DNA from: a virus
DNA: 64,000 nucleotides
IMG/VR virus record: IMGVR_UViG_3300036859_000689
Span: 1-64,000 of that record
Strand: one strand, 5' to 3'
Shown here piece by piece: positions 1 to 64,000 of the stretch; the first letter of the stretch is position 1; each line of letters begins with the position of its first letter. The notes under the pieces were generated by a model, which saw only the letters and a program-made list of their open reading frames with translations, searched no databases and was not told the origin of the DNA. Both the position numbers and the translations under genes were made by a program.

Positions 1-3000
1 GCGAAACTTCCCGCCGATCAGCAAAAGCGCATCGCAGAGGTGACCCGAGATCCGACTTGGTGGGATGCCATCAAGGGCGCCGGAAAATCTGTCGCGGAGG
101 CAGCCGCGGCCGGCGGCGGTGCCATCCTGAAAGGCATCGCGCAGTTGCCGCTCGGACCGATGGGAGACATGGAGGGCGGTCAGGTCGACCCGGAGATCGC
201 GCGGAAGATCGCAGAGGCTAACGCGACGCCGCAGCAGCGGATGGAGAACATCAAAAGCAATCCGGTCTACCAGCTCGGCAATTTCATTCAGGAAGCCGCG
301 CGTGAGTCCTACGCGAAAAATCCGCACGAGGACGAGGGCGCCATTTCGCAAGCACTCAATGCAGCCGCCGGCGCCGCCGGTGGATTCGCGCCGTTGATTG
401 CCAGCGGTCCCGCGGCTCCGCTGACGATCGGTCTCCAGACCGCCGGCGATGACATGCAGCGTCTTTACGACGAGCAGATCCAGAAGGGCGTCGACCCTCA
501 GACGGCCGCTGATTTCGCGCAGAAGCGCGCGCTCGCGTCCGGTGCCGTACAGGCGGCTCTTTTCGAGATTCTGCCCAAGCCGCTCCAAAAAGCCGGCAAT
601 CGGTTGATCGTCGACAAGGTCGTCGGCAATGCGCTTTCGAAATTCTTGGCGAACCGTTTGGCGCAAGGCGCCGAGGGCGCGGTGCTGGGTGCCGCGACGC
701 ACGCCGCCGGCAACGTTGTCGCCGATCGTCCGTTGACCGAAGGCGTCGGGGAAGCCGCCGAAGGCCTCGGCGCCATTCAAGCCGTGATGCCGCGTCACGG
801 AGCGACGCCGCGCAAGCCTGGCGAGCCTCCCGCCGGCCCGCCGCGGGCCGCTGAACCGCCAGCTCCGCCTAATCCGGCTGACAGTGCGATCGATCGCATC
901 AACAAGGGAATTGTCGATCAAGCTAAGGGTAGGCCGAGTTCTGCCGCGGAAGCGGCCGAAGTCTTCGAGCCTGCGTTGAAGGAACGAGAAAACGCTCCTC
1001 CACCCGCAAAGTCGGCCGCGGAATCCGCTGGCGTTTTCGAAGATGTTGCGACGACCGAAGAGGCCAACGCGAAGGTTGGGTCTCAGCAGGAGCAACGGCT
1101 GCAACAGATGGTCGACGAAGTCGCCACCGCGACCGGACGGCCGCGCGAGGAAATTATTGCGACCCGTCAGGGGAAAACCCCTGCCGACTGGATGGCCGAT
1201 CTGGAATACCAGAAGGATCCGATTCGCGTTGATCCCGACCGACGCATCTCGGAACTGAATTCCGACCTCAAGAGCCTAGACGCTGAGTGGAAACAGCACG
1301 TTGAGCGGACCGGCGCCGAAGCCGATCGCGCTCGCGCAACTGAGGAGTGGATGACGGGCATCAAGACTCGAGCGAACGAGCGGACCGCGATGGAGCAGGC
1401 TGACCGTCAGGGAACGGCAGATCGACAGGCGCAGCGCGCCGGCGACGTCGAAGCCGCGCTTTCGGAAGCGGAACGTGTTCGCCGGTCCCCGAAATCCGTC
1501 GAGGGACTCCGCAAGGATCTCACCGCGCAGAGCCAGCCGACCACCAAGGAGGCGCAGTTGCTCGCCCGTCGTGCCGCGATCAAGGACGAGCTCGTGAAGG
1601 CGGAGCGCACCCGTCAGTCCAACCGCGGAGGTGCTGACCTGAAAAACGATTTAGCCGAACGCGCCGGAAAGCCTCCCTCCGAAGAACCGCCGCCGGCGGG
1701 CGCACCGGCGCCGGTGAAGCCCGTCGACATCGGTCCGCGGGATGCATCGGTCTCCACTGGCACCGGCGTCGAGACGGCGAAGGAAACGAAGATGATGGAA
1801 GATTGGCGTCGTCAGAACGTCGCCGATGCAGCCGCCAAGGATCCAATCGGCGGAGTGGCGAAGATGTCCGGCAAAGAATTTCACAACTGGGTGCACGGTC
1901 TCGAGGACAGCGGACTCACCGAAAAAGCGCACGAGCTTGGAATTGACTCGATTGGCAAACCGGACCGCATCGCGGAAATCAAACGCGCGCGCGACGCCGT
2001 CGACGAAGAGTTCAAAAAGAAGTGGGCCGAGTATAATTCGGCGCCAGAGGGGAAAAAGATGGCTCTCATGGATGAGCTCACGCCTCTCACCTCGAAACGG
2101 CAGTATTTCAACGAAGCCGCATCCGCGGCCGAAAACATTGAGGGAGCGGCCGGCGACGCGAAGGTCAAAGCCGCTCACCAGGAGTTCGCGAACACGAAAC
2201 CCAAGACTGGCGACGAGATCGTGCGCGACATCATGGCGAAGAATCCAAACGCCGACGCACGTGCTGCTCGTCAGCTTGTAGGGAATAAAAAATTCGAGGT
2301 TCTGAACGTTCCGATTTCGGCCGTCGGCGATCTTTTTGGAGAGTCGACCGTGCAGCCGGATGTTGTCGCAAAGTACGCGAAGGAGAAAAGTAACGATCCG
2401 ATCGTTCTCAGCCGTGTCGAAGGCGAAGCCGGCGGAAAACTTCGCGTGGTCGATGGCAAGCACCGGTTTACGGCCGCGAAACAACGGGGCGACAAAACGA
2501 TTCGCGCCTGGGTGCCAATCGAAGGCGAAGCCGGCGCAAAACCGGAAAAGAAAACGTCGCCGACGGCTCCAACACCGCCGACGACGCCCTCGGTCAAAGC
2601 CGAGTCAGCGGGCGCCGCGACCGTAGTCGGTAGCCCGGCGACTGGAGTTGTGGACAGCGGCGCGCCGGCCAGCAAGCCCAAAGGCCCGTCTCGTTCCGAC
2701 ATCGCAAAACAGACAAAACTTGTGCGCGAAATGACCGCGCGCATCGACCAACTGGCGCAGAAGTATCCGGATCGGGTTGGAGAGCTGCAAAAGCAGGCGA
2801 CCGCGGAGCGCAATAAGTTGACGCAGATGCAGGCCGACAAACAGACCGGCACGGCTCCGAGCGTCGGAACGTCGCCTAATGGCGAACCTGACCTGATTTC
2901 CGACATTGCCGATTTGGTTGGAACAATCCGGACCGAAAACGTCGACCGCCTCGCCGGAGAATCCGATGGAATCTCCGAGGCCTTTTCGCGCGGAGCAGCG

Positions 3001-6000
3001 CGGTTGCTTCGAGGGAAGAACGGGATGGCTCCCGATCAGGCGATGGAAATTCTCAACGAAGCGGGATATAAATTTAAGTCTATCGGAGAGATGGTCTCCG
3101 CCGTGGAGAGCGCGGTTGAGAATCGCCGCAAGATCGGGGCTTCGATGAAGCTGCAGGCCTACGAGGAAAAGGTCACCGAAAAGGTCATCGGCGGCAAAAA
3201 TCCAAAGGCGAATGGTTCGATGCCGATCGAGGAAATTGGCGTTGGCGGGAAATTCAAAGTCGACGGCGAAAAGTTCTCCATCGTCGACGTCGAAGAAACC
3301 CCGGAAGGAACATGGGAGTACGTCGTTAAGGACGGCGTGAAATTCCGCGTCCCGGAAGGAACTCGTGTTTTCCCTGATGCGCGTTCGGTCCGCGGCAAAG
3401 TGAATAAATCCGACCTCGTGGAGTTCATCCCGGAAGACACCCCTGCGTCGGAGATGCCTTCGAAGCCCGCGACCGGCGAACTCATCCCCGAAAACGAGCA
3501 GGGTTTTAATCTGGCGTCCGACGAACAGAGGGAATCCGCGGCGCCGGCGCCGGAAGGCGAGAAGACGACCGAGATGTTCGGCAACGAGGTGCGATCGACT
3601 CCGCCGACGGAGATGGACAAACGGAACGCCGCAGCGCGCGAAATGACGGCTCCGGTTTCCGCGCACGTCGAAAGTCACAGTCCTGAAACTCTCGAGGGAG
3701 AAAAGCTGAACCGGAACTGGACGGCATTCGCGGCCGACGCCGGCAGCCTCAACGTGCCACGCGCCGAGATGCCGCAGATCAAATCTGAGCACCGCGGCGC
3801 CCTGGTGAATTTCCTCAAGGCTCGAGGAATCACCGCCGGAATGGAAACCGTCGACCCGTCGACGCTGAAACCAACCCAAGCCGAATACTCGCCCCAGAAG
3901 GTCGAGAAGGCGCGCAACTTCGAAGGATCCGAGCGGCCTATCCTGATTTCCGCGGACGGGCACGTCGTCGACGGACATCATCAGTGGATGGCCGCGTTGG
4001 AGAAAGGCGACCCGATCGGCGTCATTAAACTCAACGCGCCGATTGATACCGTGCTGGCGGACATGAAGCAGTTTCCGTCCGTCGAGAAATCCGATGGAGC
4101 CCGAACGGCGGCGAAGCTCGCGTCGCCGGTCGACACGATCATCGGAAAACTCGAATCGTTGAAGATCGGAAAGCCCGGCATGTTGCAGGCCGGCAATCCG
4201 CTGACGGTTGCATGGGACGGAGCGATCGACTTCGCGATTCTCGGCATCCGGACGGGCCGCGCGGTCGCCGACATGGTCAAGATGGCCGTCGAACGGTTCA
4301 AATCCGCGTACCCAAAGCATACCCCCGAGGACGTGACGAAACTCGAGGAGGCAATCCATTCCGCCGCCGCCGAACCCGCCGGGCAGGAAAAATCCCGCAC
4401 AAAGCCGAGCGCGGTTCCGACGAGTCTCAGGGAAGCCGGCGCACCCGTGGAAGACATCCAAGACGATGTCCGGGCGCAAGATCCTCGAAAATCCGAAGCG
4501 GCCGACATCGTTGCCCGCGACGGCCGGGTCAACGCCGAGACCATGATCGGCGACACAAAACTTCCTGGCGACACACGCGTCGCGATCGGCGGCAATCTCA
4601 TCAACGAGCGAATGCTCGCGTTGCAGGAAGCCAAACCGGACCAAGTGCCAAAAATCACCGCGGACATTCAGCGCATCACAGCCGCGCTCCAAAAGGTTGG
4701 CACATCGTCGGGTCAAACGAGTTCGATGTTCGGCGGCATCTACAAAGACGTCCGCGTAGCGTCCGCGATGGAGTACGTTGATTCCGTCCGTAAAAAGCAG
4801 GACGAACAGTTAGGGCCCGAGGGTCGCAAGGCAGCCGAAGAAGCCGCCGCGGCCATCAATGCCGCCAAAACCGACGCCGAGAAAATCGCCGCGATCGAGA
4901 AACTGAAAAAGAAGTTCTCGACCAAGCCGGCGACCCGGATGCTCAACGAATTGCAGCGCATAGAAAAAGTGAAGGAGTTGAACCGCCTCGGCGTCCTCAC
5001 TGCCGACGACCTGATAAACGTCGCCGGCAATGCGATCGGCATTCCTGGCATCGACCAAAAGAAGCTCCAGAACCTTGCGCAATTGGCGCACCGGATCGAC
5101 AACGCGAAGAACCACGCCGAACGGTCGCGCGCCGAACTGGAGCTGGCCGACATGCTCAACATCTACAAGGGCGTGAACCCAATGGATCTCGAGGCGTCGA
5201 TCCTGACCCTCAACATCCTTTCCGGGTACACGACCCAGATGGCGAATCTTGGCGGCAATTTCATGCAGTCGGTGAACATGCTCGGAACGACTGCGATTGT
5301 GAACCCAAGGAAGGTTCCGGACATTGTCCGCGGAATCCTCGCCGGATTGCCCGAAGGACTCACTCAGGCGCGCGCTATCCTACAAACCGGCCGCGGAACG
5401 CGTGATTTCGCCGACAAAACGATGATTGCCGGCAGCCCGTTGGAGACAATCGACTACGCGCGCGACTTTGGCACCAACGAAAAGGCTGGCGCCGTACTGA
5501 CCACGCGGGCGCGCGCTATCTCGAAAATAAGCCGGTTTATGAAGGCCGCGGACGCGACGTTCTACTATCCGGCCCGCGAGGCCTATGCGCGCCTCGCCAC
5601 CGCAAAATTGCTGGAGGGTAAGTACGAGGGCGCCGAACTGCGGAGGAAGATCGACGAGACCCTGCACGTGACGCCGGCCGCGTTCGAGTCCGCGCGCGCC
5701 CAGGCGACGCAGGAAGGTTACGAGGGCATCGACCTCGCCCGCCGCACCTCCGACATCATCGAGGAGCGCCGCGCGGGCAGTAAGGTCGGTGCCCAAGCGG
5801 TCGAACAGTCGGAGAAATTCGCGTCCGAGGCGACATACACCAACGAGCCTGTAGGGTTCGCGGGCTTCGTCTATCGGTCGCTCGCCAACATGGTCCAACA
5901 TGGCCGGATGGCCGGGATCCCGGTGCTGAAACCGTGGATGATGTTCCTTCGCACGCCCGCGAATGTGTTCAACGCCACGATGAATTTCACGCCGTTGGGA

Positions 6001-6960
6001 GCCATTCGCGCGAAGAAGGGCATGCAGGGCGAAACGAACGGCTCGCGCGTGCACTTCACCGCGGACGAGCGGCATCGCATGTACGTGCAGAGCCTCATTG
6101 GCACCGCGATGATGGCCGGGGCGATTTACCGGATCCTTCACGACAAGGATCTCGACGTTTCGGCCGCCGGGCCCGACGATCCAAACAAGAAGCGGCAATT
6201 GCAGGCCTCCGGATGGCTGCCCTATGGCGTGAAGCTCGGCAACAAGTGGTATTCGTACCGGGACAGCCCGCTCCTCGTGCCGCTCGCGATCATCGGACAC
6301 GTCGCCGATTCGGTGAAGTTCCAGAAATCGAAATCCGACATGATCCTTGAAAACAAGGTGACGGATTCGATCGCGCACGCGCCGCAGATTATTTTCCAGA
6401 CGTCGATGTTGAGCGGACTCGCCGACCTCTTCGGAAGTCTCAGCGGCCGGGGCAACGCCGCCGCCAACGCGGGCCGGACGCTAGGCGGCATCCCGGCGAA
6501 TCTCCTCATTCCGTACAACCGGCTCCTGCAGCAAATCGATCAGACGTTCGATAATCAGACCTACGACAACGACCCTGTAACCGGATCGGTTCCATTTCTG
6601 CGCCGCACCGGGACGCCGCAAACCGACGTTCAGGGACGGCCAAATATCTACAACCCGATGGCCCGGTTCGGCTCCGAGGAAAAAAACGACCCGGTCGACA
6701 TGATTCTCCGCTCGAAAAACATCTTCATCCCCGAGGTAGGAAAAGACCAAAAACTCGGCAATGGCGTGATGACCGACGAGCAGCGCGATCGCATGCGGCA
6801 GTTTTCCGGCCAGCGGATTCGCGTGCGTCTTCGCGCCAGCATCCCGATACTGCGCACGATGAATCAGGAAAACGCGCAGAAACTTGTGAACAAAATTTCG
6901 GAAGAAGAGCGCAATGCTGCGCGCCGCATGATTTCCATTCGGCCCGCCAGCCCCAAATAA
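1..6960 (+). CDS. Giant polyvalent phage protein with two ParB-like domains (5' partial)
   Basis: The frame is open from base 1, so the true start lies upstream; a GTG at base 40 is only the first possible start inside the window. At least 2319 residues. The N-terminal third is Ala/Gly-rich and amphipathic, followed by Pro-rich and charged linkers. Two ParB/sulfiredoxin-like segments are visible: bases 2290-2540 (with VVDGKHRFTAAKQRGD) and 3750-4080 (with ADGHVVDGHHQWMAALEKGD). From about 5190 to the end it is hydrophobic and helical, with a GWLPYGVKLGNKWYSYRD stretch resembling the C-terminal LPD38-type domain of phage polyvalent proteins. Such proteins are thought to be packaged and injected with DNA to protect it or take over the host. 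It sits 9 bp upstream of the portal gene, as a virion protein would. Assignment of LPD38 is from memory of the family pattern. Confidence 0.75.
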   Translation, partial: AKLPADQQKRIAEVTRDPTWWDAIKGAGKSVAEAAAAGGGAILKGIAQLPLGPMGDMEGGQVDPEIARKIAEANATPQQRMENIKSNPVYQLGNFIQEAARESYAKNPHEDEGAISQALNAAAGAAGGFAPLIASGPAAPLTIGLQTAGDDMQRLYDEQIQKGVDPQTAADFAQKRALASGAVQAALFEILPKPLQKAGNRLIVDKVVGNALSKFLANRLAQGAEGAVLGAATHAAGNVVADRPLTEGVGEAAEGLGAIQAVMPRHGATPRKPGEPPAGPPRAAEPPAPPNPADSAIDRINKGIVDQAKGRPSSAAEAAEVFEPALKERENAPPPAKSAAESAGVFEDVATTEEANAKVGSQQEQRLQQMVDEVATATGRPREEIIATRQGKTPADWMADLEYQKDPIRVDPDRRISELNSDLKSLDAEWKQHVERTGAEADRARATEEWMTGIKTRANERTAMEQADRQGTADRQAQRAGDVEAALSEAERVRRSPKSVEGLRKDLTAQSQPTTKEAQLLARRAAIKDELVKAERTRQSNRGGADLKNDLAERAGKPPSEEPPPAGAPAPVKPVDIGPRDASVSTGTGVETAKETKMMEDWRRQNVADAAAKDPIGGVAKMSGKEFHNWVHGLEDSGLTEKAHELGIDSIGKPDRIAEIKRARDAVDEEFKKKWAEYNSAPEGKKMALMDELTPLTSKRQYFNEAASAAENIEGAAGDAKVKAAHQEFANTKPKTGDEIVRDIMAKNPNADARAARQLVGNKKFEVLNVPISAVGDLFGESTVQPDVVAKYAKEKSNDPIVLSRVEGEAGGKLRVVDGKHRFTAAKQRGDKTIRAWVPIEGEAGAKPEKKTSPTAPTPPTTPSVKAESAGAATVVGSPATGVVDSGAPASKPKGPSRSDIAKQTKLVREMTARIDQLAQKYPDRVGELQKQATAERNKLTQMQADKQTGTAPSVGTSPNGEPDLISDIADLVGTIRTENVDRLAGESDGISEAFSRGAARLLRGKNGMAPDQAMEILNEAGYKFKSIGEMVSAVESAVENRRKIGASMKLQAYEEKVTEKVIGGKNPKANGSMPIEEIGVGGKFKVDGEKFSIVDVEETPEGTWEYVVKDGVKFRVPEGTRVFPDARSVRGKVNKSDLVEFIPEDTPASEMPSKPATGELIPENEQGFNLASDEQRESAAPAPEGEKTTEMFGNEVRSTPPTEMDKRNAAAREMTAPVSAHVESHSPETLEGEKLNRNWTAFAADAGSLNVPRAEMPQIKSEHRGALVNFLKARGITAGMETVDPSTLKPTQAEYSPQKVEKARNFEGSERPILISADGHVVDGHHQWMAALEKGDPIGVIKLNAPIDTVLADMKQFPSVEKSDGARTAAKLASPVDTIIGKLESLKIGKPGMLQAGNPLTVAWDGAIDFAILGIRTGRAVADMVKMAVERFKSAYPKHTPEDVTKLEEAIHSAAAEPAGQEKSRTKPSAVPTSLREAGAPVEDIQDDVRAQDPRKSEAADIVARDGRVNAETMIGDTKLPGDTRVAIGGNLINERMLALQEAKPDQVPKITADIQRITAALQKVGTSSGQTSSMFGGIYKDVRVASAMEYVDSVRKKQDEQLGPEGRKAAEEAAAAINAAKTDAEKIAAIEKLKKKFSTKPATRMLNELQRIEKVKELNRLGVLTADDLINVAGNAIGIPGIDQKKLQNLAQLAHRIDNAKNHAERSRAELELADMLNIYKGVNPMDLEASILTLNILSGYTTQMANLGGNFMQSVNMLGTTAIVNPRKVPDIVRGILAGLPEGLTQARAILQTGRGTRDFADKTMIAGSPLETIDYARDFGTNEKAGAVLTTRARAISKISRFMKAADATFYYPAREAYARLATAKLLEGKYEGAELRRKIDETLHVTPAAFESARAQATQEGYEGIDLARRTSDIIEERRAGSKVGAQAVEQSEKFASEATYTNEPVGFAGFVYRSLANMVQHGRMAGIPVLKPWMMFLRTPANVFNATMNFTPLGAIRAKKGMQGETNGSRVHFTADERHRMYVQSLIGTAMMAGAIYRILHDKDLDVSAAGPDDPNKKRQLQASGWLPYGVKLGNKWYSYRDSPLLVPLAIIGHVADSVKFQKSKSDMILENKVTDSIAHAPQIIFQTSMLSGLADLFGSLSGRGNAAANAGRTLGGIPANLLIPYNRLLQQIDQTFDNQTYDNDPVTGSVPFLRRTGTPQTDVQGRPNIYNPMARFGSEEKNDPVDMILRSKNIFIPEVGKDQKLGNGVMTDEQRDRMRQFSGQRIRVRLRASIPILRTMNQENAQKLVNKISEEERNAARRMISIRPASPK

Positions 6961-6969
6961 ACCACTCCT

Positions 6970-9174
6970 ATGTCCGCCTCCCAACAGGTCGATAGTTTCA
7001 TTCAGCAGACGGAAGCAGCGACAGCCGATTTGCCGAAGCCTTCGCCGTCTGCTCCCAGAGTTCCGTTTCAGACGAACCTCGTTCTCACAGGCGACCAGGA
7101 GAAAAAGATGTTGGATTGGGCGTTCGCCCAACTCGAGAAGCTGGACAGCGACTCCGGCCGCAAGGCGACAATCCAGCCGACCTGGTGGGCAAACATTGGC
7201 GCCGCGCCGCCCCCCGGCTCATTCGCGGGTCAAGGCCTCTGGACGCCCGATACTCTGATGGGCAAGCGGTGCCGGTTCGAAGCGCAGTTCATGAATGACG
7301 TCTCGTGGCGTCCGTCAGTGATGGGCGGCATTTTCATGACGTCGAATCTGAGCGTGCCGTTGAGCCGCCGGATTTGCCGGCAGATGATTGCTCGAGCGCA
7401 AAACCAGTTTTTCGGTTCGGAACCGTGGTTTGCTGTCGACCCGGCGCCGGAGCCGTCCTCGGAGATCGACGACGCTCTCGCGGAGAAGATCAATAATTTC
7501 TGTCGGTTTAAAGTGAAACGGAGCGGATCCGTCACAGACAAGAAAGAGGCCATCAAGCAAGCGTTGGTCCTCGGTGAATGCGTAGTGAAAACCAGCTACG
7601 TCGTCCGAGATCAGTTGTTCAATACCGAGGCGATGGTTCTGCAAAACATCGACGGAGAAAACCTCGTCGGGGAAGATCAGAACGTCATCACGCAGGACGA
7701 CGCGACCCAAGAGGATCCGATGACCGGCGAGCAGGTTCTCAAACGCGACGGCGTCACGACGCTACCGACCGCGCCGATCTACGTGAAGCAGAACCTCAAC
7801 CGCCGGCAGGTTCTTTTCGAAGGCGCGAAGTCCGAGCCGATCTACTACAAAGATTTCCTTTGCAGCATGACGGCGCGCGACGTCCAGACCGCCGAATGCT
7901 GCGTGCACATGTACGACAAACCGGTCGCGTGGTTCGTCGACCTGATCGTCAAACGCGGGATGGTGAACGACACCACGGAGGATCGTCTCGCGGCCGTGCA
8001 GAAAATGAGCGCGCTCGTTCAGCAGCTCAATAGTAACACCCCGAACCCGAAATCGGCTGCAACGCAGGACGCGCGGCCGAACGAGGCTTTCAGCGTCGGC
8101 ACCGCGGGAATCAGTGGACCCGTCGCCGAGTTCGCGGAATTCTACATCTGGTTTGACGCAAACGAGGACGGCATCGCTGAGAACATCATGCTGATTGCCG
8201 ATCGCACGACCAAGATGCCCATCTTCTACGATCACGTCGCCAACGTGACGACCGATGGCCTCCGTCCGCTGGAGGTTGTTCGCATCAACCCGATCGCGAA
8301 CCGTTGGTACGGGCAGGGCATCATGGAGCTTTTCGAGTCCTACCAAGTGGTCGTCGACCTGATGGTCAACCGGTGGAATTTCTCGCAGAGCCGGTCCGGC
8401 CGAATCGATTTCTGGGATCCGACGTCGACGCTCGAGGGCGATCGCGACCCGAATCTCAAACTCAACTGGGGCGGCACGTACACGATGAAGCCTGGCCGGA
8501 AGATCGAAGAGGTCCTCCAGTCGGTCTACCTCAACGACACGAAGTTTGAGGCTCTGCAAACGATGACGCAGTTCTTTACCCAGCTCGCGATGAACGAGTC
8601 GGGAGTTTCGAACGCGAATGACAATTACGTCGCCGGCATGGAGCAGGCGAAGCTCGCCACCGGCATCAAGGAAATCGAAAAATCCGGCGACGAACTTTTC
8701 CGTCCGATCATCGGCGACCTGGTTGGGCCGCTGGAGGCGGTTATCACTCGAGAGGTCGACGTCATTCTCTCGAATGTGAACGCCACCGAGGCCTTCACAT
8801 TCCTGCGCGGAAACACGATGGGGATCGACAAGATCACCCCCGAGGACGTCCGCGGTCTCAAGTTCCTGATCCGGATCGAACTGACGCAGACGAAGAATCA
8901 GCAGACCCTTGAAGCCGCTAAGGCCTGCGCGGACATCGTGGAGCGGTTCTATTCGCTGCCTCCTAACATTCAGATGTACGTCGCGGCGCTCTACAAAAAG
9001 CAGCTTCGTGCGCTGGATCCTCACCTCAACGCCGAGGAAGTTATCGTCGCCGGCGTCGCGATGGTTCCGCCAGGTGGAGCCGCCAGCGGGGACGGTGCAA
9101 TTCCGTTCGACGGCGGCGGTGGCGCAGAAAGCTACCAGGGCGAAGCGCCGCAACCCGCGCAACTTGGGGCATAA
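6970..9174 (+). CDS. Portal (head-tail connector) protein
   Basis: 734 residues, the usual size for podovirus/P22-like portals. The central region reads like a portal: PIANRWYGQGIMELFESYQ followed by a NRWNFS segment, then a long helical stretch with NESGVSNANDNYVAGMEQAK and LFRPIIGDLVGPLEAVITRE. The C-terminus is a Gly/Ala/Pro-rich tail. The portal forms the dodecameric ring at the packaging vertex, binding terminase and the connector proteins. Start chosen at the ATG 9 bp after the preceding stop. Family call is from overall pattern rather than one catalytic motif. Confidence 0.82.
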   Translation: MSASQQVDSFIQQTEAATADLPKPSPSAPRVPFQTNLVLTGDQEKKMLDWAFAQLEKLDSDSGRKATIQPTWWANIGAAPPPGSFAGQGLWTPDTLMGKRCRFEAQFMNDVSWRPSVMGGIFMTSNLSVPLSRRICRQMIARAQNQFFGSEPWFAVDPAPEPSSEIDDALAEKINNFCRFKVKRSGSVTDKKEAIKQALVLGECVVKTSYVVRDQLFNTEAMVLQNIDGENLVGEDQNVITQDDATQEDPMTGEQVLKRDGVTTLPTAPIYVKQNLNRRQVLFEGAKSEPIYYKDFLCSMTARDVQTAECCVHMYDKPVAWFVDLIVKRGMVNDTTEDRLAAVQKMSALVQQLNSNTPNPKSAATQDARPNEAFSVGTAGISGPVAEFAEFYIWFDANEDGIAENIMLIADRTTKMPIFYDHVANVTTDGLRPLEVVRINPIANRWYGQGIMELFESYQVVVDLMVNRWNFSQSRSGRIDFWDPTSTLEGDRDPNLKLNWGGTYTMKPGRKIEEVLQSVYLNDTKFEALQTMTQFFTQLAMNESGVSNANDNYVAGMEQAKLATGIKEIEKSGDELFRPIIGDLVGPLEAVITREVDVILSNVNATEAFTFLRGNTMGIDKITPEDVRGLKFLIRIELTQTKNQQTLEAAKACADIVERFYSLPPNIQMYVAALYKKQLRALDPHLNAEEVIVAGVAMVPPGGAASGDGAIPFDGGGGAESYQGEAPQPAQLGA

Positions 9175-9231
9175 AAAACCCCGGACTTCCCTCGCGGGTC
9201 CACCCAGGGCAGCGGCATCAGAGCCGGCGAT

Positions 9232-9251
9232 TAGAATCTAATTAGATTCTA
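9232..9251. repeat. Perfect 20-bp AT-rich palindrome between convergent genes
   Basis: TAGAATCTAA is followed directly by its reverse complement TTAGATTCTA. It lies 57 bp after the portal stop and overlaps the stop codon of the leftward gene ending at 9249. With no loop and an A/T-rich stem it is a poor rho-independent terminator. A protein-binding operator, or a bidirectional termination aid, fits better. It stands out against the GC-rich surroundings. Confidence 0.6.
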
Positions 9252-9482
9252 CTTGGCGTCTTCAACGGGCGTCAGATCGACGTAGAACACCTGACCTGGC
9301 TTCACGACGCCCTTGAGCGCCGGATTGTCGATGTTCAGCTCCAGCTTTCCGCCCGGCGTGGCCTTGGCGTAGCTGTTGTCTTCCGCGCTGTTCGTGCCGC
9401 CCATGACAGGCGACAGACTTACTTTGTCGGAGTAGTCGGTTGAGACGACCTCGTTGACGCGCATTTTGGCTCTGATCTTCAT
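9249..9482 (-). CDS. Small conserved phage protein (77 aa)
   Basis: 77 residues starting at MKIRAKMRVNEVVSTDYSDK. The pattern (short beta-rich protein, K/R-rich start, SLSPV, then SAEDNSYAKATPGGKLELNI and a terminal VFYVDLTPVED) matches a family of small phage proteins seen next to structural genes; no function is established that I know of. A longer in-frame extension upstream is rejected because it is only translation through the tRNA gene. It is convergent with the portal gene. Confidence 0.7.
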   Translation of the reverse strand: MKIRAKMRVNEVVSTDYSDKVSLSPVMGGTNSAEDNSYAKATPGGKLELNIDNPALKGVVKPGQVFYVDLTPVEDAK

Positions 9483-9572
9483 TGGCTTTTCGTTTGGTTG
9501 CCGGCTCTTGGCCGGATAAGAATGCCATAACATCGGCATTGTTACGCGCGAGATAATCTGCGTTTTGGGATC

Positions 9573-9644
9573 CGCAGGATAGTTCAGTGGTAGAACATTC
9601 GACTCATAATCGAAAGGCCGTGGGTTCGAATCCCTCTCCTGCTT
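9573..9644 (+). tRNA. tRNA-Met-like (anticodon CAT)
   Basis: Cloverleaf folded by eye. Acceptor CGCAGGA/TCCTGCT with the first pair C-T mismatched; D stem GTTC/GAAC with loop AGTGGTA; anticodon stem TTCGA/TCGAA around loop CTCATAA (anticodon at 9605-9607); T arm GTGGG-TTCGAAT-CCCTC with one T-T mismatch. The three G-C pairs of an initiator tRNA are absent from the anticodon stem, so it is elongator-like, or an Ile-CAU type needing lysidine. CCA is not encoded (CCT follows a T discriminator). A GATAAT 16 nt upstream (9552-9557) could be a -10 box. Confidence 0.85.
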
Positions 9645-9686
9645 CCTTTGCTTGACTGTTTTTGTGGACAACTCAGAACCGACCCA

Positions 9687-10811
9687 GTGCATACCCTTTC
9701 GCTTCCTCGCGCCGTCAAGCTCGGTCCCAACGATACAGTCGAAGCCGGCGAATGGGTGCTAGGGGACACCAACGCCGCGCAACTTCTCGTCCGAGCCAAC
9801 GGCGGAAGAATGGAGCCGTTGATTTATCGCACGCCCGGTCTCGATCGCAGCGCCGACTACAACGGGAAAAAGATTCTCGTGATGCGCGCTGGCGGGTTCG
9901 GTGATTTGATTCTGCTCACGCCCGTGCTTCGTGAAATCAAACGGCTGTGGCCCGGCTGCCAGTTGCTTGTCTCCACGATGGGCGAGTACGCGCCGGTTCT
10001 CCAAGGTCTCGAGTACGTCGACAAGGTCGTCAATTACCCAATTCCTCGCAGCCTGCTGGACGAGTGTGCCGGCGCCGTCTTTTTGGAGAATGCGGTTGAG
10101 GGAAATCCGCGCGCCGAGGAAATCCACATGACGGACGTTTTCGCTGAGATCGTCGGCATCGCCGATTTCGAGAACAAGAAACCGGACTACCGGCTGACTC
10201 CTCGCGAAAAGGCATGGGCGAGAGTGTGCTATCAGCGCACGCCGCGGACACCGCGCCTCGGCGTTCAGTATGGCGCCTCATCGTATGCGCGCACGTTCCT
10301 GCCGGAGCTCACCCAACAGGTTCTCGACCCGTTGCACAAAAAAGGGTGGGAAATTTTCATGTTTGGTAAGAAGGGCGAAATTCAGATGAAGGGTCAGGCG
10401 GAGCGCATCGTGAACCTTACCGCCGTGGGGCTGAATTTCCGGCAGAGTTGCGCGGTGCTGGAAACCTGCGACGTCGTGCTCGCGCCAGACAGCGCGTTGG
10501 TTCACGTCTCGGCGGCACTGGACATCCCATGCGTGGCGCTCTACGGCCCGTTTCCGTCGCGGCTGCGCATCAAATATTCACCGTCGGTCTACGGCATCGA
10601 CGGCAAGGGCAAATGTTCGCCGTGCTTCCATCACGCGTATTTGGACAAGCATTTCCCAGAGGACGGCCCGTGCTTCAAAGCCGGAAACTGCGTCGTGCTT
10701 TCCGGGATCCCGGTCGGACGGATTACGACTCGGCTCGAGATGCAGGCCCGTCCGCAACCGGCAGAATCCGAGGATCCGTTGGCGGATGGCGTCGTTCCTT
10801 TCCGGCAATAA
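9687..10811 (+). CDS. GT9-like (heptosyltransferase family) glycosyltransferase
   Basis: 374 residues from the GTG at 9687. The Rossmann-like start KILVMRAGGFGDLILLTPVL is typical of the ADP-heptose:LPS heptosyltransferase family (GT9), as is the C-terminal donor-site segment VVLAPDSALVHVSAALDIP with CVALYGP. A cysteine-rich CSPCFHHAY region follows. Predicted to transfer a sugar from an activated nucleotide donor; acceptor unknown. The start is uncertain: a TTG at 9648 abuts the tRNA and looks too early; an ATG at 9810 has a GGCGGAAG upstream and keeps the whole fold. Overlaps the next gene as TAATG. Confidence 0.8.
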   Translation: MHTLSLPRAVKLGPNDTVEAGEWVLGDTNAAQLLVRANGGRMEPLIYRTPGLDRSADYNGKKILVMRAGGFGDLILLTPVLREIKRLWPGCQLLVSTMGEYAPVLQGLEYVDKVVNYPIPRSLLDECAGAVFLENAVEGNPRAEEIHMTDVFAEIVGIADFENKKPDYRLTPREKAWARVCYQRTPRTPRLGVQYGASSYARTFLPELTQQVLDPLHKKGWEIFMFGKKGEIQMKGQAERIVNLTAVGLNFRQSCAVLETCDVVLAPDSALVHVSAALDIPCVALYGPFPSRLRIKYSPSVYGIDGKGKCSPCFHHAYLDKHFPEDGPCFKAGNCVVLSGIPVGRITTRLEMQARPQPAESEDPLADGVVPFRQ

Positions 10812-11107
10812 TGGACCAAGACCTACAGGTTAGCAGAGAACAGGCCTCGCAGGATATTGAGCAGATCAAGCGGCTCCGGGAATTTGCGCCGTTCCATTCC
10901 TATTTCATCCGCCGGCTTCGGATGAAGCGCGACGCGATCGAGGAACGGTTTCGCACCGAACCGGCCGCGAAGTGTTCGCACGAAGAGCGCGAGATTCTTC
11001 GCCGGCTACTCCATGAGTACGACACGGCGATACTCAACATGCTGGAGACTGACGAACGATCGTCGCGCCTCCTGCTGGAAAACAATCCGTTACCGCGGCG
11101 GAACTGA
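10811..11107 (+). CDS. Small charged helical protein (98 aa)
   Basis: 98 residues, highly charged and helical (FIRRLRMKRDAIEERFRTEP, then EEREILRRLLHEYDTAILNM). Its ATG shares one base with the stop of the preceding glycosyltransferase (TAATG), indicating translational coupling. No catalytic motif. It resembles short adaptor-like phage proteins encoded near the portal, but I cannot assign it. Its last 18 bp overlap the end of the convergent gene at 11090. Confidence 0.7.
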   Translation: MDQDLQVSREQASQDIEQIKRLREFAPFHSYFIRRLRMKRDAIEERFRTEPAAKCSHEEREILRRLLHEYDTAILNMLETDERSSRLLLENNPLPRRN

Positions 11108-11467
11108 AAGCGGGCGCCAGTAAAGCGCACCGTAGCTAGACGGGATAGGGAATTGGCCCCAAAGCGCCCAACGCTCTTTCCCAACAGCTTCATCTATGAC
11201 GCGTGTCCGGATTCCGACGACGGTGAAAAACGGAGCTTTCGCGTCCGCCCCATCGCCAACGCAGACCTGCACTGGTATATCGAAAGGCGGATTTCCGTGG
11301 TCGCCGAAGCTAAACCAACCGTTGCACGGACCCTCGCAGAGATTGAACCAGCGGCCTTCGTTGCTGTTCAGCGTAAGCGGATGCGGAGCGGGCGGTGGCG
11401 GCGTTTTTTCGTCCGCGGCTTGAGGTGAATCTACGGGCTCTTCCGGCTTGCTGACGCGTTTCTTCAT
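11090..11467 (-). CDS. Hypothetical protein (125 aa)
   Basis: 125 residues. A Lys/Pro-rich leader (KPEEPVDSPQAADEKTPPPP) precedes a globular part rich in Trp, Phe and Gly (FNLCEGPCNGWFSFGDHGNP). No signal peptide or membrane segment. It is the last gene of the leftward block 16602-11090, 7 bp after the glycosyltransferase, so it is probably co-expressed with the surface proteins of that block. Function unknown. Confidence 0.6.
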   Translation of the reverse strand: MKKRVSKPEEPVDSPQAADEKTPPPPAPHPLTLNSNEGRWFNLCEGPCNGWFSFGDHGNPPFDIPVQVCVGDGADAKAPFFTVVGIRTRVIDEAVGKERWALWGQFPIPSSYGALYWRPLSVPPR

Positions 11468-11474
11468 CCGACCG

Positions 11475-12518
11475 TTAGAACTCTTTCCAAGGCTGTTTGC
11501 GAGTTCGAAGGTGGCCGATGGCTTCGCCGTGCGTTTCGTGAAAGGATCGGATCAGCGTGTATTCATCGGGATTTCCGCCCTTCTTTTTGGACCAAATAAC
11601 GTGATCGCACGGACAATGTGTGATCGCGTTGATGCGCAGGCCAGCCGGCCACCAGCGATTCCAGATGACGAAAAGATCCTCTGTGCCGCCGCCATCGTAC
11701 CCGTCGAAATTGGCAACCGACAGAGCCTCTTTGTTCATCAGCGTGCAGCCGAAACCACACCAGTCGCTTGGCACGACGGCCCCGCGTCCGATGCCAGGAT
11801 ACGCGTGGTCAAGCCACCCGCGAGGGCGCCAGCCGTGCTTGCCGATAACCTGCCAGATGTGGCCGTCCGGTGGACATTCGCGGATCCGCTCCTCCACCTT
11901 CTTTTTTCGCTCGAGCCATTCCGGAGTTGGCTCGGTCGGCTTGGTCGGGTCGGTTTGCTTCGCCTCTTCCTTCAAAGCCTCAATCTCGGCTTTCAGGTCA
12001 TCCGGTAGCACGCGCTCGTGCTCGAGGAAATCAGGGGCGATTTGGTTGAACTGGTTGCCGCGACCGCCGAGAAAAAGTTCGTTCGGATACGGGCACGTGC
12101 TGATAGAATAAAAGCCCGCGTCGAACCGCAGCATATCGACCATGCAACGAAGCGCGTTCGCCGGCGGCAGCGTGTCGGAGTCCAGCGACCAACACATGTC
12201 GGCATCTTCCTTTCGGGCTGCGGCAAATGCGGCCGAGCGGAGTTTGCCGATTAAAACCTGGGCCTCCGCCTTGTAGTTCACAGCCTCGGGATTTTCCGAG
12301 CCGGCGTTGACATGAACAACGCGCCAGTCGTTCGGAAGCGTCTCCTTCCAGTGATTCACCGCATCAGTGGTCTTTTTCGATTTATCCCCGGAGATGATCG
12401 CGACGCCCGGCTCTTTCCATCCCGCCGCGGTGAGATTGGCCGAAACACGCGACGCCAGCGTCTTCATCGCAAAGCAATAATTCGCGGTGGCGCAGACGGT
12501 GATGACAAGTTTACTCAT
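11475..12518 (-). CDS. Glycosyltransferase, GT-A fold (DSD motif)
   Basis: 347 residues. Beta-strand start KLVITVCATANYCF and a metal/nucleotide-sugar motif CWSLDSDTLPP with D113-S-D115, as in GT-A enzymes. The middle carries an unusual Lys/Glu/Pro-rich insert (EEAKQTDPTKPTEPTPEW). The C-terminal half has GIGRGAVVPSDWCGFGCTL and a GGGTEDLFVIW segment like the acceptor/ED loop of GT2-type enzymes. Its ATG overlaps the stop of the upstream Ser/Thr-rich gene by 4 bp (ATGA), so the two are co-translated; that suggests, but does not prove, that the Ser/Thr-rich protein is its acceptor. Confidence 0.75.
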   Translation of the reverse strand: MSKLVITVCATANYCFAMKTLASRVSANLTAAGWKEPGVAIISGDKSKKTTDAVNHWKETLPNDWRVVHVNAGSENPEAVNYKAEAQVLIGKLRSAAFAAARKEDADMCWSLDSDTLPPANALRCMVDMLRFDAGFYSISTCPYPNELFLGGRGNQFNQIAPDFLEHERVLPDDLKAEIEALKEEAKQTDPTKPTEPTPEWLERKKKVEERIRECPPDGHIWQVIGKHGWRPRGWLDHAYPGIGRGAVVPSDWCGFGCTLMNKEALSVANFDGYDGGGTEDLFVIWNRWWPAGLRINAITHCPCDHVIWSKKKGGNPDEYTLIRSFHETHGEAIGHLRTRKQPWKEF

Positions 12519-14494
12519 GTTGAAGGGAACGCAGCGAAGCTAAGGAATTGATTGTCGCCGTTGCTCGACGACGTCGAATTTACGAGGGGCACCGGTTCGA
12601 CCGCGACCGCCACTCCTGGACCGAATGAGAAGGTGGATGAGGCCGGCGTCCATGTTTTATCGAATGTTCCGCTCGTGCTGCTGTTCACGGTCGTCCCGTG
12701 ATGCACCCCGATTGTCTGCGTCATCGTGGTCGTGAAAGTCGAAAGCCATCCAAACCCGCCGGCCTTGCTGGTGGTTCGAGTGTTTTCCAACGATTGAGGA
12801 ACTGTTCCCGCAAGCGCCACTGCATCGCGGTCTCCGACCTGGACTCGCACGACCGAACTCGGCCACGCCGTCGCGGACTCCGAGACAGTGCTCGTTGTGC
12901 CGGAATTCAGATTCGTTCCGATCGGCTGCTCTCGGCCAAACGTTGTTCCCTGCCAGCCTTCGCCGATCGTGACCTGTCGGATGGTTGGCACCGCCGCGGC
13001 CGTCGACGAATCTCGAACATAGGTGATGGCGGCTAGGACGCTAACCAGCGAAATTCCCTGCGTGATGCTCAATCGAGAGGAAACCGTTATGATCTGATTT
13101 GACGTCGTCCTCGTGTACGAGTTGGTGCTCAGGCTTGTTCCTCCGCTGAAAGTAGTGGTCACCGTGTCGGTGAAACTGCCGACCGTGGTCGCGGCCGTGT
13201 CTGACACGGTTGTAAACGTCGTGGTTCTCGTGCCGCTCGCGGACGAATAGGTGAACGTGGTCGCAGTAGTTCGCGTGTGGCTGATCGTTGCCACGTGCGT
13301 CGTATTCGTGAACGGCGTGTCCGTTCCGAAAGAGGCGACTCGATAGGTCGAGGTCGTCGTCGAACTCCTCGTCGACGTGATGGTGCCGCTCGAATAAGTT
13401 GTCTGCGTGAAAGTGATGGTCTGGGCGTTGCCCGTGATGGTGACGGTCGGAAACGTCTGCGTGGTGACCCCGAGTGTTGCCGAGAAAGTTGTGCGCGTGA
13501 ACGAGGCCGCGATCGCTTCCGCTCGATTGCTTCCTCCGGCGCTAACGCTCCATCCCCATTCGTTCGTGTTGAATTCGATGATCGTGTCGATGATGCAGGG
13601 CAGCGCGAACGAGCTGGTGACATAGCTCGTTGAGGTGATGGACTCAGTCGTCGTTGCGCTGGTGACGAGAGAGTAAGAAGTCGATTGCGAGGTGCTGACG
13701 GAGAAGGTGACGGTGCCGCTCGAACTCGAGGTGCTGGACAGAAAGCTGTAGCTGGCAGATGTCGACGCCGTCGTCTGGCCGTTCGCCGTGGTGGTAAAGG
13801 TGGCCGTGGTGGAGCTATAGCCGAATGAGCTGTTCCAAAGGCTCGTCGTGGTGAGTGAGCTCGTGGAATTTACGATGCTGCTCGTCTGCGTGCTCGTCCC
13901 ATTTATTCCGATCAAAGTGGAATGCGTGATCGTCGATCGCGTGATGAAGATCGTGCCGCCGTTCACCGAGGAGCTGTTTGAGATGATGAACTCGATCGTT
14001 AAATTGGTGGTCGCCGAACGGGTCGCAAAATTTGTTCCGGCAGTAAAGCTGATGAGCGCGGTAAAAGCATTGGACTCAATGCGGCTCGACTGCCCAAACG
14101 ACGTGCTCATCGAGCCGATTTCAGACTGGCTCGACGAAAAAGTTTTCTCGGTTGTCGATCCGCCGGGGATCGTTGGATTCCCTCCGGTTGTGGTGACGGC
14201 CGGTGTTTGAGTCACATCCGACGTCGACCTTGTCTCAAAAAATATCCCCCAAAACGACGCGTATGTCGTGGTCAGCGTTTGCGTGGTATTCGTCGGATTC
14301 CGGTACGTCCGAGACGTATTGGCGGAAATGAAGCTCGCGATTTCGCTGCGTGTTCCAGCGCCATCGCGCGTCACGCTCGTCGTTCTCGTCGCGACAAGAG
14401 TATTATTCGTAGATGTCGTGAAGCTCGTTCCGGTGAAGGAACTCGACGACGTCTGGGCGACCGACGCCGCGCTGGTCTGCTCATAGGACCACAT
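12515..14494 (-). CDS. Extremely Ser/Thr-rich repetitive protein, probable virion surface fibre
   Basis: 659 residues, of which roughly half are Ser or Thr by eye, in alternating beta-prone runs such as STTATFTTTANGQTTASTS. Almost no Lys, few Cys, no signal peptide. The few ordinary segments are near the C-terminus (IGEGWQGTTFGREQPIGTNL). The composition suggests a fibrous, probably O-glycosylated surface protein. It lies between the portal and capsid genes but on the opposite strand, and its stop overlaps the start of a glycosyltransferase. A phage decoration protein or fibre is the best guess; no family recognised. Confidence 0.65.
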   Translation of the reverse strand: MWSYEQTSAASVAQTSSSSFTGTSFTTSTNNTLVATRTTSVTRDGAGTRSEIASFISANTSRTYRNPTNTTQTLTTTYASFWGIFFETRSTSDVTQTPAVTTTGGNPTIPGGSTTEKTFSSSQSEIGSMSTSFGQSSRIESNAFTALISFTAGTNFATRSATTNLTIEFIISNSSSVNGGTIFITRSTITHSTLIGINGTSTQTSSIVNSTSSLTTTSLWNSSFGYSSTTATFTTTANGQTTASTSASYSFLSSTSSSSGTVTFSVSTSQSTSYSLVTSATTTESITSTSYVTSSFALPCIIDTIIEFNTNEWGWSVSAGGSNRAEAIAASFTRTTFSATLGVTTQTFPTVTITGNAQTITFTQTTYSSGTITSTRSSTTTSTYRVASFGTDTPFTNTTHVATISHTRTTATTFTYSSASGTRTTTFTTVSDTAATTVGSFTDTVTTTFSGGTSLSTNSYTRTTSNQIITVSSRLSITQGISLVSVLAAITYVRDSSTAAAVPTIRQVTIGEGWQGTTFGREQPIGTNLNSGTTSTVSESATAWPSSVVRVQVGDRDAVALAGTVPQSLENTRTTSKAGGFGWLSTFTTTMTQTIGVHHGTTVNSSTSGTFDKTWTPASSTFSFGPGVAVAVEPVPLVNSTSSSNGDNQFLSFAAFPST

Positions 14495-14497
14495 AGC

Positions 14498-15061
14498 TCA
14501 CACCGCCGTTATAGTCCACGTGTAATATATGTCGTATGGCAGCGTGCCTGGCGATGGCGCGCTTTTGCTGACACGAAATACTTCGGTTCCGGCTGCTGCT
14601 AAACTGCCGGGCCCAATCACGCGAAACCAGACGAGATCCACCACGACGCCCAACAGGTACGCGAAAGCGGTCGGAGGTTGACCCTGAAGCGTAGGAACGC
14701 CAGCGGGCGGGCTGCTATCGAATGAGAGCGTCGCCGATGCGATTTCGCCATCGGACGCCGTGACGTTGAGGACGAGATAATACACACCGCTCGCCGCGAG
14801 GGAAAAAACGTCGTCGTAGTTCGACGGAAGAACGCCGTTGATGGTGCCCGGCCGAACGAACGTGTCTCGAGGATCCCCGGATGTGTCGAACGTAACGTCG
14901 AAGGGAGGCGGAGTTCCACCGTCCCCGCCGGCGCTCGGCGCGGAGTCCGGGCTCTTGATCGTGTCGATCTGGCGATCGAAACGTTCCGAGGGTTCTTCGC
15001 CGCCACCGAAAGGGAAAGGCGTAGGAGGTGGCGGCGCGTCCGGTATCGGAGGAAGTGGCAT
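14498..15061 (-). CDS. Proline-rich putative structural protein (187 aa)
   Basis: 187 residues from an ATG at 15061 whose first base is also the last base of the preceding stop (TGATG). An in-frame extension upstream is discarded. The N-terminus is Pro-rich (PLPPIPDAPPPPTPFPFGGG), followed by a beta-rich domain with YYLVLNVTASDGEIASATLS that looks like an Ig/cadherin-type sandwich. Likely part of the same surface assembly as its two neighbours. No precise family. Confidence 0.6.
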   Translation of the reverse strand: MPLPPIPDAPPPPTPFPFGGGEEPSERFDRQIDTIKSPDSAPSAGGDGGTPPPFDVTFDTSGDPRDTFVRPGTINGVLPSNYDDVFSLAASGVYYLVLNVTASDGEIASATLSFDSSPPAGVPTLQGQPPTAFAYLLGVVVDLVWFRVIGPGSLAAAGTEVFRVSKSAPSPGTLPYDIYYTWTITAV

Positions 15062-16602
15062 CAGAAGGAGAACGTTGTGACTTCGCGTTGCCAAACAACC
15101 GTGCCGGAAATGTCCGTGAGGTACGGCGTGTTTTTGATCGCGAGCGTTGTCGAACCGCTGGGAGGCGCGGTCGGGCTCGAGGCGACGCGCGTCGCCGAGT
15201 AGCTGTCGCAAAGCACGCCGTTGTAATCTGCGTTCGTTCCGAAAACCGTCACGCCGCTCGCGAGATAACCGGTGAGTGCCTGGCTGCCCTGAACGGTTTG
15301 ACTCGGCACGGTCGGAGTCTCGGTCGTCGTGTAGGTGTAGAAGAAACTCGCGTAGGATGTGATCTGAAACGGCGCGGTCGAAATCTGCGTGACATCGAAG
15401 TCGACCGTGACATCCGCAATCAACCGACGCTTCACCGGCGGCTGGAGGATTAACTGAGTGCTGACGAAATAGGCGAGGCCCGGAAACGGGTAGTCGTCGA
15501 TCTGGGTTTTGATCGTCCTCGATGGCGGTGGTTTTATCCAGCGCGCGCGATTCACAAAGTAGCCGTCATTGGGCTCCTGACTGAGCGTCGTATTGTAGCC
15601 GGTGCCGGAGCCCGGATAGGCTGGAATGGCCGCGGTTGCGCCCAACTCAGTGACATCGTAGACGAACGATCCATCCTCACGAGCGGTCGTGATCGTGTCG
15701 ACGCGCCCGAGTCCCTTCGCATAGACGACCGTCCACATCCGGTATCCAGAATCGTCCTCGTATCCCTCCCGAATTAAAATGCTGCTCGCCGGCGGTGAGC
15801 TGACTGGATTGGTGTTTTGCGTCAGCGAGGTGAGCTGACGAATCGTGTAAATCGTGACGCCTTTTGTGACGCCGAGATCGACGGACTGGCTGTAACGAGT
15901 GTCGTAGCCGACAATGCCGCCACCGCCGGCCGCGCTCGAGTTGCTGAACCCGTAAGTGTAAACCGGCAGACCGTTGATGAACTCCGTCGACGTCGTCACG
16001 AGCGTCCAACCCGTCGGCGTCGGCGGAACCTCGTTGAGATATTTCAGTTCACGGAGCAGCAATCTTCCTCCGAAGAGCAGCCGCTCGTTGTCGGAGAGCT
16101 GTCCCTTGTCGATGAAGGTGCGCGTCGTTCGGATCAGCGTCCCGTCGTCGGTCGCTTTCGTGAACTGCAGATAACAATCGGTGTGCGGCGCCGGCGCCTG
16201 CGTGACGCCGACCTCGTAATTGTAGGTAGCGGTGCCGGCCGAAAATTGAAGATAGTCCAGCGCGACGGTTTTATTTCCGTACTGGTCGAATGAGACCGAT
16301 GGGTTGCCGACGACGATCTGCTCGTTGAGCGGGATTTCCTCGTAGGTGCGGACGAGTTTAGGCGGCGTCGCGGTCGGCTCAGTCGGCTCCTGGCTAGTTT
16401 GTCCGCTGATGTCCTGTTTGACTAACCGGCATTGCGGGAAACTGAGATCAGCCGTTCCCCATTGCTCCCAGATATCGGCGAGCAACTTCGTCGGATCCTT
16501 GGCAACGAAGTCCAGGACGTCGTACATCCGCGTAACCCGGAGGCGCATGTCCGGAAGCCGTTCTGTTGATGGAGCGCGATTCCGCGGGTCGAGTTTTGCC
16601 AT
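15061..16602 (-). CDS. Putative virion structural protein (513 aa)
   Basis: 513 residues from the ATG at 16602 (MAKLDPRNRAPSTERLPDMR); a longer reading to 16722 would overlap the divergent scaffold-like gene. After a short helical head it is beta-rich with many Tyr, Thr, Gly and Pro and few charges, typical of phage fibre or baseplate-like proteins (GYDTRYSQSVDLGVTKGVT). It heads the leftward block of putative surface genes. No enzymatic motif seen. Confidence 0.6.
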   Translation of the reverse strand: MAKLDPRNRAPSTERLPDMRLRVTRMYDVLDFVAKDPTKLLADIWEQWGTADLSFPQCRLVKQDISGQTSQEPTEPTATPPKLVRTYEEIPLNEQIVVGNPSVSFDQYGNKTVALDYLQFSAGTATYNYEVGVTQAPAPHTDCYLQFTKATDDGTLIRTTRTFIDKGQLSDNERLLFGGRLLLRELKYLNEVPPTPTGWTLVTTSTEFINGLPVYTYGFSNSSAAGGGGIVGYDTRYSQSVDLGVTKGVTIYTIRQLTSLTQNTNPVSSPPASSILIREGYEDDSGYRMWTVVYAKGLGRVDTITTAREDGSFVYDVTELGATAAIPAYPGSGTGYNTTLSQEPNDGYFVNRARWIKPPPSRTIKTQIDDYPFPGLAYFVSTQLILQPPVKRRLIADVTVDFDVTQISTAPFQITSYASFFYTYTTTETPTVPSQTVQGSQALTGYLASGVTVFGTNADYNGVLCDSYSATRVASSPTAPPSGSTTLAIKNTPYLTDISGTVVWQREVTTFSF

Positions 16603-16657
16603 TTTGGGGGCTGCCGGTTGAGCCCCGGTCTCATTGCGTAATTGACAAAAAAGGTCG

Positions 16658-17884
16658 ATGCGAATTTGTCGGGCTATGCCCGATCCTATCGCGGGGGTTA
16701 CTCCCGATACCGTTCCCGACACTATCCCTGATACGCAGCCGATTCAGAAACCGGCTAGTTCTTTAACAACGCAGGAGGCCACGAATCCCGGATTCGAATC
16801 CGAGGTTCAAAGTGCAAACTCACCCGATGAAGTTCTGAAACTGCTCAACAGAGTCAGGACTGAAAAAGCGCCCGTGAAGAAAGAGGACAAGCCGGCCGAG
16901 GCAAAGCCGGACGATGTCGTCGTTCCCACGGATGGCGTAAAACCCGGCGAGGGGGAACCCCCCGCAGGAAATCCGGACGAGGTGGTTACGAACGAGCCCG
17001 CAGCGGGCGACCCACCAGTAATCGACCCGGACGCCGATGCCGACGAGACCGAGATCCCCGACGACGGGGTTGCTCCGATCACCGCATCAAAGACGCGACT
17101 ACGACTTCCAGAAGGTGACAAGGAGGGGAGATTAGCGGCTGCATATTTGCAGCGAAACAAAGATTGGTCGATGGGCCAGGCGATCGACGCGGCTCGGAAA
17201 CAACTCGGAACGGCGAAACCGCCCGAGGGAAAACCCGATGCTGCTGCGAACCCTGAAAGCATCGCGCCAACCGAGACCCTTGAAACCGTTTCAGCCGAGA
17301 TCGAAAGACTCGAGGCCGAACGGTCGAGAGCGGTTAAGGAACTTCGTTTCGAGGACACCGACGGATTGGACAAGCAGCTCCGAAAGCTGGACCGAAAGCA
17401 CACCGCTCTTGAGCGGGAGGCAGAGGCCCAGGGACGGGAGCGGCAGGCGCAAGCCAAAGTTCAGTACGAAACGGCGTTCGCGCGATCGAACACCCAGGCG
17501 GTCGGACTTTATCCGGACGCGGCTAACATTGAGACCCCACTCGCGAAGAAGATGGTGGAAATCGAGAAACTTCTCGAAGAAACCAACGATCCGCTGTTCC
17601 GGGATCCCAACAAGCCCCTTGTTGTAGCGCAGATGGCTGCGAGAGAGTTGAGGATTGCACCAAAGGCCAAAAGCACCGCGCCAGTCGTGAAGCCGGCCCT
17701 GAAACCGGCGGCACCCGCGGTGCCAGTAGCAAAACCGAAAGGGATGCTACCTGCAGGTGGCTCCACCACTGCCCCAGTCGCAAATCCACACGCGGAGATG
17801 AACTCCAAAATTCAGTCGGTGCAGAACCCTGATGACCTCAAGAAAGAATTGAAGAAATTAGGGATTTCTCTGCCGGGGATTTAG
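16658..17884 (+). CDS. Scaffold-like head assembly protein
   Basis: 408 residues, very acidic and Pro/Glu/Lys-rich at the N-terminus (KKEDKPAEAKPDDVVVPTDG), then a coiled coil around EIERLEAERSRAVKELRFED, and a basic C-terminus ending DLKKELKKLGISLPGI. This composition and its place 46 bp upstream of the major capsid gene match phage scaffolding proteins, whose basic C-terminus contacts coat protein. The start at 16658 has AAGG upstream; an ATG at 16676 is an alternative. Assignment rests on composition and position. Confidence 0.68.
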   Translation: MRICRAMPDPIAGVTPDTVPDTIPDTQPIQKPASSLTTQEATNPGFESEVQSANSPDEVLKLLNRVRTEKAPVKKEDKPAEAKPDDVVVPTDGVKPGEGEPPAGNPDEVVTNEPAAGDPPVIDPDADADETEIPDDGVAPITASKTRLRLPEGDKEGRLAAAYLQRNKDWSMGQAIDAARKQLGTAKPPEGKPDAAANPESIAPTETLETVSAEIERLEAERSRAVKELRFEDTDGLDKQLRKLDRKHTALEREAEAQGRERQAQAKVQYETAFARSNTQAVGLYPDAANIETPLAKKMVEIEKLLEETNDPLFRDPNKPLVVAQMAARELRIAPKAKSTAPVVKPALKPAAPAVPVAKPKGMLPAGGSTTAPVANPHAEMNSKIQSVQNPDDLKKELKKLGISLPGI

Positions 17885-17930
17885 TTTCCGCCCGTTCCGG
17901 TAGGCTACCGGTGTCAGCGTCTCTCTCACA

Positions 17931-19415
17931 ATGTCTTGGCAACTCGGCACACCCAACACGGGCACGGCTCTCGCAGCTCTCGACCCGAATTCGGTCCGTC
18001 TTCTCTGGCAGAAGACGGTCGACGTCTTCGAACAAACCGAAGATTTTTTCCAGCAGTTCGAAGGAACTGACCGCAACTCCCCGATTCGTGTCCTGACCGA
18101 CACGGCCGCGGGCCGCGGACTAACCCTCCGCATCACTGCCCGCGCCGGTTACTACGGTCCCGGCAAGTCCGGAGACTCGCTGTTCAACAACAGCTCCGAC
18201 TTCGAGCCGGACATCATCAACAGCTACTCGGTCTCCGTCGACTTCCTGCGCAATGCGACGTCGATCACCGAGCGCACTGACGAATACATGGGTATGCAGG
18301 GCGAGCTTGCTGACGGCCAGGCGGTCGAACTCGGCAAGTGGATGGGTCGTGAGAAAACGGCCCGCATGATGATGACGTATCGCCTCAAGGGCGGTCCGGA
18401 AAACTTCATCGTCGCCGCCGGTCGCCCGACCGAGGCCACGCTCAAGACCGCGGACGGTCTCAGCTACAACGAGCTCGTCAAGATGGGCCAGCTCCTCAAG
18501 CCCCTCGGCGGTCGCCCCGCCAAGGTCGCTACGATCAACGGCAGCGAGGTGTTGAAATACATCGTCGTTGGTACGACCCCCGGTCTGTTCAGCCTCAAGA
18601 CCGACGACGATTACAAGCTCCTGCTCCGCGACGCGGCTCCCCGTGAAAACTGGGACAAGAATCCGCTGTGGAACGGTGGCTATGCGGAAATCGACGGTCA
18701 CTCCATCCGCGAGTATAACCCGATCGACCACGACGGCTACGGCCCTGTTGGTTCGGCGTTCAACCCGAAAGCCTTCCTCGGTGGAGCCATCACGGCCGGC
18801 ACCGCGGCGTTCGACGTTCTCGGCGGCGGCTCTGCGGCTGCTGCGGCGTACACCAACATCCAATACTTCCGCTATTTCGATAACTACGCCTTCGAGTTCC
18901 TGCCCGCCGACATCTTCACGCCGGGTTCGACTGAGAAATATTTTCTCATCATCAATCCGTCGAACGCGGCGGTTGATCCGGGTCTCGTCGGCATGTACGC
19001 GTACACGACCGGCAACAACGGCAACAAGATCACGATCACGAAGCGCCTCGCGTCCGTTCAGAACGGGCCCGTTGCACTCGCGACCGTCGGTTCTGTCACG
19101 TGGAACAGCGGCGTTTGGGTCGGCAAGCACACGATGGTTCACCCCATCGGCGCGACGATCGTTCAGTGCAACGCCTTGGGCGTTCCGATCGGCGACACGA
19201 TCATGATGGGCGCCGAGGGCGTCGTTCGTGGTTACGGCAAATGGCGCAACAAGCGGTCGCAGTGGATGGTTGATGGCGACTTCGAGACTCGCAAATACAT
19301 CACGTCCGTCTTCGGCCAGGCGCTCCGTAAAAACGTTCGCAACGTGTATCCGGGTTACACCCGGCTGCGCCACGCGATCGAGTACCCGGAGCTTGGTCTC
19401 CCGGTTGTGGTGTAA
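17931..19415 (+). CDS. Major capsid protein
   Basis: 494 residues. The N-terminal part (FEGTDRNSPIRVLTDTAAGR, then LTLRITARAGYYGPGKSGD) and ITERTDEYMGMQGELADGQA resemble the N4 gp56/P22-like coat family. The C-terminus carries VMMGAEG-type and RGYGKWRNKRSQWMVDGDFE segments typical of those coats. It follows the scaffold-like gene and is followed by a strong hairpin terminator candidate, as expected for the most highly expressed virion gene. Codon choice is notably regular and C-ending, consistent with high expression. Confidence 0.82.
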   Translation: MSWQLGTPNTGTALAALDPNSVRLLWQKTVDVFEQTEDFFQQFEGTDRNSPIRVLTDTAAGRGLTLRITARAGYYGPGKSGDSLFNNSSDFEPDIINSYSVSVDFLRNATSITERTDEYMGMQGELADGQAVELGKWMGREKTARMMMTYRLKGGPENFIVAAGRPTEATLKTADGLSYNELVKMGQLLKPLGGRPAKVATINGSEVLKYIVVGTTPGLFSLKTDDDYKLLLRDAAPRENWDKNPLWNGGYAEIDGHSIREYNPIDHDGYGPVGSAFNPKAFLGGAITAGTAAFDVLGGGSAAAAAYTNIQYFRYFDNYAFEFLPADIFTPGSTEKYFLIINPSNAAVDPGLVGMYAYTTGNNGNKITITKRLASVQNGPVALATVGSVTWNSGVWVGKHTMVHPIGATIVQCNALGVPIGDTIMMGAEGVVRGYGKWRNKRSQWMVDGDFETRKYITSVFGQALRKNVRNVYPGYTRLRHAIEYPELGLPVVV

Positions 19416-19439
19416 GTCAGTGGTTTGATATTCCTCGAA

Positions 19440-19475
19440 AAGTGGCGCCCGGTGCTGGTGGCCGGGCGCGCACTT
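19440..19475 (+). terminator. Strong hairpin after the capsid gene
   Basis: AAGTG-GCGCCCGG pairs with CCGGGCGC-(G)-CACTT around a 9-nt loop: thirteen pairs with one bulged G. It is followed only by a weak pyrimidine stretch (CTCTCACTTT), so it may attenuate rather than stop transcription, or protect the 3' end of the capsid mRNA. Confidence 0.6.
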
Positions 19476-19485
19476 CTCTCACTTT

Positions 19486-19848
19486 ATGCAGTTCATCGCT
19501 TATCTGATCGGAAACCCTCACGTGCAGGGTTGGCATCGCCGCGACTTCAAATGGAACGACGCGTACAAGTGCTACGTTTACCAAGATCGCACGTTCGACG
19601 AAAAGGAGTTCAACACCGTCATGCCGGTCATCTGGAAGAAATACCGCGAGGTATTCCCCCAGTTCAAAATTGTCTCCGATCCCGAACCCGCTCCCGCGCC
19701 CGCCGCGGTCGTAGCCGTTCCGGCGATCGAAGTCCCATCGCTGCCGGCGGAAATTACCGTCGATCAGGCAGTCGACACTCTTATTCGGCTGGCTCCTGAA
19801 AAGCTCCGGCTGCCAAAAGTCCGTCCGCCCGTTGCGGCTCCGGTCTAA
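19486..19848 (+). CDS. Small hypothetical structural-module protein (120 aa)
   Basis: 120 residues. An aromatic-rich N-terminal domain (QGWHRRDFKWNDAYKCYVYQ) is followed by an Ala/Pro linker (PEPAPAPAAVVAVPAIEVPS) and a short helix. Located between the major capsid and the connector genes, where phages often encode a head-completion or decoration protein. No family recognised. Confidence 0.65.
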   Translation: MQFIAYLIGNPHVQGWHRRDFKWNDAYKCYVYQDRTFDEKEFNTVMPVIWKKYREVFPQFKIVSDPEPAPAPAAVVAVPAIEVPSLPAEITVDQAVDTLIRLAPEKLRLPKVRPPVAAPV

Positions 19849-19853
19849 CGCTG

Positions 19854-20564
19854 ATGCCCCTACAAGTCGTCCAAGTCCGCAATTCTCTCCTTAGCGTACT
19901 TGGGTTCGACGTCCCTGCGGCGGCGCCGACGCTCGCGCTGGATGACGTTACGATCGCGCTCAACGGTGCGATGCAGATGCTCCAGACCGCCGGTGAAGAT
20001 TATTTCACGCGCACAACGCTAACCCAAATTGTGTCCGCCGGCACGGCGAGCTACATGCTTCCGCAAGCCGCGCAAAATGTCATCGGTCCGATCCGCTTGG
20101 ATGGACGGCCGTTGATGGCTCTCGAGAACCAAGGTCAATACGATCAGTACGACCGCATCTTCAACGGTGGATCCTCGTTCGGTCCAGGATCCGGAGTCCC
20201 GAAGTCCTACCACTGCCAGAGCACGCGAGTCGGCACTGTTGGCGACATCAGTCGGATTTTCATCTGGCTCGCGCCGATGCCGATCACGAGTGGTTTACTT
20301 TCGGTCGAAATCGTGAACGACGCCGTCAGCTACGTGGTCGGGGATCTTTCCAGCACCGCCGAAATGCCCATCGGCCAGAATTACACGGAGACGATTTTCC
20401 TGCCGATCGCGCGGTTCCTTGTCACGCGGAGCTCACTGTTCAGCCGGCAAGAATTGCTGAAACCGCTGACCTCGGACTATCAGACCGCGCTTGCTCGGCT
20501 CGGCTTCACGGGCGGATTTCCGAACGCGACCCAACAGCTCCCGAAACGTGAGGTGCAGGCATGA
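19854..20564 (+). CDS. Putative head-tail connector/adaptor protein 1
   Basis: 236 residues. The start (RNSLLSVLGFDVPAAAPTLA, then LDDVTIALNGAMQMLQTAGE) matches the helical N-terminus of adaptor proteins that begin with a DNA-length-counting style helix bundle; the middle is beta-rich. It follows the capsid gene and overlaps the next connector-like gene by 4 bp (ATGA). Probably forms part of the ring below the portal. Assignment by position and overall pattern. Confidence 0.55.
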   Translation: MPLQVVQVRNSLLSVLGFDVPAAAPTLALDDVTIALNGAMQMLQTAGEDYFTRTTLTQIVSAGTASYMLPQAAQNVIGPIRLDGRPLMALENQGQYDQYDRIFNGGSSFGPGSGVPKSYHCQSTRVGTVGDISRIFIWLAPMPITSGLLSVEIVNDAVSYVVGDLSSTAEMPIGQNYTETIFLPIARFLVTRSSLFSRQELLKPLTSDYQTALARLGFTGGFPNATQQLPKREVQA

Positions 20565-21454
20565 CAACCGTCGAACTAATCTCCCGTGTCGCGCGTCGCG
20601 CCCGCAGTGGCGGCGATTTCACGAAGCTCTCGATGCTCGAGCGCATGGACGTCCTGAGCGCGATCAACGGCGCCATTCAGGAGGTTTACGAACTGCTGCC
20701 GGTTTACCTCAAGGAGCAGACTCTCGGCTTCACGCTGCCCGCGCAGGTCACCGTGCCGGCCCTTGGCGTCACGAATGGCAGCAAGGTCGTTACCGGCTAC
20801 GCGTTCACGGCGGACCAAATCGGCCGCAGCATCCTGATCGAAGGCGACGGCGTGGTGAATCAGCTACTCGGCAACGGCACAAATCTGAGTCTCCTCAACG
20901 ATTACCAAGGTCAGACCGGAACAGTCGGAGCCACGATCTACGGCGACACGTGTTACACGACCGGCGTCCCGTTTGACCGCATCGTCGGAAATCCGGAGTA
21001 CGGCGATCAACGGCAATGGCCGATCATGCGCCGCACCGGCAACCCGTCGGATTATCAGTTCTTCGGTCTCCTGCAGGTCGGTCGGCCAATGTATTGGTGG
21101 GTTCAAAACATGGGCAACTCTCAGGGGAACGTGCCGATCCTCGTGATGAAGTTTTTCCCGATGCCAGACACCGCGTACACGGTTAAAGTCCGCATCGCGT
21201 TTTGGGCGCGGCGCCTCGTGTTGGCCGACTATGACGACGCGTCGACGATCACCGTCTTGGATCAGTTCCTCGAGTCCGCACTGATTCCGCTGGCGCTCCG
21301 GCAATTCATGTTGAGCCCCGCGTGGGAGAGGCTTGGTCCCCAAGCCGATCAGGATGTGCGCGACTCGGCGGCGCGTGCGGAAGTTTTTCTGCGTAAACAA
21401 CCCGGCCAAGTCGGCGCTCCGGCGAATCAAGTCGGAACCCCGTTCGGCTACTAA
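20561..21454 (+). CDS. Putative head-tail connector/adaptor protein 2
   Basis: 297 residues. Begins TTVELISRVARRARSGGDFT with an AINGAIQEVYELLPVYLKEQ helix, the same helix-then-beta layout as its upstream neighbour, so the two may be paralogous adaptors or adaptor plus nozzle-type protein. C-terminal half has VLDQFLESALIPLALRQFML. The ATGA overlap couples it to the previous gene. Structural role inferred from position. Confidence 0.55.
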   Translation: MTTVELISRVARRARSGGDFTKLSMLERMDVLSAINGAIQEVYELLPVYLKEQTLGFTLPAQVTVPALGVTNGSKVVTGYAFTADQIGRSILIEGDGVVNQLLGNGTNLSLLNDYQGQTGTVGATIYGDTCYTTGVPFDRIVGNPEYGDQRQWPIMRRTGNPSDYQFFGLLQVGRPMYWWVQNMGNSQGNVPILVMKFFPMPDTAYTVKVRIAFWARRLVLADYDDASTITVLDQFLESALIPLALRQFMLSPAWERLGPQADQDVRDSAARAEVFLRKQPGQVGAPANQVGTPFGY

Positions 21455-21465
21455 TTCAAATCATC

Positions 21466-21732
21466 ATGTTCAGCGTCGACGTTAACAACCTGAAGGGCGA
21501 ACGGGGTTCGGTCTATATCCCTGCCGCTGACACTGCCCTCTACACCCCAGACCAAACAAAGGGTTGCTGGACCGCGATCGAGTGCATTGCGGACTGCATT
21601 TTCACGACGCTTGTCGACGAGACGAGTCTCCCGAAAGACGTGCACACCATCACGCTTCTCGCCGGCCGCGTGACCTACGGTAATTTTTCGGCCGTCAAAC
21701 TCGCGAGCGGTTCGGTCAAGCTCTACTACTGA
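21466..21732 (+). CDS. Small hypothetical virion protein (88 aa)
   Basis: 88 residues with a compact beta-rich pattern (FSVDVNNLKGERGSVYIPAA; TITLLAGRVTYGNFSAVKLA) ending SVKLYY. Its stop overlaps the start of the next gene. Resembles small phage proteins located between connector and fibre genes; function unknown. Confidence 0.6.
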   Translation: MFSVDVNNLKGERGSVYIPAADTALYTPDQTKGCWTAIECIADCIFTTLVDETSLPKDVHTITLLAGRVTYGNFSAVKLASGSVKLYY

Positions 21733-21875
21733 TGCCCGCTCAGGCAAACGGCCTCGCGCTGCCCCTGATCGACACGGCGGAGAGTTCACCGGCTCCCCCG
21801 TCACTCCCTTCAATTTTGCTCGAGAACGGCACTTTCATGCTGCTCGAGGACGGCACCAATATCTTGTTAGAATAA
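21732..21875 (+). CDS. Micro-protein with LLE-x-G repeats (47 aa)
   Basis: 47 residues, ending in the repeat LLENGTFMLLEDGTNILLE. The same short repeat type (LLE-D/N-G) occurs at the ends of many phage tail and fibre proteins. Its ATG shares one base with the upstream TGA (TGATG). It may be a separately encoded trimer-capping or decoration peptide, or the remnant of a longer fibre gene. Confidence 0.6.
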   Translation: MPAQANGLALPLIDTAESSPAPPSLPSILLENGTFMLLEDGTNILLE

Positions 21876-21882
21876 TCCAGCC

Positions 21883-22944
21883 ATGAGTTCTAAAATTTCC
21901 GCAATGGACGACGGCGGCTCAGTTCAGGCCGGCGATCAATTTCCTGTTCTTCGCGCCGGTGCTAATTTTCGCGCCGTCATCGGATCCATCCAATCGATTA
22001 GCGGCGCCAAGACGATCGCGGCAACCGACAACGGCTCGCTCATTCGCTGCACCGCAAATCTCAATATCCAACTCGACGGCGTGGCAGCGAAGACTCGCTT
22101 CGAGGTTGTGTGCATCGGGGCAATCGCAGTCACGTTTTCGGCCGGCTCCGGAATGACGATCAACGGATTTCCCGGCGTTAGCGGCGATGGCGCGGTGGCT
22201 ACGCTGGTACAGATTTCAGCGACCGTCTGGGAAATCTATGGGCCGACCCAAGCCTCCGGACTCAATACCGGGCTGTTCGCGTTTTACCCAATGGACGAAT
22301 CAGCGTCCGGAACTACGGTGCGCGACGTCTTCGGCGGAGAAACCGCCACTGCGGGAACGGCCGCGGCTGGTGGAGTCGGGAAAACGCGATTGGCAGCAAA
22401 GGTGTTCACAAACTCAGCTTCGCAAGTCTTCGTGACGAGCACCGCATCCGGCGACTTAAAGTTCAATCGAGGCGCGGGTGCGCTCCAAATTAGCGCATGG
22501 GTGAAACTGGTTTCGCTCGCGACCTCGACGCACGTAGCGACGCTCTTCGTCACTACCGGTAACAAGCGCGTCTGGCTGATGGACATTACCACCGGTGGCA
22601 AAGCCCGGTTTGGTATCTCTACCGCGGGAACCTCGGCCAACGTCCTCGCGACATCTACTCCTACTCTAGTTACGGGAACGTGGTATCATCTGGTTGGTTA
22701 CTATAACCCGACGACAGGTAAAGCCGGTATCATTGTGAATAATGGAACGGCTGACGAAGCCACGGCTTCAGCTGGCATGTTTGTTACGACGGGCATTGGT
22801 ATGTGCATTGGCGGACAAGAATCCGTCTCGAGCGCGCAGGCCGCACTCCAAGACATCGGCTTTTGGTCCCGCAATCTCACCGCGGCTGAAATCGCTACGC
22901 TCTACAACGCGGGTGTTGGACGCAGCTATCCGTTCATCCCCTGA
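21883..22944 (+). CDS. Tail fibre/spike with LamG-like (concanavalin A-like) domain
   Basis: 353 residues. The N-terminus (SSKISAMDDGGSVQAGDQFP) is of the type that attaches fibres to the virion. From about residue 135 there is a LamG/concanavalin-type sandwich: GLFAFYPMDESASGTTVRDV, then AWVKLVSLATSTHVATLFVT, GTWYHLVGYYNPTTGKAGII and IGFWSRNLTAAEIATLYNAG. Such domains bind carbohydrate, consistent with receptor recognition. Overlaps the next gene by one base. Confidence 0.75.
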   Translation: MSSKISAMDDGGSVQAGDQFPVLRAGANFRAVIGSIQSISGAKTIAATDNGSLIRCTANLNIQLDGVAAKTRFEVVCIGAIAVTFSAGSGMTINGFPGVSGDGAVATLVQISATVWEIYGPTQASGLNTGLFAFYPMDESASGTTVRDVFGGETATAGTAAAGGVGKTRLAAKVFTNSASQVFVTSTASGDLKFNRGAGALQISAWVKLVSLATSTHVATLFVTTGNKRVWLMDITTGGKARFGISTAGTSANVLATSTPTLVTGTWYHLVGYYNPTTGKAGIIVNNGTADEATASAGMFVTTGIGMCIGGQESVSSAQAALQDIGFWSRNLTAAEIATLYNAGVGRSYPFIP

Positions 22945-24032
22945 TGCTCAACACGTCGAGTCCACAGCCGGGGCCGATGGGGGCGCCGATCCTCACAGCC
23001 GACTCCTCGTATGGAGCCATCACGGTCACGAGCGCGAATGTCTTCGTGCCGACGGTGGCGGACGTGAACTGCTACAACCACGGCCCGCGCTTGTACCGTC
23101 TGCCCGGAAGCTCTCGCATTTATATGTTTTGGCAGCAGGGTCCGCGAAACGAGGATGGCGGCGGAGTTCATCTCACTGGAGTTTACAGTGACGATAGCGG
23201 GGCGACCTGGTCGTCGCAATTTACATTCCAAACCGCATTTGATGCGGATGACCTCACTGGAAACGTCACGAGCCACCAGTGCATCATTGGAGACATGGTG
23301 ACGTTTGACGGTCGATCTTTTGTCGTTGGAGAAATTCACGAAATCACTTGGGCGTCAGACGTGCAAACGTCGAGAATCAACATGGGGAACATGGCGATTG
23401 AAATGACGGGAGGAGTTTTTAGTGCGCCGAAATGGATCACGGGTTCGGGTGGGCTTTCGCTTTCGTTTTGGTCGGGCGCCGTCCTAAGCGGACTCCTGAC
23501 CGGGATGTCGTCGCCAGGCTATAACGGCGGCGGAATCAACACGCGTGGTTATCCCAAGATCGCGAATGGAGAGCCGGACCTTATTATCGAGGGCAAAGTT
23601 TTCAAATATGCGGACGGATGGGTGAGGATCGGTCGAGGATACAATCCTCTAAGCGGGGTCTCGCTCAGTAGCTTCATTTACACGCAATGGAGTCCTAATG
23701 GCGTGATTTGGAGCAGGGAACAGGTATCAGCTATCGCGAACGCCCCGGCGTTGATCGATGGAATTAAAATGGCGAACGCCAAATACTGCCTTGCTTGGAA
23801 TCCTGACGTCGATCGCAACAAACTTGTGTTGGCTGTTGGCACCAACGGCCTGAACTACGGCAGTTCGTATTCCGTGCGCAGTGGAACTGGAACAACGCCG
23901 ACGTTTCCTGGCGCCTACAAGGGCGGCGGGCCCCAATACCCTTCCATCGTCGAGCGTGATGACGGCAAACTGCTCATCGCTTATTCGATCTGGAAAGAAA
24001 AGATCGCTGTCTCGATCGTCACCGTACCATAA
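22944..24032 (+). CDS. Sialidase-like (BNR/Asp-box) beta-propeller spike
   Basis: 362 residues. A clear Asp box at residues 82-89 (SDDSGATW) and propeller-like repeats RLYRLPGSSRIYMFWQQG and YPSIVERDDGKLLIAYSIWK are typical of the sialidase superfamily. No signal peptide. Encoded directly after the LamG-type fibre, so it probably serves as receptor-binding or glycan-cleaving spike. Only one canonical Asp box is evident and the catalytic Arg triad cannot be assigned by eye, so it may bind rather than cleave. Confidence 0.7.
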   Translation: MLNTSSPQPGPMGAPILTADSSYGAITVTSANVFVPTVADVNCYNHGPRLYRLPGSSRIYMFWQQGPRNEDGGGVHLTGVYSDDSGATWSSQFTFQTAFDADDLTGNVTSHQCIIGDMVTFDGRSFVVGEIHEITWASDVQTSRINMGNMAIEMTGGVFSAPKWITGSGGLSLSFWSGAVLSGLLTGMSSPGYNGGGINTRGYPKIANGEPDLIIEGKVFKYADGWVRIGRGYNPLSGVSLSSFIYTQWSPNGVIWSREQVSAIANAPALIDGIKMANAKYCLAWNPDVDRNKLVLAVGTNGLNYGSSYSVRSGTGTTPTFPGAYKGGGPQYPSIVERDDGKLLIAYSIWKEKIAVSIVTVP

Positions 24033-24044
24033 AATATCATCGCC

Positions 24045-24866
24045 ATGAAAAACGGAAATAGCGGAGAGGTTGCCACAATCGTACTAGTCGTTCTTGGACT
24101 GCTCGGCGCCACTCAGCTCGTCCCGAATTGGCGCGTGACAAATCTTTTCTCCAAAGGGCCAGCGACGAAAGAACTGCGGGCAGCCCAGGAGGCGGCAGCC
24201 AAGGCCAACGCCGAGGCCGTCGCGGCAAAGGCAAACTACGAGGCGGCATTGCTCAAGCAGCAGCAGAAGACGGCCGAACAAGCGCAATACTCTCAGCAAA
24301 TGGTCCACGGGATCCCGATCGCACTCGCCCGCGCGCCGCAGACTCCGGAAGTTGTTTTTGCCTCCGGTCTCGCTAGGCGGGCGTCCAAAGGGCTCTCGGA
24401 GGCGATTGGGGAACTGCCGGCGAGCCAGCAGAGCGAAATCGCATTCCTCGTCGATCAAGCGTTGTCGGCGAAGCAAGCCGAGGTTGATGCGGCCAACGCC
24501 GCGCTCGCGCTAAAAGACAAAGAACTGGCCGTTACCACCGCGGAGAAAAAGCAGATTGAGGCCAAGCTTCCTGAGCTGGAGAAAAAGGTCGTGGCTACAG
24601 AGGCAAAGGTTGTGGCGACCGAAGGCGTAGTCGTGGCGAAGACAAATGAGGTGGCGGTCTACGCAGACAAAGCGGCCGAAAAAGAAAAGGAGGCCGGCTC
24701 ACTAGGTACATTGGTGCATAAACTATTTTGGGTCATAGGAGTTCTCGCTTTGCTCTACGTCTTCGTTCATTTCGTTCTGCCGTCACTCGCTCAGGAATTT
24801 CCCGCTGCTCAGAAATTAGTCACGTTCAACAAGGCAGTGAAAAGCATCGTCAGCTCACACGTGTAA
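24045..24866 (+). CDS. Membrane protein with long coiled coil (273 aa)
   Basis: 273 residues. A transmembrane segment at about residues 9-27 (VATIVLVVLGLLGATQLVP), then long Ala/Lys/Glu coiled coil (residues 35-75 and 135-215, including the near-repeat VVATEAKVVATEGVVVAKTN), then a second membrane segment around 228-248 (FWVIGVLALLYVFVHFVLPS). Followed by two more small membrane proteins, so it may act in lysis (spanin-like bridging) or membrane remodelling. No known family recognised. Confidence 0.65.
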   Translation: MKNGNSGEVATIVLVVLGLLGATQLVPNWRVTNLFSKGPATKELRAAQEAAAKANAEAVAAKANYEAALLKQQQKTAEQAQYSQQMVHGIPIALARAPQTPEVVFASGLARRASKGLSEAIGELPASQQSEIAFLVDQALSAKQAEVDAANAALALKDKELAVTTAEKKQIEAKLPELEKKVVATEAKVVATEGVVVAKTNEVAVYADKAAEKEKEAGSLGTLVHKLFWVIGVLALLYVFVHFVLPSLAQEFPAAQKLVTFNKAVKSIVSSHV

Positions 24867-24926
24867 CCCAAACCCGCAGCTCCATTCTCAACCGCACCAA
24901 CACTCTAAAAGTGGGTCGGTAAAGGC

Positions 24927-25271
24927 ATGGAACTGCTACAAACCATTCTTCCCTTGGACCCTGAAATTTTCGATAAATGGATGAAGCGCCAAGACAGCGT
25001 TCTGAGTCTGGTCAAATGGATTGCAGGCCTCGGCTGCACCTGCGCCGGCGGAATGGTCGCCGTCGTCATCTGGGTGAATAACACAACCACTGCGATCGCC
25101 TCGACCCAGCAGCGAATCGACGTGGTAAACCGGCGCCAAGACGATTTGGTTCGGGACTGGACTCCGTGGCGCGCGGAGACTGATCGAAACATTACGCGCA
25201 TGCTCGCTCTCCAGGAGGGTCAGCAAAAACTCATGGAGCGGCTGGCCGACAAGGTCGACCGTCGTCAATGA
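24927..25271 (+). CDS. Small membrane protein, holin candidate (114 aa)
   Basis: 114 residues. One membrane segment (LVKWIAGLGCTCAGGMVAVV) followed by a charged helical tail (TQQRIDVVNRRQDDLVRDWT). Size, single membrane span and position after the fibres suggest a holin or holin partner. Its stop overlaps the next start by 4 bp (ATGA). Confidence 0.55.
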   Translation: MELLQTILPLDPEIFDKWMKRQDSVLSLVKWIAGLGCTCAGGMVAVVIWVNNTTTAIASTQQRIDVVNRRQDDLVRDWTPWRAETDRNITRMLALQEGQQKLMERLADKVDRRQ

Positions 25272-25726
25272 GCGCCGAGGGGGAACATGTTTCCCAAAGA
25301 GAATTCCTCGAGCGCATCATAGATGAGCTAGATTCTCGCTACCAACAGCTCCTAGCTGAACGCGACGCTCGCTACCAACAGCAGTTCACGTCCGCTCGTG
25401 AAGCGGTGGACAAAGCAGAGACGTCACTGCGAGAATATAAGACATCGGCGAACGAATTCCGCGGGACACTGGCCGACCAGGCTAAAACTTTCGTCCCACG
25501 CATCGAGTACGAGAGCACCATCAAGGAACTGCGGGCGATGAATGAGGCTCAGGCAAAACTCATCGTGACACTGCAACTCGGCGAAAGCCGGGATGAAGGC
25601 GGATCCCGCGCTACCGCTACGTCGAAATCGAACAACCAATGGCTGATTGGTCTCACTGTCGTCGTTGGCCTCTCAGTCGTCAGCGGCATCGGCTCGCTGA
25701 TCTTTTTTCTGGTGACCCGGAGGTGA
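25268..25726 (+). CDS. C-terminally anchored coiled-coil protein, lysis module candidate (152 aa)
   Basis: 152 residues. Coiled coil from the N-terminus, with an internal repeat of DSRYQQLLAERDARYQQQF type, then a C-terminal membrane anchor (WLIGLTVVVGLSVVSGIGSL) and a basic end VTRR. This topology is shared by phage proteins annotated as holin-like or pinholin-associated. Coupled by ATGA to the preceding gene. Confidence 0.55.
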   Translation: MSAEGEHVSQREFLERIIDELDSRYQQLLAERDARYQQQFTSAREAVDKAETSLREYKTSANEFRGTLADQAKTFVPRIEYESTIKELRAMNEAQAKLIVTLQLGESRDEGGSRATATSKSNNQWLIGLTVVVGLSVVSGIGSLIFFLVTRR

Positions 25727-25729
25727 CTG

Positions 25730-25760
25730 AGCTTTTCCGCTATTTCTGTGGAAAAAGGCT
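25730..25760 (+). terminator. Weak hairpin after the putative lysis genes
   Basis: AGCTTTTCCGC pairs imperfectly with GTGGAAAAAGGCT around a 7-nt loop just after the stop at 25726. No clear T run follows, so termination is uncertain; it marks the boundary between the late module and the recombination module. Confidence 0.35.
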
Positions 25761-25832
25761 TGCCTTGGTGCATCGGTGAACCATTCGTCACGCCAGTCGG
25801 TTTAGCGTATCCCTCGCGGCCGGCGAAAAATT

Positions 25833-27179
25833 ATGTCTCCCTCCAACGAATCGAGTGAATTCCAACTTGTCGGCCGCGAAAACGACGATCAGGTCGACAA
25901 CCAAGGAGGCGGCGCCGCTCTCGACGTAGCGACGTCCCGCGCCGCTTCCGAAGTCCAAAGCGCGATGATTATCGCGAAGAAATTCCCGCGGGACGAAAAC
26001 AAAGCGTACAGCCGGATCATGCAGTCGTGCAAAAGAAAGTCTCTCGCCGACGCCGCGATCTACAGTTTCCCGCGCGGCGGCACGACCGTTGAGGGTCCGT
26101 CGATTCGCCTCGCCGAAGAAATGGCCCGTCAGTGGGGCAACGTCGATTTCGGCATCATCGAACTCGAGCAGCGTCCGGGTGAGTCGACGTGCATGAGCTA
26201 CGCGTGGGATCTCGAGACGAACACGCGCCAGACGAAAGTTTTCACCGTCAGCCACGTTCGCGTCAGTGGCAGCGGCAACAACAAGAAGAAGACGCTTCTC
26301 GACGACCCGCGCGACATCTACGAGATGGTCGCCAATCAGGGCGCCCGCCGGCTCCGCGCCTGCATTCTCGGCATCATCCCCGGCGACATCTGCGAAGCCG
26401 CCGTCGACGAGTGCAACAAGACGATGGCCGGGCCGGACTCAACGCCCCTCATCGACCGCGCTCGCGCGATGGTTGGAGCGTTCTCGGATTTCGGCGTCAC
26501 GATCGCGATGATCGAGAAACGCCTCTCGCACAAGATCGACGCCATTTCTGAGGCTGAACTGCAGACGCTCCGGAAAGTTTACAAATCGATCAAGGACGGC
26601 ATGGCGACTCGCGAAGCTCACTTCGACCTTGGCGAGAAACAGGAACGTCCTCCAGCGCCGCCGAAAGCCGCTACCGGTGCAGCCGCGGCCCAACAGCCCG
26701 AAACACCCCCGGCCACCACGCCACCGCCAGCGGAACAGCCCGCCAAGACGCGCCAGCGCGCTCCCAAGCCTGCCGCCGAGCAACAGCCGTCCACGCCGCC
26801 GCCGGCCGCTCCTGACGCTCCACCGGAGCCGCCGGAGGAACCTGCGCCGAAGCCCGAGGAGAAGAAGAAACCCGAGCCGCGCACGTCTCTCAACGACGGC
26901 GAAATCCTAGTGTGCACTGTCGCTCCCGAGGAGATCACGGCCCTGCTGATCGGCACCAAGCCAAGCGTGCAGATCGAACTCGGCGGCGGCTACCGCGGTC
27001 GCGTTTATCACTTCGGCGGCGCCAAGGCGGACGCTCAGAATCCCGAGCAACTTTTGGTCGATCCGATTTGGGCAATGGACCGACCGGTCAGGGTTGAGCT
27101 TGTCGGCAAAAAGCAGAATTCCGGAGGAGTCATGACCTTCGTTAAAAACGTCAGCGCCGACAACATTCCAAAGGAGTAA
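25833..27179 (+). CDS. Conserved phage protein, candidate single-strand annealing protein
   Basis: 448 residues. The N-terminal domain (residues about 35-210) has RGGTTVEGPSIRLAEEMARQ, WGNVDFG and LDDPRDIYEMVANQGARRLR, which I recognise as a widespread but poorly characterised phage family located at recombination loci. A Pro/Glu/Lys-rich linker (about 270-355) joins a small C-terminal beta domain (VQIELGGGYRGRVYHFGGAK). It precedes a coiled-coil protein and a DUF2800-like nuclease, the place of an annealing protein in phage Red-like systems. Annealing activity is inference from context. Confidence 0.6.
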   Translation: MSPSNESSEFQLVGRENDDQVDNQGGGAALDVATSRAASEVQSAMIIAKKFPRDENKAYSRIMQSCKRKSLADAAIYSFPRGGTTVEGPSIRLAEEMARQWGNVDFGIIELEQRPGESTCMSYAWDLETNTRQTKVFTVSHVRVSGSGNNKKKTLLDDPRDIYEMVANQGARRLRACILGIIPGDICEAAVDECNKTMAGPDSTPLIDRARAMVGAFSDFGVTIAMIEKRLSHKIDAISEAELQTLRKVYKSIKDGMATREAHFDLGEKQERPPAPPKAATGAAAAQQPETPPATTPPPAEQPAKTRQRAPKPAAEQQPSTPPPAAPDAPPEPPEEPAPKPEEKKKPEPRTSLNDGEILVCTVAPEEITALLIGTKPSVQIELGGGYRGRVYHFGGAKADAQNPEQLLVDPIWAMDRPVRVELVGKKQNSGGVMTFVKNVSADNIPKE

Positions 27180-27182
27180 CGC

Positions 27183-27971
27183 ATGTCCTCAATCCAACCG
27201 CCCGACGAACCTGCCGAAATCGTCGTAGTCGGAGATGTGCCGTCGTCGCCGCAGGTGCTCGTCAACAATGCATTCGTGCGCGAACTGACAAGCGCCGAGG
27301 AACTCGTCGACGGACTGGAAATTCTCAGCGAGAACAACCTCCAGCTCTCCGCAAACCTGTTCAACAATCTGACGAAAGCGGCGTCGAAACTCGAGGACGC
27401 GCGCACAACCCTCAAGGCACCGTTCATCGACTACGGACGCAAGATCGACGCCGCGGCTGCCGCGGTCGCCCAACGGATTGCCGCCGTGAAGTCGGCGCTG
27501 AACGTGAAGATGCGCGACTTCCGGGAAAAACAGGCGGCAATCGCGCGCGAAGCGGAACAGAAACGTCAGGAGGAACTCCGTCGACTCGAACAGCAACGAC
27601 TCGCCGAGGAACGGGAACGCCAGCGCCTCGCAGACGAAGAGGCTGCACGCATTCGCGCCGCTCAACCGAAGATCGCCGCGGTGGAGCTGGACCTGCCGCC
27701 CGACGAACCGACGCCGGTCGAACAGAAGATTGCCGAGGTTCAGGCTGCACCGGCGATCGTGGCTCCGAAGCCGCAGGGCGTCCGCTACGACATTACTCTC
27801 AAATTCGAAGTGGAGGATGTTTCAAAACTTCCTGACGCCTACGTGACGAAGAGCGCCAATCTGTCGAAGATTCGGGGACTCACCGCGGGTTACCGCGAAG
27901 GACAACCGCTCCCAGTCGTGCCAGGAGTTCGTTTCTTCGAGGACCGTCAGTTTCGGGGGACGGGCCGGTGA
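27183..27971 (+). CDS. Coiled-coil recombination-module protein (262 aa)
   Basis: 262 residues. A helical N-terminus is followed by a long charged coiled coil (EAEQKRQEELRRLEQQRLAE) and a compact C-terminal domain (DVSKLPDAYVTKSANLSKIR, ending near GQPLPVVPGVRFFED). The C-terminal pattern recurs in phage proteins encoded beside annealing proteins and exonucleases. It starts 3 bp after the previous stop and overlaps the next gene by a GTGA, so it belongs to the same operon. Confidence 0.65.
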   Translation: MSSIQPPDEPAEIVVVGDVPSSPQVLVNNAFVRELTSAEELVDGLEILSENNLQLSANLFNNLTKAASKLEDARTTLKAPFIDYGRKIDAAAAAVAQRIAAVKSALNVKMRDFREKQAAIAREAEQKRQEELRRLEQQRLAEERERQRLADEEAARIRAAQPKIAAVELDLPPDEPTPVEQKIAEVQAAPAIVAPKPQGVRYDITLKFEVEDVSKLPDAYVTKSANLSKIRGLTAGYREGQPLPVVPGVRFFEDRQFRGTGR

Positions 27972-28192
27972 ACTGGTTTACCAAATGGCGCGCAAATCGC
28001 CGGGAAGCGAAGCGCAAAAAAACTGTTTTGAAAATGACCATTGAACTCGCGGGTATGAACGCGGACCTCGAAATGCGTCTGCGCATAACGCAGACCATAA
28101 CGAAATCTGATCCCCATTGGTTCTATAGCTTGGCTTCTCTGTCTGGAGACGTGGCGCGCCTAACCAAACAACTGGAGGAATTGAAACGATGA
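27968..28192 (+). CDS. Small basic helical protein (74 aa)
   Basis: 74 residues from a GTG that overlaps the upstream TGA (GTGA). Very basic N-terminus (NWFTKWRANRREAKRKKTVL) and a helical body. Coupled to the next gene by ATGA. Possibly DNA-binding; no family recognised. Confidence 0.6.
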   Translation: MNWFTKWRANRREAKRKKTVLKMTIELAGMNADLEMRLRITQTITKSDPHWFYSLASLSGDVARLTKQLEELKR

Positions 28193-28368
28193 AACTCGCT
28201 CCACTAGTCGACAGAGTTTTCTCCGCACTGACCAACCGCGCACTTCGCGCCGAGGCGGACCGAGATACCGCGATCGAGCTGCTGAAAAACGCCGACCGAG
28301 AGGTAGTCCGGCTAAAGGAACGACTGACCTACGCAAGCGCGGAAAATTATAGACGTCCCATTTTTTGA
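28189..28368 (+). CDS. Small helical protein (59 aa)
   Basis: 59 residues, MKLAPLVDRVFSALTNRALR followed by a charged helix. Coupled to the preceding gene by ATGA and four bases upstream of the next. Predicted amphipathic/coiled coil only. Confidence 0.55.
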   Translation: MKLAPLVDRVFSALTNRALRAEADRDTAIELLKNADREVVRLKERLTYASAENYRRPIF

Positions 28369-28372
28369 AACC

Positions 28373-28624
28373 ATGAAAATATTCAAATATCCGTTCGCTA
28401 TCCAGCGTCGCGCCACCGTTGAGATTCCATCTGGTCACGTGTTGATCCACGCCGGTCTCGATCCCAAGGGGATCCCGTGCGTCTGGGCGATGGTTGATGC
28501 CGACACGCCGAAACGCGAGGTCGTGCTTTACGTTATCGGCACCGGGCATGACGTCCCCGAGGAAGCCCCGCGGCATCTCGGCTCATTCGTTCGCGAGGAT
28601 GATGTCTGGCACATCTTTATATGA
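28373..28624 (+). CDS. DUF7352-like small phage protein (83 aa)
   Basis: 83 residues with the recognisable pattern of a common phage family: IFKYPFAIQRRATVEIPSGH, a central PCVWAMVDADTPKREV, a GTGH motif (VIGTGHDVPE) and a terminal WHIF. The family occurs scattered among phage early genes; no function known. Overlaps the next start by 4 bp. Confidence 0.7.
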   Translation: MKIFKYPFAIQRRATVEIPSGHVLIHAGLDPKGIPCVWAMVDADTPKREVVLYVIGTGHDVPEEAPRHLGSFVREDDVWHIFI

Positions 28625-28947
28625 ACGACAAACTTCCCGCCAGCGTCTCCGATCGCTGGTTCCTCGCCGTCGCTTGGGGCGAGAAATACAATTCCAAGAT
28701 CGTGCACACGCGCGAAGTGATGAAGACACTTGCCGAATGGTTGTTCGGCACGGTCGAGAATGCCGACCCGGTCGAGATGGAACAGCACGCGCGCAGCCTT
28801 TCGGATCCCGAACACTGGATTGAGTGCGATGGCAAACCGGTCCGCTGGCAGGTCACGATGGAAGACGGGGCGGTCAGCTTTGCGCTGATCGACGACCCGG
28901 AGGACGTGAAACTTCTCAACGGAGCGCGCCCGTGTCCGGTCACTTAA
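28621..28947 (+). CDS. Hypothetical protein (108 aa)
   Basis: 108 residues, acidic, mixed alpha/beta (RWFLAVAWGEKYNSKIVHTR; DGAVSFALIDDPEDVKLLNG). No motif recognised. Coupled to the preceding gene by ATGA and two bases from the next. Confidence 0.6.
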   Translation: MNDKLPASVSDRWFLAVAWGEKYNSKIVHTREVMKTLAEWLFGTVENADPVEMEQHARSLSDPEHWIECDGKPVRWQVTMEDGAVSFALIDDPEDVKLLNGARPCPVT

Positions 28948-28949
28948 TC

Positions 28950-29228
28950 ATGTCTGCCGTCTCCGGTATCCAGGAGGCGGCTGCTAAAGAAACCGCCGTT
29001 AAGTCTATGGATTCACTCGAGAACAACCTGCTTCGATTGGCGCAATTCGGTGAGCCGACCATGCACAAAATGAAATCCGGTTGGTGGGTGACGCTGAACC
29101 TCCACGTCGCCGGCATCGGCACGTCGATCCGGATCGAATCAGAATCAAGCTGCAAGACACCGACCGACGCCGCGCGCCAGTGTGAAGAACGCCTAAAAGA
29201 AATGCTTTCAAAACTCCCGCGCACGTGA
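28950..29228 (+). CDS. Hypothetical protein (92 aa)
   Basis: 92 residues from an ATG at 28950, two bases after the upstream stop. Contains GWWVTLNLHVAGIGTSIRIE, a beta-hairpin-like segment, then a helix (DAARQCEERLKEMLSKLP). Overlaps the next GTG by 4 bp. Function unknown. Confidence 0.6.
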   Translation: MSAVSGIQEAAAKETAVKSMDSLENNLLRLAQFGEPTMHKMKSGWWVTLNLHVAGIGTSIRIESESSCKTPTDAARQCEERLKEMLSKLPRT

Positions 29229-29575
29229 AAACCGAGATCCCAAAGGTCGTTCTAAAAAACAAAATCCTCGTAGGCTGGGGTGAATTCCTGCCTTGGGCGC
29301 TCAATAACGTGCCCGAATATCGCGCGTGCTTTATGACGATGGCGGAAGGCAAATGCTCGATTGAACAAGCGATGATGCTGATCGGAGTCTTGCTGATTGA
29401 GAAAAACCACGCGCTTGCCGAGCGGGTTCGTGACCTCGAAATCATCGCGCCGCGTAAAATGCGCTTTCCGGATGGTTCGATTCGGGTCTACCGAGCGCCA
29501 GAGCATTTGCTCCCTCTCGAGCCAGATACGGCCAAACCATTCCCGCCGGCCGCACCGACAAAAACTGATGGCTAA
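29225..29575 (+). CDS. Hypothetical protein (116 aa)
   Basis: 116 residues from a GTG overlapping the upstream TGA. A helical core (IEQAMMLIGVLLIEKNHALA) and a basic, Pro-ended C-terminus. The end overlaps the next gene by 8 bp. No family recognised. Confidence 0.55.
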   Translation: MKTEIPKVVLKNKILVGWGEFLPWALNNVPEYRACFMTMAEGKCSIEQAMMLIGVLLIEKNHALAERVRDLEIIAPRKMRFPDGSIRVYRAPEHLLPLEPDTAKPFPPAAPTKTDG

Positions 29576-29753
29576 AAAAGAAGACGATTTCTCCCTTCGT
29601 TGGTTCGGCATTCCGGACAAGATTATCGTCGCCGGATGGAAAGCACTTGAGCAGATGCCGCGCGGATTCCCTCACAAGGAGGGCGCCGTTTATTGCCTCT
29701 GCAACCAATGCTACCTCAAACGGGAGGCGAACCACATGCCGCCAATTCGATGA
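29568..29753 (+). CDS. Small two-cysteine protein (61 aa)
   Basis: 61 residues. DFSLRWFGIPDKIIVAGWKA, then a CLCNQCYLKR cysteine motif that may hold half of a metal site. Its stop overlaps the exonuclease start (ATGA), so it may be a small partner of that enzyme. Confidence 0.55.
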   Translation: MAKKEDDFSLRWFGIPDKIIVAGWKALEQMPRGFPHKEGAVYCLCNQCYLKREANHMPPIR

Positions 29754-30913
29754 AGCCGATCATCCGCTGCAGCTCACTCAGCCAGCTCCTCAAATGCCAC
29801 GGCTCACGCACGATCATCGAACGCGTGAAGCCGCGCGGCGGCAACGAAGCTTACGAGGGCACGTTCATCCACTGGCGGACCGCCAAGGATCTGATCGAAC
29901 ACATGGGCGCCGAGGGCACCGTCCCGGATTGGCCCCACGGCGTCCCGCGGACCTACAAACTGCCGCGGCAATCCGAATGGCTGATAAACTGGTTCGTCAT
30001 CCACGCCAAGGAGACGATCCCGGACGATTGGTCGCTCGAGGTTGAGAACGAGCTCCGTTGGGAATTCGACCGCTTCATCCTCGTCGGTCACCACGATCTT
30101 TTGGCGACGAACCTCCAGCCAGGTGCACGCAAGACACACGGTGCGGACTGGAAGTCTGTCTACAACGCCGTTCCGCCGGCCGCGCAGAACGACCAAGTTC
30201 TCGGCTACCTCGTCCTCGAACACCTCAACTACGACACCGACGAATCGTCGTTCGACATCGAACAACCTCGTGTGAAGCCGGAGGACGGCGAAAAATCCAG
30301 CACGGTGACGCTCAACCGCGCGCAGTTGCAGAAGGCCGTCGCCTACCTCGAGAGCGCCATCAACGCGGCACTCGACGACCCTTACACGACCGACGACGGA
30401 CCGACGCAATGCGCTTTCTGTGCCGGCGCGCTCCAATGTCCCTCAATCCAACTCGAGATCGAAAAAATGAAAGCCACTCTGACACCCGAACTGCTGGCGC
30501 GGCTCGCCGCTGAACCCGATGACGCACTGCTTGGCGACATCGTCGTCGCGGCAAAAATTCTCAAGAAGCCGTTCGAGGACGCCGGCGAGATGATCCGCGA
30601 CCGACTCGCAGCCGGCGACGGCCGCGTCAACGCCGGCAACGGAACGTCGATCACGATGGAGCTTCGCGCCGGAAAATACTCGGTAAAGGAGGGCCAGGAA
30701 ATGGAGGTGCTGACAACCGTCCAGAGCCTTATACCGCCGGCGGAATTCGCCAAGGTCATCAACTACTCGACCGACGAACTCAAACAGGCGATCGCGCGCA
30801 CTCGCGGAATCCCGCAGGACGGTAAGTCCCCAACCACCGCCAAAAAAGTCTTCATCGAGCAGATCGCGCCGATGATGGAACAAGGGCAAAGCCGCGTTCT
30901 GAAATACGCGTAG
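29750..30913 (+). CDS. PD-(D/E)XK nuclease, DUF2800-like (RecB/Cas4-type)
   Basis: 387 residues from the ATG at 29750 (ATGA overlap with the preceding gene). Nuclease-fold signature: H115-D116 in LVGHHDLLA, ADWK (D133, K135), and a QxxGY helix (NDQVLGYLVL). A cysteine motif CAFCAGALQC follows near residue 225, as in iron-sulfur nucleases of the Cas4/AddB type. This layout is that of phage exonucleases that process DNA ends for annealing-based recombination; the annealing-protein candidate lies 2.5 kb upstream. Start MKPIIRCSSLSQLLKCHGSR is typical of the family. Confidence 0.78.
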   Translation: MKPIIRCSSLSQLLKCHGSRTIIERVKPRGGNEAYEGTFIHWRTAKDLIEHMGAEGTVPDWPHGVPRTYKLPRQSEWLINWFVIHAKETIPDDWSLEVENELRWEFDRFILVGHHDLLATNLQPGARKTHGADWKSVYNAVPPAAQNDQVLGYLVLEHLNYDTDESSFDIEQPRVKPEDGEKSSTVTLNRAQLQKAVAYLESAINAALDDPYTTDDGPTQCAFCAGALQCPSIQLEIEKMKATLTPELLARLAAEPDDALLGDIVVAAKILKKPFEDAGEMIRDRLAAGDGRVNAGNGTSITMELRAGKYSVKEGQEMEVLTTVQSLIPPAEFAKVINYSTDELKQAIARTRGIPQDGKSPTTAKKVFIEQIAPMMEQGQSRVLKYA

Positions 30914-30917
30914 TCTC

Positions 30918-31091
30918 GTGGATCCTCTTTTCCGTACCATCACCGCCGACGACTGGCGCCGCTCAATCAGTCGATCGCGCAAAGAACCCAATGCCTGGCT
31001 CGCCGAAGTGCGGGCCAAGCTGAAAACCGAGCAAACAGAGAAAGCAAAACATGAACTACCTCGAAGAACGCGAAGTGCGCCGCCGCAATAA
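30918..31091 (+). CDS. Small hypothetical protein (57 aa)
   Basis: 57 residues from a GTG at 30918, DPLFRTITADDWRRSISRSR, then a basic helix. Overlaps the next ORF by 41 bp in another frame. The N-terminal part looks protein-like; the overlapped end less so. Weakly supported. Confidence 0.4.
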   Translation: MDPLFRTITADDWRRSISRSRKEPNAWLAEVRAKLKTEQTEKAKHELPRRTRSAPPQ

Positions 31092-31212
31092 AACCCGGAT
31101 GCGCCTCCCCCAGCTCAACAAAGCGAATCGCATCGCCAAGCGCCACGCCGCGACGAGCCGCTACGTCCGTCTAGCCGTCAGCACGCCGGCGCCGGAGCTG
31201 GTTCTCGCGTGA
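31051..31212 (+). CDS. Small basic protein (53 aa)
   Basis: 53 residues, strongly basic (EEREVRRRNKTRMRLPQLNK). Its stop overlaps the RuvC-like gene start (GTGA), which argues that it is translated. Possibly nucleic-acid binding. Overlaps the preceding small ORF out of frame. Confidence 0.5.
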   Translation: MNYLEEREVRRRNKTRMRLPQLNKANRIAKRHAATSRYVRLAVSTPAPELVLA

Positions 31213-31733
31213 AGGTCCTCGCCATAGACCCAGGATCGGAAGAATCCGGGATGCTGATTTGGGACGGCCGCGAAATACTTTTTCACGGCGTCCTGAAAAA
31301 TCCGGAGCTGCTGATCGCGATCGAGGAGCCCGAAGTTGTGCCCGACGTCGTCGCCTGCGAGATGATCCAAGGCTACGGGATGGCGGTCGGCGCCGAGGTT
31401 TTCGAGACCTGTTATTTCATCGGCCGCATCATGGAGCGGTGCACGAATCTGAATCTTCATTTCCACCGCGTTTACCGGAAGGAAGTGAAGACGCACCTTT
31501 GCAACGACTACAAAGCAAAGGATCCTAACATCCGCCAAGCACTCATCGACCGCTTCGGTCCCATCGGAAACAAGAAACAACCGGGCCCGCTCTACGGCGT
31601 CGTCAGCCACGCGTGGAGCGCGCTCGCGATCGCGGTCACGGCATTCGATCGATCCGCAACGATCGTTGCAGAGATCAAAGCCGCGCGCCAACGAATCGCC
31701 GCCGCGACGGGAATCAACCTCGACCTGCCATGA
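31209..31733 (+). CDS. RuvC-like Holliday junction resolvase (RNase H fold)
   Basis: 174 residues. VLAIDPGSEESGMLIWDG carries D7 of the RuvC first motif, VVACEMIQGYG carries E51 of the second, and SHAWSALAIAVTAF is the third; at that position a His replaces the usual acid, as in some phage RuvC-like proteins. Expected to cleave branched DNA to resolve replication or recombination intermediates before packaging. Lies in the recombination operon with GTGA/ATGA overlaps on both sides. Confidence 0.78.
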   Translation: MKVLAIDPGSEESGMLIWDGREILFHGVLKNPELLIAIEEPEVVPDVVACEMIQGYGMAVGAEVFETCYFIGRIMERCTNLNLHFHRVYRKEVKTHLCNDYKAKDPNIRQALIDRFGPIGNKKQPGPLYGVVSHAWSALAIAVTAFDRSATIVAEIKAARQRIAAATGINLDLP

Positions 31734-31951
31734 AAATCGCCGATCGCATCATGGACCTCGTCCATTACTGGAAGGTGCGCGGTTACAAGGTTGACGCGCT
31801 TTACCTCGGAACCGTGGAGCTGAGTCAATTAGACCTCGAAGAACATTTTACTCTCAGCGGCGCGCTCGGCACTCGTTGGAAGTGGAACGGAATGGAAATT
31901 TACCGCGTCGACGCCAGAGAGCATCTATCTGTTTCCTGTAATCTCCGATGA
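31730..31951 (+). CDS. Hypothetical protein (73 aa)
   Basis: 73 residues, ADRIMDLVHYWKVRGYKVDA followed by LYLGTVELSQLDLEEHF. Mixed alpha/beta, no motif. Coupled at both ends by 4-bp overlaps to the resolvase and the next gene. Confidence 0.6.
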   Translation: MKIADRIMDLVHYWKVRGYKVDALYLGTVELSQLDLEEHFTLSGALGTRWKWNGMEIYRVDAREHLSVSCNLR

Positions 31952-32199
31952 AATTCAAATCTAACGCAGGAACCAAAGTAGACGCCGTCCAGTGGACTGG
32001 CGGAAACCTTCCCGAATTGCTACGCGCTCTCAATGGGATCCGTCGCATCGGCGAAGTCGATGAAAAGGGTCTGATGACCATCAAGATTCCCGGCGGGACT
32101 CTGAACGTCCCCATCGGCACGTGGCTCGTGCGCGCCGGGGAGCAACTCACCGCGCACACCGCCGAAGAATTTGCCGCCAGCTACTCACCGGAACCGTAA
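31948..32199 (+). CDS. Common small phage protein of the DAVQWTG type (83 aa)
   Basis: 83 residues. KVDAVQWTGGNLPELLRALN, a central ITIKIPGGTLNV-like strand, and IGTWLVRAGEQLTAHTAEEF ending near SYSPEP. This is the pattern of a very common small phage family (often beginning with a K/R-rich strand and an IEAxQWTGxN motif); its role is unknown. Overlaps the preceding gene by ATGA. Confidence 0.72.
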   Translation: MKFKSNAGTKVDAVQWTGGNLPELLRALNGIRRIGEVDEKGLMTIKIPGGTLNVPIGTWLVRAGEQLTAHTAEEFAASYSPEP

Positions 32200-32201
32200 T
32201 T

Positions 32202-33911
32202 ATGGATTCGATCGAACTCGACATCCCGGAGCTAATGCACGGGACGGGCTGGCGGTATCGTGACTATCAACTCGAGGCCTTGGCGAAAATCGAATCGGCG
32301 TGGGAAAAATACTCCCGGCTCATGCTCGTTCTCGCCGGCGGGCTCGGCAAAACGATCGTTTTCGCCGCGGAAGCCCACCGATGGGCACAGCGCGGCCGGC
32401 GCGCACTGATCCTCGCCGACACCGAGGAGCTTTGTCAGCAAGCGGCCGACAAACTCTTAGCCAGCACCGGCGTCGTCGCCGACATCGAGAAAGCCGACAG
32501 TCGCGCGTCGCTGAGTGCCGAAGTCGTCGTCGCCTCCGTGCAGACGATCAGCCGCATCGATCGCCTGATGGGTTTCCCGGAAGATCATTTCGGCGTCGTC
32601 ATCGCGGACGAATGCGACCTGAGCATGGCGCCAACTTGGCAGCGGGTCCTACGCTATTTCTGTTTCGGCCGCGCGTCGCTGGATCCGGACTGGAAACTCC
32701 CGAAGCCAACCGAGGACGTGCCGACCTTCGCGAAAATCCTCGGCGTGACCGCGACCCCGTACCTGACTACCCTTGGGACGTTTTATCAGCACATCCCGAT
32801 GAAGTACCGCCTCAAGGAAGCGGTGCGCGATGGCTGGCTCGTGAAGCCGATCGTCCGCCAGTTTCCAGGCGCGAACATGTCCGGCGTGAAGATCAGCCGC
32901 ACCGCGCAGGGCTCGGACCTCGATGTAGCTGAGATCATCGAACGGTTGAAGCCGTTTCTCCGCGAGATGTGCGCCGGGCTTGTCCGCGAGGCTGGTGACC
33001 GCAAGAGCTTGGTTTTCGTGCCGTCGGTCGAGATTGGCCGGCAGTGTGCCGGATTCGTCCGAGAACTGGGACGCGAAGCCGATTTCGTTTCCGGTTCGTG
33101 TGACGATCGCAGCGAGAAAATTGCGCGCTACCGCGAGGGACGGCCGCAGTTCATGTTCAACGCGCTCCTACTGAAACGGGGATTCGACGACGCGGGGATC
33201 CGCGCAATCTCGATGTGGCGCCCGTCGAAGATTCTCAGCTTCTACGAGCAGGTCGTGCTCCGCGGCACACGTACCTGGCCGGGCGTCGTCGACCGCTGCT
33301 TTGGAAAACAGGAACGGCTCGCCGCGATCGCTGCGTCACCGAAGCCGGATTTCCTCATCATCGACCCGCTATGGCTGGCGACGCAGCACAACCTCGTCGG
33401 GCCGATCGACCTGGTGACCGGGGAACCGGAGGTGAAAAAGCAGATGCAGCGGGACAATAATCCCGACCTCGTGAAATCCGAAGCGGAGGCCTCCGTGGAG
33501 CTTTTGATTTCGCTCGAGCGAGAAGCGTCGAAGCACTCCGGCAAGGACGCGCGCACGATCGATCCGTTGGATTTCGCCGAGAAAATCGGCGCCGAGGAAC
33601 TGCGCGACTACAGCCCGACGGAGCCGTGGGAATACATGCCGCCAACCGACGAACAAATAAAAGTGCTCCGCGGATGGGGATTCGGCGTCGAGACAATCAC
33701 GACTCGAGGACTCGCGACGCGCATCATCGACCGCAAGCGTGCGCGCGACAAACTCGGACTCGCGACGCCGGCGCAGATGGAATTTCTCGGCAAGATCGGT
33801 TACCAGAATCCGGGCAATATCGAAAAAGCGCGCGCGCAGGAGTTGATGCACGGCCACCGGAAACGCTGGGCCGAACGCCGCAATAGCGCGCATGTCCGCA
33901 AAGACAGTTGA
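32202..33911 (+). CDS. SF2 DNA/RNA helicase
   Basis: 569 residues. Q-motif region YRDYQLEALAKI; Walker A VLAGGLGKT (45-51); DECD Walker B (136-139); motif III GVTATP (181-186); C-terminal RecA lobe with KSLVFVPSVEIGRQCAGFVR; motif VI-like QVVLRGTRTWPG near residue 350. Walker A lacks the usual Pro-Thr before the loop. The last 120 residues are an extra helical domain with PTDEQIKVLRGWGFGVETIT, a fold seen at the end of phage UvsW/RadD-like helicases. Probably branch migration or fork remodelling. Ends just before the structured element at 33991. Confidence 0.82.
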   Translation: MDSIELDIPELMHGTGWRYRDYQLEALAKIESAWEKYSRLMLVLAGGLGKTIVFAAEAHRWAQRGRRALILADTEELCQQAADKLLASTGVVADIEKADSRASLSAEVVVASVQTISRIDRLMGFPEDHFGVVIADECDLSMAPTWQRVLRYFCFGRASLDPDWKLPKPTEDVPTFAKILGVTATPYLTTLGTFYQHIPMKYRLKEAVRDGWLVKPIVRQFPGANMSGVKISRTAQGSDLDVAEIIERLKPFLREMCAGLVREAGDRKSLVFVPSVEIGRQCAGFVRELGREADFVSGSCDDRSEKIARYREGRPQFMFNALLLKRGFDDAGIRAISMWRPSKILSFYEQVVLRGTRTWPGVVDRCFGKQERLAAIAASPKPDFLIIDPLWLATQHNLVGPIDLVTGEPEVKKQMQRDNNPDLVKSEAEASVELLISLEREASKHSGKDARTIDPLDFAEKIGAEELRDYSPTEPWEYMPPTDEQIKVLRGWGFGVETITTRGLATRIIDRKRARDKLGLATPAQMEFLGKIGYQNPGNIEKARAQELMHGHRKRWAERRNSAHVRKDS

Positions 33912-33990
33912 CACGATCGTAACGTTTCCAGTTTCTCCACCCCGCAGGCGTTCCCTCCGCCCCCTGAGACGTATTTCCGACTCTTAACCC

Positions 33991-34084
33991 TTTCCGGCAA
34001 CGGAAACGCCGCGCCGTTCTTGGTGCGTACCTACGCTTTGCGTGGGAGAGGGACCATTTAGACGGCGCGGCGATACCTTTTTTT
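33991..34084 (+). ncRNA. Candidate structured RNA/terminator with GNRA hairpin and U7 tail
   Basis: Three nested or adjacent helices seen directly. (1) TTTCCG-GCAA-CGGAAA, a 6-bp stem closed by a GNRA tetraloop (33991-34006). (2) An 11-bp perfect stem CGCCGCGCCGT (34007-34017) with ACGGCGCGGCG (34062-34072). (3) Inside it TGGT/ACCA (34021-34024 with 34053-34056) and CCTACGC-TTT-GCGTGGG (34030-34046). ATACC and seven T follow. It lies in the 234-bp gap between helicase and methyltransferase. A plain terminator rarely has such an elaborate apical part, so an sRNA or a regulatory leader/terminator is possible. Confidence 0.6.
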
Positions 34085-34145
34085 CAGTGCTCCATTTTTC
34101 CAATCAACTTTTCACCTCGCCGGAAAGCCAAACTGAAAGGACGAC

Positions 34146-35489
34146 ATGCTGACGTATGGGAGTCTCTTCGCTGGCGTCGGTGGCTTCGATCTCGGCTTCG
34201 ACGCGGCCGGCATGGTTTGCCGGTGGCAATGTGAGCTCGACAAGAACTGCAGGAAACTCCTGCGCGCAAGGTGGCCGCACTCAAAAATCCATGAAGATGT
34301 CCGCACTCTCCAAAGCAAAGTCCTCGAACTCGTTGATGTTATTTGCGGAGGAAGTCCCTGCACGGACCTTTCCGTGGCCGGTCTCCGCGCGGGAATGGCT
34401 GGAGAGCGGAGCGGACTCTTCTTTGAAATGGTTCGAATTTGTAAGCAGATGCGACGACGCGGGGGCGCGCGATTCATCGTCTGGGAGAACGTCGATGGAA
34501 CCTTTAGCTCTAACGACGGCCGAGATTTCGCGGCTGTCCTCCGTGCTTTCACGGGCGTCGCGGTTGAAGTCCCGCGCGATGGATGGGGACGATCCGGTTT
34601 CATCAAAACTCCGTTCCCTGCGTGGCGGTGGAATTGCGCTTGGCGGATGTTCGATGCGCAATTCTTCGGAGTGGCCCAACGACGCCGTCGTGTGTTCCTT
34701 GTCGCAAGTGCTGGAGACGGACGTTGCGCCGAAATACTTTTTGAGCCCTCGAGCCTGTCGGGGGATTTTGCGCCGAGCCGCGAAACGGGAAAAGGACCTA
34801 CCCCCATTCTTGAAGCAGGCGCTCGAACGGGTCGCTCAAGTGAAAACGGAAAAGCCGGTATCGGTATAGGCGAGCCCGGTGACGCGATGTTCACCCTACA
34901 GGCGAAGCAGCAGCACGCTGTTTTGCCCGACGTTGCCGATTGCCTACAGGAGCGCGACGCGAAGGGTGCGGACAGCAGCACGAAAAACGGTCACCTCATC
35001 CCGGTAGCGTTCGGCTACCAGAACGACGGCGATACGATGATGGGAATGACCAAGGGCGGAGTGCCGACCCTGAGCGCGTCGACGCGGATGGCCGTAGCGT
35101 TCGACACGACACAGATCACCAACCCGGAAAATCGGTGCAATCCAAAGGACGGGGATCCTTGTCACCCCCTCTCGGCGTCTGCGCATCCGCCGGCGATTGC
35201 GTTCAGCGGCCGTGAACGTGGCGCCGAACCGTCTTGCGGCCGTCCGCCGCGTCCGCCGCACGCGATCGAGGAAGCCGTCGGCGCGCTGGACACTGTGAAG
35301 CCGTGGAACGTAGCCACCGGCTACGCGGTGCGGCGCCTGACCCCTCGCGAGTGCGATCGCCTGATGGGATGGCCCGAGGACCACACGGCGGGCTTTCCTG
35401 ACACGGTTCGCTATCGGATGGCCGGTAATGGCGTCGCCTCGCCCTGCAGCGAATGGATTGGCAAACGCATCGTGCGCCTCGCGACATGA
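34146..35489 (+). CDS. DNA (cytosine-5) methyltransferase
   Basis: 447 residues with C5-methyltransferase motifs in order: I YGSLFAGVGGFDLGFDAAG; IV GGSPCTDLS with catalytic Cys72; VI WENV (114-116); VIII QRRRRVF (178-184); IX/X RRLTPRECDRLMGWP (about 394) and GNGVASPCSEWIGKRI at the end. The long region between VIII and IX is the target-recognition domain. AAAGGACGAC precedes the ATG as a Shine-Dalgarno. No cognate restriction enzyme is adjacent, so it is an orphan enzyme likely used to protect phage DNA. ATGA overlap with the helicase gene. Confidence 0.93.
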   Translation: MLTYGSLFAGVGGFDLGFDAAGMVCRWQCELDKNCRKLLRARWPHSKIHEDVRTLQSKVLELVDVICGGSPCTDLSVAGLRAGMAGERSGLFFEMVRICKQMRRRGGARFIVWENVDGTFSSNDGRDFAAVLRAFTGVAVEVPRDGWGRSGFIKTPFPAWRWNCAWRMFDAQFFGVAQRRRRVFLVASAGDGRCAEILFEPSSLSGDFAPSRETGKGPTPILEAGARTGRSSENGKAGIGIGEPGDAMFTLQAKQQHAVLPDVADCLQERDAKGADSSTKNGHLIPVAFGYQNDGDTMMGMTKGGVPTLSASTRMAVAFDTTQITNPENRCNPKDGDPCHPLSASAHPPAIAFSGRERGAEPSCGRPPRPPHAIEEAVGALDTVKPWNVATGYAVRRLTPRECDRLMGWPEDHTAGFPDTVRYRMAGNGVASPCSEWIGKRIVRLAT

Positions 35490-37336
35490 AGAAGAAGCCG
35501 CCAACCGTTTCTTTCGACCTGCCGGACGACATGCAGACGCCGGAACAGGAGCCGACAATCTCGGCGGCGGAATACGAGGCGGAGCGGAAGAGGGACGAAA
35601 CGGCCAGGTTTGCGCCGGCGCCGGCGGGAGCGCGTTCGCTTGGTCGATCGCTACCGAACAGCATAGAGGCCGAGGAATATCTGCTGAGTTGCTGCATGCT
35701 GGACGGTCGCGACGTCGTGGGCCGCTGCATCGAGGCCCACATCGACGTCGACGACTTTTATGACGGTAAGCACGGCATGATCTACGAGCGATTGGTCGAC
35801 TGCTATAACCGGAATCTCGTGATCGACATCAGCGTCATCGCGGAGGAGCTAAAGGCACACCGGCAACTTGACGCCGCCGGCGGGTATGCGTTCTTGACAC
35901 AGGTCAGCAGCCGCATTCCGACGACCGCCCAAGCCGGTTACTTCATCGACAAGGTGCGCGAGCAAGCGACGCTGAGAAAACTGATCCGGAGCTGCACCGG
36001 CGCGGTTGAGGACTGCTACAATTTCTCAGGCGGCATCGACGACTTCGCGGCCGACGTCCAGAAGAAGATCGCCAAGGCGGTGAACGGCTACGGGGGAGGG
36101 ACCAAACCGGTCCCGCTCATCACCTACGACTATCCGACCCAGCGGGATCCCAACGTGCTCCTTGGTGACGACGATTACCTCGGCCGCGGTGGCGGAATGG
36201 TGCTCATTAGCTATGCCGGCGCCGGCAAGAGCTCACTCGTCATGCAGATGGGACTCAACTGGGGGATTGGGCGCCCCTCGTTCGGGCTCCGAAGCAATGG
36301 CCCGTTGAAAATCCTGATGATTCAGGGCGAAGATTCCCCTCGGTATCTCGGCAAAGTCGCTGCCAGCTACGCGGCTGCCGCCAAACTGACGATCGAGGAG
36401 CGCAAACTCGCCGAGCGCAACGTGCTGATCCAAGAGGTAAAGGGCGTCGCCGGCCCCGCGTTTCTCTCGAGAGTTGAGCGACTGGTTGACCAACACGAGC
36501 CGGACCTCGTCGTCATCAACCCCGTCTATCTCTACGTCCAGGGCGACATTTCGAACAGCGCGGACGTGAAGCCGTTCCTGTTGGGTCTCGATCAAATCCA
36601 GACCGGCGCCCGGAGAAAATTTGGCTGGCTGCTCGTCCACCACACCGGCAAGCCGACCGGCAAGGACAATAAGGGCCAGCGCGCCGAGCTGGATAACTGG
36701 GAGACGATGTATATGGGCATCGGCTCGTCGTTCTGGGCCAATTGGCCGCGCGCCTCCGCGATGTTGGAGCCGCGGGCCTCAAAGCCCGACGGACGGCACT
36801 ATTGGCTTAAATTCGGCAAAGGATGGCAGAATGCGGGCATCGTGCGCGATCGTCAGGAGAACGGGGAAAAGAAAATCGAGCGCGTGAACCGGGTGGCCCT
36901 TTGCTATTCGAACGAGGTGCTCGAGATCGGCGGCGAGAAACGGCCGTTGATTTCGTGGGAGCACGACCCGGAAGGGGAGAAGGAATTCGCCGACAAGCAG
37001 GCCACCGCGCGCGAGAACGGCAAACAGGGTGGAGGTCGTCCCGCAAAATTCACTTGGCCCGCACTGCGACCGACCCTCGCGAAGTTGGCCGGCACTCCCG
37101 ACAAGGCTCAAGGGTTCAATGTCCTGCACCGAAGCGCGGCCGACGTGCTCGCGATCAGCAAATCGTCGTTCAACCGGCTCATTCAGGAAGCGGTTGCGAG
37201 CGGTGAGATGTGCCAGCACACCGTAGGAGCCCTCACGGGTCGCTACTGGGTGCCGGCCGTGCCGCACAAGGTTGAGGCAGCACAGCCGGACGACCTAGAA
37301 AATCTGTCCTGGCCGACAGAACCGACCGATCAGTGA
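35486..37336 (+). CDS. Replicative helicase: DnaB N-domain fused to RepA/AAA_25-type ATPase
   Basis: 616 residues from the ATG at 35486, overlapping the methyltransferase stop. Residues about 55-165 match the DnaB N-terminal domain (SLPNSIEAEEYLLSCCMLDG; FYDGKHGMIYERLVDCYNRN). The ATPase has Walker A SYAGAGKSS (about 241-249), DSP motif IQGEDSPRYLGKVA, Walker B LVVINPVYLY (about 341), and HHTGKPTGKDNKGQ, which resembles plasmid RepA/AAA_25 helicases rather than classic DnaB. A C-terminal winged-helix-like domain follows (LHRSAADVLAISKSSFNRLI). Expected to unwind the fork; no phage DNA polymerase is seen nearby. Confidence 0.85.
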   Translation: MKKKPPTVSFDLPDDMQTPEQEPTISAAEYEAERKRDETARFAPAPAGARSLGRSLPNSIEAEEYLLSCCMLDGRDVVGRCIEAHIDVDDFYDGKHGMIYERLVDCYNRNLVIDISVIAEELKAHRQLDAAGGYAFLTQVSSRIPTTAQAGYFIDKVREQATLRKLIRSCTGAVEDCYNFSGGIDDFAADVQKKIAKAVNGYGGGTKPVPLITYDYPTQRDPNVLLGDDDYLGRGGGMVLISYAGAGKSSLVMQMGLNWGIGRPSFGLRSNGPLKILMIQGEDSPRYLGKVAASYAAAAKLTIEERKLAERNVLIQEVKGVAGPAFLSRVERLVDQHEPDLVVINPVYLYVQGDISNSADVKPFLLGLDQIQTGARRKFGWLLVHHTGKPTGKDNKGQRAELDNWETMYMGIGSSFWANWPRASAMLEPRASKPDGRHYWLKFGKGWQNAGIVRDRQENGEKKIERVNRVALCYSNEVLEIGGEKRPLISWEHDPEGEKEFADKQATARENGKQGGGRPAKFTWPALRPTLAKLAGTPDKAQGFNVLHRSAADVLAISKSSFNRLIQEAVASGEMCQHTVGALTGRYWVPAVPHKVEAAQPDDLENLSWPTEPTDQ

Positions 37337-37737
37337 AGGTTGCGCTTCTGGGCAGCAATCTGCCGTTCGCGATCTTCCTTCACGTTCTTGTTGTGCTGCG
37401 CGGCGGAGGGATTCTCGGCGTCGCGCTGTTCGCGCCGCACGGCTTCCGCGCTCATTTCCTTGTGGGTCTGGACCGGCTCCGGCTTCACGGCCAGAAGACT
37501 GTCGGTCGCCTGGGCGTCAGCCTTGAGGGCGGACAGTGCGTCGGTGAGCTCCTTCGGGGGATTCGCCATGCCGTCGACGACGGTCTGGAGTTCGGCGATG
37601 CGTTGGAGCGTGTTGTTGTTCTGCATCCGGAGGTCAGCGAGTCTGCTTTCCGGGATTGGAGCGAGAACCGGGGAAGGGACGGGCGTGGGCGTGGGCGTGG
37701 GCGTGGGCGTTGGCGTGGGCGTGTGTGCGGGAGGCAT
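37330..37737 (-). CDS. Pro/Thr-repeat protein with coiled coil (135 aa)
   Basis: 135 residues from the ATG at 37737. The first 30 residues are a (TP)n stretch encoded by a hexanucleotide repeat, then a charged coiled coil (NNTLQRIAELQTVVDGMANP) and a basic end (NKNVKEDRERQIAAQKRNLH). A TTG at 37794 would add 19 residues. It lies downstream of the strong leftward terminator at 37812, so it needs its own promoter. Its stop overlaps the end of the convergent helicase gene by 7 bp. Function unknown. Confidence 0.6.
   Translation of the reverse strand: MPPAHTPTPTPTPTPTPTPVPSPVLAPIPESRLADLRMQNNNTLQRIAELQTVVDGMANPPKELTDALSALKADAQATDSLLAVKPEPVQTHKEMSAEAVRREQRDAENPSAAQHNKNVKEDRERQIAAQKRNLH
37681..37724. 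repeat. GGGCGT hexanucleotide tandem repeat
   Basis: About seven tandem copies of GGGCGT (one changed to TGGCGT), coding for Thr-Pro repeats on the leftward strand at the start of the gene ending at 37330. Hexamer length keeps the frame when copy number changes, so repeat number can vary without frameshift. Confidence 0.85.
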
Positions 37738-37811
37738 GGGAATGGATGGTTTTTGGGTTTCCGAACAAACCAGATAGACACGCGTTCCAACCAAACGCCC
37801 GAACCGCCCAC

Positions 37812-37842
37812 AAAAAAGCCCGCCCCTTCAACAAGGGCGGGC
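37812..37842 (-). terminator. Rho-independent terminator (leftward)
   Basis: Read leftward: GCCCGCCCTT-GTTG-AAGGGGCGGGC followed by six T. A 10-bp GC stem with one bulge, a 4-nt loop and a T run: a canonical terminator, 45 bp after the stop of the PEP-CTERM gene. It closes the transcript of the PEP-CTERM/protease cassette. Confidence 0.85.
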
Positions 37843-37886
37843 CTCTATCTGGCGGAGAGAATTAACTAGAAACTCCCGCCAAAACT

Positions 37887-38636
37887 TTAAGCGAGAGCAG
37901 CAGTCCTCTGCCGCATCCGACGCCAAGAGATAATGCCAAGCAGTGACGCACCGCCAAACAGTCCGTAGGTGCTCGGCTCGGGAACCGGTATAATACCGAC
38001 CGGCGTGTTGTTGATGCGAACGCCGAAAACGCCGTCGTCGTAGTCCTGCAGGCCGGGCGATGCCGCACCGCGGTCGTCGATCCCGAAAATATAGTAAGTG
38101 AAATTGACGTCACTCGCGACGAAAGTCGTCCAGTGAAGAACGTCATCCATCGTATATTTCACGTTATCGGTCGAAGTGTCCTGATGCCAGAACACGAGGT
38201 CCGTCGCCAGCGTCGCCGTGATATGCCACGTCTGAGTTGAAGCCGCGCCATAGTTCGCAAAGAGCACTTGGTTGCTCGCGCCGAGCAGGGACGATTCGGA
38301 ACCGATGTTATTCGAGTCCGCGCTGTCCTTGGCGAGAAACACCACGTCGGCGAAGAAGCCAGCGCCGACCTGCAAGTCCGATGGCGAAGTCGGATCAAGG
38401 TTCGGAATGTTGTTGAACGAGAGGCCGGCGTAGTTGAACGAGTGAATCTGCCCGTCAAAATCTGGCACCGGTGTAAAGGTGCCGAGATTGAGCAGGGTGT
38501 TACTCACAAACGGAGCGTCGAGTTTCATCGCGCTGAATGGCGCGATGGCCGTAGCCGACGAACTGTAGATCAACTGGCCGTAGGCAGAACCAGCGACGAG
38601 CGCCAGAACGAGTGAAACGATATTTCGTGTTTTCAT
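37887..38636 (-). CDS. Secreted PEP-CTERM sorting-signal protein
   Basis: 249 residues. Signal peptide MKTRNIVSLVLALVAGSAYG with cleavage before Gln21, a beta-rich body with many Asn, Asp and Ser (NFTYYIFGIDDRGAASPGLQ), and a C-terminal PEP-CTERM signal: VPEPSTYGLFGGASLLGIIS (218-237) then WRRMRQR. In bacteria this tripartite tail is recognised by an exosortase that cleaves the protein for surface or matrix attachment. Its presence on a phage implies use of the host exosortase after infection. Flanked by leftward terminators (37812 and 39509) together with the protease gene. Confidence 0.9.
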   Translation of the reverse strand: MKTRNIVSLVLALVAGSAYGQLIYSSSATAIAPFSAMKLDAPFVSNTLLNLGTFTPVPDFDGQIHSFNYAGLSFNNIPNLDPTSPSDLQVGAGFFADVVFLAKDSADSNNIGSESSLLGASNQVLFANYGAASTQTWHITATLATDLVFWHQDTSTDNVKYTMDDVLHWTTFVASDVNFTYYIFGIDDRGAASPGLQDYDDGVFGVRINNTPVGIIPVPEPSTYGLFGGASLLGIISWRRMRQRTAALA

Positions 38637-38667
38637 GGTTTGTTTATCCCCAAGGTTGGAGGAAAAA

Positions 38668-39498
38668 TTAAAGCGCGTTGATCTGCGGGATCCACGGGCT
38701 AGCGACGTTGATCTGCGTGACCGTCAGATTGACAGCAGCGAGTGAGCCAAAATAACGCGGCAATCCGTCGACGATGATGAAGCACGGGCTGCCGCTATCG
38801 CCGGGCTGAATTTGCACCGGCGAATTCGTTTTGTTTGAGACTTGAGCGGTGCGCGATGTGCCGCTCGAAAAAGAAAACTTGATCGGGGCAATGCCCGCGA
38901 TCGGCTTAACCAAACTGGAAAGACCGAACATCGTGCACGCGCGGCCGACGTAATTGGTATCCGGTTCGACCGGCGCCACGACCGCCGGCTTAACGACGGT
39001 GATCGCTTGGTCGAGTTGGTAGCACTCGAAATCGTCGGCCGTGAAAACAACCTTCACGATTTTTGCCGTCTGGGTTCCGTTTGCGCCAATGAAACGAACC
39101 GCCAGTCCGATATACGGAGCAAAGGGCGGGTTGTTATAGTGACGCGCGGCGGCAATCACATTGGGACGCACAAGAGCGCAGAGACGAATCTGCCCGCCCT
39201 CGTTGATGATCCCAACGCTCTCGTAAGCGTTCTTCACAACGTCCGCACTACCCGGAAGGAAAACTTGTTTAGCCGGTGGCTGGAGTTCAACCACGTCGCT
39301 ATAGGGTGGAAAATCCACCTGCACGCCGTTCTGAATTATCGACGGTGGCTGCACGGTAACGATCTCGCGAATGAGCGGAGGAGTTACCCAGAATGACTGC
39401 CCGCCAGCTCCCTGCTGGATTGTAGCGCCGAAAAAATTCGGATTAGGAGCCTGTGCAAGAAACGGCTCGTTGGCCGCGGTGAGATTTAGAAGTATCAT
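38668..39498 (-). CDS. Trypsin-like serine protease (GDSGSP)
   Basis: 276 residues from the ATG at 39498; a TTG at 39510 lies inside the upstream hairpin and is less likely. The catalytic-serine motif PGDSGSPCFIIVDG is near residue 235. A candidate His lies in NVIAAARHYNNPP (near residue 117), in the position of the usual TAAH motif, and an Asp could be that of DFECYQLDQAI. No convincing signal peptide (MILLNLTAANEPFLAQAPNP). It lies 31 bp upstream of the PEP-CTERM gene, on one transcript. The degenerate His motif means activity is not certain. Confidence 0.65.
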   Translation of the reverse strand: MILLNLTAANEPFLAQAPNPNFFGATIQQGAGGQSFWVTPPLIREIVTVQPPSIIQNGVQVDFPPYSDVVELQPPAKQVFLPGSADVVKNAYESVGIINEGGQIRLCALVRPNVIAAARHYNNPPFAPYIGLAVRFIGANGTQTAKIVKVVFTADDFECYQLDQAITVVKPAVVAPVEPDTNYVGRACTMFGLSSLVKPIAGIAPIKFSFSSGTSRTAQVSNKTNSPVQIQPGDSGSPCFIIVDGLPRYFGSLAAVNLTVTQINVASPWIPQINAL

Positions 39499-39508
39499 CG
39501 TTGAGCAC

Positions 39509-39527
39509 AAAACCGCTTTCGGCGGTT
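39509..39527 (-). terminator. Short terminator-like hairpin (leftward)
   Basis: Read leftward: AACCGC-CGAAA-GCGGTT with TTTT overlapping the end of the stem. It lies between the glycosyltransferase stop (39547) and the protease start, so it probably ends the long leftward operon and isolates the protease/PEP-CTERM pair. Confidence 0.5.
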
Positions 39528-39546
39528 CCCGTCCACAGAAACAGAG

Positions 39547-40416
39547 TCAGGGAATTACTGATCTGGTTCTAAGGTTTTTGTGCCAGCGCGTTATGAGCCA
39601 ACAACGGACCCGGAATGGAAAATTTCGTATCCGGAACCATGCACGATAGATCGGTGATAAATATACCAAGTTTCCGACTTCCAAGTCCTCCCCGTGAATC
39701 AGATCAGCCACGAGGCTCTCCATCGTTTTACAGTCAATTTTACGTGACGAACAGAGGTTCGCGCCCCTCAGAGTGGCGCCGTGGGCGATCGACAGCAGCC
39801 TGAGATATTTCCGTCCAGAGATGAACGGACCGAGGATTTTTCGCGTCGTGGTTTCTGAAAAACAGCCCGCTTGCTTCGCGATGATTCGCCGCAAAGGAAA
39901 CCGAAACTTTGAGACGACCGACGGACCGGCGACGACGTGCTTGGGTGTGACAACCCCGTCCTTCCAGGGTTCAAGCGCGGCTTCCGTGAGATCCGACAAG
40001 ACTTGCGCGTCGGAGAACCGACACAGTCCGAGGATCGCGTTGTTGAGCTGGATGACGAAATCCCGGTGCATGTGGTAAACCTCCATCGGCAGAACGACCG
40101 AGCCAGGCTCCGGCAATGGCAGAACGAATTCGTAGATATTCCAGATGAGAAAATCGGCATCGAGCCAGTAGACGGCCGCGTAGTGGTCGTTGAAAAGATG
40201 CGCCTTCATCAACCTCACGCGCGCCAAGTCTCCAATCTGAATCTTGGTAAATGGCGCCCCGTATTCTGGCGTGTAGCTGAACAGCTCGTCGCCAACATGG
40301 AGATACTCGTAGCCTCGATAGTCGGCCCACCGCTGCACGGTTTCGAGGCATTGCTTAATCCACTCAGGAGAATTCGGAGCTGACGATTGGAGGATGAGGA
40401 CTGGTTTTGTTCGCAT
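39547..40416 (-). CDS. Glycosyltransferase, GT-A fold (LDADF motif)
   Basis: 289 residues. KPVLILQSSAPNSPEWIKQC, then GYEYLHVGDELF and a donor/metal motif YWLDADFLIW (D86-A-D88) followed by VVLPMEVYHMHRD: the arrangement resembles GT34/GT8-like galactosyltransferase folds. The acceptor is unknown. It follows the leftward small-gene chain by 4 bp, so it may be expressed early, unlike the other phage glycosyltransferases here. Confidence 0.7.
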   Translation of the reverse strand: MRTKPVLILQSSAPNSPEWIKQCLETVQRWADYRGYEYLHVGDELFSYTPEYGAPFTKIQIGDLARVRLMKAHLFNDHYAAVYWLDADFLIWNIYEFVLPLPEPGSVVLPMEVYHMHRDFVIQLNNAILGLCRFSDAQVLSDLTEAALEPWKDGVVTPKHVVAGPSVVSKFRFPLRRIIAKQAGCFSETTTRKILGPFISGRKYLRLLSIAHGATLRGANLCSSRKIDCKTMESLVADLIHGEDLEVGNLVYLSPIYRAWFRIRNFPFRVRCWLITRWHKNLRTRSVIP

Positions 40417-40420
40417 GTTT

Positions 40421-40576
40421 TTACTGGAGTTTGAAAAAGACGCAGCCGCATTCGCAGCAGCGCAGATGATTGGGGCCGAAATTTAAATTGTTTCGCTTGC
40501 CGCACCGCGGGCACTTCTTCGGAGGCCAGAAGAACCACACGAGCAAAAGCGCCGCGTAGACGAGGACCGTTTTCAC
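40421..40576 (-). CDS. Membrane-anchored zinc-ribbon protein (51 aa)
   Basis: 51 residues from a GTG overlapping the upstream TGA. A membrane segment (TVLVYAALLLVWFFWPP) followed by a zinc ribbon CPRCGK...CCECGC. The anchored ribbon faces the cytoplasm if the N-terminus is inserted. Function unknown. Confidence 0.6.
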   Translation of the reverse strand: MKTVLVYAALLLVWFFWPPKKCPRCGKRNNLNFGPNHLRCCECGCVFFKLQ

Positions 40577-40908
40577 GATTCGAATTTGCAGCGCGGAACG
40601 TGCTCGAGGACTGGCAGCCCGGCCTCGCGCCAGAGATCGTTGCGATGCGACCAAGAGCCGACGTGCGCGATCGAGTGATAGGCGAGCCACCGGAGATTTG
40701 GCTGCATGCAAAACACGACAGAGCGAAATGCCTGCGCGGCGTTGCGCTTGCCGTCGTGGTCGGTCGAAAGCCAAAGGTTCGCGATGTGCACCGCGCATTT
40801 GAGCGCCGGCCAATCCTGACCGGTAAGTCCTCCGAGACACGGCCCGAGATTCTCGCGCAACCAAGGCCCAACGGTCTGGCAGAGAGGTTTTGTCCGCGTG
40901 GCGCGCAT
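40573..40908 (-). CDS. Hypothetical protein (111 aa)
   Basis: 111 residues with several Trp, His and Cys (WPALKCAVHIANLWLSTDHD; NLRWLAYHSIAHVGSWSHRN). No motif recognised. Overlaps the membrane ribbon gene by GTGA and sits one base after the preceding stop. Confidence 0.55.
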   Translation of the reverse strand: MRATRTKPLCQTVGPWLRENLGPCLGGLTGQDWPALKCAVHIANLWLSTDHDGKRNAAQAFRSVVFCMQPNLRWLAYHSIAHVGSWSHRNDLWREAGLPVLEHVPRCKFES

Positions 40909-40909
40909 G

Positions 40910-41122
40910 TTAGTCGTTACCGTGCGCGACGGTGTTGGTGTGCCGAATGCGGCGGTCGAGATGTCGACGCGCGCCCTCGGCGGATTTGATTGCGGAATGG
41001 ATTTTCTTTTGCAGTGCCGGACAATCGGCCGCGCGGCATTGGGTGCGCGCGGTTTTGAGTGTCTCGATGCAGCGTTCGAGGTTGTGGGCGTTTGCTTGTG
41101 AAGCGGGACGGACGTAGTTCAT
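40910..41122 (-). CDS. Small helical protein (70 aa)
   Basis: 70 residues, cationic and helical, with three Cys (NLERCIETLKTARTQCRAAD; CPALQKKIHSAIKSAEG). Three bases after the preceding stop. No family recognised. Confidence 0.55.
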   Translation of the reverse strand: MNYVRPASQANAHNLERCIETLKTARTQCRAADCPALQKKIHSAIKSAEGARRHLDRRIRHTNTVAHGND

Positions 41123-41125
41123 GGT

Positions 41126-41311
41126 TTACGAGAGAAAAGGTTTCTGGAGATTGCCGAGCATCAGCCGATGCCGGCGAATCGAAGCAATGAGGCGGTGAAA
41201 TTCCGACCGCGGCATGCGGACGGTCCTGCGATTCCTGAACGTGTGACAGGCGAACCATTCGAGTTCGAACAGATGCACGATGATGCGGCCGGACGATGGG
41301 AGGGTTTTCAC
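41126..41311 (-). CDS. Small basic protein (61 aa)
   Basis: 61 residues from a GTG overlapping the upstream TGA. Basic and aromatic (IIVHLFELEWFACHTFRNRR; MPRSEFHRLIASIRRHRLML). Last member of the chain of 4-bp overlapping leftward genes. Function unknown. Confidence 0.5.
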   Translation of the reverse strand: MKTLPSSGRIIVHLFELEWFACHTFRNRRTVRMPRSEFHRLIASIRRHRLMLGNLQKPFLS

Positions 41312-41607
41312 AGGAGTTTGGATTGTCGGTTCTGGACGAGTTCGCGTTCTTTGCCGTTGAAAAACTGGAATGCCTGATCGCGTTCGCTCGGATTGAAGCG
41401 CCAGGCCTTGATGACTTGGCCATCGCATGCCACCGCACGCACGACGATGCAGGTTGAATTATTACCAACGCGGCCGACCTCGCCGGTGCCGACGTGGTCA
41501 CGGTCGGTTTCCGTGTGAATGTCGATGCGGTTGCAGATCGCGGGATCGTTCCAAGGCGGGAGTTGATCGGCCTCGCCGGCCGCAAACATGTCGAGTTGGA
41601 GATTCAT
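41308..41607 (-). CDS. Hypothetical protein (99 aa)
   Basis: 99 residues, NLQLDMFAAGEADQLPPWND then ICNRIDIHTETDRDHVGTGE and a C-terminal KAWRFNPSERDQAF segment. Compact mixed fold, no catalytic motif I can name. 4-bp overlaps on both sides. Confidence 0.6.
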   Translation of the reverse strand: MNLQLDMFAAGEADQLPPWNDPAICNRIDIHTETDRDHVGTGEVGRVGNNSTCIVVRAVACDGQVIKAWRFNPSERDQAFQFFNGKERELVQNRQSKLL

Positions 41608-41804
41608 TCGCCGATCTCCTCAGATTCGAACGGCTCGATCTCCGCGTTGCACTTCGGGCATCGGTCATTGCACGCGCAGTCCCATTCGTCCTCCCATCCC
41701 TCGCCGCATTGGTCGCAGCGGTACGAATTGCGAAACCACGTTGGCGGTTCTTCGGCTTCGAAGTCTGGAATCACGCGGCCGGCGTCTTTGGTTGGTGCGC
41801 TCAC
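41604..41804 (-). CDS. Acidic zinc-ribbon protein (66 aa)
   Basis: 66 residues. YRCDQCGEGWEDEWDCACND with CPKCNAEIEPFESEE gives paired CxxC motifs of a zinc ribbon within a very acidic protein. An acidic ribbon could mimic nucleic acid or bind a host protein. 4-bp overlaps on both sides. Confidence 0.6.
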   Translation of the reverse strand: MSAPTKDAGRVIPDFEAEEPPTWFRNSYRCDQCGEGWEDEWDCACNDRCPKCNAEIEPFESEEIGE

Positions 41805-42052
41805 TGGAATTCCTTTCTGGCACGCGCGAAACTGAAACGCGCGAGCAGATGCGTCGGGCAGTGCATAAGCGCGACCGCAAGCATTACCGCCAACCGTTTG
41901 GCAGCGGCGCGCGGTTCCGTACCATAGCGTACCGATGTTGATCTCCGGATCCCCGCGGCGCGGCGATAGACCACGAAACGCTCGCGCGCTTGGTCGTCGT
42001 AAACGTTCTTCCGAAAGAGCCAGCGATGCGTATACTGAAATGAGGTTTTCAC
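41801..42052 (-). CDS. Small basic protein (83 aa)
   Basis: 83 residues from a GTG overlapping the upstream stop. Basic N-terminal half (RWLFRKNVYDDQARERFVVY) then a hydrophobic helix (AKRLAVMLAVALMHCPTHLL). Function unknown; part of the overlapping chain. Confidence 0.5.
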   Translation of the reverse strand: MKTSFQYTHRWLFRKNVYDDQARERFVVYRRAAGIRRSTSVRYGTEPRAAAKRLAVMLAVALMHCPTHLLARFSFARARKEFQ

Positions 42053-42261
42053 AGTTTGTCCGGGTTGAGGTTCGCTAGTAAAACGTCATTGCTGATAGCC
42101 GCTAAAACGTCCGCGCCATCCCACTCGCGGTCTGGATTTAGAACGATCCTGCCGCCCTTAACCTCGCCGTATAGTCGGACAACTAGAGTCTGAGCGATAA
42201 TTTCCAGGTCATTGCGCGGCATGGCCGCGATTTTTGCGCGGAGTTGTTTTATGGTTTTCAT
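42049..42261 (-). CDS. Hypothetical protein (70 aa)
   Basis: 70 residues, KTIKQLRAKIAAMPRNDLEI then LYGEVKGGRIVLNPDREWDG and ADVLAAISNDVLL. Balanced composition of a folded protein; no family recognised. ATGA overlap with the methyltransferase gene. Confidence 0.6.
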   Translation of the reverse strand: MKTIKQLRAKIAAMPRNDLEIIAQTLVVRLYGEVKGGRIVLNPDREWDGADVLAAISNDVLLANLNPDKL

Positions 42262-42887
42262 TTGGAAAAGGTCGCGAGGACCGTGCGAACGTTGGTGGCT
42301 GATTGTTTGAAGGCGCCCGCGGGAATCTTTTCCCACGTGGCAGAAAGGTGACGCAGCGCGGTCTCGCGTTGCGGTGTATCGAGACAGAGCGCGGCCAACA
42401 CGCCGCCATTCTTCACGAATTTAAGCGCGTGCAGGATGTGCCGAATGTCCGAACGCATCCGGAAAGGTGGATTCATCGCGACGCGGTCGAATGTCCCAAG
42501 CTCGCCCGGCTGACAGGTCAGAAAATCACGCTGTAGCAGCGTCACGCCGTCGCGGTTCTGCCTGAAAATCTCGGCCGCGCATTGCGCTGCGATCTCGACC
42601 GCCACGACCTCGCAGGCCGGCGGCATCGCGTCCAAAAGTCTACCGAGCCCGCACGACGGTTCCAGGACGCGCATGCGTGGCTCGATTCTCGCCGCGGAAA
42701 CCAGACGCCGCGCCAATTCTGCGGGCGTCTGGAAGAGCTGAAACGCCGACACGGCCCGCGGAGCCGTGCCGTTCTCATGACGTGCCTCCATGCTTTCGAA
42801 GCGCGGCCGTTGCTCGTCCATCGCAAAGCCTGCCGCATCGTTCTCCATGCGCAGGCCGTGCAAGCGTCTCAGCGTCTCATCGTTCAT
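42258..42887 (-). CDS. SAM-dependent methyltransferase, adenine-N6 type (NPPF)
   Basis: 209 residues from the ATG at 42887. SAM-binding motif RVLEPSCGLGRLLDAMPPAC (about 73-92) and catalytic NPPF (139-142 in DRVAMNPPFRM). QTPAELARRLVSAA precedes motif I as in short orphan N6-adenine methyltransferases. No target-recognition domain of any size, so it may modify DNA nonspecifically or act on RNA/protein. Coupled by ATGA to the DUF3560 gene upstream; this pairing also occurs on plasmids and phages. Confidence 0.78.
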   Translation of the reverse strand: MNDETLRRLHGLRMENDAAGFAMDEQRPRFESMEARHENGTAPRAVSAFQLFQTPAELARRLVSAARIEPRMRVLEPSCGLGRLLDAMPPACEVVAVEIAAQCAAEIFRQNRDGVTLLQRDFLTCQPGELGTFDRVAMNPPFRMRSDIRHILHALKFVKNGGVLAALCLDTPQRETALRHLSATWEKIPAGAFKQSATNVRTVLATFSK

Positions 42888-44467
42888 TCGGCGACGAGTT
42901 CGAACGGTTTCGCGAAGACCGTTTCGGGAAACGGCTTTTGCGGTTTGTCGGTCAGGATGATGACGGATTCCGGATCGTAACCGGTAATCCGAACCGTGCA
43001 GAGCGGAGGACCAAGCCGCGCGGCTTTGTCCTGCCGGTGCTTGCTCCACATGTTCGACTCTTCGTCATGCAGTTCGCCACCGGGACCGATTCCGCGCGTT
43101 CCTGCCCGTGCATAACTGCCTTTTGATTTCGCGGAGTAAATTGCCTGCGTTGTCCTGATGATCTCCGCGGGTTTGAACGTGTGAAACTGCGACTCGCCAT
43201 GCCGGCGTCTGAATACGGAAAGCGCGTGCGCGTTTATCGCGTCTTGCAATTTTTGCGCGTCCTCGTCGGTCGGATTGATGAGCGGGCAAGGCGCATCCTT
43301 TGGCCGCGCTGCCTTCTCGGCTTTCATCGCGGCTTTGAATGCTTCCAGCTCCTCGACCGTTGGCGCCCGGTAACTATCCGCGCGCATGCGTTCAACATTC
43401 ACCAAGACGGGCACCGGCACGCCCTCGCGACCGTAGGCGCGAGACGTTCCCATAACCTCGACCGAAACCACGCGACCCGTCGCCGGCGATTTCGTGACCT
43501 TGCGAATCTGACTCGAACCCATGAAGCCGCCGGGGATCATCTCCACAAATGCCGCACGACCGCCCGCGGCCTCGATCATCTGCCCCTCGTAGGCCAGCCG
43601 CAAATTGTAGTGGTTCACCCAGTCGGCGAGCCGCGTTTGATTCCACATCTCGGAATCGGGCGACGTCCGGCAACCCAGATACATCGCCGCAGCCTCGGCG
43701 CCCGTCAGCCGGTCCACCGCATCGGCGCGCAAAAAATCGTAGAGACTGCCCTTTTTTCCCGTGCGCGGGTGCGTGTATTCGGCGGAGCTATAGCCTTGAA
43801 AACCTGAAAACGTCCAAGCGGTTTCCGTCTGCTTCGCGGCGTCCTCGATCTTCGCGATTTTCTCCCACATCCGCCAACGCTCGACCAATTCGGCGCGCTG
43901 CTTCTCAACTTTGCGGAGTTCGGCCTCGATTGTTTTGATGCGACCGAAGCGGACACCGGGCGCGCTCCGGTAAAGCGCGTGAGAGATCACGCCCGCGGTG
44001 CGGCGCTGCCAGTATTCGGCCTTTCCCCAAGCGTCGCCGGCGCGATCGGCAATCCGATCGTGACGAGCTGCCGCGCGATCGGCGCGCTGTTGAGATTGGA
44101 AACCGTGCACCGTTGGGCCGGCGTCGTAGCGGTCCGCGGATCCCGTCGCCTCGTCGGTGCGCTTGTCGCGATAACCGCTGAAGCGTTCCGCGCGATCTGC
44201 GGCACGTTCGGCCGGGCCTTGGTCCTCGTCGCCAATATAGCCGCCACTGTAGCGCAAAGCTGTGTCTCGGCGTTCAGGCGTCCAGACCGCCGCGAAATCG
44301 CCGCCGCCGTTCTCGCGTTGTTTGTGCAAGGCCTGCCAGCCCTCTTTGCGCAAGGCGTCATATTCGGGACGCGGAACGCGGCCAATATACAGCCGCAGCT
44401 TGTTATCCTCGGGGCAATAAGTCGCCTCCCCGATGGGTTCGGGATTCGTTTCGTTTTCGGTGCTCAT
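42884..44467 (-). CDS. DUF3560 domain protein (527 aa)
   Basis: 527 residues. An N-terminal EATYCPEDNKLRLYIGRVPR region and ERRDTALRYSGGYIGDEDQG match the DUF3560 pattern, followed by a charged alpha-helical block (AERAADRAERFSGYRDKRTD) and HGFQSQQRADRAAARHDRIA. The middle and end are globular with WNQTRLADWVNHYNLRLAYE. DUF3560 proteins occur on plasmids and phages near methylases and antirestriction genes; biochemical role unknown. Overlapped at both ends by neighbours. Confidence 0.72.
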   Translation of the reverse strand: MSTENETNPEPIGEATYCPEDNKLRLYIGRVPRPEYDALRKEGWQALHKQRENGGGDFAAVWTPERRDTALRYSGGYIGDEDQGPAERAADRAERFSGYRDKRTDEATGSADRYDAGPTVHGFQSQQRADRAAARHDRIADRAGDAWGKAEYWQRRTAGVISHALYRSAPGVRFGRIKTIEAELRKVEKQRAELVERWRMWEKIAKIEDAAKQTETAWTFSGFQGYSSAEYTHPRTGKKGSLYDFLRADAVDRLTGAEAAAMYLGCRTSPDSEMWNQTRLADWVNHYNLRLAYEGQMIEAAGGRAAFVEMIPGGFMGSSQIRKVTKSPATGRVVSVEVMGTSRAYGREGVPVPVLVNVERMRADSYRAPTVEELEAFKAAMKAEKAARPKDAPCPLINPTDEDAQKLQDAINAHALSVFRRRHGESQFHTFKPAEIIRTTQAIYSAKSKGSYARAGTRGIGPGGELHDEESNMWSKHRQDKAARLGPPLCTVRITGYDPESVIILTDKPQKPFPETVFAKPFELVAE

Positions 44468-44712
44468 AATTCTGGGTTTGATTGACTGACTGAAATTTTG
44501 CCACGCGACACACTAGGGCGAAGCTCGACGCTTCCCATTTGCAGCCCGTGCATGACGTAGACGTGACCGCGCGAAAGGGTTTTCCTGATCTCGTTTTTGA
44601 GCGTCCGGCGCGAATGGAACGCGCCAACATTCGCCCGGAAAAAGTCGCCGAGTTCACAGCGCGCGATCTCCACGCCGGTCTGATGGCTGACGATGATGAC
44701 CGGGCAACTCAT
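44464..44712 (-). CDS. Hypothetical protein (82 aa)
   Basis: 82 residues, SCPVIIVSHQTGVEIARCEL then LKNEIRKTLSRGHVYVMHGL. Mixed alpha/beta. Overlaps the DUF3560 gene start by 4 bp. No family recognised. Confidence 0.6.
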   Translation of the reverse strand: MSCPVIIVSHQTGVEIARCELGDFFRANVGAFHSRRTLKNEIRKTLSRGHVYVMHGLQMGSVELRPSVSRGKISVSQSNPEL

Positions 44713-44978
44713 GTTTTTTCGCTCCTGAGTTTCGCCAAATAGGCCGCACAGTCGCGCGCGTTCTCGGCGTCGTAGTGATGAAAACGGCGGACAGCGTGCC
44801 GCATGGCCGCGCGTGCGTTCGCGTGCTCGGTTTTCGTGCCGTCATCCATCACGACGAAGCCCGGCGAGCCGTCGGCGAAAACGCATTTGACCCAGTCAAC
44901 CGAGATTTCAAACGCGCGCGACTTGGTGACGGTCTCCCATTCGGTGCACTGAAAAACCGCGATGTTATAGGAGCTCAT
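44709..44978 (-). CDS. Hypothetical protein (89 aa)
   Basis: 89 residues from the ATG at 44978. SSYNIAVFQCTEWETVTKSR, CVFADGSPGFVVMDDGTKTE, then a His/Arg-rich helix (AAMRHAVRRFHHYDAENARD). Probably a small alpha/beta fold. 4-bp overlaps both sides. Confidence 0.6.
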   Translation of the reverse strand: MSSYNIAVFQCTEWETVTKSRAFEISVDWVKCVFADGSPGFVVMDDGTKTEHANARAAMRHAVRRFHHYDAENARDCAAYLAKLRSEKT

Positions 44979-45220
44979 CGGCGCAAAATCCTTTCCGCCT
45001 TTTGCTCGCGCGTTCCGCCCTCGTCGCTTTCCAGCTCGTAGCGGGCGCAAATGCGCGCGAGTTCGTGCGCGTGTCCGATCTCGCAGGAGCGGCGAAGCGT
45101 CGCGCGGTTGCGTGCGTCGCGTTTCTGATCTTCGGCCGCGTGAAATTCGCAGCGGCTCCGACCGATCAGCGCGACGCAGTCGAGGCACGCGCCGCGGTCG
45201 TCATAGCGTGGCGCGTTCAC
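44975..45220 (-). CDS. Small cysteine/charged protein (81 aa)
   Basis: 81 residues from a GTG overlapping the upstream TGA. CLDCVALIGRSRCEFHAAED suggests a metal site, followed by a strongly charged helix. 4-bp overlaps both sides; part of the leftward chain. Function unknown. Confidence 0.5.
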   Translation of the reverse strand: MNAPRYDDRGACLDCVALIGRSRCEFHAAEDQKRDARNRATLRRSCEIGHAHELARICARYELESDEGGTREQKAERILRR

Positions 45221-45393
45221 GGGTTCACCTCTTCCGGGTGCGCGGTGTGCCATGCTTCCAAAAATTCCGCATCCGCGACCGCCTCGGCGTCGCTGTGATC
45301 CATGGAGCAGCAAAGCGACGCGACGCGCTCGCGATAGGCGGCGGATTTGGTGTGCTGAACAAATTCGTGCCAGTATTTCGGGCGCGTGCTCAT
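45217..45393 (-). CDS. Small hypothetical protein (58 aa)
   Basis: 58 residues, STRPKYWHEFVQHTKSAAYR then an acidic half (DHSDAEAVADAEFLEAWHTA). Overlaps neighbours by 4 bp on each side, which supports translation despite its size. Confidence 0.5.
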   Translation of the reverse strand: MSTRPKYWHEFVQHTKSAAYRERVASLCCSMDHSDAEAVADAEFLEAWHTAHPEEVNP

Positions 45394-45857
45394 AAGTAAC
45401 CCCCCGCGCGAAAGGAGAAGAAACCGCGGCCCAAAGGATCGGCTTTAGCGTCGCCGATTATCACGTGATCTAAAAAATGAATGTCCACCGTGCGCGCCGC
45501 CTCTTTTAGCTGGCGGGTGATCTGCATATCGGCCGCGCTCGGCGTTGGGTCGCCGCTGGGATGGTTGTGCACGCAGACAATCGCCGCGGCACAGTGGAGA
45601 ATCGCCGCGCGGAAAACCTCGCGCGGATGGGCAAGGGCTGCGGTCGCAGTTCCGACCGTCACGCACTGGCGCCCAAGGCAAACGTTTTTCCGGTTGAGGA
45701 GGAGAACCCAAAAACTTTCCGCCTGCGGGTTGAAATCGAACGCGCCGCGCATGTAGGCCGCGACCTCGTGAGGCTGGCCCGCGCGCGTTAGCTCGTCCGA
45801 TTGAAACATGTCCTCCTGAACCACATCGAAGCGCAAAGAGACGTTATAGCGTTTCAC
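45390..45857 (-). CDS. RadC/JAB (MPN) domain protein
   Basis: 155 residues from the GTG at 45857 (GTGA with the upstream stop). The JAMM/MPN signature CVHNHPSGDPTPSAADMQIT places His97, His99 and Asp110 as the zinc ligands, with LDHVIIGD after it as in RadC. RadC-like proteins are frequent on phages and plasmids, beside antirestriction genes; a nuclease or protease role has been proposed but not settled. First enzyme of the leftward chain. Confidence 0.82.
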   Translation of the reverse strand: MKRYNVSLRFDVVQEDMFQSDELTRAGQPHEVAAYMRGAFDFNPQAESFWVLLLNRKNVCLGRQCVTVGTATAALAHPREVFRAAILHCAAAIVCVHNHPSGDPTPSAADMQITRQLKEAARTVDIHFLDHVIIGDAKADPLGRGFFSFRAGGYL

Positions 45858-46141
45858 GCGGCACACTCCCGGCTCTGGGGTTGGCTGTCGGAGTTCGTCA
45901 GCGCCGCCACGACGGCACGCCGCGCGGTCAGTTTCTCGCGCTCTTCTTTTTCCTCACGGCTCAGGAAAGCCGCGACGATTCGCACGCTGTCCAGTATTTC
46001 GCAATACTCGGCAAAATCGATTTGGTGATGATAACAGCCGGGCGCCGAGACGTTCCGGAGAGCTTCCAAGCGAGCGACAACGCGCGACACAATACGGTCG
46101 AGCGTCTCGCGTTCTGGCGAATTTTTTTGCGGGTTGTTCAT
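45854..46141 (-). CDS. Hypothetical protein, first gene of the leftward chain (95 aa)
   Basis: 95 residues from the ATG at 46141. Charged helices (PERETLDRIVSRVVARLEAL; REEKEEREKLTARRAVVAAL). No DNA-binding motif I can assign. As the first gene of a 13-gene run, its promoter must lie in 46142-46453. Confidence 0.6.
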   Translation of the reverse strand: MNNPQKNSPERETLDRIVSRVVARLEALRNVSAPGCYHHQIDFAEYCEILDSVRIVAAFLSREEKEEREKLTARRAVVAALTNSDSQPQSRECAA

Positions 46142-46453
46142 AGGTGAAAAACGGCGTTAACCGTGCGCCTCTTCTGCGCGCCTCTCGTTTCCATGTCAAA
46201 ACATTGTTGCACGCCTGAAACACGCGCCACGCTTCCAACTCTGCAAAAACCACTTGCGCTTTTCTTTGTCTCAGGTCCGAAACTCTCCGCACCTTGGTTT
46301 CGGACCGCTTCCGCGCGCCTCAGTCTCGCAACCTCTCAGCTCCCCGCCACACTCTCACCCGCTCCGCCGCTCCTCCCCCGGTTAGAAGTTGACACCGAGT
46401 CGCAGAACCCAAACACAGCCGGAGCCTCGCGCGTGCGCGCGTGTCGTGCATCA
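46142..46453. promoter_or_regulatory. Divergent intergenic region with 10-bp inverted repeat
   Basis: 312 bp between the leftward chain and a rightward gene; no convincing gene. It contains a perfect 10-bp inverted repeat, GGTCCGAAAC (46274-46283) and GTTTCGGACC (46297-46306), with a 13-nt spacer, suited to a dimeric regulator or an RNA hairpin. A TTGACA at about 46390 resembles a -35 box but no good -10 is visible. The half-site GTCCGAAAC recurs at 47332 in the next intergenic region. Confidence 0.5.
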
Positions 46454-46855
46454 ATGACTTCCGAACTTGCTCAGCTCCCCGCGTCGGTCTGGAAAGAGGT
46501 TGCCGCCGCTCTCATGCGGTCGCCTGGATTCGCTCAACAAATTGCCGATGTTCTGATTGACGCACTGAGCGCCGAGGGCGTGCACTTCGTCAAGGGTGAC
46601 GGCCCCGGCTCAGGATGGCAAAAGCACTCCGATTTCCGGACGCGTCTGGATGCCGTGAAGCTGATTCTTGCATATGCCGAGGGGATGCCATTGCAGCGCA
46701 TTTTTGAGCACAAAATCAGCGAGACCCGCGGCAACCTGGCCGACGTGCTCCGCGAATCGCCGGAGACCCTGGAAGCGGTCGAGCGCGAGATCGCAAAAGC
46801 GAAGTTTCGACACCGTCACGACGTCAAACAAGTCGTCGAAATCGAGCCGCCGTAA
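46454..46855 (+). CDS. Small helical protein (133 aa)
   Basis: 133 residues. Helical: LAQLPASVWKEVAAALMRSP, IADVLIDALSAEGV, RTRLDAVKLILAYAEGMPLQ, NLADVLRESPETLEAVEREI. The layout of short helices with a basic loop could fit a DNA-binding or small-terminase-like protein, but no motif decides it. Isolated between two regulatory-looking intergenic regions. The longer in-frame extension upstream is low-complexity and rejected. Confidence 0.55.
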   Translation: MTSELAQLPASVWKEVAAALMRSPGFAQQIADVLIDALSAEGVHFVKGDGPGSGWQKHSDFRTRLDAVKLILAYAEGMPLQRIFEHKISETRGNLADVLRESPETLEAVEREIAKAKFRHRHDVKQVVEIEPP

Positions 46856-46927
46856 GTCGTTGCTGTTGGTGGCTGTTTTGGCCCGTTCTCAATTCCCTAT
46901 TGAGACCGCGCGCGTAAGTCGTTGCTG
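46851..46927. repeat. 15-bp direct repeat pair flanking a hairpin
   Basis: CGTAAGTCGTTGCTG occurs at 46851-46865 and again at 46913-46927, 62 bp apart. Between them is the hairpin TCTCAAT-TCCCT-ATTGAGA (46887-46905). The arrangement (iterons around a stem) suits a control or origin site. Confidence 0.7.
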
Positions 46928-47497
46928 CTCCAACGCTCGGCGCACACTTGTCATTATGTTAAGTTGACCCCTTTTTTCGGGTCGCCGGCCGCATCGATCA
47001 CAGCGAAGCGCGAGCCGGCCGCGGCGCTGGCGGTGATGAGCCCGCACCCTTCCCGCGGTGCGCTCTCGTGGTGGCATTCGCTGTGGAGAGTCGAGCCCGC
47101 GAGAAAGTGGGAAGCGAAACAGAAAGCGAAACGCGATCGAGCCGCCGAACCCCCCGGACCCCCACCAGCCAAAAACGACCGGAGCAGGTGGCCGAGACGC
47201 CGGCGGCAAACGAAGTGGATCCTGTGCTTTGTCTGCTTTCCTCCTGCTCGAGACCAGCCGGGGACCAGCGTGGTTTTTGGGTCCCATGTGTACCGGTTCT
47301 GTACCTGGGTTACGGACTAGGACCATAACCAGTCCGAAACCTATGTCCCCTGACCCGAACCGGTGAGGGCATGTAGTCTGCCGGTCCCGATGGTCCCGAC
47401 CAGTCGGGAAGGGATGGGGGGGTATCTTTCGATACCCCCATCCCGCCCGTGACGACTGACCGACCGGTGCGGTAGGGACGCAGAGAATGGGGAGGAA
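46856..47497. other. Gene-poor 640-bp region dense in hairpins; origin/control candidate
   Basis: No convincing gene. Within 47283-47444 there are four adjacent stem-loops: CCCATGTGTAC with GTACCTGGG (imperfect, 47283-47309); CGGACT with AGTCCG (47313-47336); TCCCGA-CCAG-TCGGGA (47394-47409); and GGGATGGGGGGGTATC-TTTC-GATACCCCCATCCC with two unpaired G (47411-47444). The GTCCGAAAC half-site of the divergent region recurs at 47332. Replication origin, packaging site, or an RNA control region are all possible; the short ORFs here look accidental. Confidence 0.5.
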
Positions 47498-48283
47498 GTG
47501 AAAAAAATAAGCGTTGACGGGTGGTCGGTCTGGGTTTTATCCGTCCCGCATATGGAAAGAGATACCTGCGCGATTTGCCGGTTCTGGACCGGGAAAGAGG
47601 GCGACTCGGATGCCGTCGGCGAATGTCGGCGGCTTGCCCCCCAGCAGGTCGCGGGATTTCAACGGCCGTGGCCTGTGACCCAGGCGGACGATTGGTGCCA
47701 TCTGCTTTCGAGCCGGGCGGGCATTCCGGGCGGGCGGGGCGCCAAGCTGACCAACCAGGAGGTCGTCGACTACATGAACCAGCATCCCGATTTTGATCGG
47801 GAGGATCTGATCTCAAAACTCGAGGACAGTGGTCTCCCGGAACCGTTGGCGCTGCGAAAAATCGAACGGCTCTTTGCGTTGGGGCTGCTCGTGGAGGTCG
47901 ATGGGAAACTCCGCATCGGCGACGGCAAGCCGCTCCCGAAAAAGAAAACCGCCGGCGCCGAGCCGGAAGCTGGGGAGCCCGACGACCAGACGACCAGCGA
48001 ATCCGCGCAGGTTGGGCCCGGCCGGAGACCACCATCTCCAGGTCCGCGGGTCCGCCACTCGCTCGATCGCTACCTGCCGATTCTTCGGATGATGGCCCGG
48101 CCGGACAGCCCGAAAGGGTTCAACGAAATGTTCAACGAGTGCTGCGGAACCGTCGGGATGATTGGCAAAGGGACGTTCTCAAACCTGATCGCCGCGGCAC
48201 TGCAGGAAGGAAAAATTTTCCGATACGACACCGGCCAGTTCCAGGGCAAATACTACATCGACGACGACATCACCCCGCCGTGA
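47498..48283 (+). CDS. Cysteine-cluster protein with C-terminal winged-helix-like region (261 aa)
   Basis: 261 residues. N-terminal cysteine cluster: DTCAICRFWTGKEGD, GECRRLAP and DDWCHLL, a pattern common in phage proteins and suited to metal binding. The middle helical domain (EVVDYMNQHPDFDREDLISK; LRKIERLFALGLLVEVDGKL) and the C-terminal part (GTFSNLIAAALQEGKIFRYD) look like two winged-helix units. GTG start with GGGGAGGA just upstream; an ATG at 47552 is an alternative. Probably a DNA-binding protein; downstream of the hairpin region. Confidence 0.6.
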   Translation: MKKISVDGWSVWVLSVPHMERDTCAICRFWTGKEGDSDAVGECRRLAPQQVAGFQRPWPVTQADDWCHLLSSRAGIPGGRGAKLTNQEVVDYMNQHPDFDREDLISKLEDSGLPEPLALRKIERLFALGLLVEVDGKLRIGDGKPLPKKKTAGAEPEAGEPDDQTTSESAQVGPGRRPPSPGPRVRHSLDRYLPILRMMARPDSPKGFNEMFNECCGTVGMIGKGTFSNLIAAALQEGKIFRYDTGQFQGKYYIDDDITPP

Positions 48284-48648
48284 GCACGCCACAAACCAAA
48301 CCCGAGAATTGCACGGACGCCGAGTGGCAGGAGATTCTCGCGTCCGCGGATCACGACGCGCGCGAAAAATGGTACGGGAAAAGTCTCCCGGATTCCTTCC
48401 GCGACGGAGAGATCCGCCTCGAGAGAAAATTCGTGCCGGCGCCGAAGCCCGCGGAGCTGACGGGCCCGATGTCGCAGGCGTGGGATTATTTGGTGAACCG
48501 GAACGGCGTTTGCGAGACCTCGCAGTTCGATGACGACTTCCATCCGATCGGCGCGGTGTTGCGCGTGAACCTCGTAAGATACGGCGTGCAGCACAGCACG
48601 TCCGGAAAAATCACCATCGTTTTTCTGCCCGAGAAAGGCGACCTGTGA
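48280..48648 (+). CDS. Hypothetical protein (122 aa)
   Basis: 122 residues from a GTG overlapping the upstream TGA. SAWQEIL-like helical start (CTDAEWQEILASADHDAREK) and a C-terminal GAVLRVNLVRYGVQHSTSGK strand region. No family recognised. Confidence 0.6.
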   Translation: MSTPQTKPENCTDAEWQEILASADHDAREKWYGKSLPDSFRDGEIRLERKFVPAPKPAELTGPMSQAWDYLVNRNGVCETSQFDDDFHPIGAVLRVNLVRYGVQHSTSGKITIVFLPEKGDL

Positions 48649-48662
48649 GCGAGACCTGAGTT

Positions 48663-49025
48663 ATGCCAACTCCAAACACGAACGATGACCCGATCGGGAT
48701 TTCGGAACCCACCATGCCGCCGCCCGCGGTCCTCTACGTCTCGCTCGCCGATCGCATCCGGATCCTGAGCCCCGACGGGATGATGTCGAACGAGATGTCG
48801 CGCGCCGACTGGTACGCGCTGCCGGAAAAAATCCGCGACCTCGAATGGAAACTCGAGGACGCGAAACGCGAGTTGAACCGCGTGCGGCCGTCTGACTTCA
48901 TCCCCGAGGCGCTGGCTAAAATCGACGCGCGGATTTCCCAACTCATCCTTGCCGGCGACTGGCCCCGCGCGGAGGCCTTGGGCGCGGTGGTGGGAATGCT
49001 GCGCAGTTACACGGGCGCGAAATAA
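48663..49025 (+). CDS. Hypothetical protein with coiled coil (120 aa)
   Basis: 120 residues: a short beta region (AVLYVSLADRIRILSPDGMM), then a coiled coil (IRDLEWKLEDAKRELNRVRP) and a helical end (ISQLILAGDWPRAEALGAVV). No function assigned. Confidence 0.6.
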   Translation: MPTPNTNDDPIGISEPTMPPPAVLYVSLADRIRILSPDGMMSNEMSRADWYALPEKIRDLEWKLEDAKRELNRVRPSDFIPEALAKIDARISQLILAGDWPRAEALGAVVGMLRSYTGAK

Positions 49026-49034
49026 AGGTCGGCC

Positions 49035-49292
49035 ATGCAGTACCTTTTCATCGGCGGCAATTCGGACGGCGAGGAGCTGATGGTTGACACCGGCAAGACC
49101 GCCTGGCGGGTGGCGGACAAACCCGTGCGATCGCTTTCGCTCGATACCCTTTCGAATGAGCCGCGGGGATCGTGTCTCTACACCAAGCGCGTGATTGTCA
49201 TTGGCCGCTACGAGGGCAGGGAGTATTATTTCGCATCGGTGGATCTGACCGACGAGCAGGCCAACAAAAGATATTTGGAGTGCACGCGATGA
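49035..49292 (+). CDS. Hypothetical protein (85 aa)
   Basis: 85 residues, QYLFIGGNSDGEELMVDTGK then VIVIGRYEGREYYFASVDLT. Beta-rich small domain. Overlaps the next ATG by 4 bp. The pattern resembles small phage proteins with a leading YLFIGG strand; function unknown. Confidence 0.6.
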   Translation: MQYLFIGGNSDGEELMVDTGKTAWRVADKPVRSLSLDTLSNEPRGSCLYTKRVIVIGRYEGREYYFASVDLTDEQANKRYLECTR

Positions 49293-49537
49293 AGTGCATC
49301 GCGCGAGTTCCGAACAAGTGGTTTCACTTCCAGGAAGGACATACCGGCGCCGACCACCAGTGTCCGAACAAAGCGAAGCGCGACGGCTACTGCCACCGGC
49401 ATCATCCGTCGAATCTCCTCCCCATCCACCAGGCGAAATTCGACCGGCTGTCCCGGCAACTCGAGGAGACGAAAGCGCGGATTGAAAAAATTCGCGCCGA
49501 GCAGGAGTCTGCAGGTGAAGGCATCAATCCGTCATGA
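49289..49537 (+). CDS. Small cysteine/histidine protein with coiled coil (82 aa)
   Basis: 82 residues. HQCPNKAKRDGYCHRHHPSN carries a CxnCxHxHH cluster that could bind zinc, then a coiled coil (DRLSRQLEETKARIEKIRAE). 4-bp overlaps both sides. Confidence 0.55.
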   Translation: MKCIARVPNKWFHFQEGHTGADHQCPNKAKRDGYCHRHHPSNLLPIHQAKFDRLSRQLEETKARIEKIRAEQESAGEGINPS

Positions 49538-49791
49538 GAATGCGTTTCCACATGTGCCAGTCGGTCCGCGGCGCCTTGGCGAATTGGCACGGCCGGCAAT
49601 GGAACGACGCGACCGACTGGATTACGCGCACCGACGGGACCAAGTTCGCGAACGGCGAAGAACTCGAGCACCGTTTTCAGGAGTTGCTTGACCAAGGCAT
49701 CGAAAAAATTCCGTGCGGGGACGACTGCGACAACTTCGACCCGAAGGAGGGTTGCCGCGGGCATCCGATTCCGGAGGATCCGACGCCGTGA
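49534..49791 (+). CDS. Hypothetical protein (85 aa)
   Basis: 85 residues, ANWHGRQWNDATDWITRTDG and a C-terminal Cys/Asp cluster (CGDDCDNFDPKEGCRGHPIP). Overlaps the HNH gene by GTGA, so it may be a small partner of that nuclease. Confidence 0.55.
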   Translation: MRMRFHMCQSVRGALANWHGRQWNDATDWITRTDGTKFANGEELEHRFQELLDQGIEKIPCGDDCDNFDPKEGCRGHPIPEDPTP

Positions 49792-50207
49792 GAGAGATCA
49801 ACCGGTTCGCGAGAAAACAGGCCTGGACGTTCCGGGGCAAAGGACCGAACGGCCGCAATCTCTGCTTCTGCGGATGCGATCGCGAGGTCGTGCCGCCGCG
49901 GCGATCGTGTTTTTCCGATGAGTGTCTCGCCTGGTATACTAGCCATTCGAGTCCGGATCACATCCGCGGCAAGGTTTACGATCGAGACAAAGGCGTGTGT
50001 GCGCACTGCGGGAAAAAGGATTGTTCCTGGGAAGCCGATCACATCATCCCGGTTATCGAAGGCGGAGGCGGCTGCGATTTCACCGGCTACCGGACGCTCT
50101 GTCTGTCGTGCCACAAAAAGGAAACGGCCGCGCTGGCTGCACGTCGCGCCGCTAAGCGAAGGGAAGCGTTGACAAAGGCCAGTCCACAACTGGAGTGGAC
50201 ATCATGA
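49788..50207 (+). CDS. HNH endonuclease
   Basis: 139 residues from a GTG overlapping the upstream TGA. HNH signature: CAHCGKKDCSWEADHIIPVI (zinc Cys pair, then D84-H85) and TLCLSCHKKET. An extra N-terminal cysteine cluster (LCFCGCDREVVPPRRSCFSD) precedes it. Could be a homing-type nuclease, a packaging-associated HNH nuclease or a host-attack enzyme; it lies far from the terminase, so packaging is less likely. Confidence 0.85.
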   Translation: MREINRFARKQAWTFRGKGPNGRNLCFCGCDREVVPPRRSCFSDECLAWYTSHSSPDHIRGKVYDRDKGVCAHCGKKDCSWEADHIIPVIEGGGGCDFTGYRTLCLSCHKKETAALAARRAAKRREALTKASPQLEWTS

Positions 50208-50413
50208 CAGCGACTCAAAAAACTCCAGTTGAGCCTTTCTGGAAACGCGGGCTCTGCATGTCATGCGCGCCGCTCGTCTACATGCAGCGTCGTTTCGATG
50301 TCCCTCCGTCTCGCGCTTTTTCTCACCAGCGATATACCTGCGTGGAATGCGGCAAGGTATGCAGTGAACCAATTGAGGCCTACGAGCCCCACCCTTCGCC
50401 GAAACTCCAATGA
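50204..50413 (+). CDS. Zinc-ribbon protein (69 aa)
   Basis: 69 residues. CMSCAP near residue 18 and CVECGKVC near residue 46 give a four-cysteine ribbon. ATGA overlaps on both sides. Confidence 0.6.
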   Translation: MTATQKTPVEPFWKRGLCMSCAPLVYMQRRFDVPPSRAFSHQRYTCVECGKVCSEPIEAYEPHPSPKLQ

Positions 50414-51096
50414 ACACCTTCGAACCGCGACACGTTGATTTGTCGACGCGACTCCAGGGCGGCTTTGGCTGCGTGGAATTCGAGGACGCCATCATCGAGA
50501 TCGTGAAGTACCTCGCCGACGACTCCCGGAACGCCGGCATTGGGGAATGGTGTCACGGCAACGGGCCGAACGGCTGGGGAAAGAAGCTCCGTATCGACAC
50601 GATCCCGGCCGTGTCGCCGACGATGTTCGCGATGTTGTGCGGCGCCGGATGGCTGGAAAATTGTTGGTTCCCGAAAGGCGCGTTCGTCGTCACCAAAGCG
50701 TTGATCGAACGACTGGAAAAAAAATTTGCAGCTGGCGAGATGCGCTCGCAGGCGGTCACTGAGGGGAAACTGAATGAAATAATCACGACGCCCTCGTCGG
50801 AAACTAAGGCAGCCCCCCGGACAAGCGAAGTCTTCGCGGAAAGAAAGCCGCGCGCCGGCCTCCCGGCGGGTAAAATCCCGCCTGCAAATATCGTTCGCGA
50901 AACGAAAGTTGGTTCGAAGATTCGAATCTGCCACGACGCGCTCCGCGGCGACTGGCAGCGCGCGCCTCACATTCTCGACGGCCCGTATATCGGCAGCAAC
51001 GAGCTCACGGTCGCGCGATTTCTGTTCGAGCATGGAAAATGGTGGGCGGTGACCGAGGGCGGCGGATATTTCAAAAGCTGGATCCTTGTTCGATGA
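50410..51096 (+). CDS. Hypothetical two-domain protein (228 aa)
   Basis: 228 residues. An N-terminal globular part (FEDAIIEIVKYLADDSRNAG; PTMFAMLCGAGWLENCWFPK), a basic/Pro linker, and a small C-terminal beta domain (RGDWQRAPHILDGPYIGSNE; KWWAVTEGGGYFKSWILV). Coupled to the methyltransferase gene by ATGA. No family recognised. Confidence 0.6.
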   Translation: MNTFEPRHVDLSTRLQGGFGCVEFEDAIIEIVKYLADDSRNAGIGEWCHGNGPNGWGKKLRIDTIPAVSPTMFAMLCGAGWLENCWFPKGAFVVTKALIERLEKKFAAGEMRSQAVTEGKLNEIITTPSSETKAAPRTSEVFAERKPRAGLPAGKIPPANIVRETKVGSKIRICHDALRGDWQRAPHILDGPYIGSNELTVARFLFEHGKWWAVTEGGGYFKSWILVR

Positions 51097-52283
51097 AGCA
51101 TCCGACGCTCATCCGCGGCGATTGCTTCGAAGAACTGCCGAAACTCGAGGCGAACTCCGCGCACTCGTTCGTCTGCGACCCGCCGTATGGGATTCGCTTC
51201 ATGGGGAAAGCGTGGGATGGAGCCGACATCGCGAAGCGGACCGACGAACGCCGGCAGTTCAGCGTCGATCCCGACCCGAAATCAGGCACGACCGGCGGAC
51301 ATCGCAGCGTGGCCGCGGAGGCGGGAAAATATCGACGGGACATCACGGCCGCGCGCGCCTTTCAGGAATTTTCCCGGCTGTGGGCCTTGGAGTCCTTCCG
51401 GGTTTTGCGTCCTGGCGGCTACCTCGTCGCGTTCGCGTCGACGCGGACCTATCACCGGATGGTTTGCGGCATCGAGGAAGCCGGTTTCGAGATTCGCGAT
51501 CAGCTCGGCTGGATGTTCGGCAGCGGTTTTCCGAAATCGAAGAACGTGCACGGCCGCGGGACCGCCCTGAAACCCGCCTGGGAACCGATCGTGCTCGCCC
51601 GGAAGCCGATCGAGGGAAACGTCGAAGAGAATTTCGCAAAATGGGGGACCGGGATGCTGTCGATCGACGAATGCCGGATCCCATTCGAGTCGCCGGCCGA
51701 TCAGTTGGAGGCGATGGCGAAAAACCGGCACGAAGATTTCGGTTCGGGCTCGCGGCAGACGCACGGAATTTACGGGGAGGAGAAGCGCGATCGCAAAAAC
51801 TACATCGCGGCCGGGCGCTGGCCCCCGAATATCATGCACGATGGGTCCGCGGAGGCGGCTGAGATCCTCGGTTCATCGCAGCGATTCTTTTATTGCGCGA
51901 AAGCCTCGGCGGCGGACCGCGATGCGGGTCTCGAGTGGGAGCAGTTGCGGCCGATGGCGCGCAGCAACGGAGCTCAGTCGGCACTTTCCGATGACGAAAG
52001 CTATTCGGGCGGTTCGACGGACATCGGGCTCAACAAAGTGCAGATGCGCGCGAACTCGCATCCGACCGTCAAGCCGACGAGCCTGATGCGATGGCTTGTC
52101 CGGCTCGTGACGCCGGCGGGGGGACGCGTCGTCGATCCGATGATGGGCAGCGGGTCGACCGGACGTGCCTGCCAGCTCGAGGACTTCGAATTTTTCGGCA
52201 TCGAACTCGAGGTCGATTACTTCAATTTCGCGCGCCGGAGAGTGGACGAAGCCACCGGCGAACTGTTCGCGCGACAAGGCTGA
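51093..52283 (+). CDS. DNA methyltransferase, beta class (N6-adenine or N4-cytosine)
   Basis: 396 residues. Catalytic motif IV near the N-terminus, SFVCDPPYGIRFMGKAW (DPPYG 29-33), and SAM motif I near the C-terminus, VVDPMMGSGSTGRACQLE followed by FFGIELEVDYFNFA. This IV-then-I order is that of beta-class enzymes. The long middle is the target-recognition region, with a SSQRFFYCAKASAADRDAG segment (FxYxxKAS is common in this family). DPPY favours adenine-N6 but N4-cytosine is possible. Orphan: no restriction partner nearby. Confidence 0.9.
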   Translation: MKHPTLIRGDCFEELPKLEANSAHSFVCDPPYGIRFMGKAWDGADIAKRTDERRQFSVDPDPKSGTTGGHRSVAAEAGKYRRDITAARAFQEFSRLWALESFRVLRPGGYLVAFASTRTYHRMVCGIEEAGFEIRDQLGWMFGSGFPKSKNVHGRGTALKPAWEPIVLARKPIEGNVEENFAKWGTGMLSIDECRIPFESPADQLEAMAKNRHEDFGSGSRQTHGIYGEEKRDRKNYIAAGRWPPNIMHDGSAEAAEILGSSQRFFYCAKASAADRDAGLEWEQLRPMARSNGAQSALSDDESYSGGSTDIGLNKVQMRANSHPTVKPTSLMRWLVRLVTPAGGRVVDPMMGSGSTGRACQLEDFEFFGIELEVDYFNFARRRVDEATGELFARQG

Positions 52284-52285
52284 CC

Positions 52286-52636
52286 ATGACGCGATTCGAC
52301 GATGGACCGGCGAAAGGGACGACGCTGCGGCTGATGCGGGCGCCGTACTACCTTCGCGTGTGCGTTGGCCCGCTGCTGGACGACACCGACGATCGCCCGA
52401 ACATCGACGCGCTTGACCAATTCGACGACCTGCCGCGCGCCCACGAACAGCTTTTCGCCTACCGGCTCACGGGCCCGGCGGGTTGGATGCACGTGAAGGC
52501 CTCCGGTGGCCGCGGCGGATTTCAGACGATGGCGACCTACCGGCTCGTTGAAAAACAGCCGACCGACGCCCAGATGCGGACCAATGAGGCGTGGGCGCTT
52601 TGGTGCGAGGACAACCGACCGCCTGGCTTCGTTTAG
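52286..52636 (+). CDS. Hypothetical protein (116 aa)
   Basis: 116 residues starting 2 bp after the methyltransferase. TLRLMRAPYYLRVCVGPLLD, LPRAHEQLFAYRLTGPAGWM, then RLVEKQPTDAQMRTNEAW. Looks like a small alpha/beta fold; no family recognised. Confidence 0.6.
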   Translation: MTRFDDGPAKGTTLRLMRAPYYLRVCVGPLLDDTDDRPNIDALDQFDDLPRAHEQLFAYRLTGPAGWMHVKASGGRGGFQTMATYRLVEKQPTDAQMRTNEAWALWCEDNRPPGFV

Positions 52637-52693
52637 AGGTTAAACGAACCGTCGCTTGATTCGCCGGTCCGAACGTCTAAGCTGACGACGCAC

Positions 52694-52897
52694 ATGAAAA
52701 TCATCTTTGAGGCTGATAACGCCGCCGAAATGATCGATCTCATCAAGGCGTTTTCCACTGCCGACTGTGAAATCCAGCCCGAAGATCAGGAAATTCTGGA
52801 CCGAAGTCTGCACAATCTTCGCCGCCTGGCTCGCCGGGTTGAAAAGCTGGATCGTGAGAATCCTGCATCTCTTTCCGTTATGTCCAACCCTCAGTAA
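52694..52897 (+). CDS. Small acidic protein (67 aa)
   Basis: 67 residues, KIIFEADNAAEMIDLIKAFS then a helix (LDRSLHNLRRLARRVEKLDR). Clear ATG, 57 bp after the previous stop. Function unknown. Confidence 0.55.
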   Translation: MKIIFEADNAAEMIDLIKAFSTADCEIQPEDQEILDRSLHNLRRLARRVEKLDRENPASLSVMSNPQ

Positions 52898-52907
52898 TCC
52901 GCCCATC

Positions 52908-53180
52908 ATGCCACTCACATACAAAGAAGCCATTCAAGCATACGGGGTCGCTGCCGAACAATACCAAGCCCGCATTGCCGCCGGCATCAAAGGTGTTGCC
53001 GACGACGTCGCCGCGCAAAACGCGCTAATCAAGCAACTCCAGGACAATCCCGGCCCGATCAGCACCGAGGATCAGGCGATTCTCGACAAGGCGGAGGCCG
53101 CTGGTGTCGAACTCGCCAGCAAGCTCGAAGCCCTCGACGCCGAAACGCCTCCGGTGGTTCCCCCGGCGCAGCCGTCGTAA
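52908..53180 (+). CDS. Small helical protein (90 aa)
   Basis: 90 residues, mostly helical (YKEAIQAYGVAAEQYQARIA; DQAILDKAEAAGVELASKLE), ending with Pro/Val. Followed by a strong terminator, so it ends a transcript. No family recognised. Confidence 0.55.
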   Translation: MPLTYKEAIQAYGVAAEQYQARIAAGIKGVADDVAAQNALIKQLQDNPGPISTEDQAILDKAEAAGVELASKLEALDAETPPVVPPAQPS

Positions 53181-53200
53181 GCTGTCCGCCACCCAAGAGA

Positions 53201-53239
53201 GCCCCGGTTCCCGCAAAGAGCCGGGGTTTCATCTTTTTT
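53201..53239 (+). terminator. Rho-independent terminator
   Basis: GCCCCGG (53201-53207) pairs with CCGGGGT (53221-53227) around a 13-nt loop; six T follow at 53234-53239. Lies 20 bp after the stop at 53180 and ends the rightward run from 47.5 kb. Confidence 0.75.
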
Positions 53240-53264
53240 CGAAAACGCGTGTCCAAGCTGAACT

Positions 53265-53429
53265 ATGCCTATCGCAATTGCTTTCTGGGTTCTGATGCTT
53301 CTCTGGCTGATTTTCGGCGTTGTCGTGGGACCGACGCCTTTCTCGTGGCGGGGATCCGCCGGCAATCTCCTGCTCTTCGTTTTGATCGCGCTCCTTGGCT
53401 GGCATGTTTTCGGCGCCGCGCTGAAATAG
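53265..53429 (+). CDS. Small two-span membrane protein (54 aa)
   Basis: 54 residues: IAIAFWVLMLLWLIFGVVVG, a short loop (PTPFSWRGSAGN), and LLLFVLIALLGWHVFGAALK. Two membrane segments and an ordinary ATG. It sits directly after a terminator, so it may have its own promoter. Could be a holin, a superinfection-exclusion or an inhibitor peptide; nothing decides. Confidence 0.5.
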   Translation: MPIAIAFWVLMLLWLIFGVVVGPTPFSWRGSAGNLLLFVLIALLGWHVFGAALK

Positions 53430-53465
53430 TTGCTTTTGTCCACCGGTTCCGCAAGAACCGCGGAC

Positions 53466-53732
53466 ATGCCCAAAGAAATCGCCCCGATCAGCTTCACGAT
53501 TAAGCAGTCGAAGAGAACGAAACAGTTCCACTGCGTCGTTAAGAACGAGGAAAACCACGAGCCGACGCTGACCGGCGAGCCCTGCAAGAATCGGGCGGAC
53601 GTCGGGACGATGATCGCGAATCACATCGAGGCCATCAAGCAGGGCCGGTTCGCGATCGTCGGCCTATTCGCCGACCCGAAACCGGCAAAAAAAAAGCCGG
53701 CAAGCCGCCGCACTACGAAGGTCACTTCGTAA
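53466..53732 (+). CDS. Small protein resembling the YegP/DUF1508 fold (88 aa)
   Basis: 88 residues from the ATG at 53466. ISFTIKQSKRTKQFHCVVKN then DVGTMIANHIEAIKQGRFAI: a strand-strand-helix pattern like small YegP-like proteins, but similarity is weak. C-terminus is strongly basic (KPAKKKPASRRTTK). Confidence 0.5.
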   Translation: MPKEIAPISFTIKQSKRTKQFHCVVKNEENHEPTLTGEPCKNRADVGTMIANHIEAIKQGRFAIVGLFADPKPAKKKPASRRTTKVTS

Positions 53733-53746
53733 GAAACTGGCCGTAG

Positions 53747-53763
53747 TCCACTGATTTAGTGGA
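53747..53763. promoter_or_regulatory. Short inverted repeat upstream of the XRE regulator
   Basis: TCCACT-GATTT-AGTGGA, a 6-bp inverted repeat, 43 bp upstream of the regulator start. A TTGACG at 53771 could be a -35 element. Plausible operator for self-regulation. Confidence 0.35.
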
Positions 53764-53805
53764 AACGCGCTTGACGCCCGCAACACGCGCGGTTCGTGTG
53801 CCGCG

Positions 53806-54003
53806 GTGGAAATTAAAGCCATTGGGCAAAAGATCCGCGCGGTTCGCGTCGCGCGAAAGCTCTCCCTCCGAAAATTCGCCGCACTGGCGGGCGTCGATCA
53901 CACGACGTTGTTGCGGCTAGAGAACGGCGAGGACGTGAAGATGTCGGTGTTCCTGCGTGTCGGGCGCGTGGCGGGTTTCGACCCAACCTTTTTCGTCGCA
54001 TGA
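53806..54003 (+). CDS. XRE-family (Cro/CI-like) regulator (65 aa)
   Basis: 65 residues from a GTG. Helix-turn-helix: IGQKIRAVRVARKLSLRKFA then ALAGVDHTTLLRLENGEDVK, a canonical XRE fold, with no extra oligomerisation domain. Overlaps the next ATG by 4 bp and heads the HerA operon, so it may regulate it. Confidence 0.82.
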   Translation: MEIKAIGQKIRAVRVARKLSLRKFAALAGVDHTTLLRLENGEDVKMSVFLRVGRVAGFDPTFFVA

Positions 54004-54182
54004 ACTGCCCGCTCTGCGGCCGTCCGAAACCGGCCAACGTCCATTTTGTTTGTCCGAAGTGCTGGCCGCGGATCCCGTCGGATGACCGTCAGAAACTCGG
54101 CGCGCTGCTGCGTCAAGGCGGCATCAAGGCGACCGAATCGAAACTCGCGGCCGTAGTCCGCAAAATGAAAGGCGGACTATGA
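54000..54182 (+). CDS. Zinc-ribbon protein (60 aa)
   Basis: 60 residues. CPLCGRPKPANVHFVCPKCW gives two CxxC pairs, followed by a basic helix (ESKLAAVVRKMKGG). ATGA overlaps on both sides place it tightly between the regulator and the HerA-like ATPase; an adaptor for that ATPase is possible. Confidence 0.65.
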   Translation: MNCPLCGRPKPANVHFVCPKCWPRIPSDDRQKLGALLRQGGIKATESKLAAVVRKMKGGL

Positions 54183-56011
54183 GCATGCTTACGATCGGAA
54201 CGAAGGAAACCGGCGGCGGGAATTTCAAACTTCCGTTGGATCTCACCACGCAGTCGATCGCCATCTTGGCGAAGCGCGGCGTCGGCAAATCGTACACCTC
54301 GGCGGTTTTCTGCGAGGAGCTTTTGGACGCCGGCCAGGTGCCGGTCATCATCGATCCGACGGGCGCGCACTGGGGTTTGAAGTCGAAGGCGGACGGCAAG
54401 TCGGCCGGCTACCCGGTCGTTATCTTCGGCGGTGAACACGGCGACCTACCGCTCGAGGAGGACAAAGGCGAAGCGATCGCGACCGCGATCGTCGACCAAC
54501 GTTTTCCCGCCATCATCGACCTTAGCCTTTTCCGCAAGGGACAGGTGCGGCGGTTCATGACGCCGTTTCTCGAGACGCTTTACCGGCTGAATCGGCTGCC
54601 GCTGATGCTCGTGGTCGACGAGGCGGACGATATTTGCCCGCAGAAGTGCGGACCCGAGGAGGCTCAGATGGTCGGAGCGATGGAGGACGTCGTGAAGCGT
54701 GGCCGAAAGAAAGGCCTTGGCTGCACGCTCATCACGCAGCGGCCGGCGGATTTGGCGAAGCAGGTTTTGACGCAGTGCGAGATGTTGGTCGCGATGCGGC
54801 TCGTTCATCCCCTGGACATCCGGGCCGTGATGGAGTGGGTCAACGTTCACGCCGACAAAGACACCGCGGCGAAGATGATCGAGTCGCTGCCGACGCTGCC
54901 GATCGGGACCGCTTGGTTTTGGTCGCCGGGTTGGGGCGACATCTTCGAACGCGTGAAGATTCGGCCGCGGCGCACGTTCGACAGCGGTGCAACGCCGAAG
55001 CCTGGCGAGAAGCGACTCGAACCGAAGGAAATGGCGGTCATCGATCTGACGGCACTCGGCGAGAAAATCACGCTGGCAGCAGCGCGCGCGCTGGAGAATA
55101 ACCCGGCGCATCTCCGGAAGGAAATCGCGGCGCTGAAAAAACAGATTCTCAACACCGCGACCGCGGCGCCGGTTGAGAAGGTCGTGACGGTTCCGATTCT
55201 CACTGACGAGAATTTGAAGGTCCTTGATCGCGTCGCCCGTTCGTTGGACGAAATCCGACAACTCCAAAAAACCGGTAACGGGATTATGGAATCCCTAGGC
55301 CACGAAATCGTTTTGCTGTCCAGCAACCTGAAAACTCGGATCCAACCGATCGCCACGAAGCGTAGCGAACCTTTCAATCCCGACGAGTGGGCGCGCGAAG
55401 GCGAACCGATGTTTAGTCTGCCGATGGGGGAAACGTTCAAGCGAAAAATCCACAAGCCCGGTCCGATTAACCGCGACGAGCATCTCGGAGAATCCGAGCT
55501 GCCCCCAGCCGGAAGCGTTTACCTGAAAACTCAGGCCGATCGGATCACAACTTTACTGCCGAAGGGAGAGCTCGCTGTGCTGACCGCATGCGCGCAGCAC
55601 GGCGCCGGCGGATGCACGCGCGAACAGCTCACCGTCCTGACCGGCTACAAACGTTCGAGCCGTGACGCCTACATCCAACGCCTCAAGGAGCGGGCTCTCA
55701 TTAACACGGTCGGCGACTACATCGTCGCCAACGCGGCCGGTGTCGCGGCGCTTGGTGACGACTTCGAACCACTTCCAACGGGCGCCGCTCTGCGGGATTA
55801 CTGGCTTAACAACAAGCTGCCCGCCGGCGAGTCGATGATTCTCGCCATCCTGTGCAAACACTACCCGGAGGCCGTCGACCGCGAAAGCATCAGCGAACAG
55901 ACAGGCTACAAACGCAGCAGCCGCGACGCGTACCTGCAGCGACTCTCCGCGCGCCGGCTCGTCATCACGACGTCCCAAGGCGTTGCCGCGAGCGCGACCC
56001 TTTTCAGCTAA
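54179..56011 (+). CDS. HerA/FtsK-like ATPase (DUF87) with two winged-helix repeats
   Basis: 610 residues. Walker A ILAKRGVGKSYTS (33-38), Walker B LMLVVDEADD (142-151), sensor/arginine-finger region ITQRPADLAKQVLTQCEMLV: the HerA pattern of hexameric DNA translocases. A coiled coil (about 290-400) leads to two copies of a winged-helix unit, EQLTVLTGYKRSSRDAYIQR (about 480) and ESISEQTGYKRSSRDAYLQR (about 566), sharing a TGYKRSSRDAY core. HerA normally works with NurA nuclease, but none is visible. Possible roles: DNA translocation in replication or host DNA processing. Confidence 0.82.
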   Translation: MSMLTIGTKETGGGNFKLPLDLTTQSIAILAKRGVGKSYTSAVFCEELLDAGQVPVIIDPTGAHWGLKSKADGKSAGYPVVIFGGEHGDLPLEEDKGEAIATAIVDQRFPAIIDLSLFRKGQVRRFMTPFLETLYRLNRLPLMLVVDEADDICPQKCGPEEAQMVGAMEDVVKRGRKKGLGCTLITQRPADLAKQVLTQCEMLVAMRLVHPLDIRAVMEWVNVHADKDTAAKMIESLPTLPIGTAWFWSPGWGDIFERVKIRPRRTFDSGATPKPGEKRLEPKEMAVIDLTALGEKITLAAARALENNPAHLRKEIAALKKQILNTATAAPVEKVVTVPILTDENLKVLDRVARSLDEIRQLQKTGNGIMESLGHEIVLLSSNLKTRIQPIATKRSEPFNPDEWAREGEPMFSLPMGETFKRKIHKPGPINRDEHLGESELPPAGSVYLKTQADRITTLLPKGELAVLTACAQHGAGGCTREQLTVLTGYKRSSRDAYIQRLKERALINTVGDYIVANAAGVAALGDDFEPLPTGAALRDYWLNNKLPAGESMILAILCKHYPEAVDRESISEQTGYKRSSRDAYLQRLSARRLVITTSQGVAASATLFS

Positions 56012-56023
56012 CCCACATCCAAC

Positions 56024-56458
56024 ATGGCCCAAATCAAACTCAACCTCGCCTCCCAGGTCGTTCAGAAGAACCTCGTCGATAATCCCGCCACCGCGAAGCG
56101 CATCATCGCCGAACTCGCGAAGCTAGTCGCCGAGACGCCGGATTCTCCGCCGTCGGTGCCGAAACAGTTTGTCATCCTCATCAGCGACCCGGACGGCCAC
56201 ATGCCGAAGAAAAAAGATTTCGTCGGCTGGGTGCTCCAGATCCCGGACAACGAGTCGCCGGCGACGATTCAGGACCGGATTTTCCGCGCCTGCTACGAGT
56301 TCAACACGACCAAGAAGGGCCGGTTGATGCCGGTGAAGACGGTCGGCGAAGGCATCGAGAACGTGACCGCGAAGCACTTCAAAGCGGCTGACGTTTGGGT
56401 GAAAACCAAGACGCCGGTGCTCGTGCTGACGACCGACAACGAGATCCCGAAGGAGTAA
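56024..56458 (+). CDS. Hypothetical protein (144 aa)
   Basis: 144 residues. NLASQVVQKNLVDNPATAKR (helical), then an alpha/beta core with VPKQFVILISDPDGHMPKKK, VLQIPDNESPATIQDRIFRA, YEFNTTKKGRLMPVKTVGEG. Repeatedly positioned after HerA; shares its last base region with the next start (TAATG). No function assigned. Confidence 0.65.
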   Translation: MAQIKLNLASQVVQKNLVDNPATAKRIIAELAKLVAETPDSPPSVPKQFVILISDPDGHMPKKKDFVGWVLQIPDNESPATIQDRIFRACYEFNTTKKGRLMPVKTVGEGIENVTAKHFKAADVWVKTKTPVLVLTTDNEIPKE

Positions 56459-56790
56459 TGCCCGAGAAGCAGCAAATTCTAATCGAGGTTCCGGCGACAG
56501 TGTCGCCGAAGGCTATCCGCCGGCGCGAGATCGTGGCCGAATTCAAACGGATCCACGGGATCCGCACGCACTACGCTCCGCACATGGAGCGGCCGATTCG
56601 CTGGGTTGCCGTCAAGGTTCCGCCGAAACGCCTCGACGACGGCGGACCGCTCGGCGACATGGACCTGCCGACTATGTTCGCAAATTTCGGCCGACTGTTA
56701 GACGAGGGCGGACTCGTCGGATACGGCTCGACGGAGTTCTACGCGATTCAGGAGTGTTGCCTGAACCAAAAAATCAAGTTCACGCCATGA
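56458..56790 (+). CDS. Hypothetical protein (110 aa)
   Basis: 110 residues, QQILIEVPATVSPKAIRRRE, HMERPIRWVAVKVPPKRLDD. Start overlaps the upstream TAA (TAATG) and its end overlaps the next ATG. Alpha/beta, no family recognised. Confidence 0.6.
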   Translation: MPEKQQILIEVPATVSPKAIRRREIVAEFKRIHGIRTHYAPHMERPIRWVAVKVPPKRLDDGGPLGDMDLPTMFANFGRLLDEGGLVGYGSTEFYAIQECCLNQKIKFTP

Positions 56791-57020
56791 GCAAAGAGGA
56801 GGATGTCGCTCGATTGAAGAGTCACGTGCAGGCGCTCATTGAGCACTTCGACACCGTGCAGATTTTTTGCAGCCGGCACATGCCGGCGGAGGCGAACGGA
56901 ACGGTTTCACTGAGCGAAGGCGCCGGTAACTGGTTGGCGCGGCGCGGGCATGTTCACGACTGGACGCTTTACTGCGACGAATACGAGAAAGAGAAAGCCA
57001 GGAGGGCGCACGACCAATGA
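56787..57020 (+). CDS. Hypothetical protein (77 aa)
   Basis: 77 residues: a helix (EEDVARLKSHVQALIEHFDT), then VQIFCSRHMPAEANGTVSLS, then a charged end. 4-bp overlaps both sides. Confidence 0.55.
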   Translation: MSKEEDVARLKSHVQALIEHFDTVQIFCSRHMPAEANGTVSLSEGAGNWLARRGHVHDWTLYCDEYEKEKARRAHDQ

Positions 57021-57286
57021 GCGAACTCGTCATGTATACGATTCGGGTCACGCATCCGAAGACGAAAGAGACGATGGAATTTCTCGGCCAGGGTGGCACC
57101 GTCGCCGCAGCATTGGCGGACGGCGCGAAGATGATTAACGAGCCATTCCGGCCAAGCACGAGCGGCACACGGCATCCTCCGCAGAACCTCAAGGTCATCA
57201 TGCCGGACGGCACGATCGCGTTGAAGAAACTCAAGGAATTCGAGACCGGCGGAAAGCCGCCGGCGCCGGAGATCGAACCGCCATGA
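57017..57286 (+). CDS. Hypothetical protein (89 aa)
   Basis: 89 residues, ELVMYTIRVTHPKTKETMEF then NLKVIMPDGTIALKKLKEFE. Beta-rich and basic. 4-bp overlaps both sides; no family recognised. Confidence 0.55.
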   Translation: MSELVMYTIRVTHPKTKETMEFLGQGGTVAAALADGAKMINEPFRPSTSGTRHPPQNLKVIMPDGTIALKKLKEFETGGKPPAPEIEPP

Positions 57287-57843
57287 CCGAGCGTCCCATA
57301 TTAATGTCCGAGCCGATGGTGCTCGCGATTCTCGACGGCACAAAGACGGAGACGCGTAGAATCGTGAAAGCCGACGTGTCACCCGACGTTGAGTTCGTCG
57401 AATACTATCTCGGCAAATGGCAGGCAAAGCGGAAGAGTCAGGAGATCCAAGGTCTAACGCTGTTTTGCGGCGAGTGGCGTGACAAGTACGGGCAGCCGGG
57501 CGATCAACTGTGGGTGAAAGAGACGTTCCGAATCTTTGGTGGCGACGAGTACGCCTATCAGAAACGGCAGCAAGACGTCATTTATCGCGCCTCCGCGGAT
57601 CCGATCGACCACGCCTGCAGCACGTGGAAGCCGTCCATTTTTATGTGGCGTTGGGCGAGCCGAATTAACCTAAAGGTTAAGTCGACGCGCGTTGAGCGCC
57701 TGCACGACATCACGGAGGCCGGAGCGAAGGCGGAGGGCGTCGCCTCTCTTGGCGCATACATGATTCTCTGGGAGCAAATAAATGGTCGCGGCTCTTGGGA
57801 CAAAGACCCATGGGTCACCGTCATCCAGTTTTCGAAATTATGA
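57283..57843 (+). CDS. ASCH-like phage protein
   Basis: 186 residues. MSEPMVLAILDGTKTETRRI, YGQPGDQLWVKETFR, PSIFMWRWASRINLKVKSTR and VERLHDITEAGAKAEGVASL are the hallmark segments of phage ASCH/PUA-like proteins, thought to bind RNA or nucleobases. WGDYL-type C-terminal SWDKDPWVTVIQF closes it. 4-bp overlaps on both sides. Confidence 0.78.
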   Translation: MTERPILMSEPMVLAILDGTKTETRRIVKADVSPDVEFVEYYLGKWQAKRKSQEIQGLTLFCGEWRDKYGQPGDQLWVKETFRIFGGDEYAYQKRQQDVIYRASADPIDHACSTWKPSIFMWRWASRINLKVKSTRVERLHDITEAGAKAEGVASLGAYMILWEQINGRGSWDKDPWVTVIQFSKL

Positions 57844-58109
57844 AGCTACTCACCCCATTGGTTAAGCGCATGAAGAACGCGCTCGATTCCGAATATGCCG
57901 CCAAGACGCACGTGGCGAAAATATCGCGCGACTTCGGTCAGGCATTCCGAAACGAACGGCTTTCCCGGAAGATAACGCTTCGCGAGATGGCGCTCCGCCT
58001 CAAAATCGGGAAATCGATGCTGGACTGCATGGAGACGGGGGATCGGTTCTGGACCGTTGAGCGCGCCGAATTGGCGGCGAAAATGTTCGAGGGGAAGAAC
58101 GGCGGATGA
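57840..58109 (+). CDS. XRE-like helix-turn-helix protein (89 aa)
   Basis: 89 residues. An N-terminal charged helix, then FGQAFRNERLSRKITLREMA and LRLKIGKSMLDCMETGDRFW: an XRE-type fold. Its position just ahead of the glycan genes suggests local control. ATGA overlap with the FkbM gene. Confidence 0.65.
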   Translation: MKLLTPLVKRMKNALDSEYAAKTHVAKISRDFGQAFRNERLSRKITLREMALRLKIGKSMLDCMETGDRFWTVERAELAAKMFEGKNGG

Positions 58110-58801
58110 GCTACCAACTCCCCGACGGCATAATTGAGACGAAGGAAGGCTTCTTCGTCTTGAAGGACGACACGCATCTTTCTCGTTGGATCGAAGAGCA
58201 GGGCAGGCTCGACATCGCGGAAGGTCAGATTGCGTTCTATCGCCAGCACATCCCGGTTGGAGGCATCGTCATCGACGCCGGCGCCAGTCTGGGAGATCAC
58301 ACGCTGACCTACGCGAAACTCGTCGGCCCAACGGGTCGCGTGCTCGCGATCGAGCCGGAGGAACTTTCGTTCGAGGCGCTGAAACTAAATTTCGACCGGT
58401 GGCAAAACGTGATTTGCGTTCGGGCAGTGCTTTCGGACAGCGACGGATACTTCAAAATCCACCGCGAAGCTAACGTCGGAGGATCGCACGTTTCAGAGTT
58501 TGGCAGCAACGTGCGAAGCCTCCAGCTCGACGAATATCTGAACTCACTGACCGCCTGTCATCTGATCCATCTGGACGTCGAAGGGTTCGAGGTGCGCGCG
58601 CTCAACGGAGCCTGGGAGATCATCAAGAAGTTCCGGCCGGCGATCGTGCTTGAGATCAATCACGCCGCGTTGGCGAAGTACGGCTACAGCGAGCAAGCCG
58701 TAGCGACGCTGCTGAACACTTTCGGCTACGATTACAAGGAGATCGAACCGCATCACCACGGCGGACTCGCGCAGCGCGACGTCATCGCATTACCACGATG
58801 A
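58106..58801 (+). CDS. FkbM-family methyltransferase
   Basis: 231 residues. SAM motif IVIDAGASLGDHTLTYAKLV (D57-AGASLGDH), VLAIEPEELSFEALKLNFDR as motif II, and IHLDVEGFEVRALNGAWEI with VLEINHAAL, all typical of FkbM O-methyltransferases that act on sugars or polyketides. In this cluster a sugar substrate is likely, for example methylation that makes a glycan cap. 4-bp overlaps both sides. Confidence 0.85.
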   Translation: MSYQLPDGIIETKEGFFVLKDDTHLSRWIEEQGRLDIAEGQIAFYRQHIPVGGIVIDAGASLGDHTLTYAKLVGPTGRVLAIEPEELSFEALKLNFDRWQNVICVRAVLSDSDGYFKIHREANVGGSHVSEFGSNVRSLQLDEYLNSLTACHLIHLDVEGFEVRALNGAWEIIKKFRPAIVLEINHAALAKYGYSEQAVATLLNTFGYDYKEIEPHHHGGLAQRDVIALPR

Positions 58802-60414
58802 ACAAAGACACCAAAATCGTGGTCGTTCTGGCGGTCTGCCATAACGATTTTCACCTCGCCGAGAAGTGGCTCGCATGGGCGGCACTGCTCGCGTGTTCAA
58901 CTGAACACGGCGAACCCTACAGCGGAGACCAATGCTACGATAGCTACCGGCTGATCGTATTTTGCACGAAGAGTCTCGAGCCGGAATTGATGCGACGCCT
59001 TCGAGAACTCGCCGACAAGTTTCCTTTCTTCGTCGAAATTGCTGAGACGCCAACTCTGTACGAGCAGGGATACACGCCGTCCGCCAACTTCATGTTTCGG
59101 TGCGCGCTCGAGCACGTCGAACGTTTCTATCCCGGCCGCGCGATGCTTTGGTGCGAGGCCGACACCGTTCCGATGCACAAGGATTGGGTGCCGGCGATCG
59201 AGGAAGAATATCAGAAATGCGGGAAGGCCTTTCTCGGCGACTACCACGAGTGCGAGATCAGCCACATGACCGGCAATGCGGTCTATTCGCCGAACTGGCG
59301 CCAGCTCGCGCCGTCGTTGGCGCGACTCCCGCAGCCGCGGCCCGAACAGGGATGGGATTCGATGTGCGCGCACGAGACCGTCCCGCAGATGGCCCGTTCG
59401 AAGACAATTCAACAGGTTTGGCGCCCGCCACTGATAACCGATGCCTGGTTGCAGGAAAATATCCCGGACACGACCGCGCTTTTCCATCAGTGCAAAGACG
59501 GCAGCCTGATCGATGTATTATGCGGATATGCGAGAAAAACTCGCATAAAATTGCGCGAGCCGTTGCCGCGGCCGGAGCGGAGCCAAGGAGCGAGCAACGG
59601 GCTCCGGATGGAAATCCTGATCGTCACGCACGCACGCGATATTCCGTTTTTGGAATACTGCATCAAATCGATCCGCAAATTCACCAGCGGTTTCAACGGC
59701 GTGACGATCGCGGCGCCCGACACGGAAATGAGTGCGTTCGCGAAATTCGCGAGCAACGACGTCAAAGTCGTGCACTATGCCGACGTTCCAGGGAAAGGGA
59801 TGTTGAGGCATCTCGCGATAAAATGCCGGGCGGACGAAATGTGCCCGACCGCCGACGCCGTGCTCCACATGGACGCCGATTGCATGTTTTGGGATGAAGC
59901 AACGCCCGACGACTTCATGTCCGCCGGCCGCTTGATTTTGGTGCGCGAACGGTACGACGATCTCACGAATCCGAACCGTCGTTTCTGGCGCGATGGCGTT
60001 CAGCGCGCAGTGGGTTTCCGGCCAGAATGGGAAACGATGGTGCGTCATCCGCAGGTCTACCCAGTCGATCTTTACCGCTGGGTCCGAAAGCTCGTTGAGG
60101 CGACGAACGGGATGCCGTTCGACCATTTCGTGACGACGGGGAAAAACGAGTTCCCGCAGTCGTTCTGTGAATTCAATACGATCGGAGCCGTCGGGGTTCG
60201 CGACTTCGCGGAGCGATTCACGTTCGTTAATTACGATCCCGCCAAGGATGCCGGCGAGTGCGGCGTCAGCATGAAACACACGTCGTTTCAGTACCTCTAT
60301 CGCGCCGGTCGCGACAAGGTTGTCGAGATGTGGAGTCACGGCGGAGCGGAGGCCTACAAAAAAGACATGGACCGTTTTCTCGCCGGCAACCGTCCGAGTT
60401 TCCAAATCAAATGA
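58798..60414 (+). CDS. Two-domain glycosyltransferase
   Basis: 538 residues. First GT-A domain (1-270) with MLWCEADTVPMHKDW (E-A-D near 119) and GDYHECEISHMTGNAVYSP; second domain (from about 280, MEILIVTHARDIPFLEYCIK) with VLHMDADCMFWDEA (D-A-D near 358) and NRRFWRDGVQRAVGFRP. Two donor sites suggest it adds two different sugars in turn, or a polymerising reaction. Part of the glycan cluster; 4-bp overlaps at both ends. Confidence 0.8.
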   Translation: MNKDTKIVVVLAVCHNDFHLAEKWLAWAALLACSTEHGEPYSGDQCYDSYRLIVFCTKSLEPELMRRLRELADKFPFFVEIAETPTLYEQGYTPSANFMFRCALEHVERFYPGRAMLWCEADTVPMHKDWVPAIEEEYQKCGKAFLGDYHECEISHMTGNAVYSPNWRQLAPSLARLPQPRPEQGWDSMCAHETVPQMARSKTIQQVWRPPLITDAWLQENIPDTTALFHQCKDGSLIDVLCGYARKTRIKLREPLPRPERSQGASNGLRMEILIVTHARDIPFLEYCIKSIRKFTSGFNGVTIAAPDTEMSAFAKFASNDVKVVHYADVPGKGMLRHLAIKCRADEMCPTADAVLHMDADCMFWDEATPDDFMSAGRLILVRERYDDLTNPNRRFWRDGVQRAVGFRPEWETMVRHPQVYPVDLYRWVRKLVEATNGMPFDHFVTTGKNEFPQSFCEFNTIGAVGVRDFAERFTFVNYDPAKDAGECGVSMKHTSFQYLYRAGRDKVVEMWSHGGAEAYKKDMDRFLAGNRPSFQIK

Positions 60415-60542
60415 GCGATCGACGTTTCGCGCTCTGGTTTCTCGCGGTCCTCATCCTCATCATAGGATGCTTTCGCTTAGATTTCTACATCTGGAGAAAG
60501 CAGCATCCGCAGGCGCCAACGTGGACATTCTTCTTTAAGTGA
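60411..60542 (+). CDS. Small membrane protein (43 aa)
   Basis: 43 residues, SDRRFALWFLAVLILIIGCF as a single membrane span, then FYIWRKQHPQAPTWTFFFK. It lies between two glycosyltransferases with 4-bp overlaps on both sides (ATGA, GTGA), so it may anchor or guide one of them at the membrane. Confidence 0.55.
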   Translation: MSDRRFALWFLAVLILIIGCFRLDFYIWRKQHPQAPTWTFFFK

Positions 60543-61270
60543 AACCTATGATCGTCTGTCTCCAATTCTGGCGCGGTGACATCGAGAAAGCGATGCGGCT
60601 CGCGCGCTTCATCGCCGACCTCGAACCGTTGAAACGCAGCGACGTCGAATTTCTTTTCGTCGCGCGCTTCGACTGCGACCACGATCACGAAACGATCCAT
60701 TACGTGCAGGAAAAATTCGAAAAGGTTCACTGGATTGCGACGCATACGAAGTGGACCGGATGGCCGGGAGGCTGCAATGGCATGGCTCGAGACACTCTCG
60801 AATGGTTGTCGGTCAATCGGACGAAAACGCCGGCGCTTCTGCTCGAGCCCGACTGTGTGCCGGTGACGAAGGACTGGCTTGACCGGTTAAGCAAAGAGGC
60901 GACTCGCCTCTTTATCGCGGCCGACAAATGGCTCGCTGGCGACTGGCGGAATAGCGGCGGGCCCTACGGTCACGTGAATGGAAATTGTCTCATCCGTCCC
61001 GACATCATTCCGCAACTGCTCGAGCATTTCAACGAGGGGCTGGCGTGGGATTGCGCGATCGCGCCGGCGGTTCGAACGAACTGGTATTTCACGCCGCTCA
61101 TCAAGAACCGGTTCGAATCAAAGAACGCGACTTACCGGGATCTGCACGGCGCCAACTGGTATCCTGGACGACTGACGGCCGTTGAACTCGAGGAGTATCG
61201 GCCCGTGCTCGTGCACGGTTTCAAGGACGATAGCGCGTTCGAGTTGGCGAAGGAGGAGCTGCTGCCATGA
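60539..61270 (+). CDS. Glycosyltransferase, GT-A fold (EPDC motif)
   Basis: 243 residues from a GTG overlapping the upstream TGA. MIVCLQFWRGDIEKAMRLAR, LLLEPDCVPVTKDWLDRL (E-P-D near 102), GPYGHVNGNCLIRPDIIPQL. Typical GT-A nucleotide-binding half and acceptor half. Note P in place of the middle residue of DxD. ATGA overlap with the next glycosyltransferase. Confidence 0.72.
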   Translation: MKPMIVCLQFWRGDIEKAMRLARFIADLEPLKRSDVEFLFVARFDCDHDHETIHYVQEKFEKVHWIATHTKWTGWPGGCNGMARDTLEWLSVNRTKTPALLLEPDCVPVTKDWLDRLSKEATRLFIAADKWLAGDWRNSGGPYGHVNGNCLIRPDIIPQLLEHFNEGLAWDCAIAPAVRTNWYFTPLIKNRFESKNATYRDLHGANWYPGRLTAVELEEYRPVLVHGFKDDSAFELAKEELLP

Positions 61271-61983
61271 CGCCCAAGTTTTCTCTCTTGCACGCGACCT
61301 ATGGGCGACCGGAAAAGGCGATCGAGGCGATGAAGCGCGCGCTGGGGAATGCCGCAATTTCAAGCTCGGTGGAATATATTTTCGCGGTCAACAACGACGA
61401 CTCGGATAAACTTTCGATTCCCATTTTCATTCTCGAACATGGTTGGCCGCACAGTATCCAGATTATCAGAGGAGATTTCGCCGGATCCGCTGCAGCGTGG
61501 GACGCCGCCGCAAAGGCCAGCAGTGGATCGGTGCTGATTCAAATGCAGGATGATTTAGAGCTTCCCGGCGCGTGGGACTATAAACTGCACGAACGTCTTT
61601 GGGAGCATGATAAACACTTTGATCGCGCGTCGATTTTCGTCGGCGTTTCGGATGGCTATCGTGACGACGCTCTATGCTGCACCGCGATCATGACCCGAGA
61701 ACGCTACCGACAGCAGGGCGAATTCCTTCACCCTGGCTACGTTTCTGTCTTCTCGGATGATGATGTGACCTACCGGGCGCTACGCGATGCGCGCGAAAAG
61801 AAATGCACGTTCCTCGAGGCTCGCGATCTAGTCTTTCTCCACCGCCACCACTACCACGACAAGAGCGTGCCGATGGATTCCACTTACGAACGAGAAAACT
61901 CGGCCGAAGCATACCGCATCGGCCAGACCTTGTTCATGCAACGAAACCCAGAGGCCATCAGCGATGGTCTCAAAACCTGGTAA
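61267..61983 (+). CDS. Glycosyltransferase, GT2-like
   Basis: 238 residues. SLLHATYGRPEKAIEAMKRA (GT2 start), FAVNNDDSDKLSIP, VLIQMQDDLELPGAWDYKLH with D-D at about 95, and SVFSDDDVTYRALRDA plus HRHHYHDKSV. Probable inverting GT-A enzyme. Overlaps the preceding gene by 4 bp. Confidence 0.75.
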   Translation: MTPKFSLLHATYGRPEKAIEAMKRALGNAAISSSVEYIFAVNNDDSDKLSIPIFILEHGWPHSIQIIRGDFAGSAAAWDAAAKASSGSVLIQMQDDLELPGAWDYKLHERLWEHDKHFDRASIFVGVSDGYRDDALCCTAIMTRERYRQQGEFLHPGYVSVFSDDDVTYRALRDAREKKCTFLEARDLVFLHRHHYHDKSVPMDSTYERENSAEAYRIGQTLFMQRNPEAISDGLKTW

Positions 61984-61985
61984 AC

Positions 61986-62306
61986 GTGAATCCCGTCCGA
62001 TGGCTGTGGTTGAGACTGACTAGAGGAATCCGTCTTCGTCGCGCCCAAGCCGCGTTCATTGCCACGCCGCCGGATGTTTGGATAACAAATGTGCGCGACG
62101 CGACTCGCGTTCCAATGGTGAACTGCGCAAAGGGGCACGAGGGCGAGATATTCTTTGGAGGGAAAGGCAATTCCATCTGTCAAACCTGCGGAAAAAAAAT
62201 GCCGGGTTGCTGGGATACGGTCTGTTTTATTTGCGGCAACACGTCTTGCTATGAGCACTCGGTTCAAGTTGGCGAATGCTGGTACTGCAAGAAATGCGGA
62301 GGATGA
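61986..62306 (+). CDS. Zinc-ribbon-rich protein (106 aa)
   Basis: 106 residues from a GTG 2 bp after the previous stop. A basic start (VRWLWLRLTRGIRLRRAQAA) and a C-terminal array of CxxC motifs (CQTCGK, CFICG, CWYCKKCGG) for two zinc sites. Between two glycosyltransferase genes; may be an accessory protein. Confidence 0.6.
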   Translation: MNPVRWLWLRLTRGIRLRRAQAAFIATPPDVWITNVRDATRVPMVNCAKGHEGEIFFGGKGNSICQTCGKKMPGCWDTVCFICGNTSCYEHSVQVGECWYCKKCGG

Positions 62307-62308
62307 GT

Positions 62309-63013
62309 ATGAACCCAAAAATCTATATCGCCGTCCCGTGTCACAACCGGAAGGCTATCGTGAGGCAATGCCTGCCGACGATCCGCGCCGGCATGCAAGA
62401 GGGCGATTTGATGGTCGCCTACGACGACGGCTCGAAAGAGTACGGCCCGACCTTCCTCGAGCAGTGGGCCGACGTCGCGGTCCGGGAGCCGAATCCGATC
62501 GGCATCGAACGGCAGCGCGCGAATCACTTCCGCGCCTTTTGGGCATCCGACTTCGATTATCTGTACCTGACGGATTCGGATGCACTGCATTCGATCAACT
62601 GGCGTGTGCAGGCGGAACGGCTCGTGAACGAATGCTCGCCGGCGCCGGTCTGCCTCTACAACACGGCCGCGCACGTGCGCCTCGTGAACAACACGATTCT
62701 CGACGATCCCGCGAGCGATGTCATCTGGCGCCGGGTCGCGCCGGGAATAAGCTACATGCTGGACCGAAACCACGCTCGCCAAATCGTCGCCGCGTTGCCG
62801 CAGATGCCGGCACATTGGAATTGGGATTGGACGGTGCCGGCAATCTTGGGGCATCGATTCGCCGTCAGCCGCGTCAGTTTCGTCGACCATCTGGGTCTCG
62901 GCGGCATGCACCATCCGCCGACGGAAGGACTCGACGGCGGCGACCGCGCGCTCAACCCGGCGCCGGACCTGATCGAACTACGGGCCAAGGCGGTCAAAGC
63001 ACTCACGCGATGA
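62309..63013 (+). CDS. Glycosyltransferase, GT2-like (DSD motif)
   Basis: 234 residues from the ATG at 62309, chosen because GGAGG lies 6 nt upstream (62298-62302); an ATG at 62303 overlaps the previous stop. KIYIAVPCHNRKAIVRQCLP, MVAYDDGSKEYGPTFLEQWA, LYLTDSDALHSINWRVQAER (D-S-D near 89), HWNWDWTVPAILGHRFAVSR. A complete GT-A enzyme. Confidence 0.78.
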   Translation: MNPKIYIAVPCHNRKAIVRQCLPTIRAGMQEGDLMVAYDDGSKEYGPTFLEQWADVAVREPNPIGIERQRANHFRAFWASDFDYLYLTDSDALHSINWRVQAERLVNECSPAPVCLYNTAAHVRLVNNTILDDPASDVIWRRVAPGISYMLDRNHARQIVAALPQMPAHWNWDWTVPAILGHRFAVSRVSFVDHLGLGGMHHPPTEGLDGGDRALNPAPDLIELRAKAVKALTR

Positions 63014-63237
63014 TGTCTTGCTGGAATTGCGCAGATTCGACGTTGTCCGTTGAGGCAATTTCGGAAGGCCGCGCCCCGGCCGATCCTCTACTGGCAGGAC
63101 AAAGATGGAACGGATTTCTCGTCGTCGCCGCATCACATCCGGATCCGATTCAATGGGGAGCTAAGTTCGCGGAGAAAAGAGTCGTCGTCCTTGGATTCAC
63201 CGAAACCGCCCGGCATTGGGCCATCCTCGAAAAATGA
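63010..63237 (+). CDS. Hypothetical protein (75 aa)
   Basis: 75 residues, MMSCWNCADSTLSVEAISEG, LLAGQRWNGFLVVAASHPDP, then RVVVLGFTETARHWAILEK. Two Cys in CWNC near the start. ATGA overlaps both neighbours. No family recognised. Confidence 0.55.
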   Translation: MMSCWNCADSTLSVEAISEGRAPADPLLAGQRWNGFLVVAASHPDPIQWGAKFAEKRVVVLGFTETARHWAILEK

Positions 63238-63647
63238 GCTCCGTATTCGTCAGCACCGAAAAGAAGCTCCTCCATTTCGAATGGATCTTCGCGCAACTGA
63301 AACAGAGTTATTGGGGCAGTAATCTCGACCCGATGCGCCTCGCGGACGCGATCGCCCACAGCGAATGCTTTGGTCTCTACATGGCCGACGGCACCGGTCG
63401 GTTCCAAATCGGATTCGCGCGAGTCGTGACCGATTGGTCGACGTTCAGCAGCCTGATGGACGTCATCATCGACCCAAAGTACCGCGGCAAAGGCTACGGC
63501 ACAATTCTGATGAAGGAGGTTCTCGGCAGCGAAGCCGTGGCGCCGACCCGAAATGTTATCTCGAGTCGCGAGGCCGTTGAATTCTATCAGAAATTCGGCT
63601 ACAAGGTTCTCGATGACAAAGTCCTGACCTTGAATCCATGCCGATAA
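63234..63647 (+). CDS. GNAT-family N-acetyltransferase
   Basis: 137 residues from the ATG at 63234. Acetyl-CoA binding motif IIDPKYRGKGYGTILMKEVL (R-G-K-G-Y-G) and a C-terminal EAVEFYQKFGYKVLDDKV segment typical of GNAT. Expected to acetylate an amine or a sugar; position between the glycosyltransferases and the terminase suggests glycan acetylation. Ends overlapping the terminase start. Confidence 0.85.
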   Translation: MSSVFVSTEKKLLHFEWIFAQLKQSYWGSNLDPMRLADAIAHSECFGLYMADGTGRFQIGFARVVTDWSTFSSLMDVIIDPKYRGKGYGTILMKEVLGSEAVAPTRNVISSREAVEFYQKFGYKVLDDKVLTLNPCR

Positions 63648-64000
63648 CGAAGAGCCCACAGGACCAACTACTCGAGAGAGCCATCCGAAACGATTCGGGG
63701 GCATGGTTCGCCAACCACGCGAAGATTTGGCCGAAGGACCGCAGCAAGGGACTGATTCGGCCGCGCTCGAACTACCTCCAGAAACAAATTCAGCGCGTCG
63801 TCCGGCAGATGAAGGACGACGAACTGCCGGTTCGCATCGCCGGTTTGAAGCCTCGGCAAAAAGGTTCGACGACCTATTTCGCATGCGTCGATTACACGGA
63901 GCTTCGCCGCGATTCGATGGCCGCGTGTGTGATCGGAGGCCAGTATTCGCAGACCAAGGAGCTTTGGGAAATGCTCCAAACCTACGAGACAAACGACAGT
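63638..64000 (+). CDS. Large terminase subunit, N-terminal part (3' partial)
   Basis: 121 residues visible, continuing beyond the window. The ATG overlaps the GNAT stop by 10 bp. LKPRQKGSTTYFACVDYTEL (K71 to T79 is the Walker-A-like KxRQxGxST pattern of phage TerL), after a basic helical region (NYLQKQIQRVVRQMKDDELP). It would power DNA packaging into the prohead at the portal. Identification relies on this motif; the nuclease domain lies outside the window. Confidence 0.7.
   Translation, partial: MPITKSPQDQLLERAIRNDSGAWFANHAKIWPKDRSKGLIRPRSNYLQKQIQRVVRQMKDDELPVRIAGLKPRQKGSTTYFACVDYTELRRDSMAACVIGGQYSQTKELWEMLQTYETNDS

Follow-up and report, generated by a model that had tools for sequence, protein, structure and literature searches.

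The gene block and the phage that carries it

The stretch of DNA analysed here (the window, 64,000 nucleotides) takes up the greater part of a 68 kb phage genome (G000; the record has 68,023 bases), and on its minus strand a putative glycosyltransferase, a protease and a PEP-CTERM protein are encoded leftwards in this order, followed by a terminator. The features of this block and of its surroundings are given below, in window positions unless stated otherwise.

35453–37336, plus strand: DnaB-like helicase (phrog_19, 9.7e-16), landmark adjoining the module and convergent with it
37812–37843, minus strand: intrinsic terminator at the operon end, −25.5 kcal/mol
37887–38636, minus strand: PEP-CTERM protein, 249 aa, with signal peptide, exported domain of ~195 aa and PEP-CTERM tail
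37890–37988, minus strand: PEP-CTERM tail (VPEPSTYG box, hydrophobic segment, basic cluster RRMRQR)
38574–38636, minus strand: predicted signal peptide region (hydrophobicity, basic N-terminus), cleavage expected near AYG-QL
38668–39498, minus strand: PA-clan (trypsin/S6-like) serine protease, 276 aa, no signal peptide
39139–39141, 39031–39033 and 38794–38796, minus strand: protease triad H120, D156 and S235 (GDSGSP motif)
39509–39527, minus strand: weak hairpin between the glycosyltransferase-like and protease genes, −8.4 kcal/mol, short T run
39547–40416, minus strand: putative glycosyltransferase with a DxD-like motif (YWLDADFLIWN), a block member in the window and in phage G001 only
1–6960 plus record positions 66005–68023: large virion gene, split over the record ends

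The PEP-CTERM protein begins with a signal peptide (MKTRNIVSLVLALVAGSAYG-QL) and ends in PVPEPSTYGLFGGASLLGIISWRRMRQRTAALA. It scored over the curated cut-offs of both Pfam (PF07589, 25.1 bits; cut-off 20.7) and NCBIfam (TIGR02595, 19.8; cut-off 16), which confirmed the PEP-CTERM tail proposed in an earlier reading of the DNA (the sequence-only reading); signal peptides, including the one proposed there, were predicted throughout from counts of hydrophobicity and charge. The exported domain scored above cut-off in no described family, and the AlphaFold2 models of the protease and the PEP-CTERM protein were unusable (pLDDT 35 and 32, respectively).

The GDSGSP protease gene noticed earlier does lie 31 bp upstream (its end is at 38668). 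The ATG at 39498 is its most likely start, since the relatives align from there, with an upstream TTG (39510) as a possible alternative. H120, D156 and S235 follow the PA-clan order and are invariant in six aligned lineages (24–55% identity to the window), and a profile of six proteases matched S6 autotransporter protease domains in the PDB (best E 1.9e-4), as well as 3C-like proteases and, weakly, elastase. Judged by these motifs and profile matches to PA-clan structures, the gene encodes a PA-clan serine protease whose fold may be chymotrypsin-like. It had no Pfam or NCBIfam family match and one meaningless match in PHROGs (E 0.36). The order of His, Asp and Ser and the GDSGxP motif are those of S6/S1 peptidases of the PA clan (Hbp, Pic, elastase), but the phage protease lacks a signal peptide and an autotransporter part, AAxHY replaces TAAHC, and the N-terminus carries a conserved NPxFFG together with repeated beta-type VTVQPP segments. 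By a hydrophobicity count, a hydrophobic N-terminal segment was present in none of the seven lineages' proteases.

Terminators had been proposed on both sides of the pair. The downstream one was upheld, and each of the seven lineages described below has a strong terminator (−19 to −30 kcal/mol) behind its PEP gene, while the upstream one proved to be only the weak hairpin at 39509–39527. In a consensus scan of the stretch, terminator-like and promoter-like sites were no commoner than in shuffled sequence; the scan did not list the strong terminator at 37812–37843, whose loop falls outside its settings, and on the correct strand its promoter-like sites did not exceed chance. The third gene of the block (39547–40416) had no Pfam, NCBIfam, PHROG or PDB match, so the name glycosyltransferase is one that we infer.

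The cassette is surrounded in G000 by genes for a portal, a major head protein, a 2306-aa virion protein, exonucleases, helicases and methyltransferases, and the terminase (record positions 63638–65488) extends beyond the window end. One 2219-aa protein of G007, a related phage, is matched in its N-terminal part by the last gene of the record and in its C-terminal part by the first; with one gene thus split over its two ends, the record probably represents a circularly permuted, near-complete genome with no prophage edge. Bacterial flanks, the case that would have undone the sequence-only reading, are excluded as far as sequence allows by the gene split over the record ends and by the position of the cassette next to the DnaB-like helicase in the window as well as in the related G007 and L067. 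When host assignment via phage relatives was attempted, the portal and major head protein had no INPHARED match, the HerA-like ATPase of G000 had one distant match, and the tail sheath of G001 gave distant T4-like matches only.

Two further loci in the window deserve mention. The gene of the HerA-like ATPase (54179–56011) has a weak PHROG terminase match, and the true terminase is likely the gene at 63638–65488. A probable glycosyltransferase gene cluster, partly common with G007, occupies 58798–63013 and may have a role at the host surface too:

58798–60414: weak Stealth-like gene
61267–61983: weak EpsD-like gene
62309–63013: GT2-like gene

Recurrence, exchange and constraint of the gene pair

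A search with the PEP-CTERM protein gave one close relative, in the 225 kb phage G001 (a myovirus, stretch L003), where all three genes stand in the window's order (PEP-CTERM protein 81–82%, protease 54–55%, glycosyltransferase-like protein 43% identity). A degenerate search for the tail in IMG/VR returned 32 stretches, in 28 of which the tail stands at a protein C-terminus with a hydrophobic segment and a basic end (one more runs off the end of its stretch), and in two of these matches, G003 (205 kb) and G002 (44 kb), a GDSGxP protein is encoded directly upstream. Protease profile searches added G004 (69 kb), the near-identical G005, G006 and G007, and L067 (25 kb). With G005–G007 counted once, this makes seven lineages, and a PEP-CTERM gene lies directly downstream of the protease in 7/7, at a gap of 31–37 bp (31 bp in the window) or with a 4 bp ATGA overlap. 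The pairing in the window is therefore not due to chance, and the co-occurrence in viral databases that the sequence-only reading had asked for was found. The other records hold phage genes as well (tail sheath and baseplate in G001, portal and terminase in G003, tail fibre in G004). Relatives of the pair were absent from 50,697 INPHARED phages and, for the protease, which alone was searched there, from plasmids; two seeded scans over 84,980 bacterial and archaeal genomes (GTDB), which reach close relatives only, came up empty for both proteins.

The PEP-CTERM proteins differ in their state of preservation. An N-terminal hydrophobic segment with the expected charge is present in all six full-length proteins, and the tails of the window, G002 and G003 exceed the cut-offs of both PF07589 and TIGR02595, while those of G001, G007 and G004 lie under the Pfam cut-off with their layout unchanged (PEA replaces PEP in G004). 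In G002 (L014, 2147–2302) a 51-aa remnant of the PEP gene lies beside an intact protease gene and the terminator; of the encoded protein it keeps the tail and the VG/PVPEP stretch ahead of it, but neither the signal peptide nor the exported domain, and the latter is hence dispensable in G002. Over most of its length the G007 protein is weakly similar to the flocculation protein PepA, well under the model cut-off.

G000 and G007 are related phages (29 protein pairs in common, a few of them counted twice in overlapping stretches; major head protein 69%, portal 59% identity), and the module adjoins the DnaB-like helicase in both, as it does in L067, whose locus has the helicase and the small genes seen in G007. 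The PEP-CTERM protein of the window nevertheless shares 82% identity with its counterpart in the unrelated G001 but only 37–39% with the one in its relative G007. G002 and the fetched part of G001 have 22 protein pairs in common, and the G002 module sits between two genes whose G001 orthologues adjoin, 28 bp apart; G001 carries its own module ~42 kb from this empty site. Because the PEP-CTERM identities cross phage relatedness, and because a site filled in G002 is empty in G001, the module is mobile and has been exchanged horizontally between phages. The third gene of the block varies between lineages.

Within the exchanged unit, protease and PEP-CTERM protein co-diverge (correlation of identities r 0.87, reached by 2/720 permutations in a Mantel-type test). 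The PEP-CTERM protein is under strong purifying selection across unrelated phages, with a dN/dS of about 0.09–0.1 at a near-saturated dS of about 1.7 (two close pairs), and it is more constrained than its partner, the amino-acid identities of PEP-CTERM protein and protease being 81 vs 54% and 71 vs 49% in the two pairs. No inner branch of the protease tree was well supported, so the relationships given here rest on identities and gene positions.

A small serine recombinase gene (PF00239; L042, 5294–5917) adjoins the module in G007; its product has 207 aa, the size of a resolvase. The orientation of the module relative to the helicase is inverted between G007 and L067. Invertible DNA was considered for this block and rejected: no long inverted repeats flank it, and the flip is therefore treated as an evolutionary inversion.

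Proposed host sorting and effect on the infected cell's surface

No exosortase was found in the phage records by a search that matched 1 of 14 control genomes, and sorting would consequently depend on the host. This agrees with the proposal of the sequence-only reading that a host exosortase would process the protein, which is also what knowledge of the family leads one to expect. The same reading had named lysogeny or infection as the stage of expression; as no tyrosine integrase occurs in any of the eight module records, lysogeny is unsupported and this part of it was dropped, while the phage cassette, the true tail and the conserved pairing stood. Superinfection exclusion by surface display, which it had raised, is possible. 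It did not pick up that a third gene belongs to the block, that the module is exchanged horizontally, or that further phage families also have PEP-CTERM proteins.

In G003, the next same-strand gene past the terminator encodes an undecaprenyl-phosphate sugar transferase (PF02397, 189 bits), which also matches the XrtA/PEP-CTERM model TIGR03013 below cut-off. Across seven module records, no second PF02397 gene occurs. Transferases of that kind start exopolysaccharide synthesis. An association with exopolysaccharide genes is clear in G003 only, the window and G001 having the putative glycosyltransferase. According to one paper (PMC9850573), PEP-CTERM proteins belong to the extracellular polymeric matrix and are needed for flocs, and a role in extracellular matrix and flocs has likewise been reported elsewhere (PMC12642866). 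Taken together, the G003 sugar transferase and this reported role point to the host surface and matrix, and the unit is accordingly read as a moron operon that modifies the surface of the infected cell.

Our preferred reading, to which we give a probability of roughly 55%, is thus a mobile phage moron operon that places a protein in the host surface or matrix during infection. The protein made by the phage, bearing a Sec signal peptide and a PEP-CTERM tail, would be exported by the Sec pathway of the host and then cut and sorted by the host exosortase to the outer surface or the exopolysaccharide matrix. There it would alter the surface in the phage's favour, most likely by reducing further adsorption or by changing the matrix or aggregation, so that fewer adsorptions might be wasted, or aggregation or release be altered. 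The protease, having no signal peptide, would act in the cytoplasm or be freed at lysis, and would most likely clip a host factor of the same surface or matrix system. In favour of this reading are the tail above curated cut-offs, the adjacency of the two genes in 7/7 lineages, their co-divergence, the purifying selection, the horizontal exchange with its empty site, the G003 sugar transferase, the lack of a phage exosortase and the weak PepA similarity in G007. Both the benefit to the phage and the protease substrate are weakly inferred parts of this scheme. Against the moron-operon reading stand the separate compartments that protease and PEP-CTERM protein would occupy until lysis and the varying third gene. 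A simple, uniform story is also hard to square with the G002 remnant, with the sub-threshold tails of G001 and G007 and with PEA in the tail of G004.

If the protease instead digested the matrix, freed at lysis or carried in the virion, with the PEP-CTERM protein as anchor, decoy or tether, the module would serve escape from the matrix. The protease has no signal peptide, yet the PA-clan fold is common in extracellular proteases, the solved structures closest to it by profile belong to secreted S6 protease domains, its N-terminus has the repeated VTVQPP segments, and the G002 module lies near collagen-like and baseplate-type genes. This link to virion genes is inconsistent, however, with the replicative helicase adjoining the module in G000, G007 and L067, and we regard matrix escape as unlikely. 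The G002 form, which retains tail, VG/PVPEP stretch and terminator without signal peptide or exported domain, could also mean that a short membrane-anchored tail is the active part and occupies or blocks the host exosortase while the protease removes a competing host component; but G002 may hold a decaying remnant, and the exported domain is kept in the other lineages and strongly constrained in the two measured pairs, which makes an active tail highly improbable.

The abundance of PEP-CTERM proteins in many environmental bacteria would suit a pair captured from a bacterium as passenger genes, doing nothing specific for the phage. Since the scans for close relatives in bacterial and archaeal genomes came back empty and the pair is kept in seven phage lineages under purifying selection, this explanation is disfavoured and has little chance of being right. 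A cassette for lysogenic conversion, for which the moron-like layout, the own terminator and the serine recombinase beside the G007 module could be cited, is scarcely credible given the lack of tyrosine integrases and the resolvase size of that recombinase.

Phage surface-modifying morons include superinfection-exclusion lipoproteins and O-antigen glycosyltransferases. Like them, the moron operon favoured here is a self-contained unit with its own terminator (7/7), variable in position, with a site empty in a relative (G001 vs G002) and a probable surface target; it differs in using the exosortase route rather than lipoprotein or glycosyl modification alone, in including a protease, and in residing in phages without tyrosine integrase. 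Knowledge of the exosortase system, now twenty years old, comes mostly from sequence, and the roles of its many substrates are largely open. With bacterial PEP-CTERM/exosortase sorting (Haft et al. 2006; Zoogloea/Aquincola PepA) the phage protein has in common the signal peptide, PEP box, hydrophobic segment and basic cluster and, in G003, the link to an exopolysaccharide sugar transferase, but it is phage-encoded without an exosortase of its own, has a dedicated protease partner, and its exported domain belongs to no described family above the family's cut-off. No description of phage PEP-CTERM proteins was found in the open-licence papers searched. That phages keep, exchange and purify an exosortase substrate suggests that the exosortase-sorted surface matters in phage infection, and the module offers a small testable gene pair together with a new phage protease family.

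PEP-CTERM proteins in other phage contigs

PEP-CTERM tails with unrelated exported domains were also present in other kinds of phage contigs (T4-like, terminase/portal-adjacent, tail-fibre-adjacent and others), the T4-like ones being recognized by a match to an ssDNA-binding protein (E 2.5e-112); some of the 32 tail-bearing IMG/VR contigs may include host DNA. A broader account, to which we give somewhat less than an even chance, is that phages of several unrelated kinds supply the host exosortase with substrates of their own, and that one recurrent form, joined to the protease, would constitute a two-part takeover of surface or matrix traded between small and jumbo phages.

A different PEP-CTERM protein is encoded in the T4-like contigs L012 (11578–12246), L025, L028 and L029. 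In L012, L025 and L028 its gene is followed by one for a signal-peptide protein of 383–384 aa (the L025 copy runs off the stretch end), which had no NCBIfam match and by eye looks like an outer-membrane barrel. Another family occurs in L016, L031, L034, L013, L026, L027 and L036, near terminase and portal genes as seen in L016 and L034. In L018 (3305–4132) the PEP-CTERM gene is flanked by two tail-fibre-like genes on one strand, and in L074 (5239–6108), a contig with a record number resembling that of an isolate genome, an internally duplicated PEP-CTERM protein is encoded next to genes that by eye are terminase-like and portal-like.
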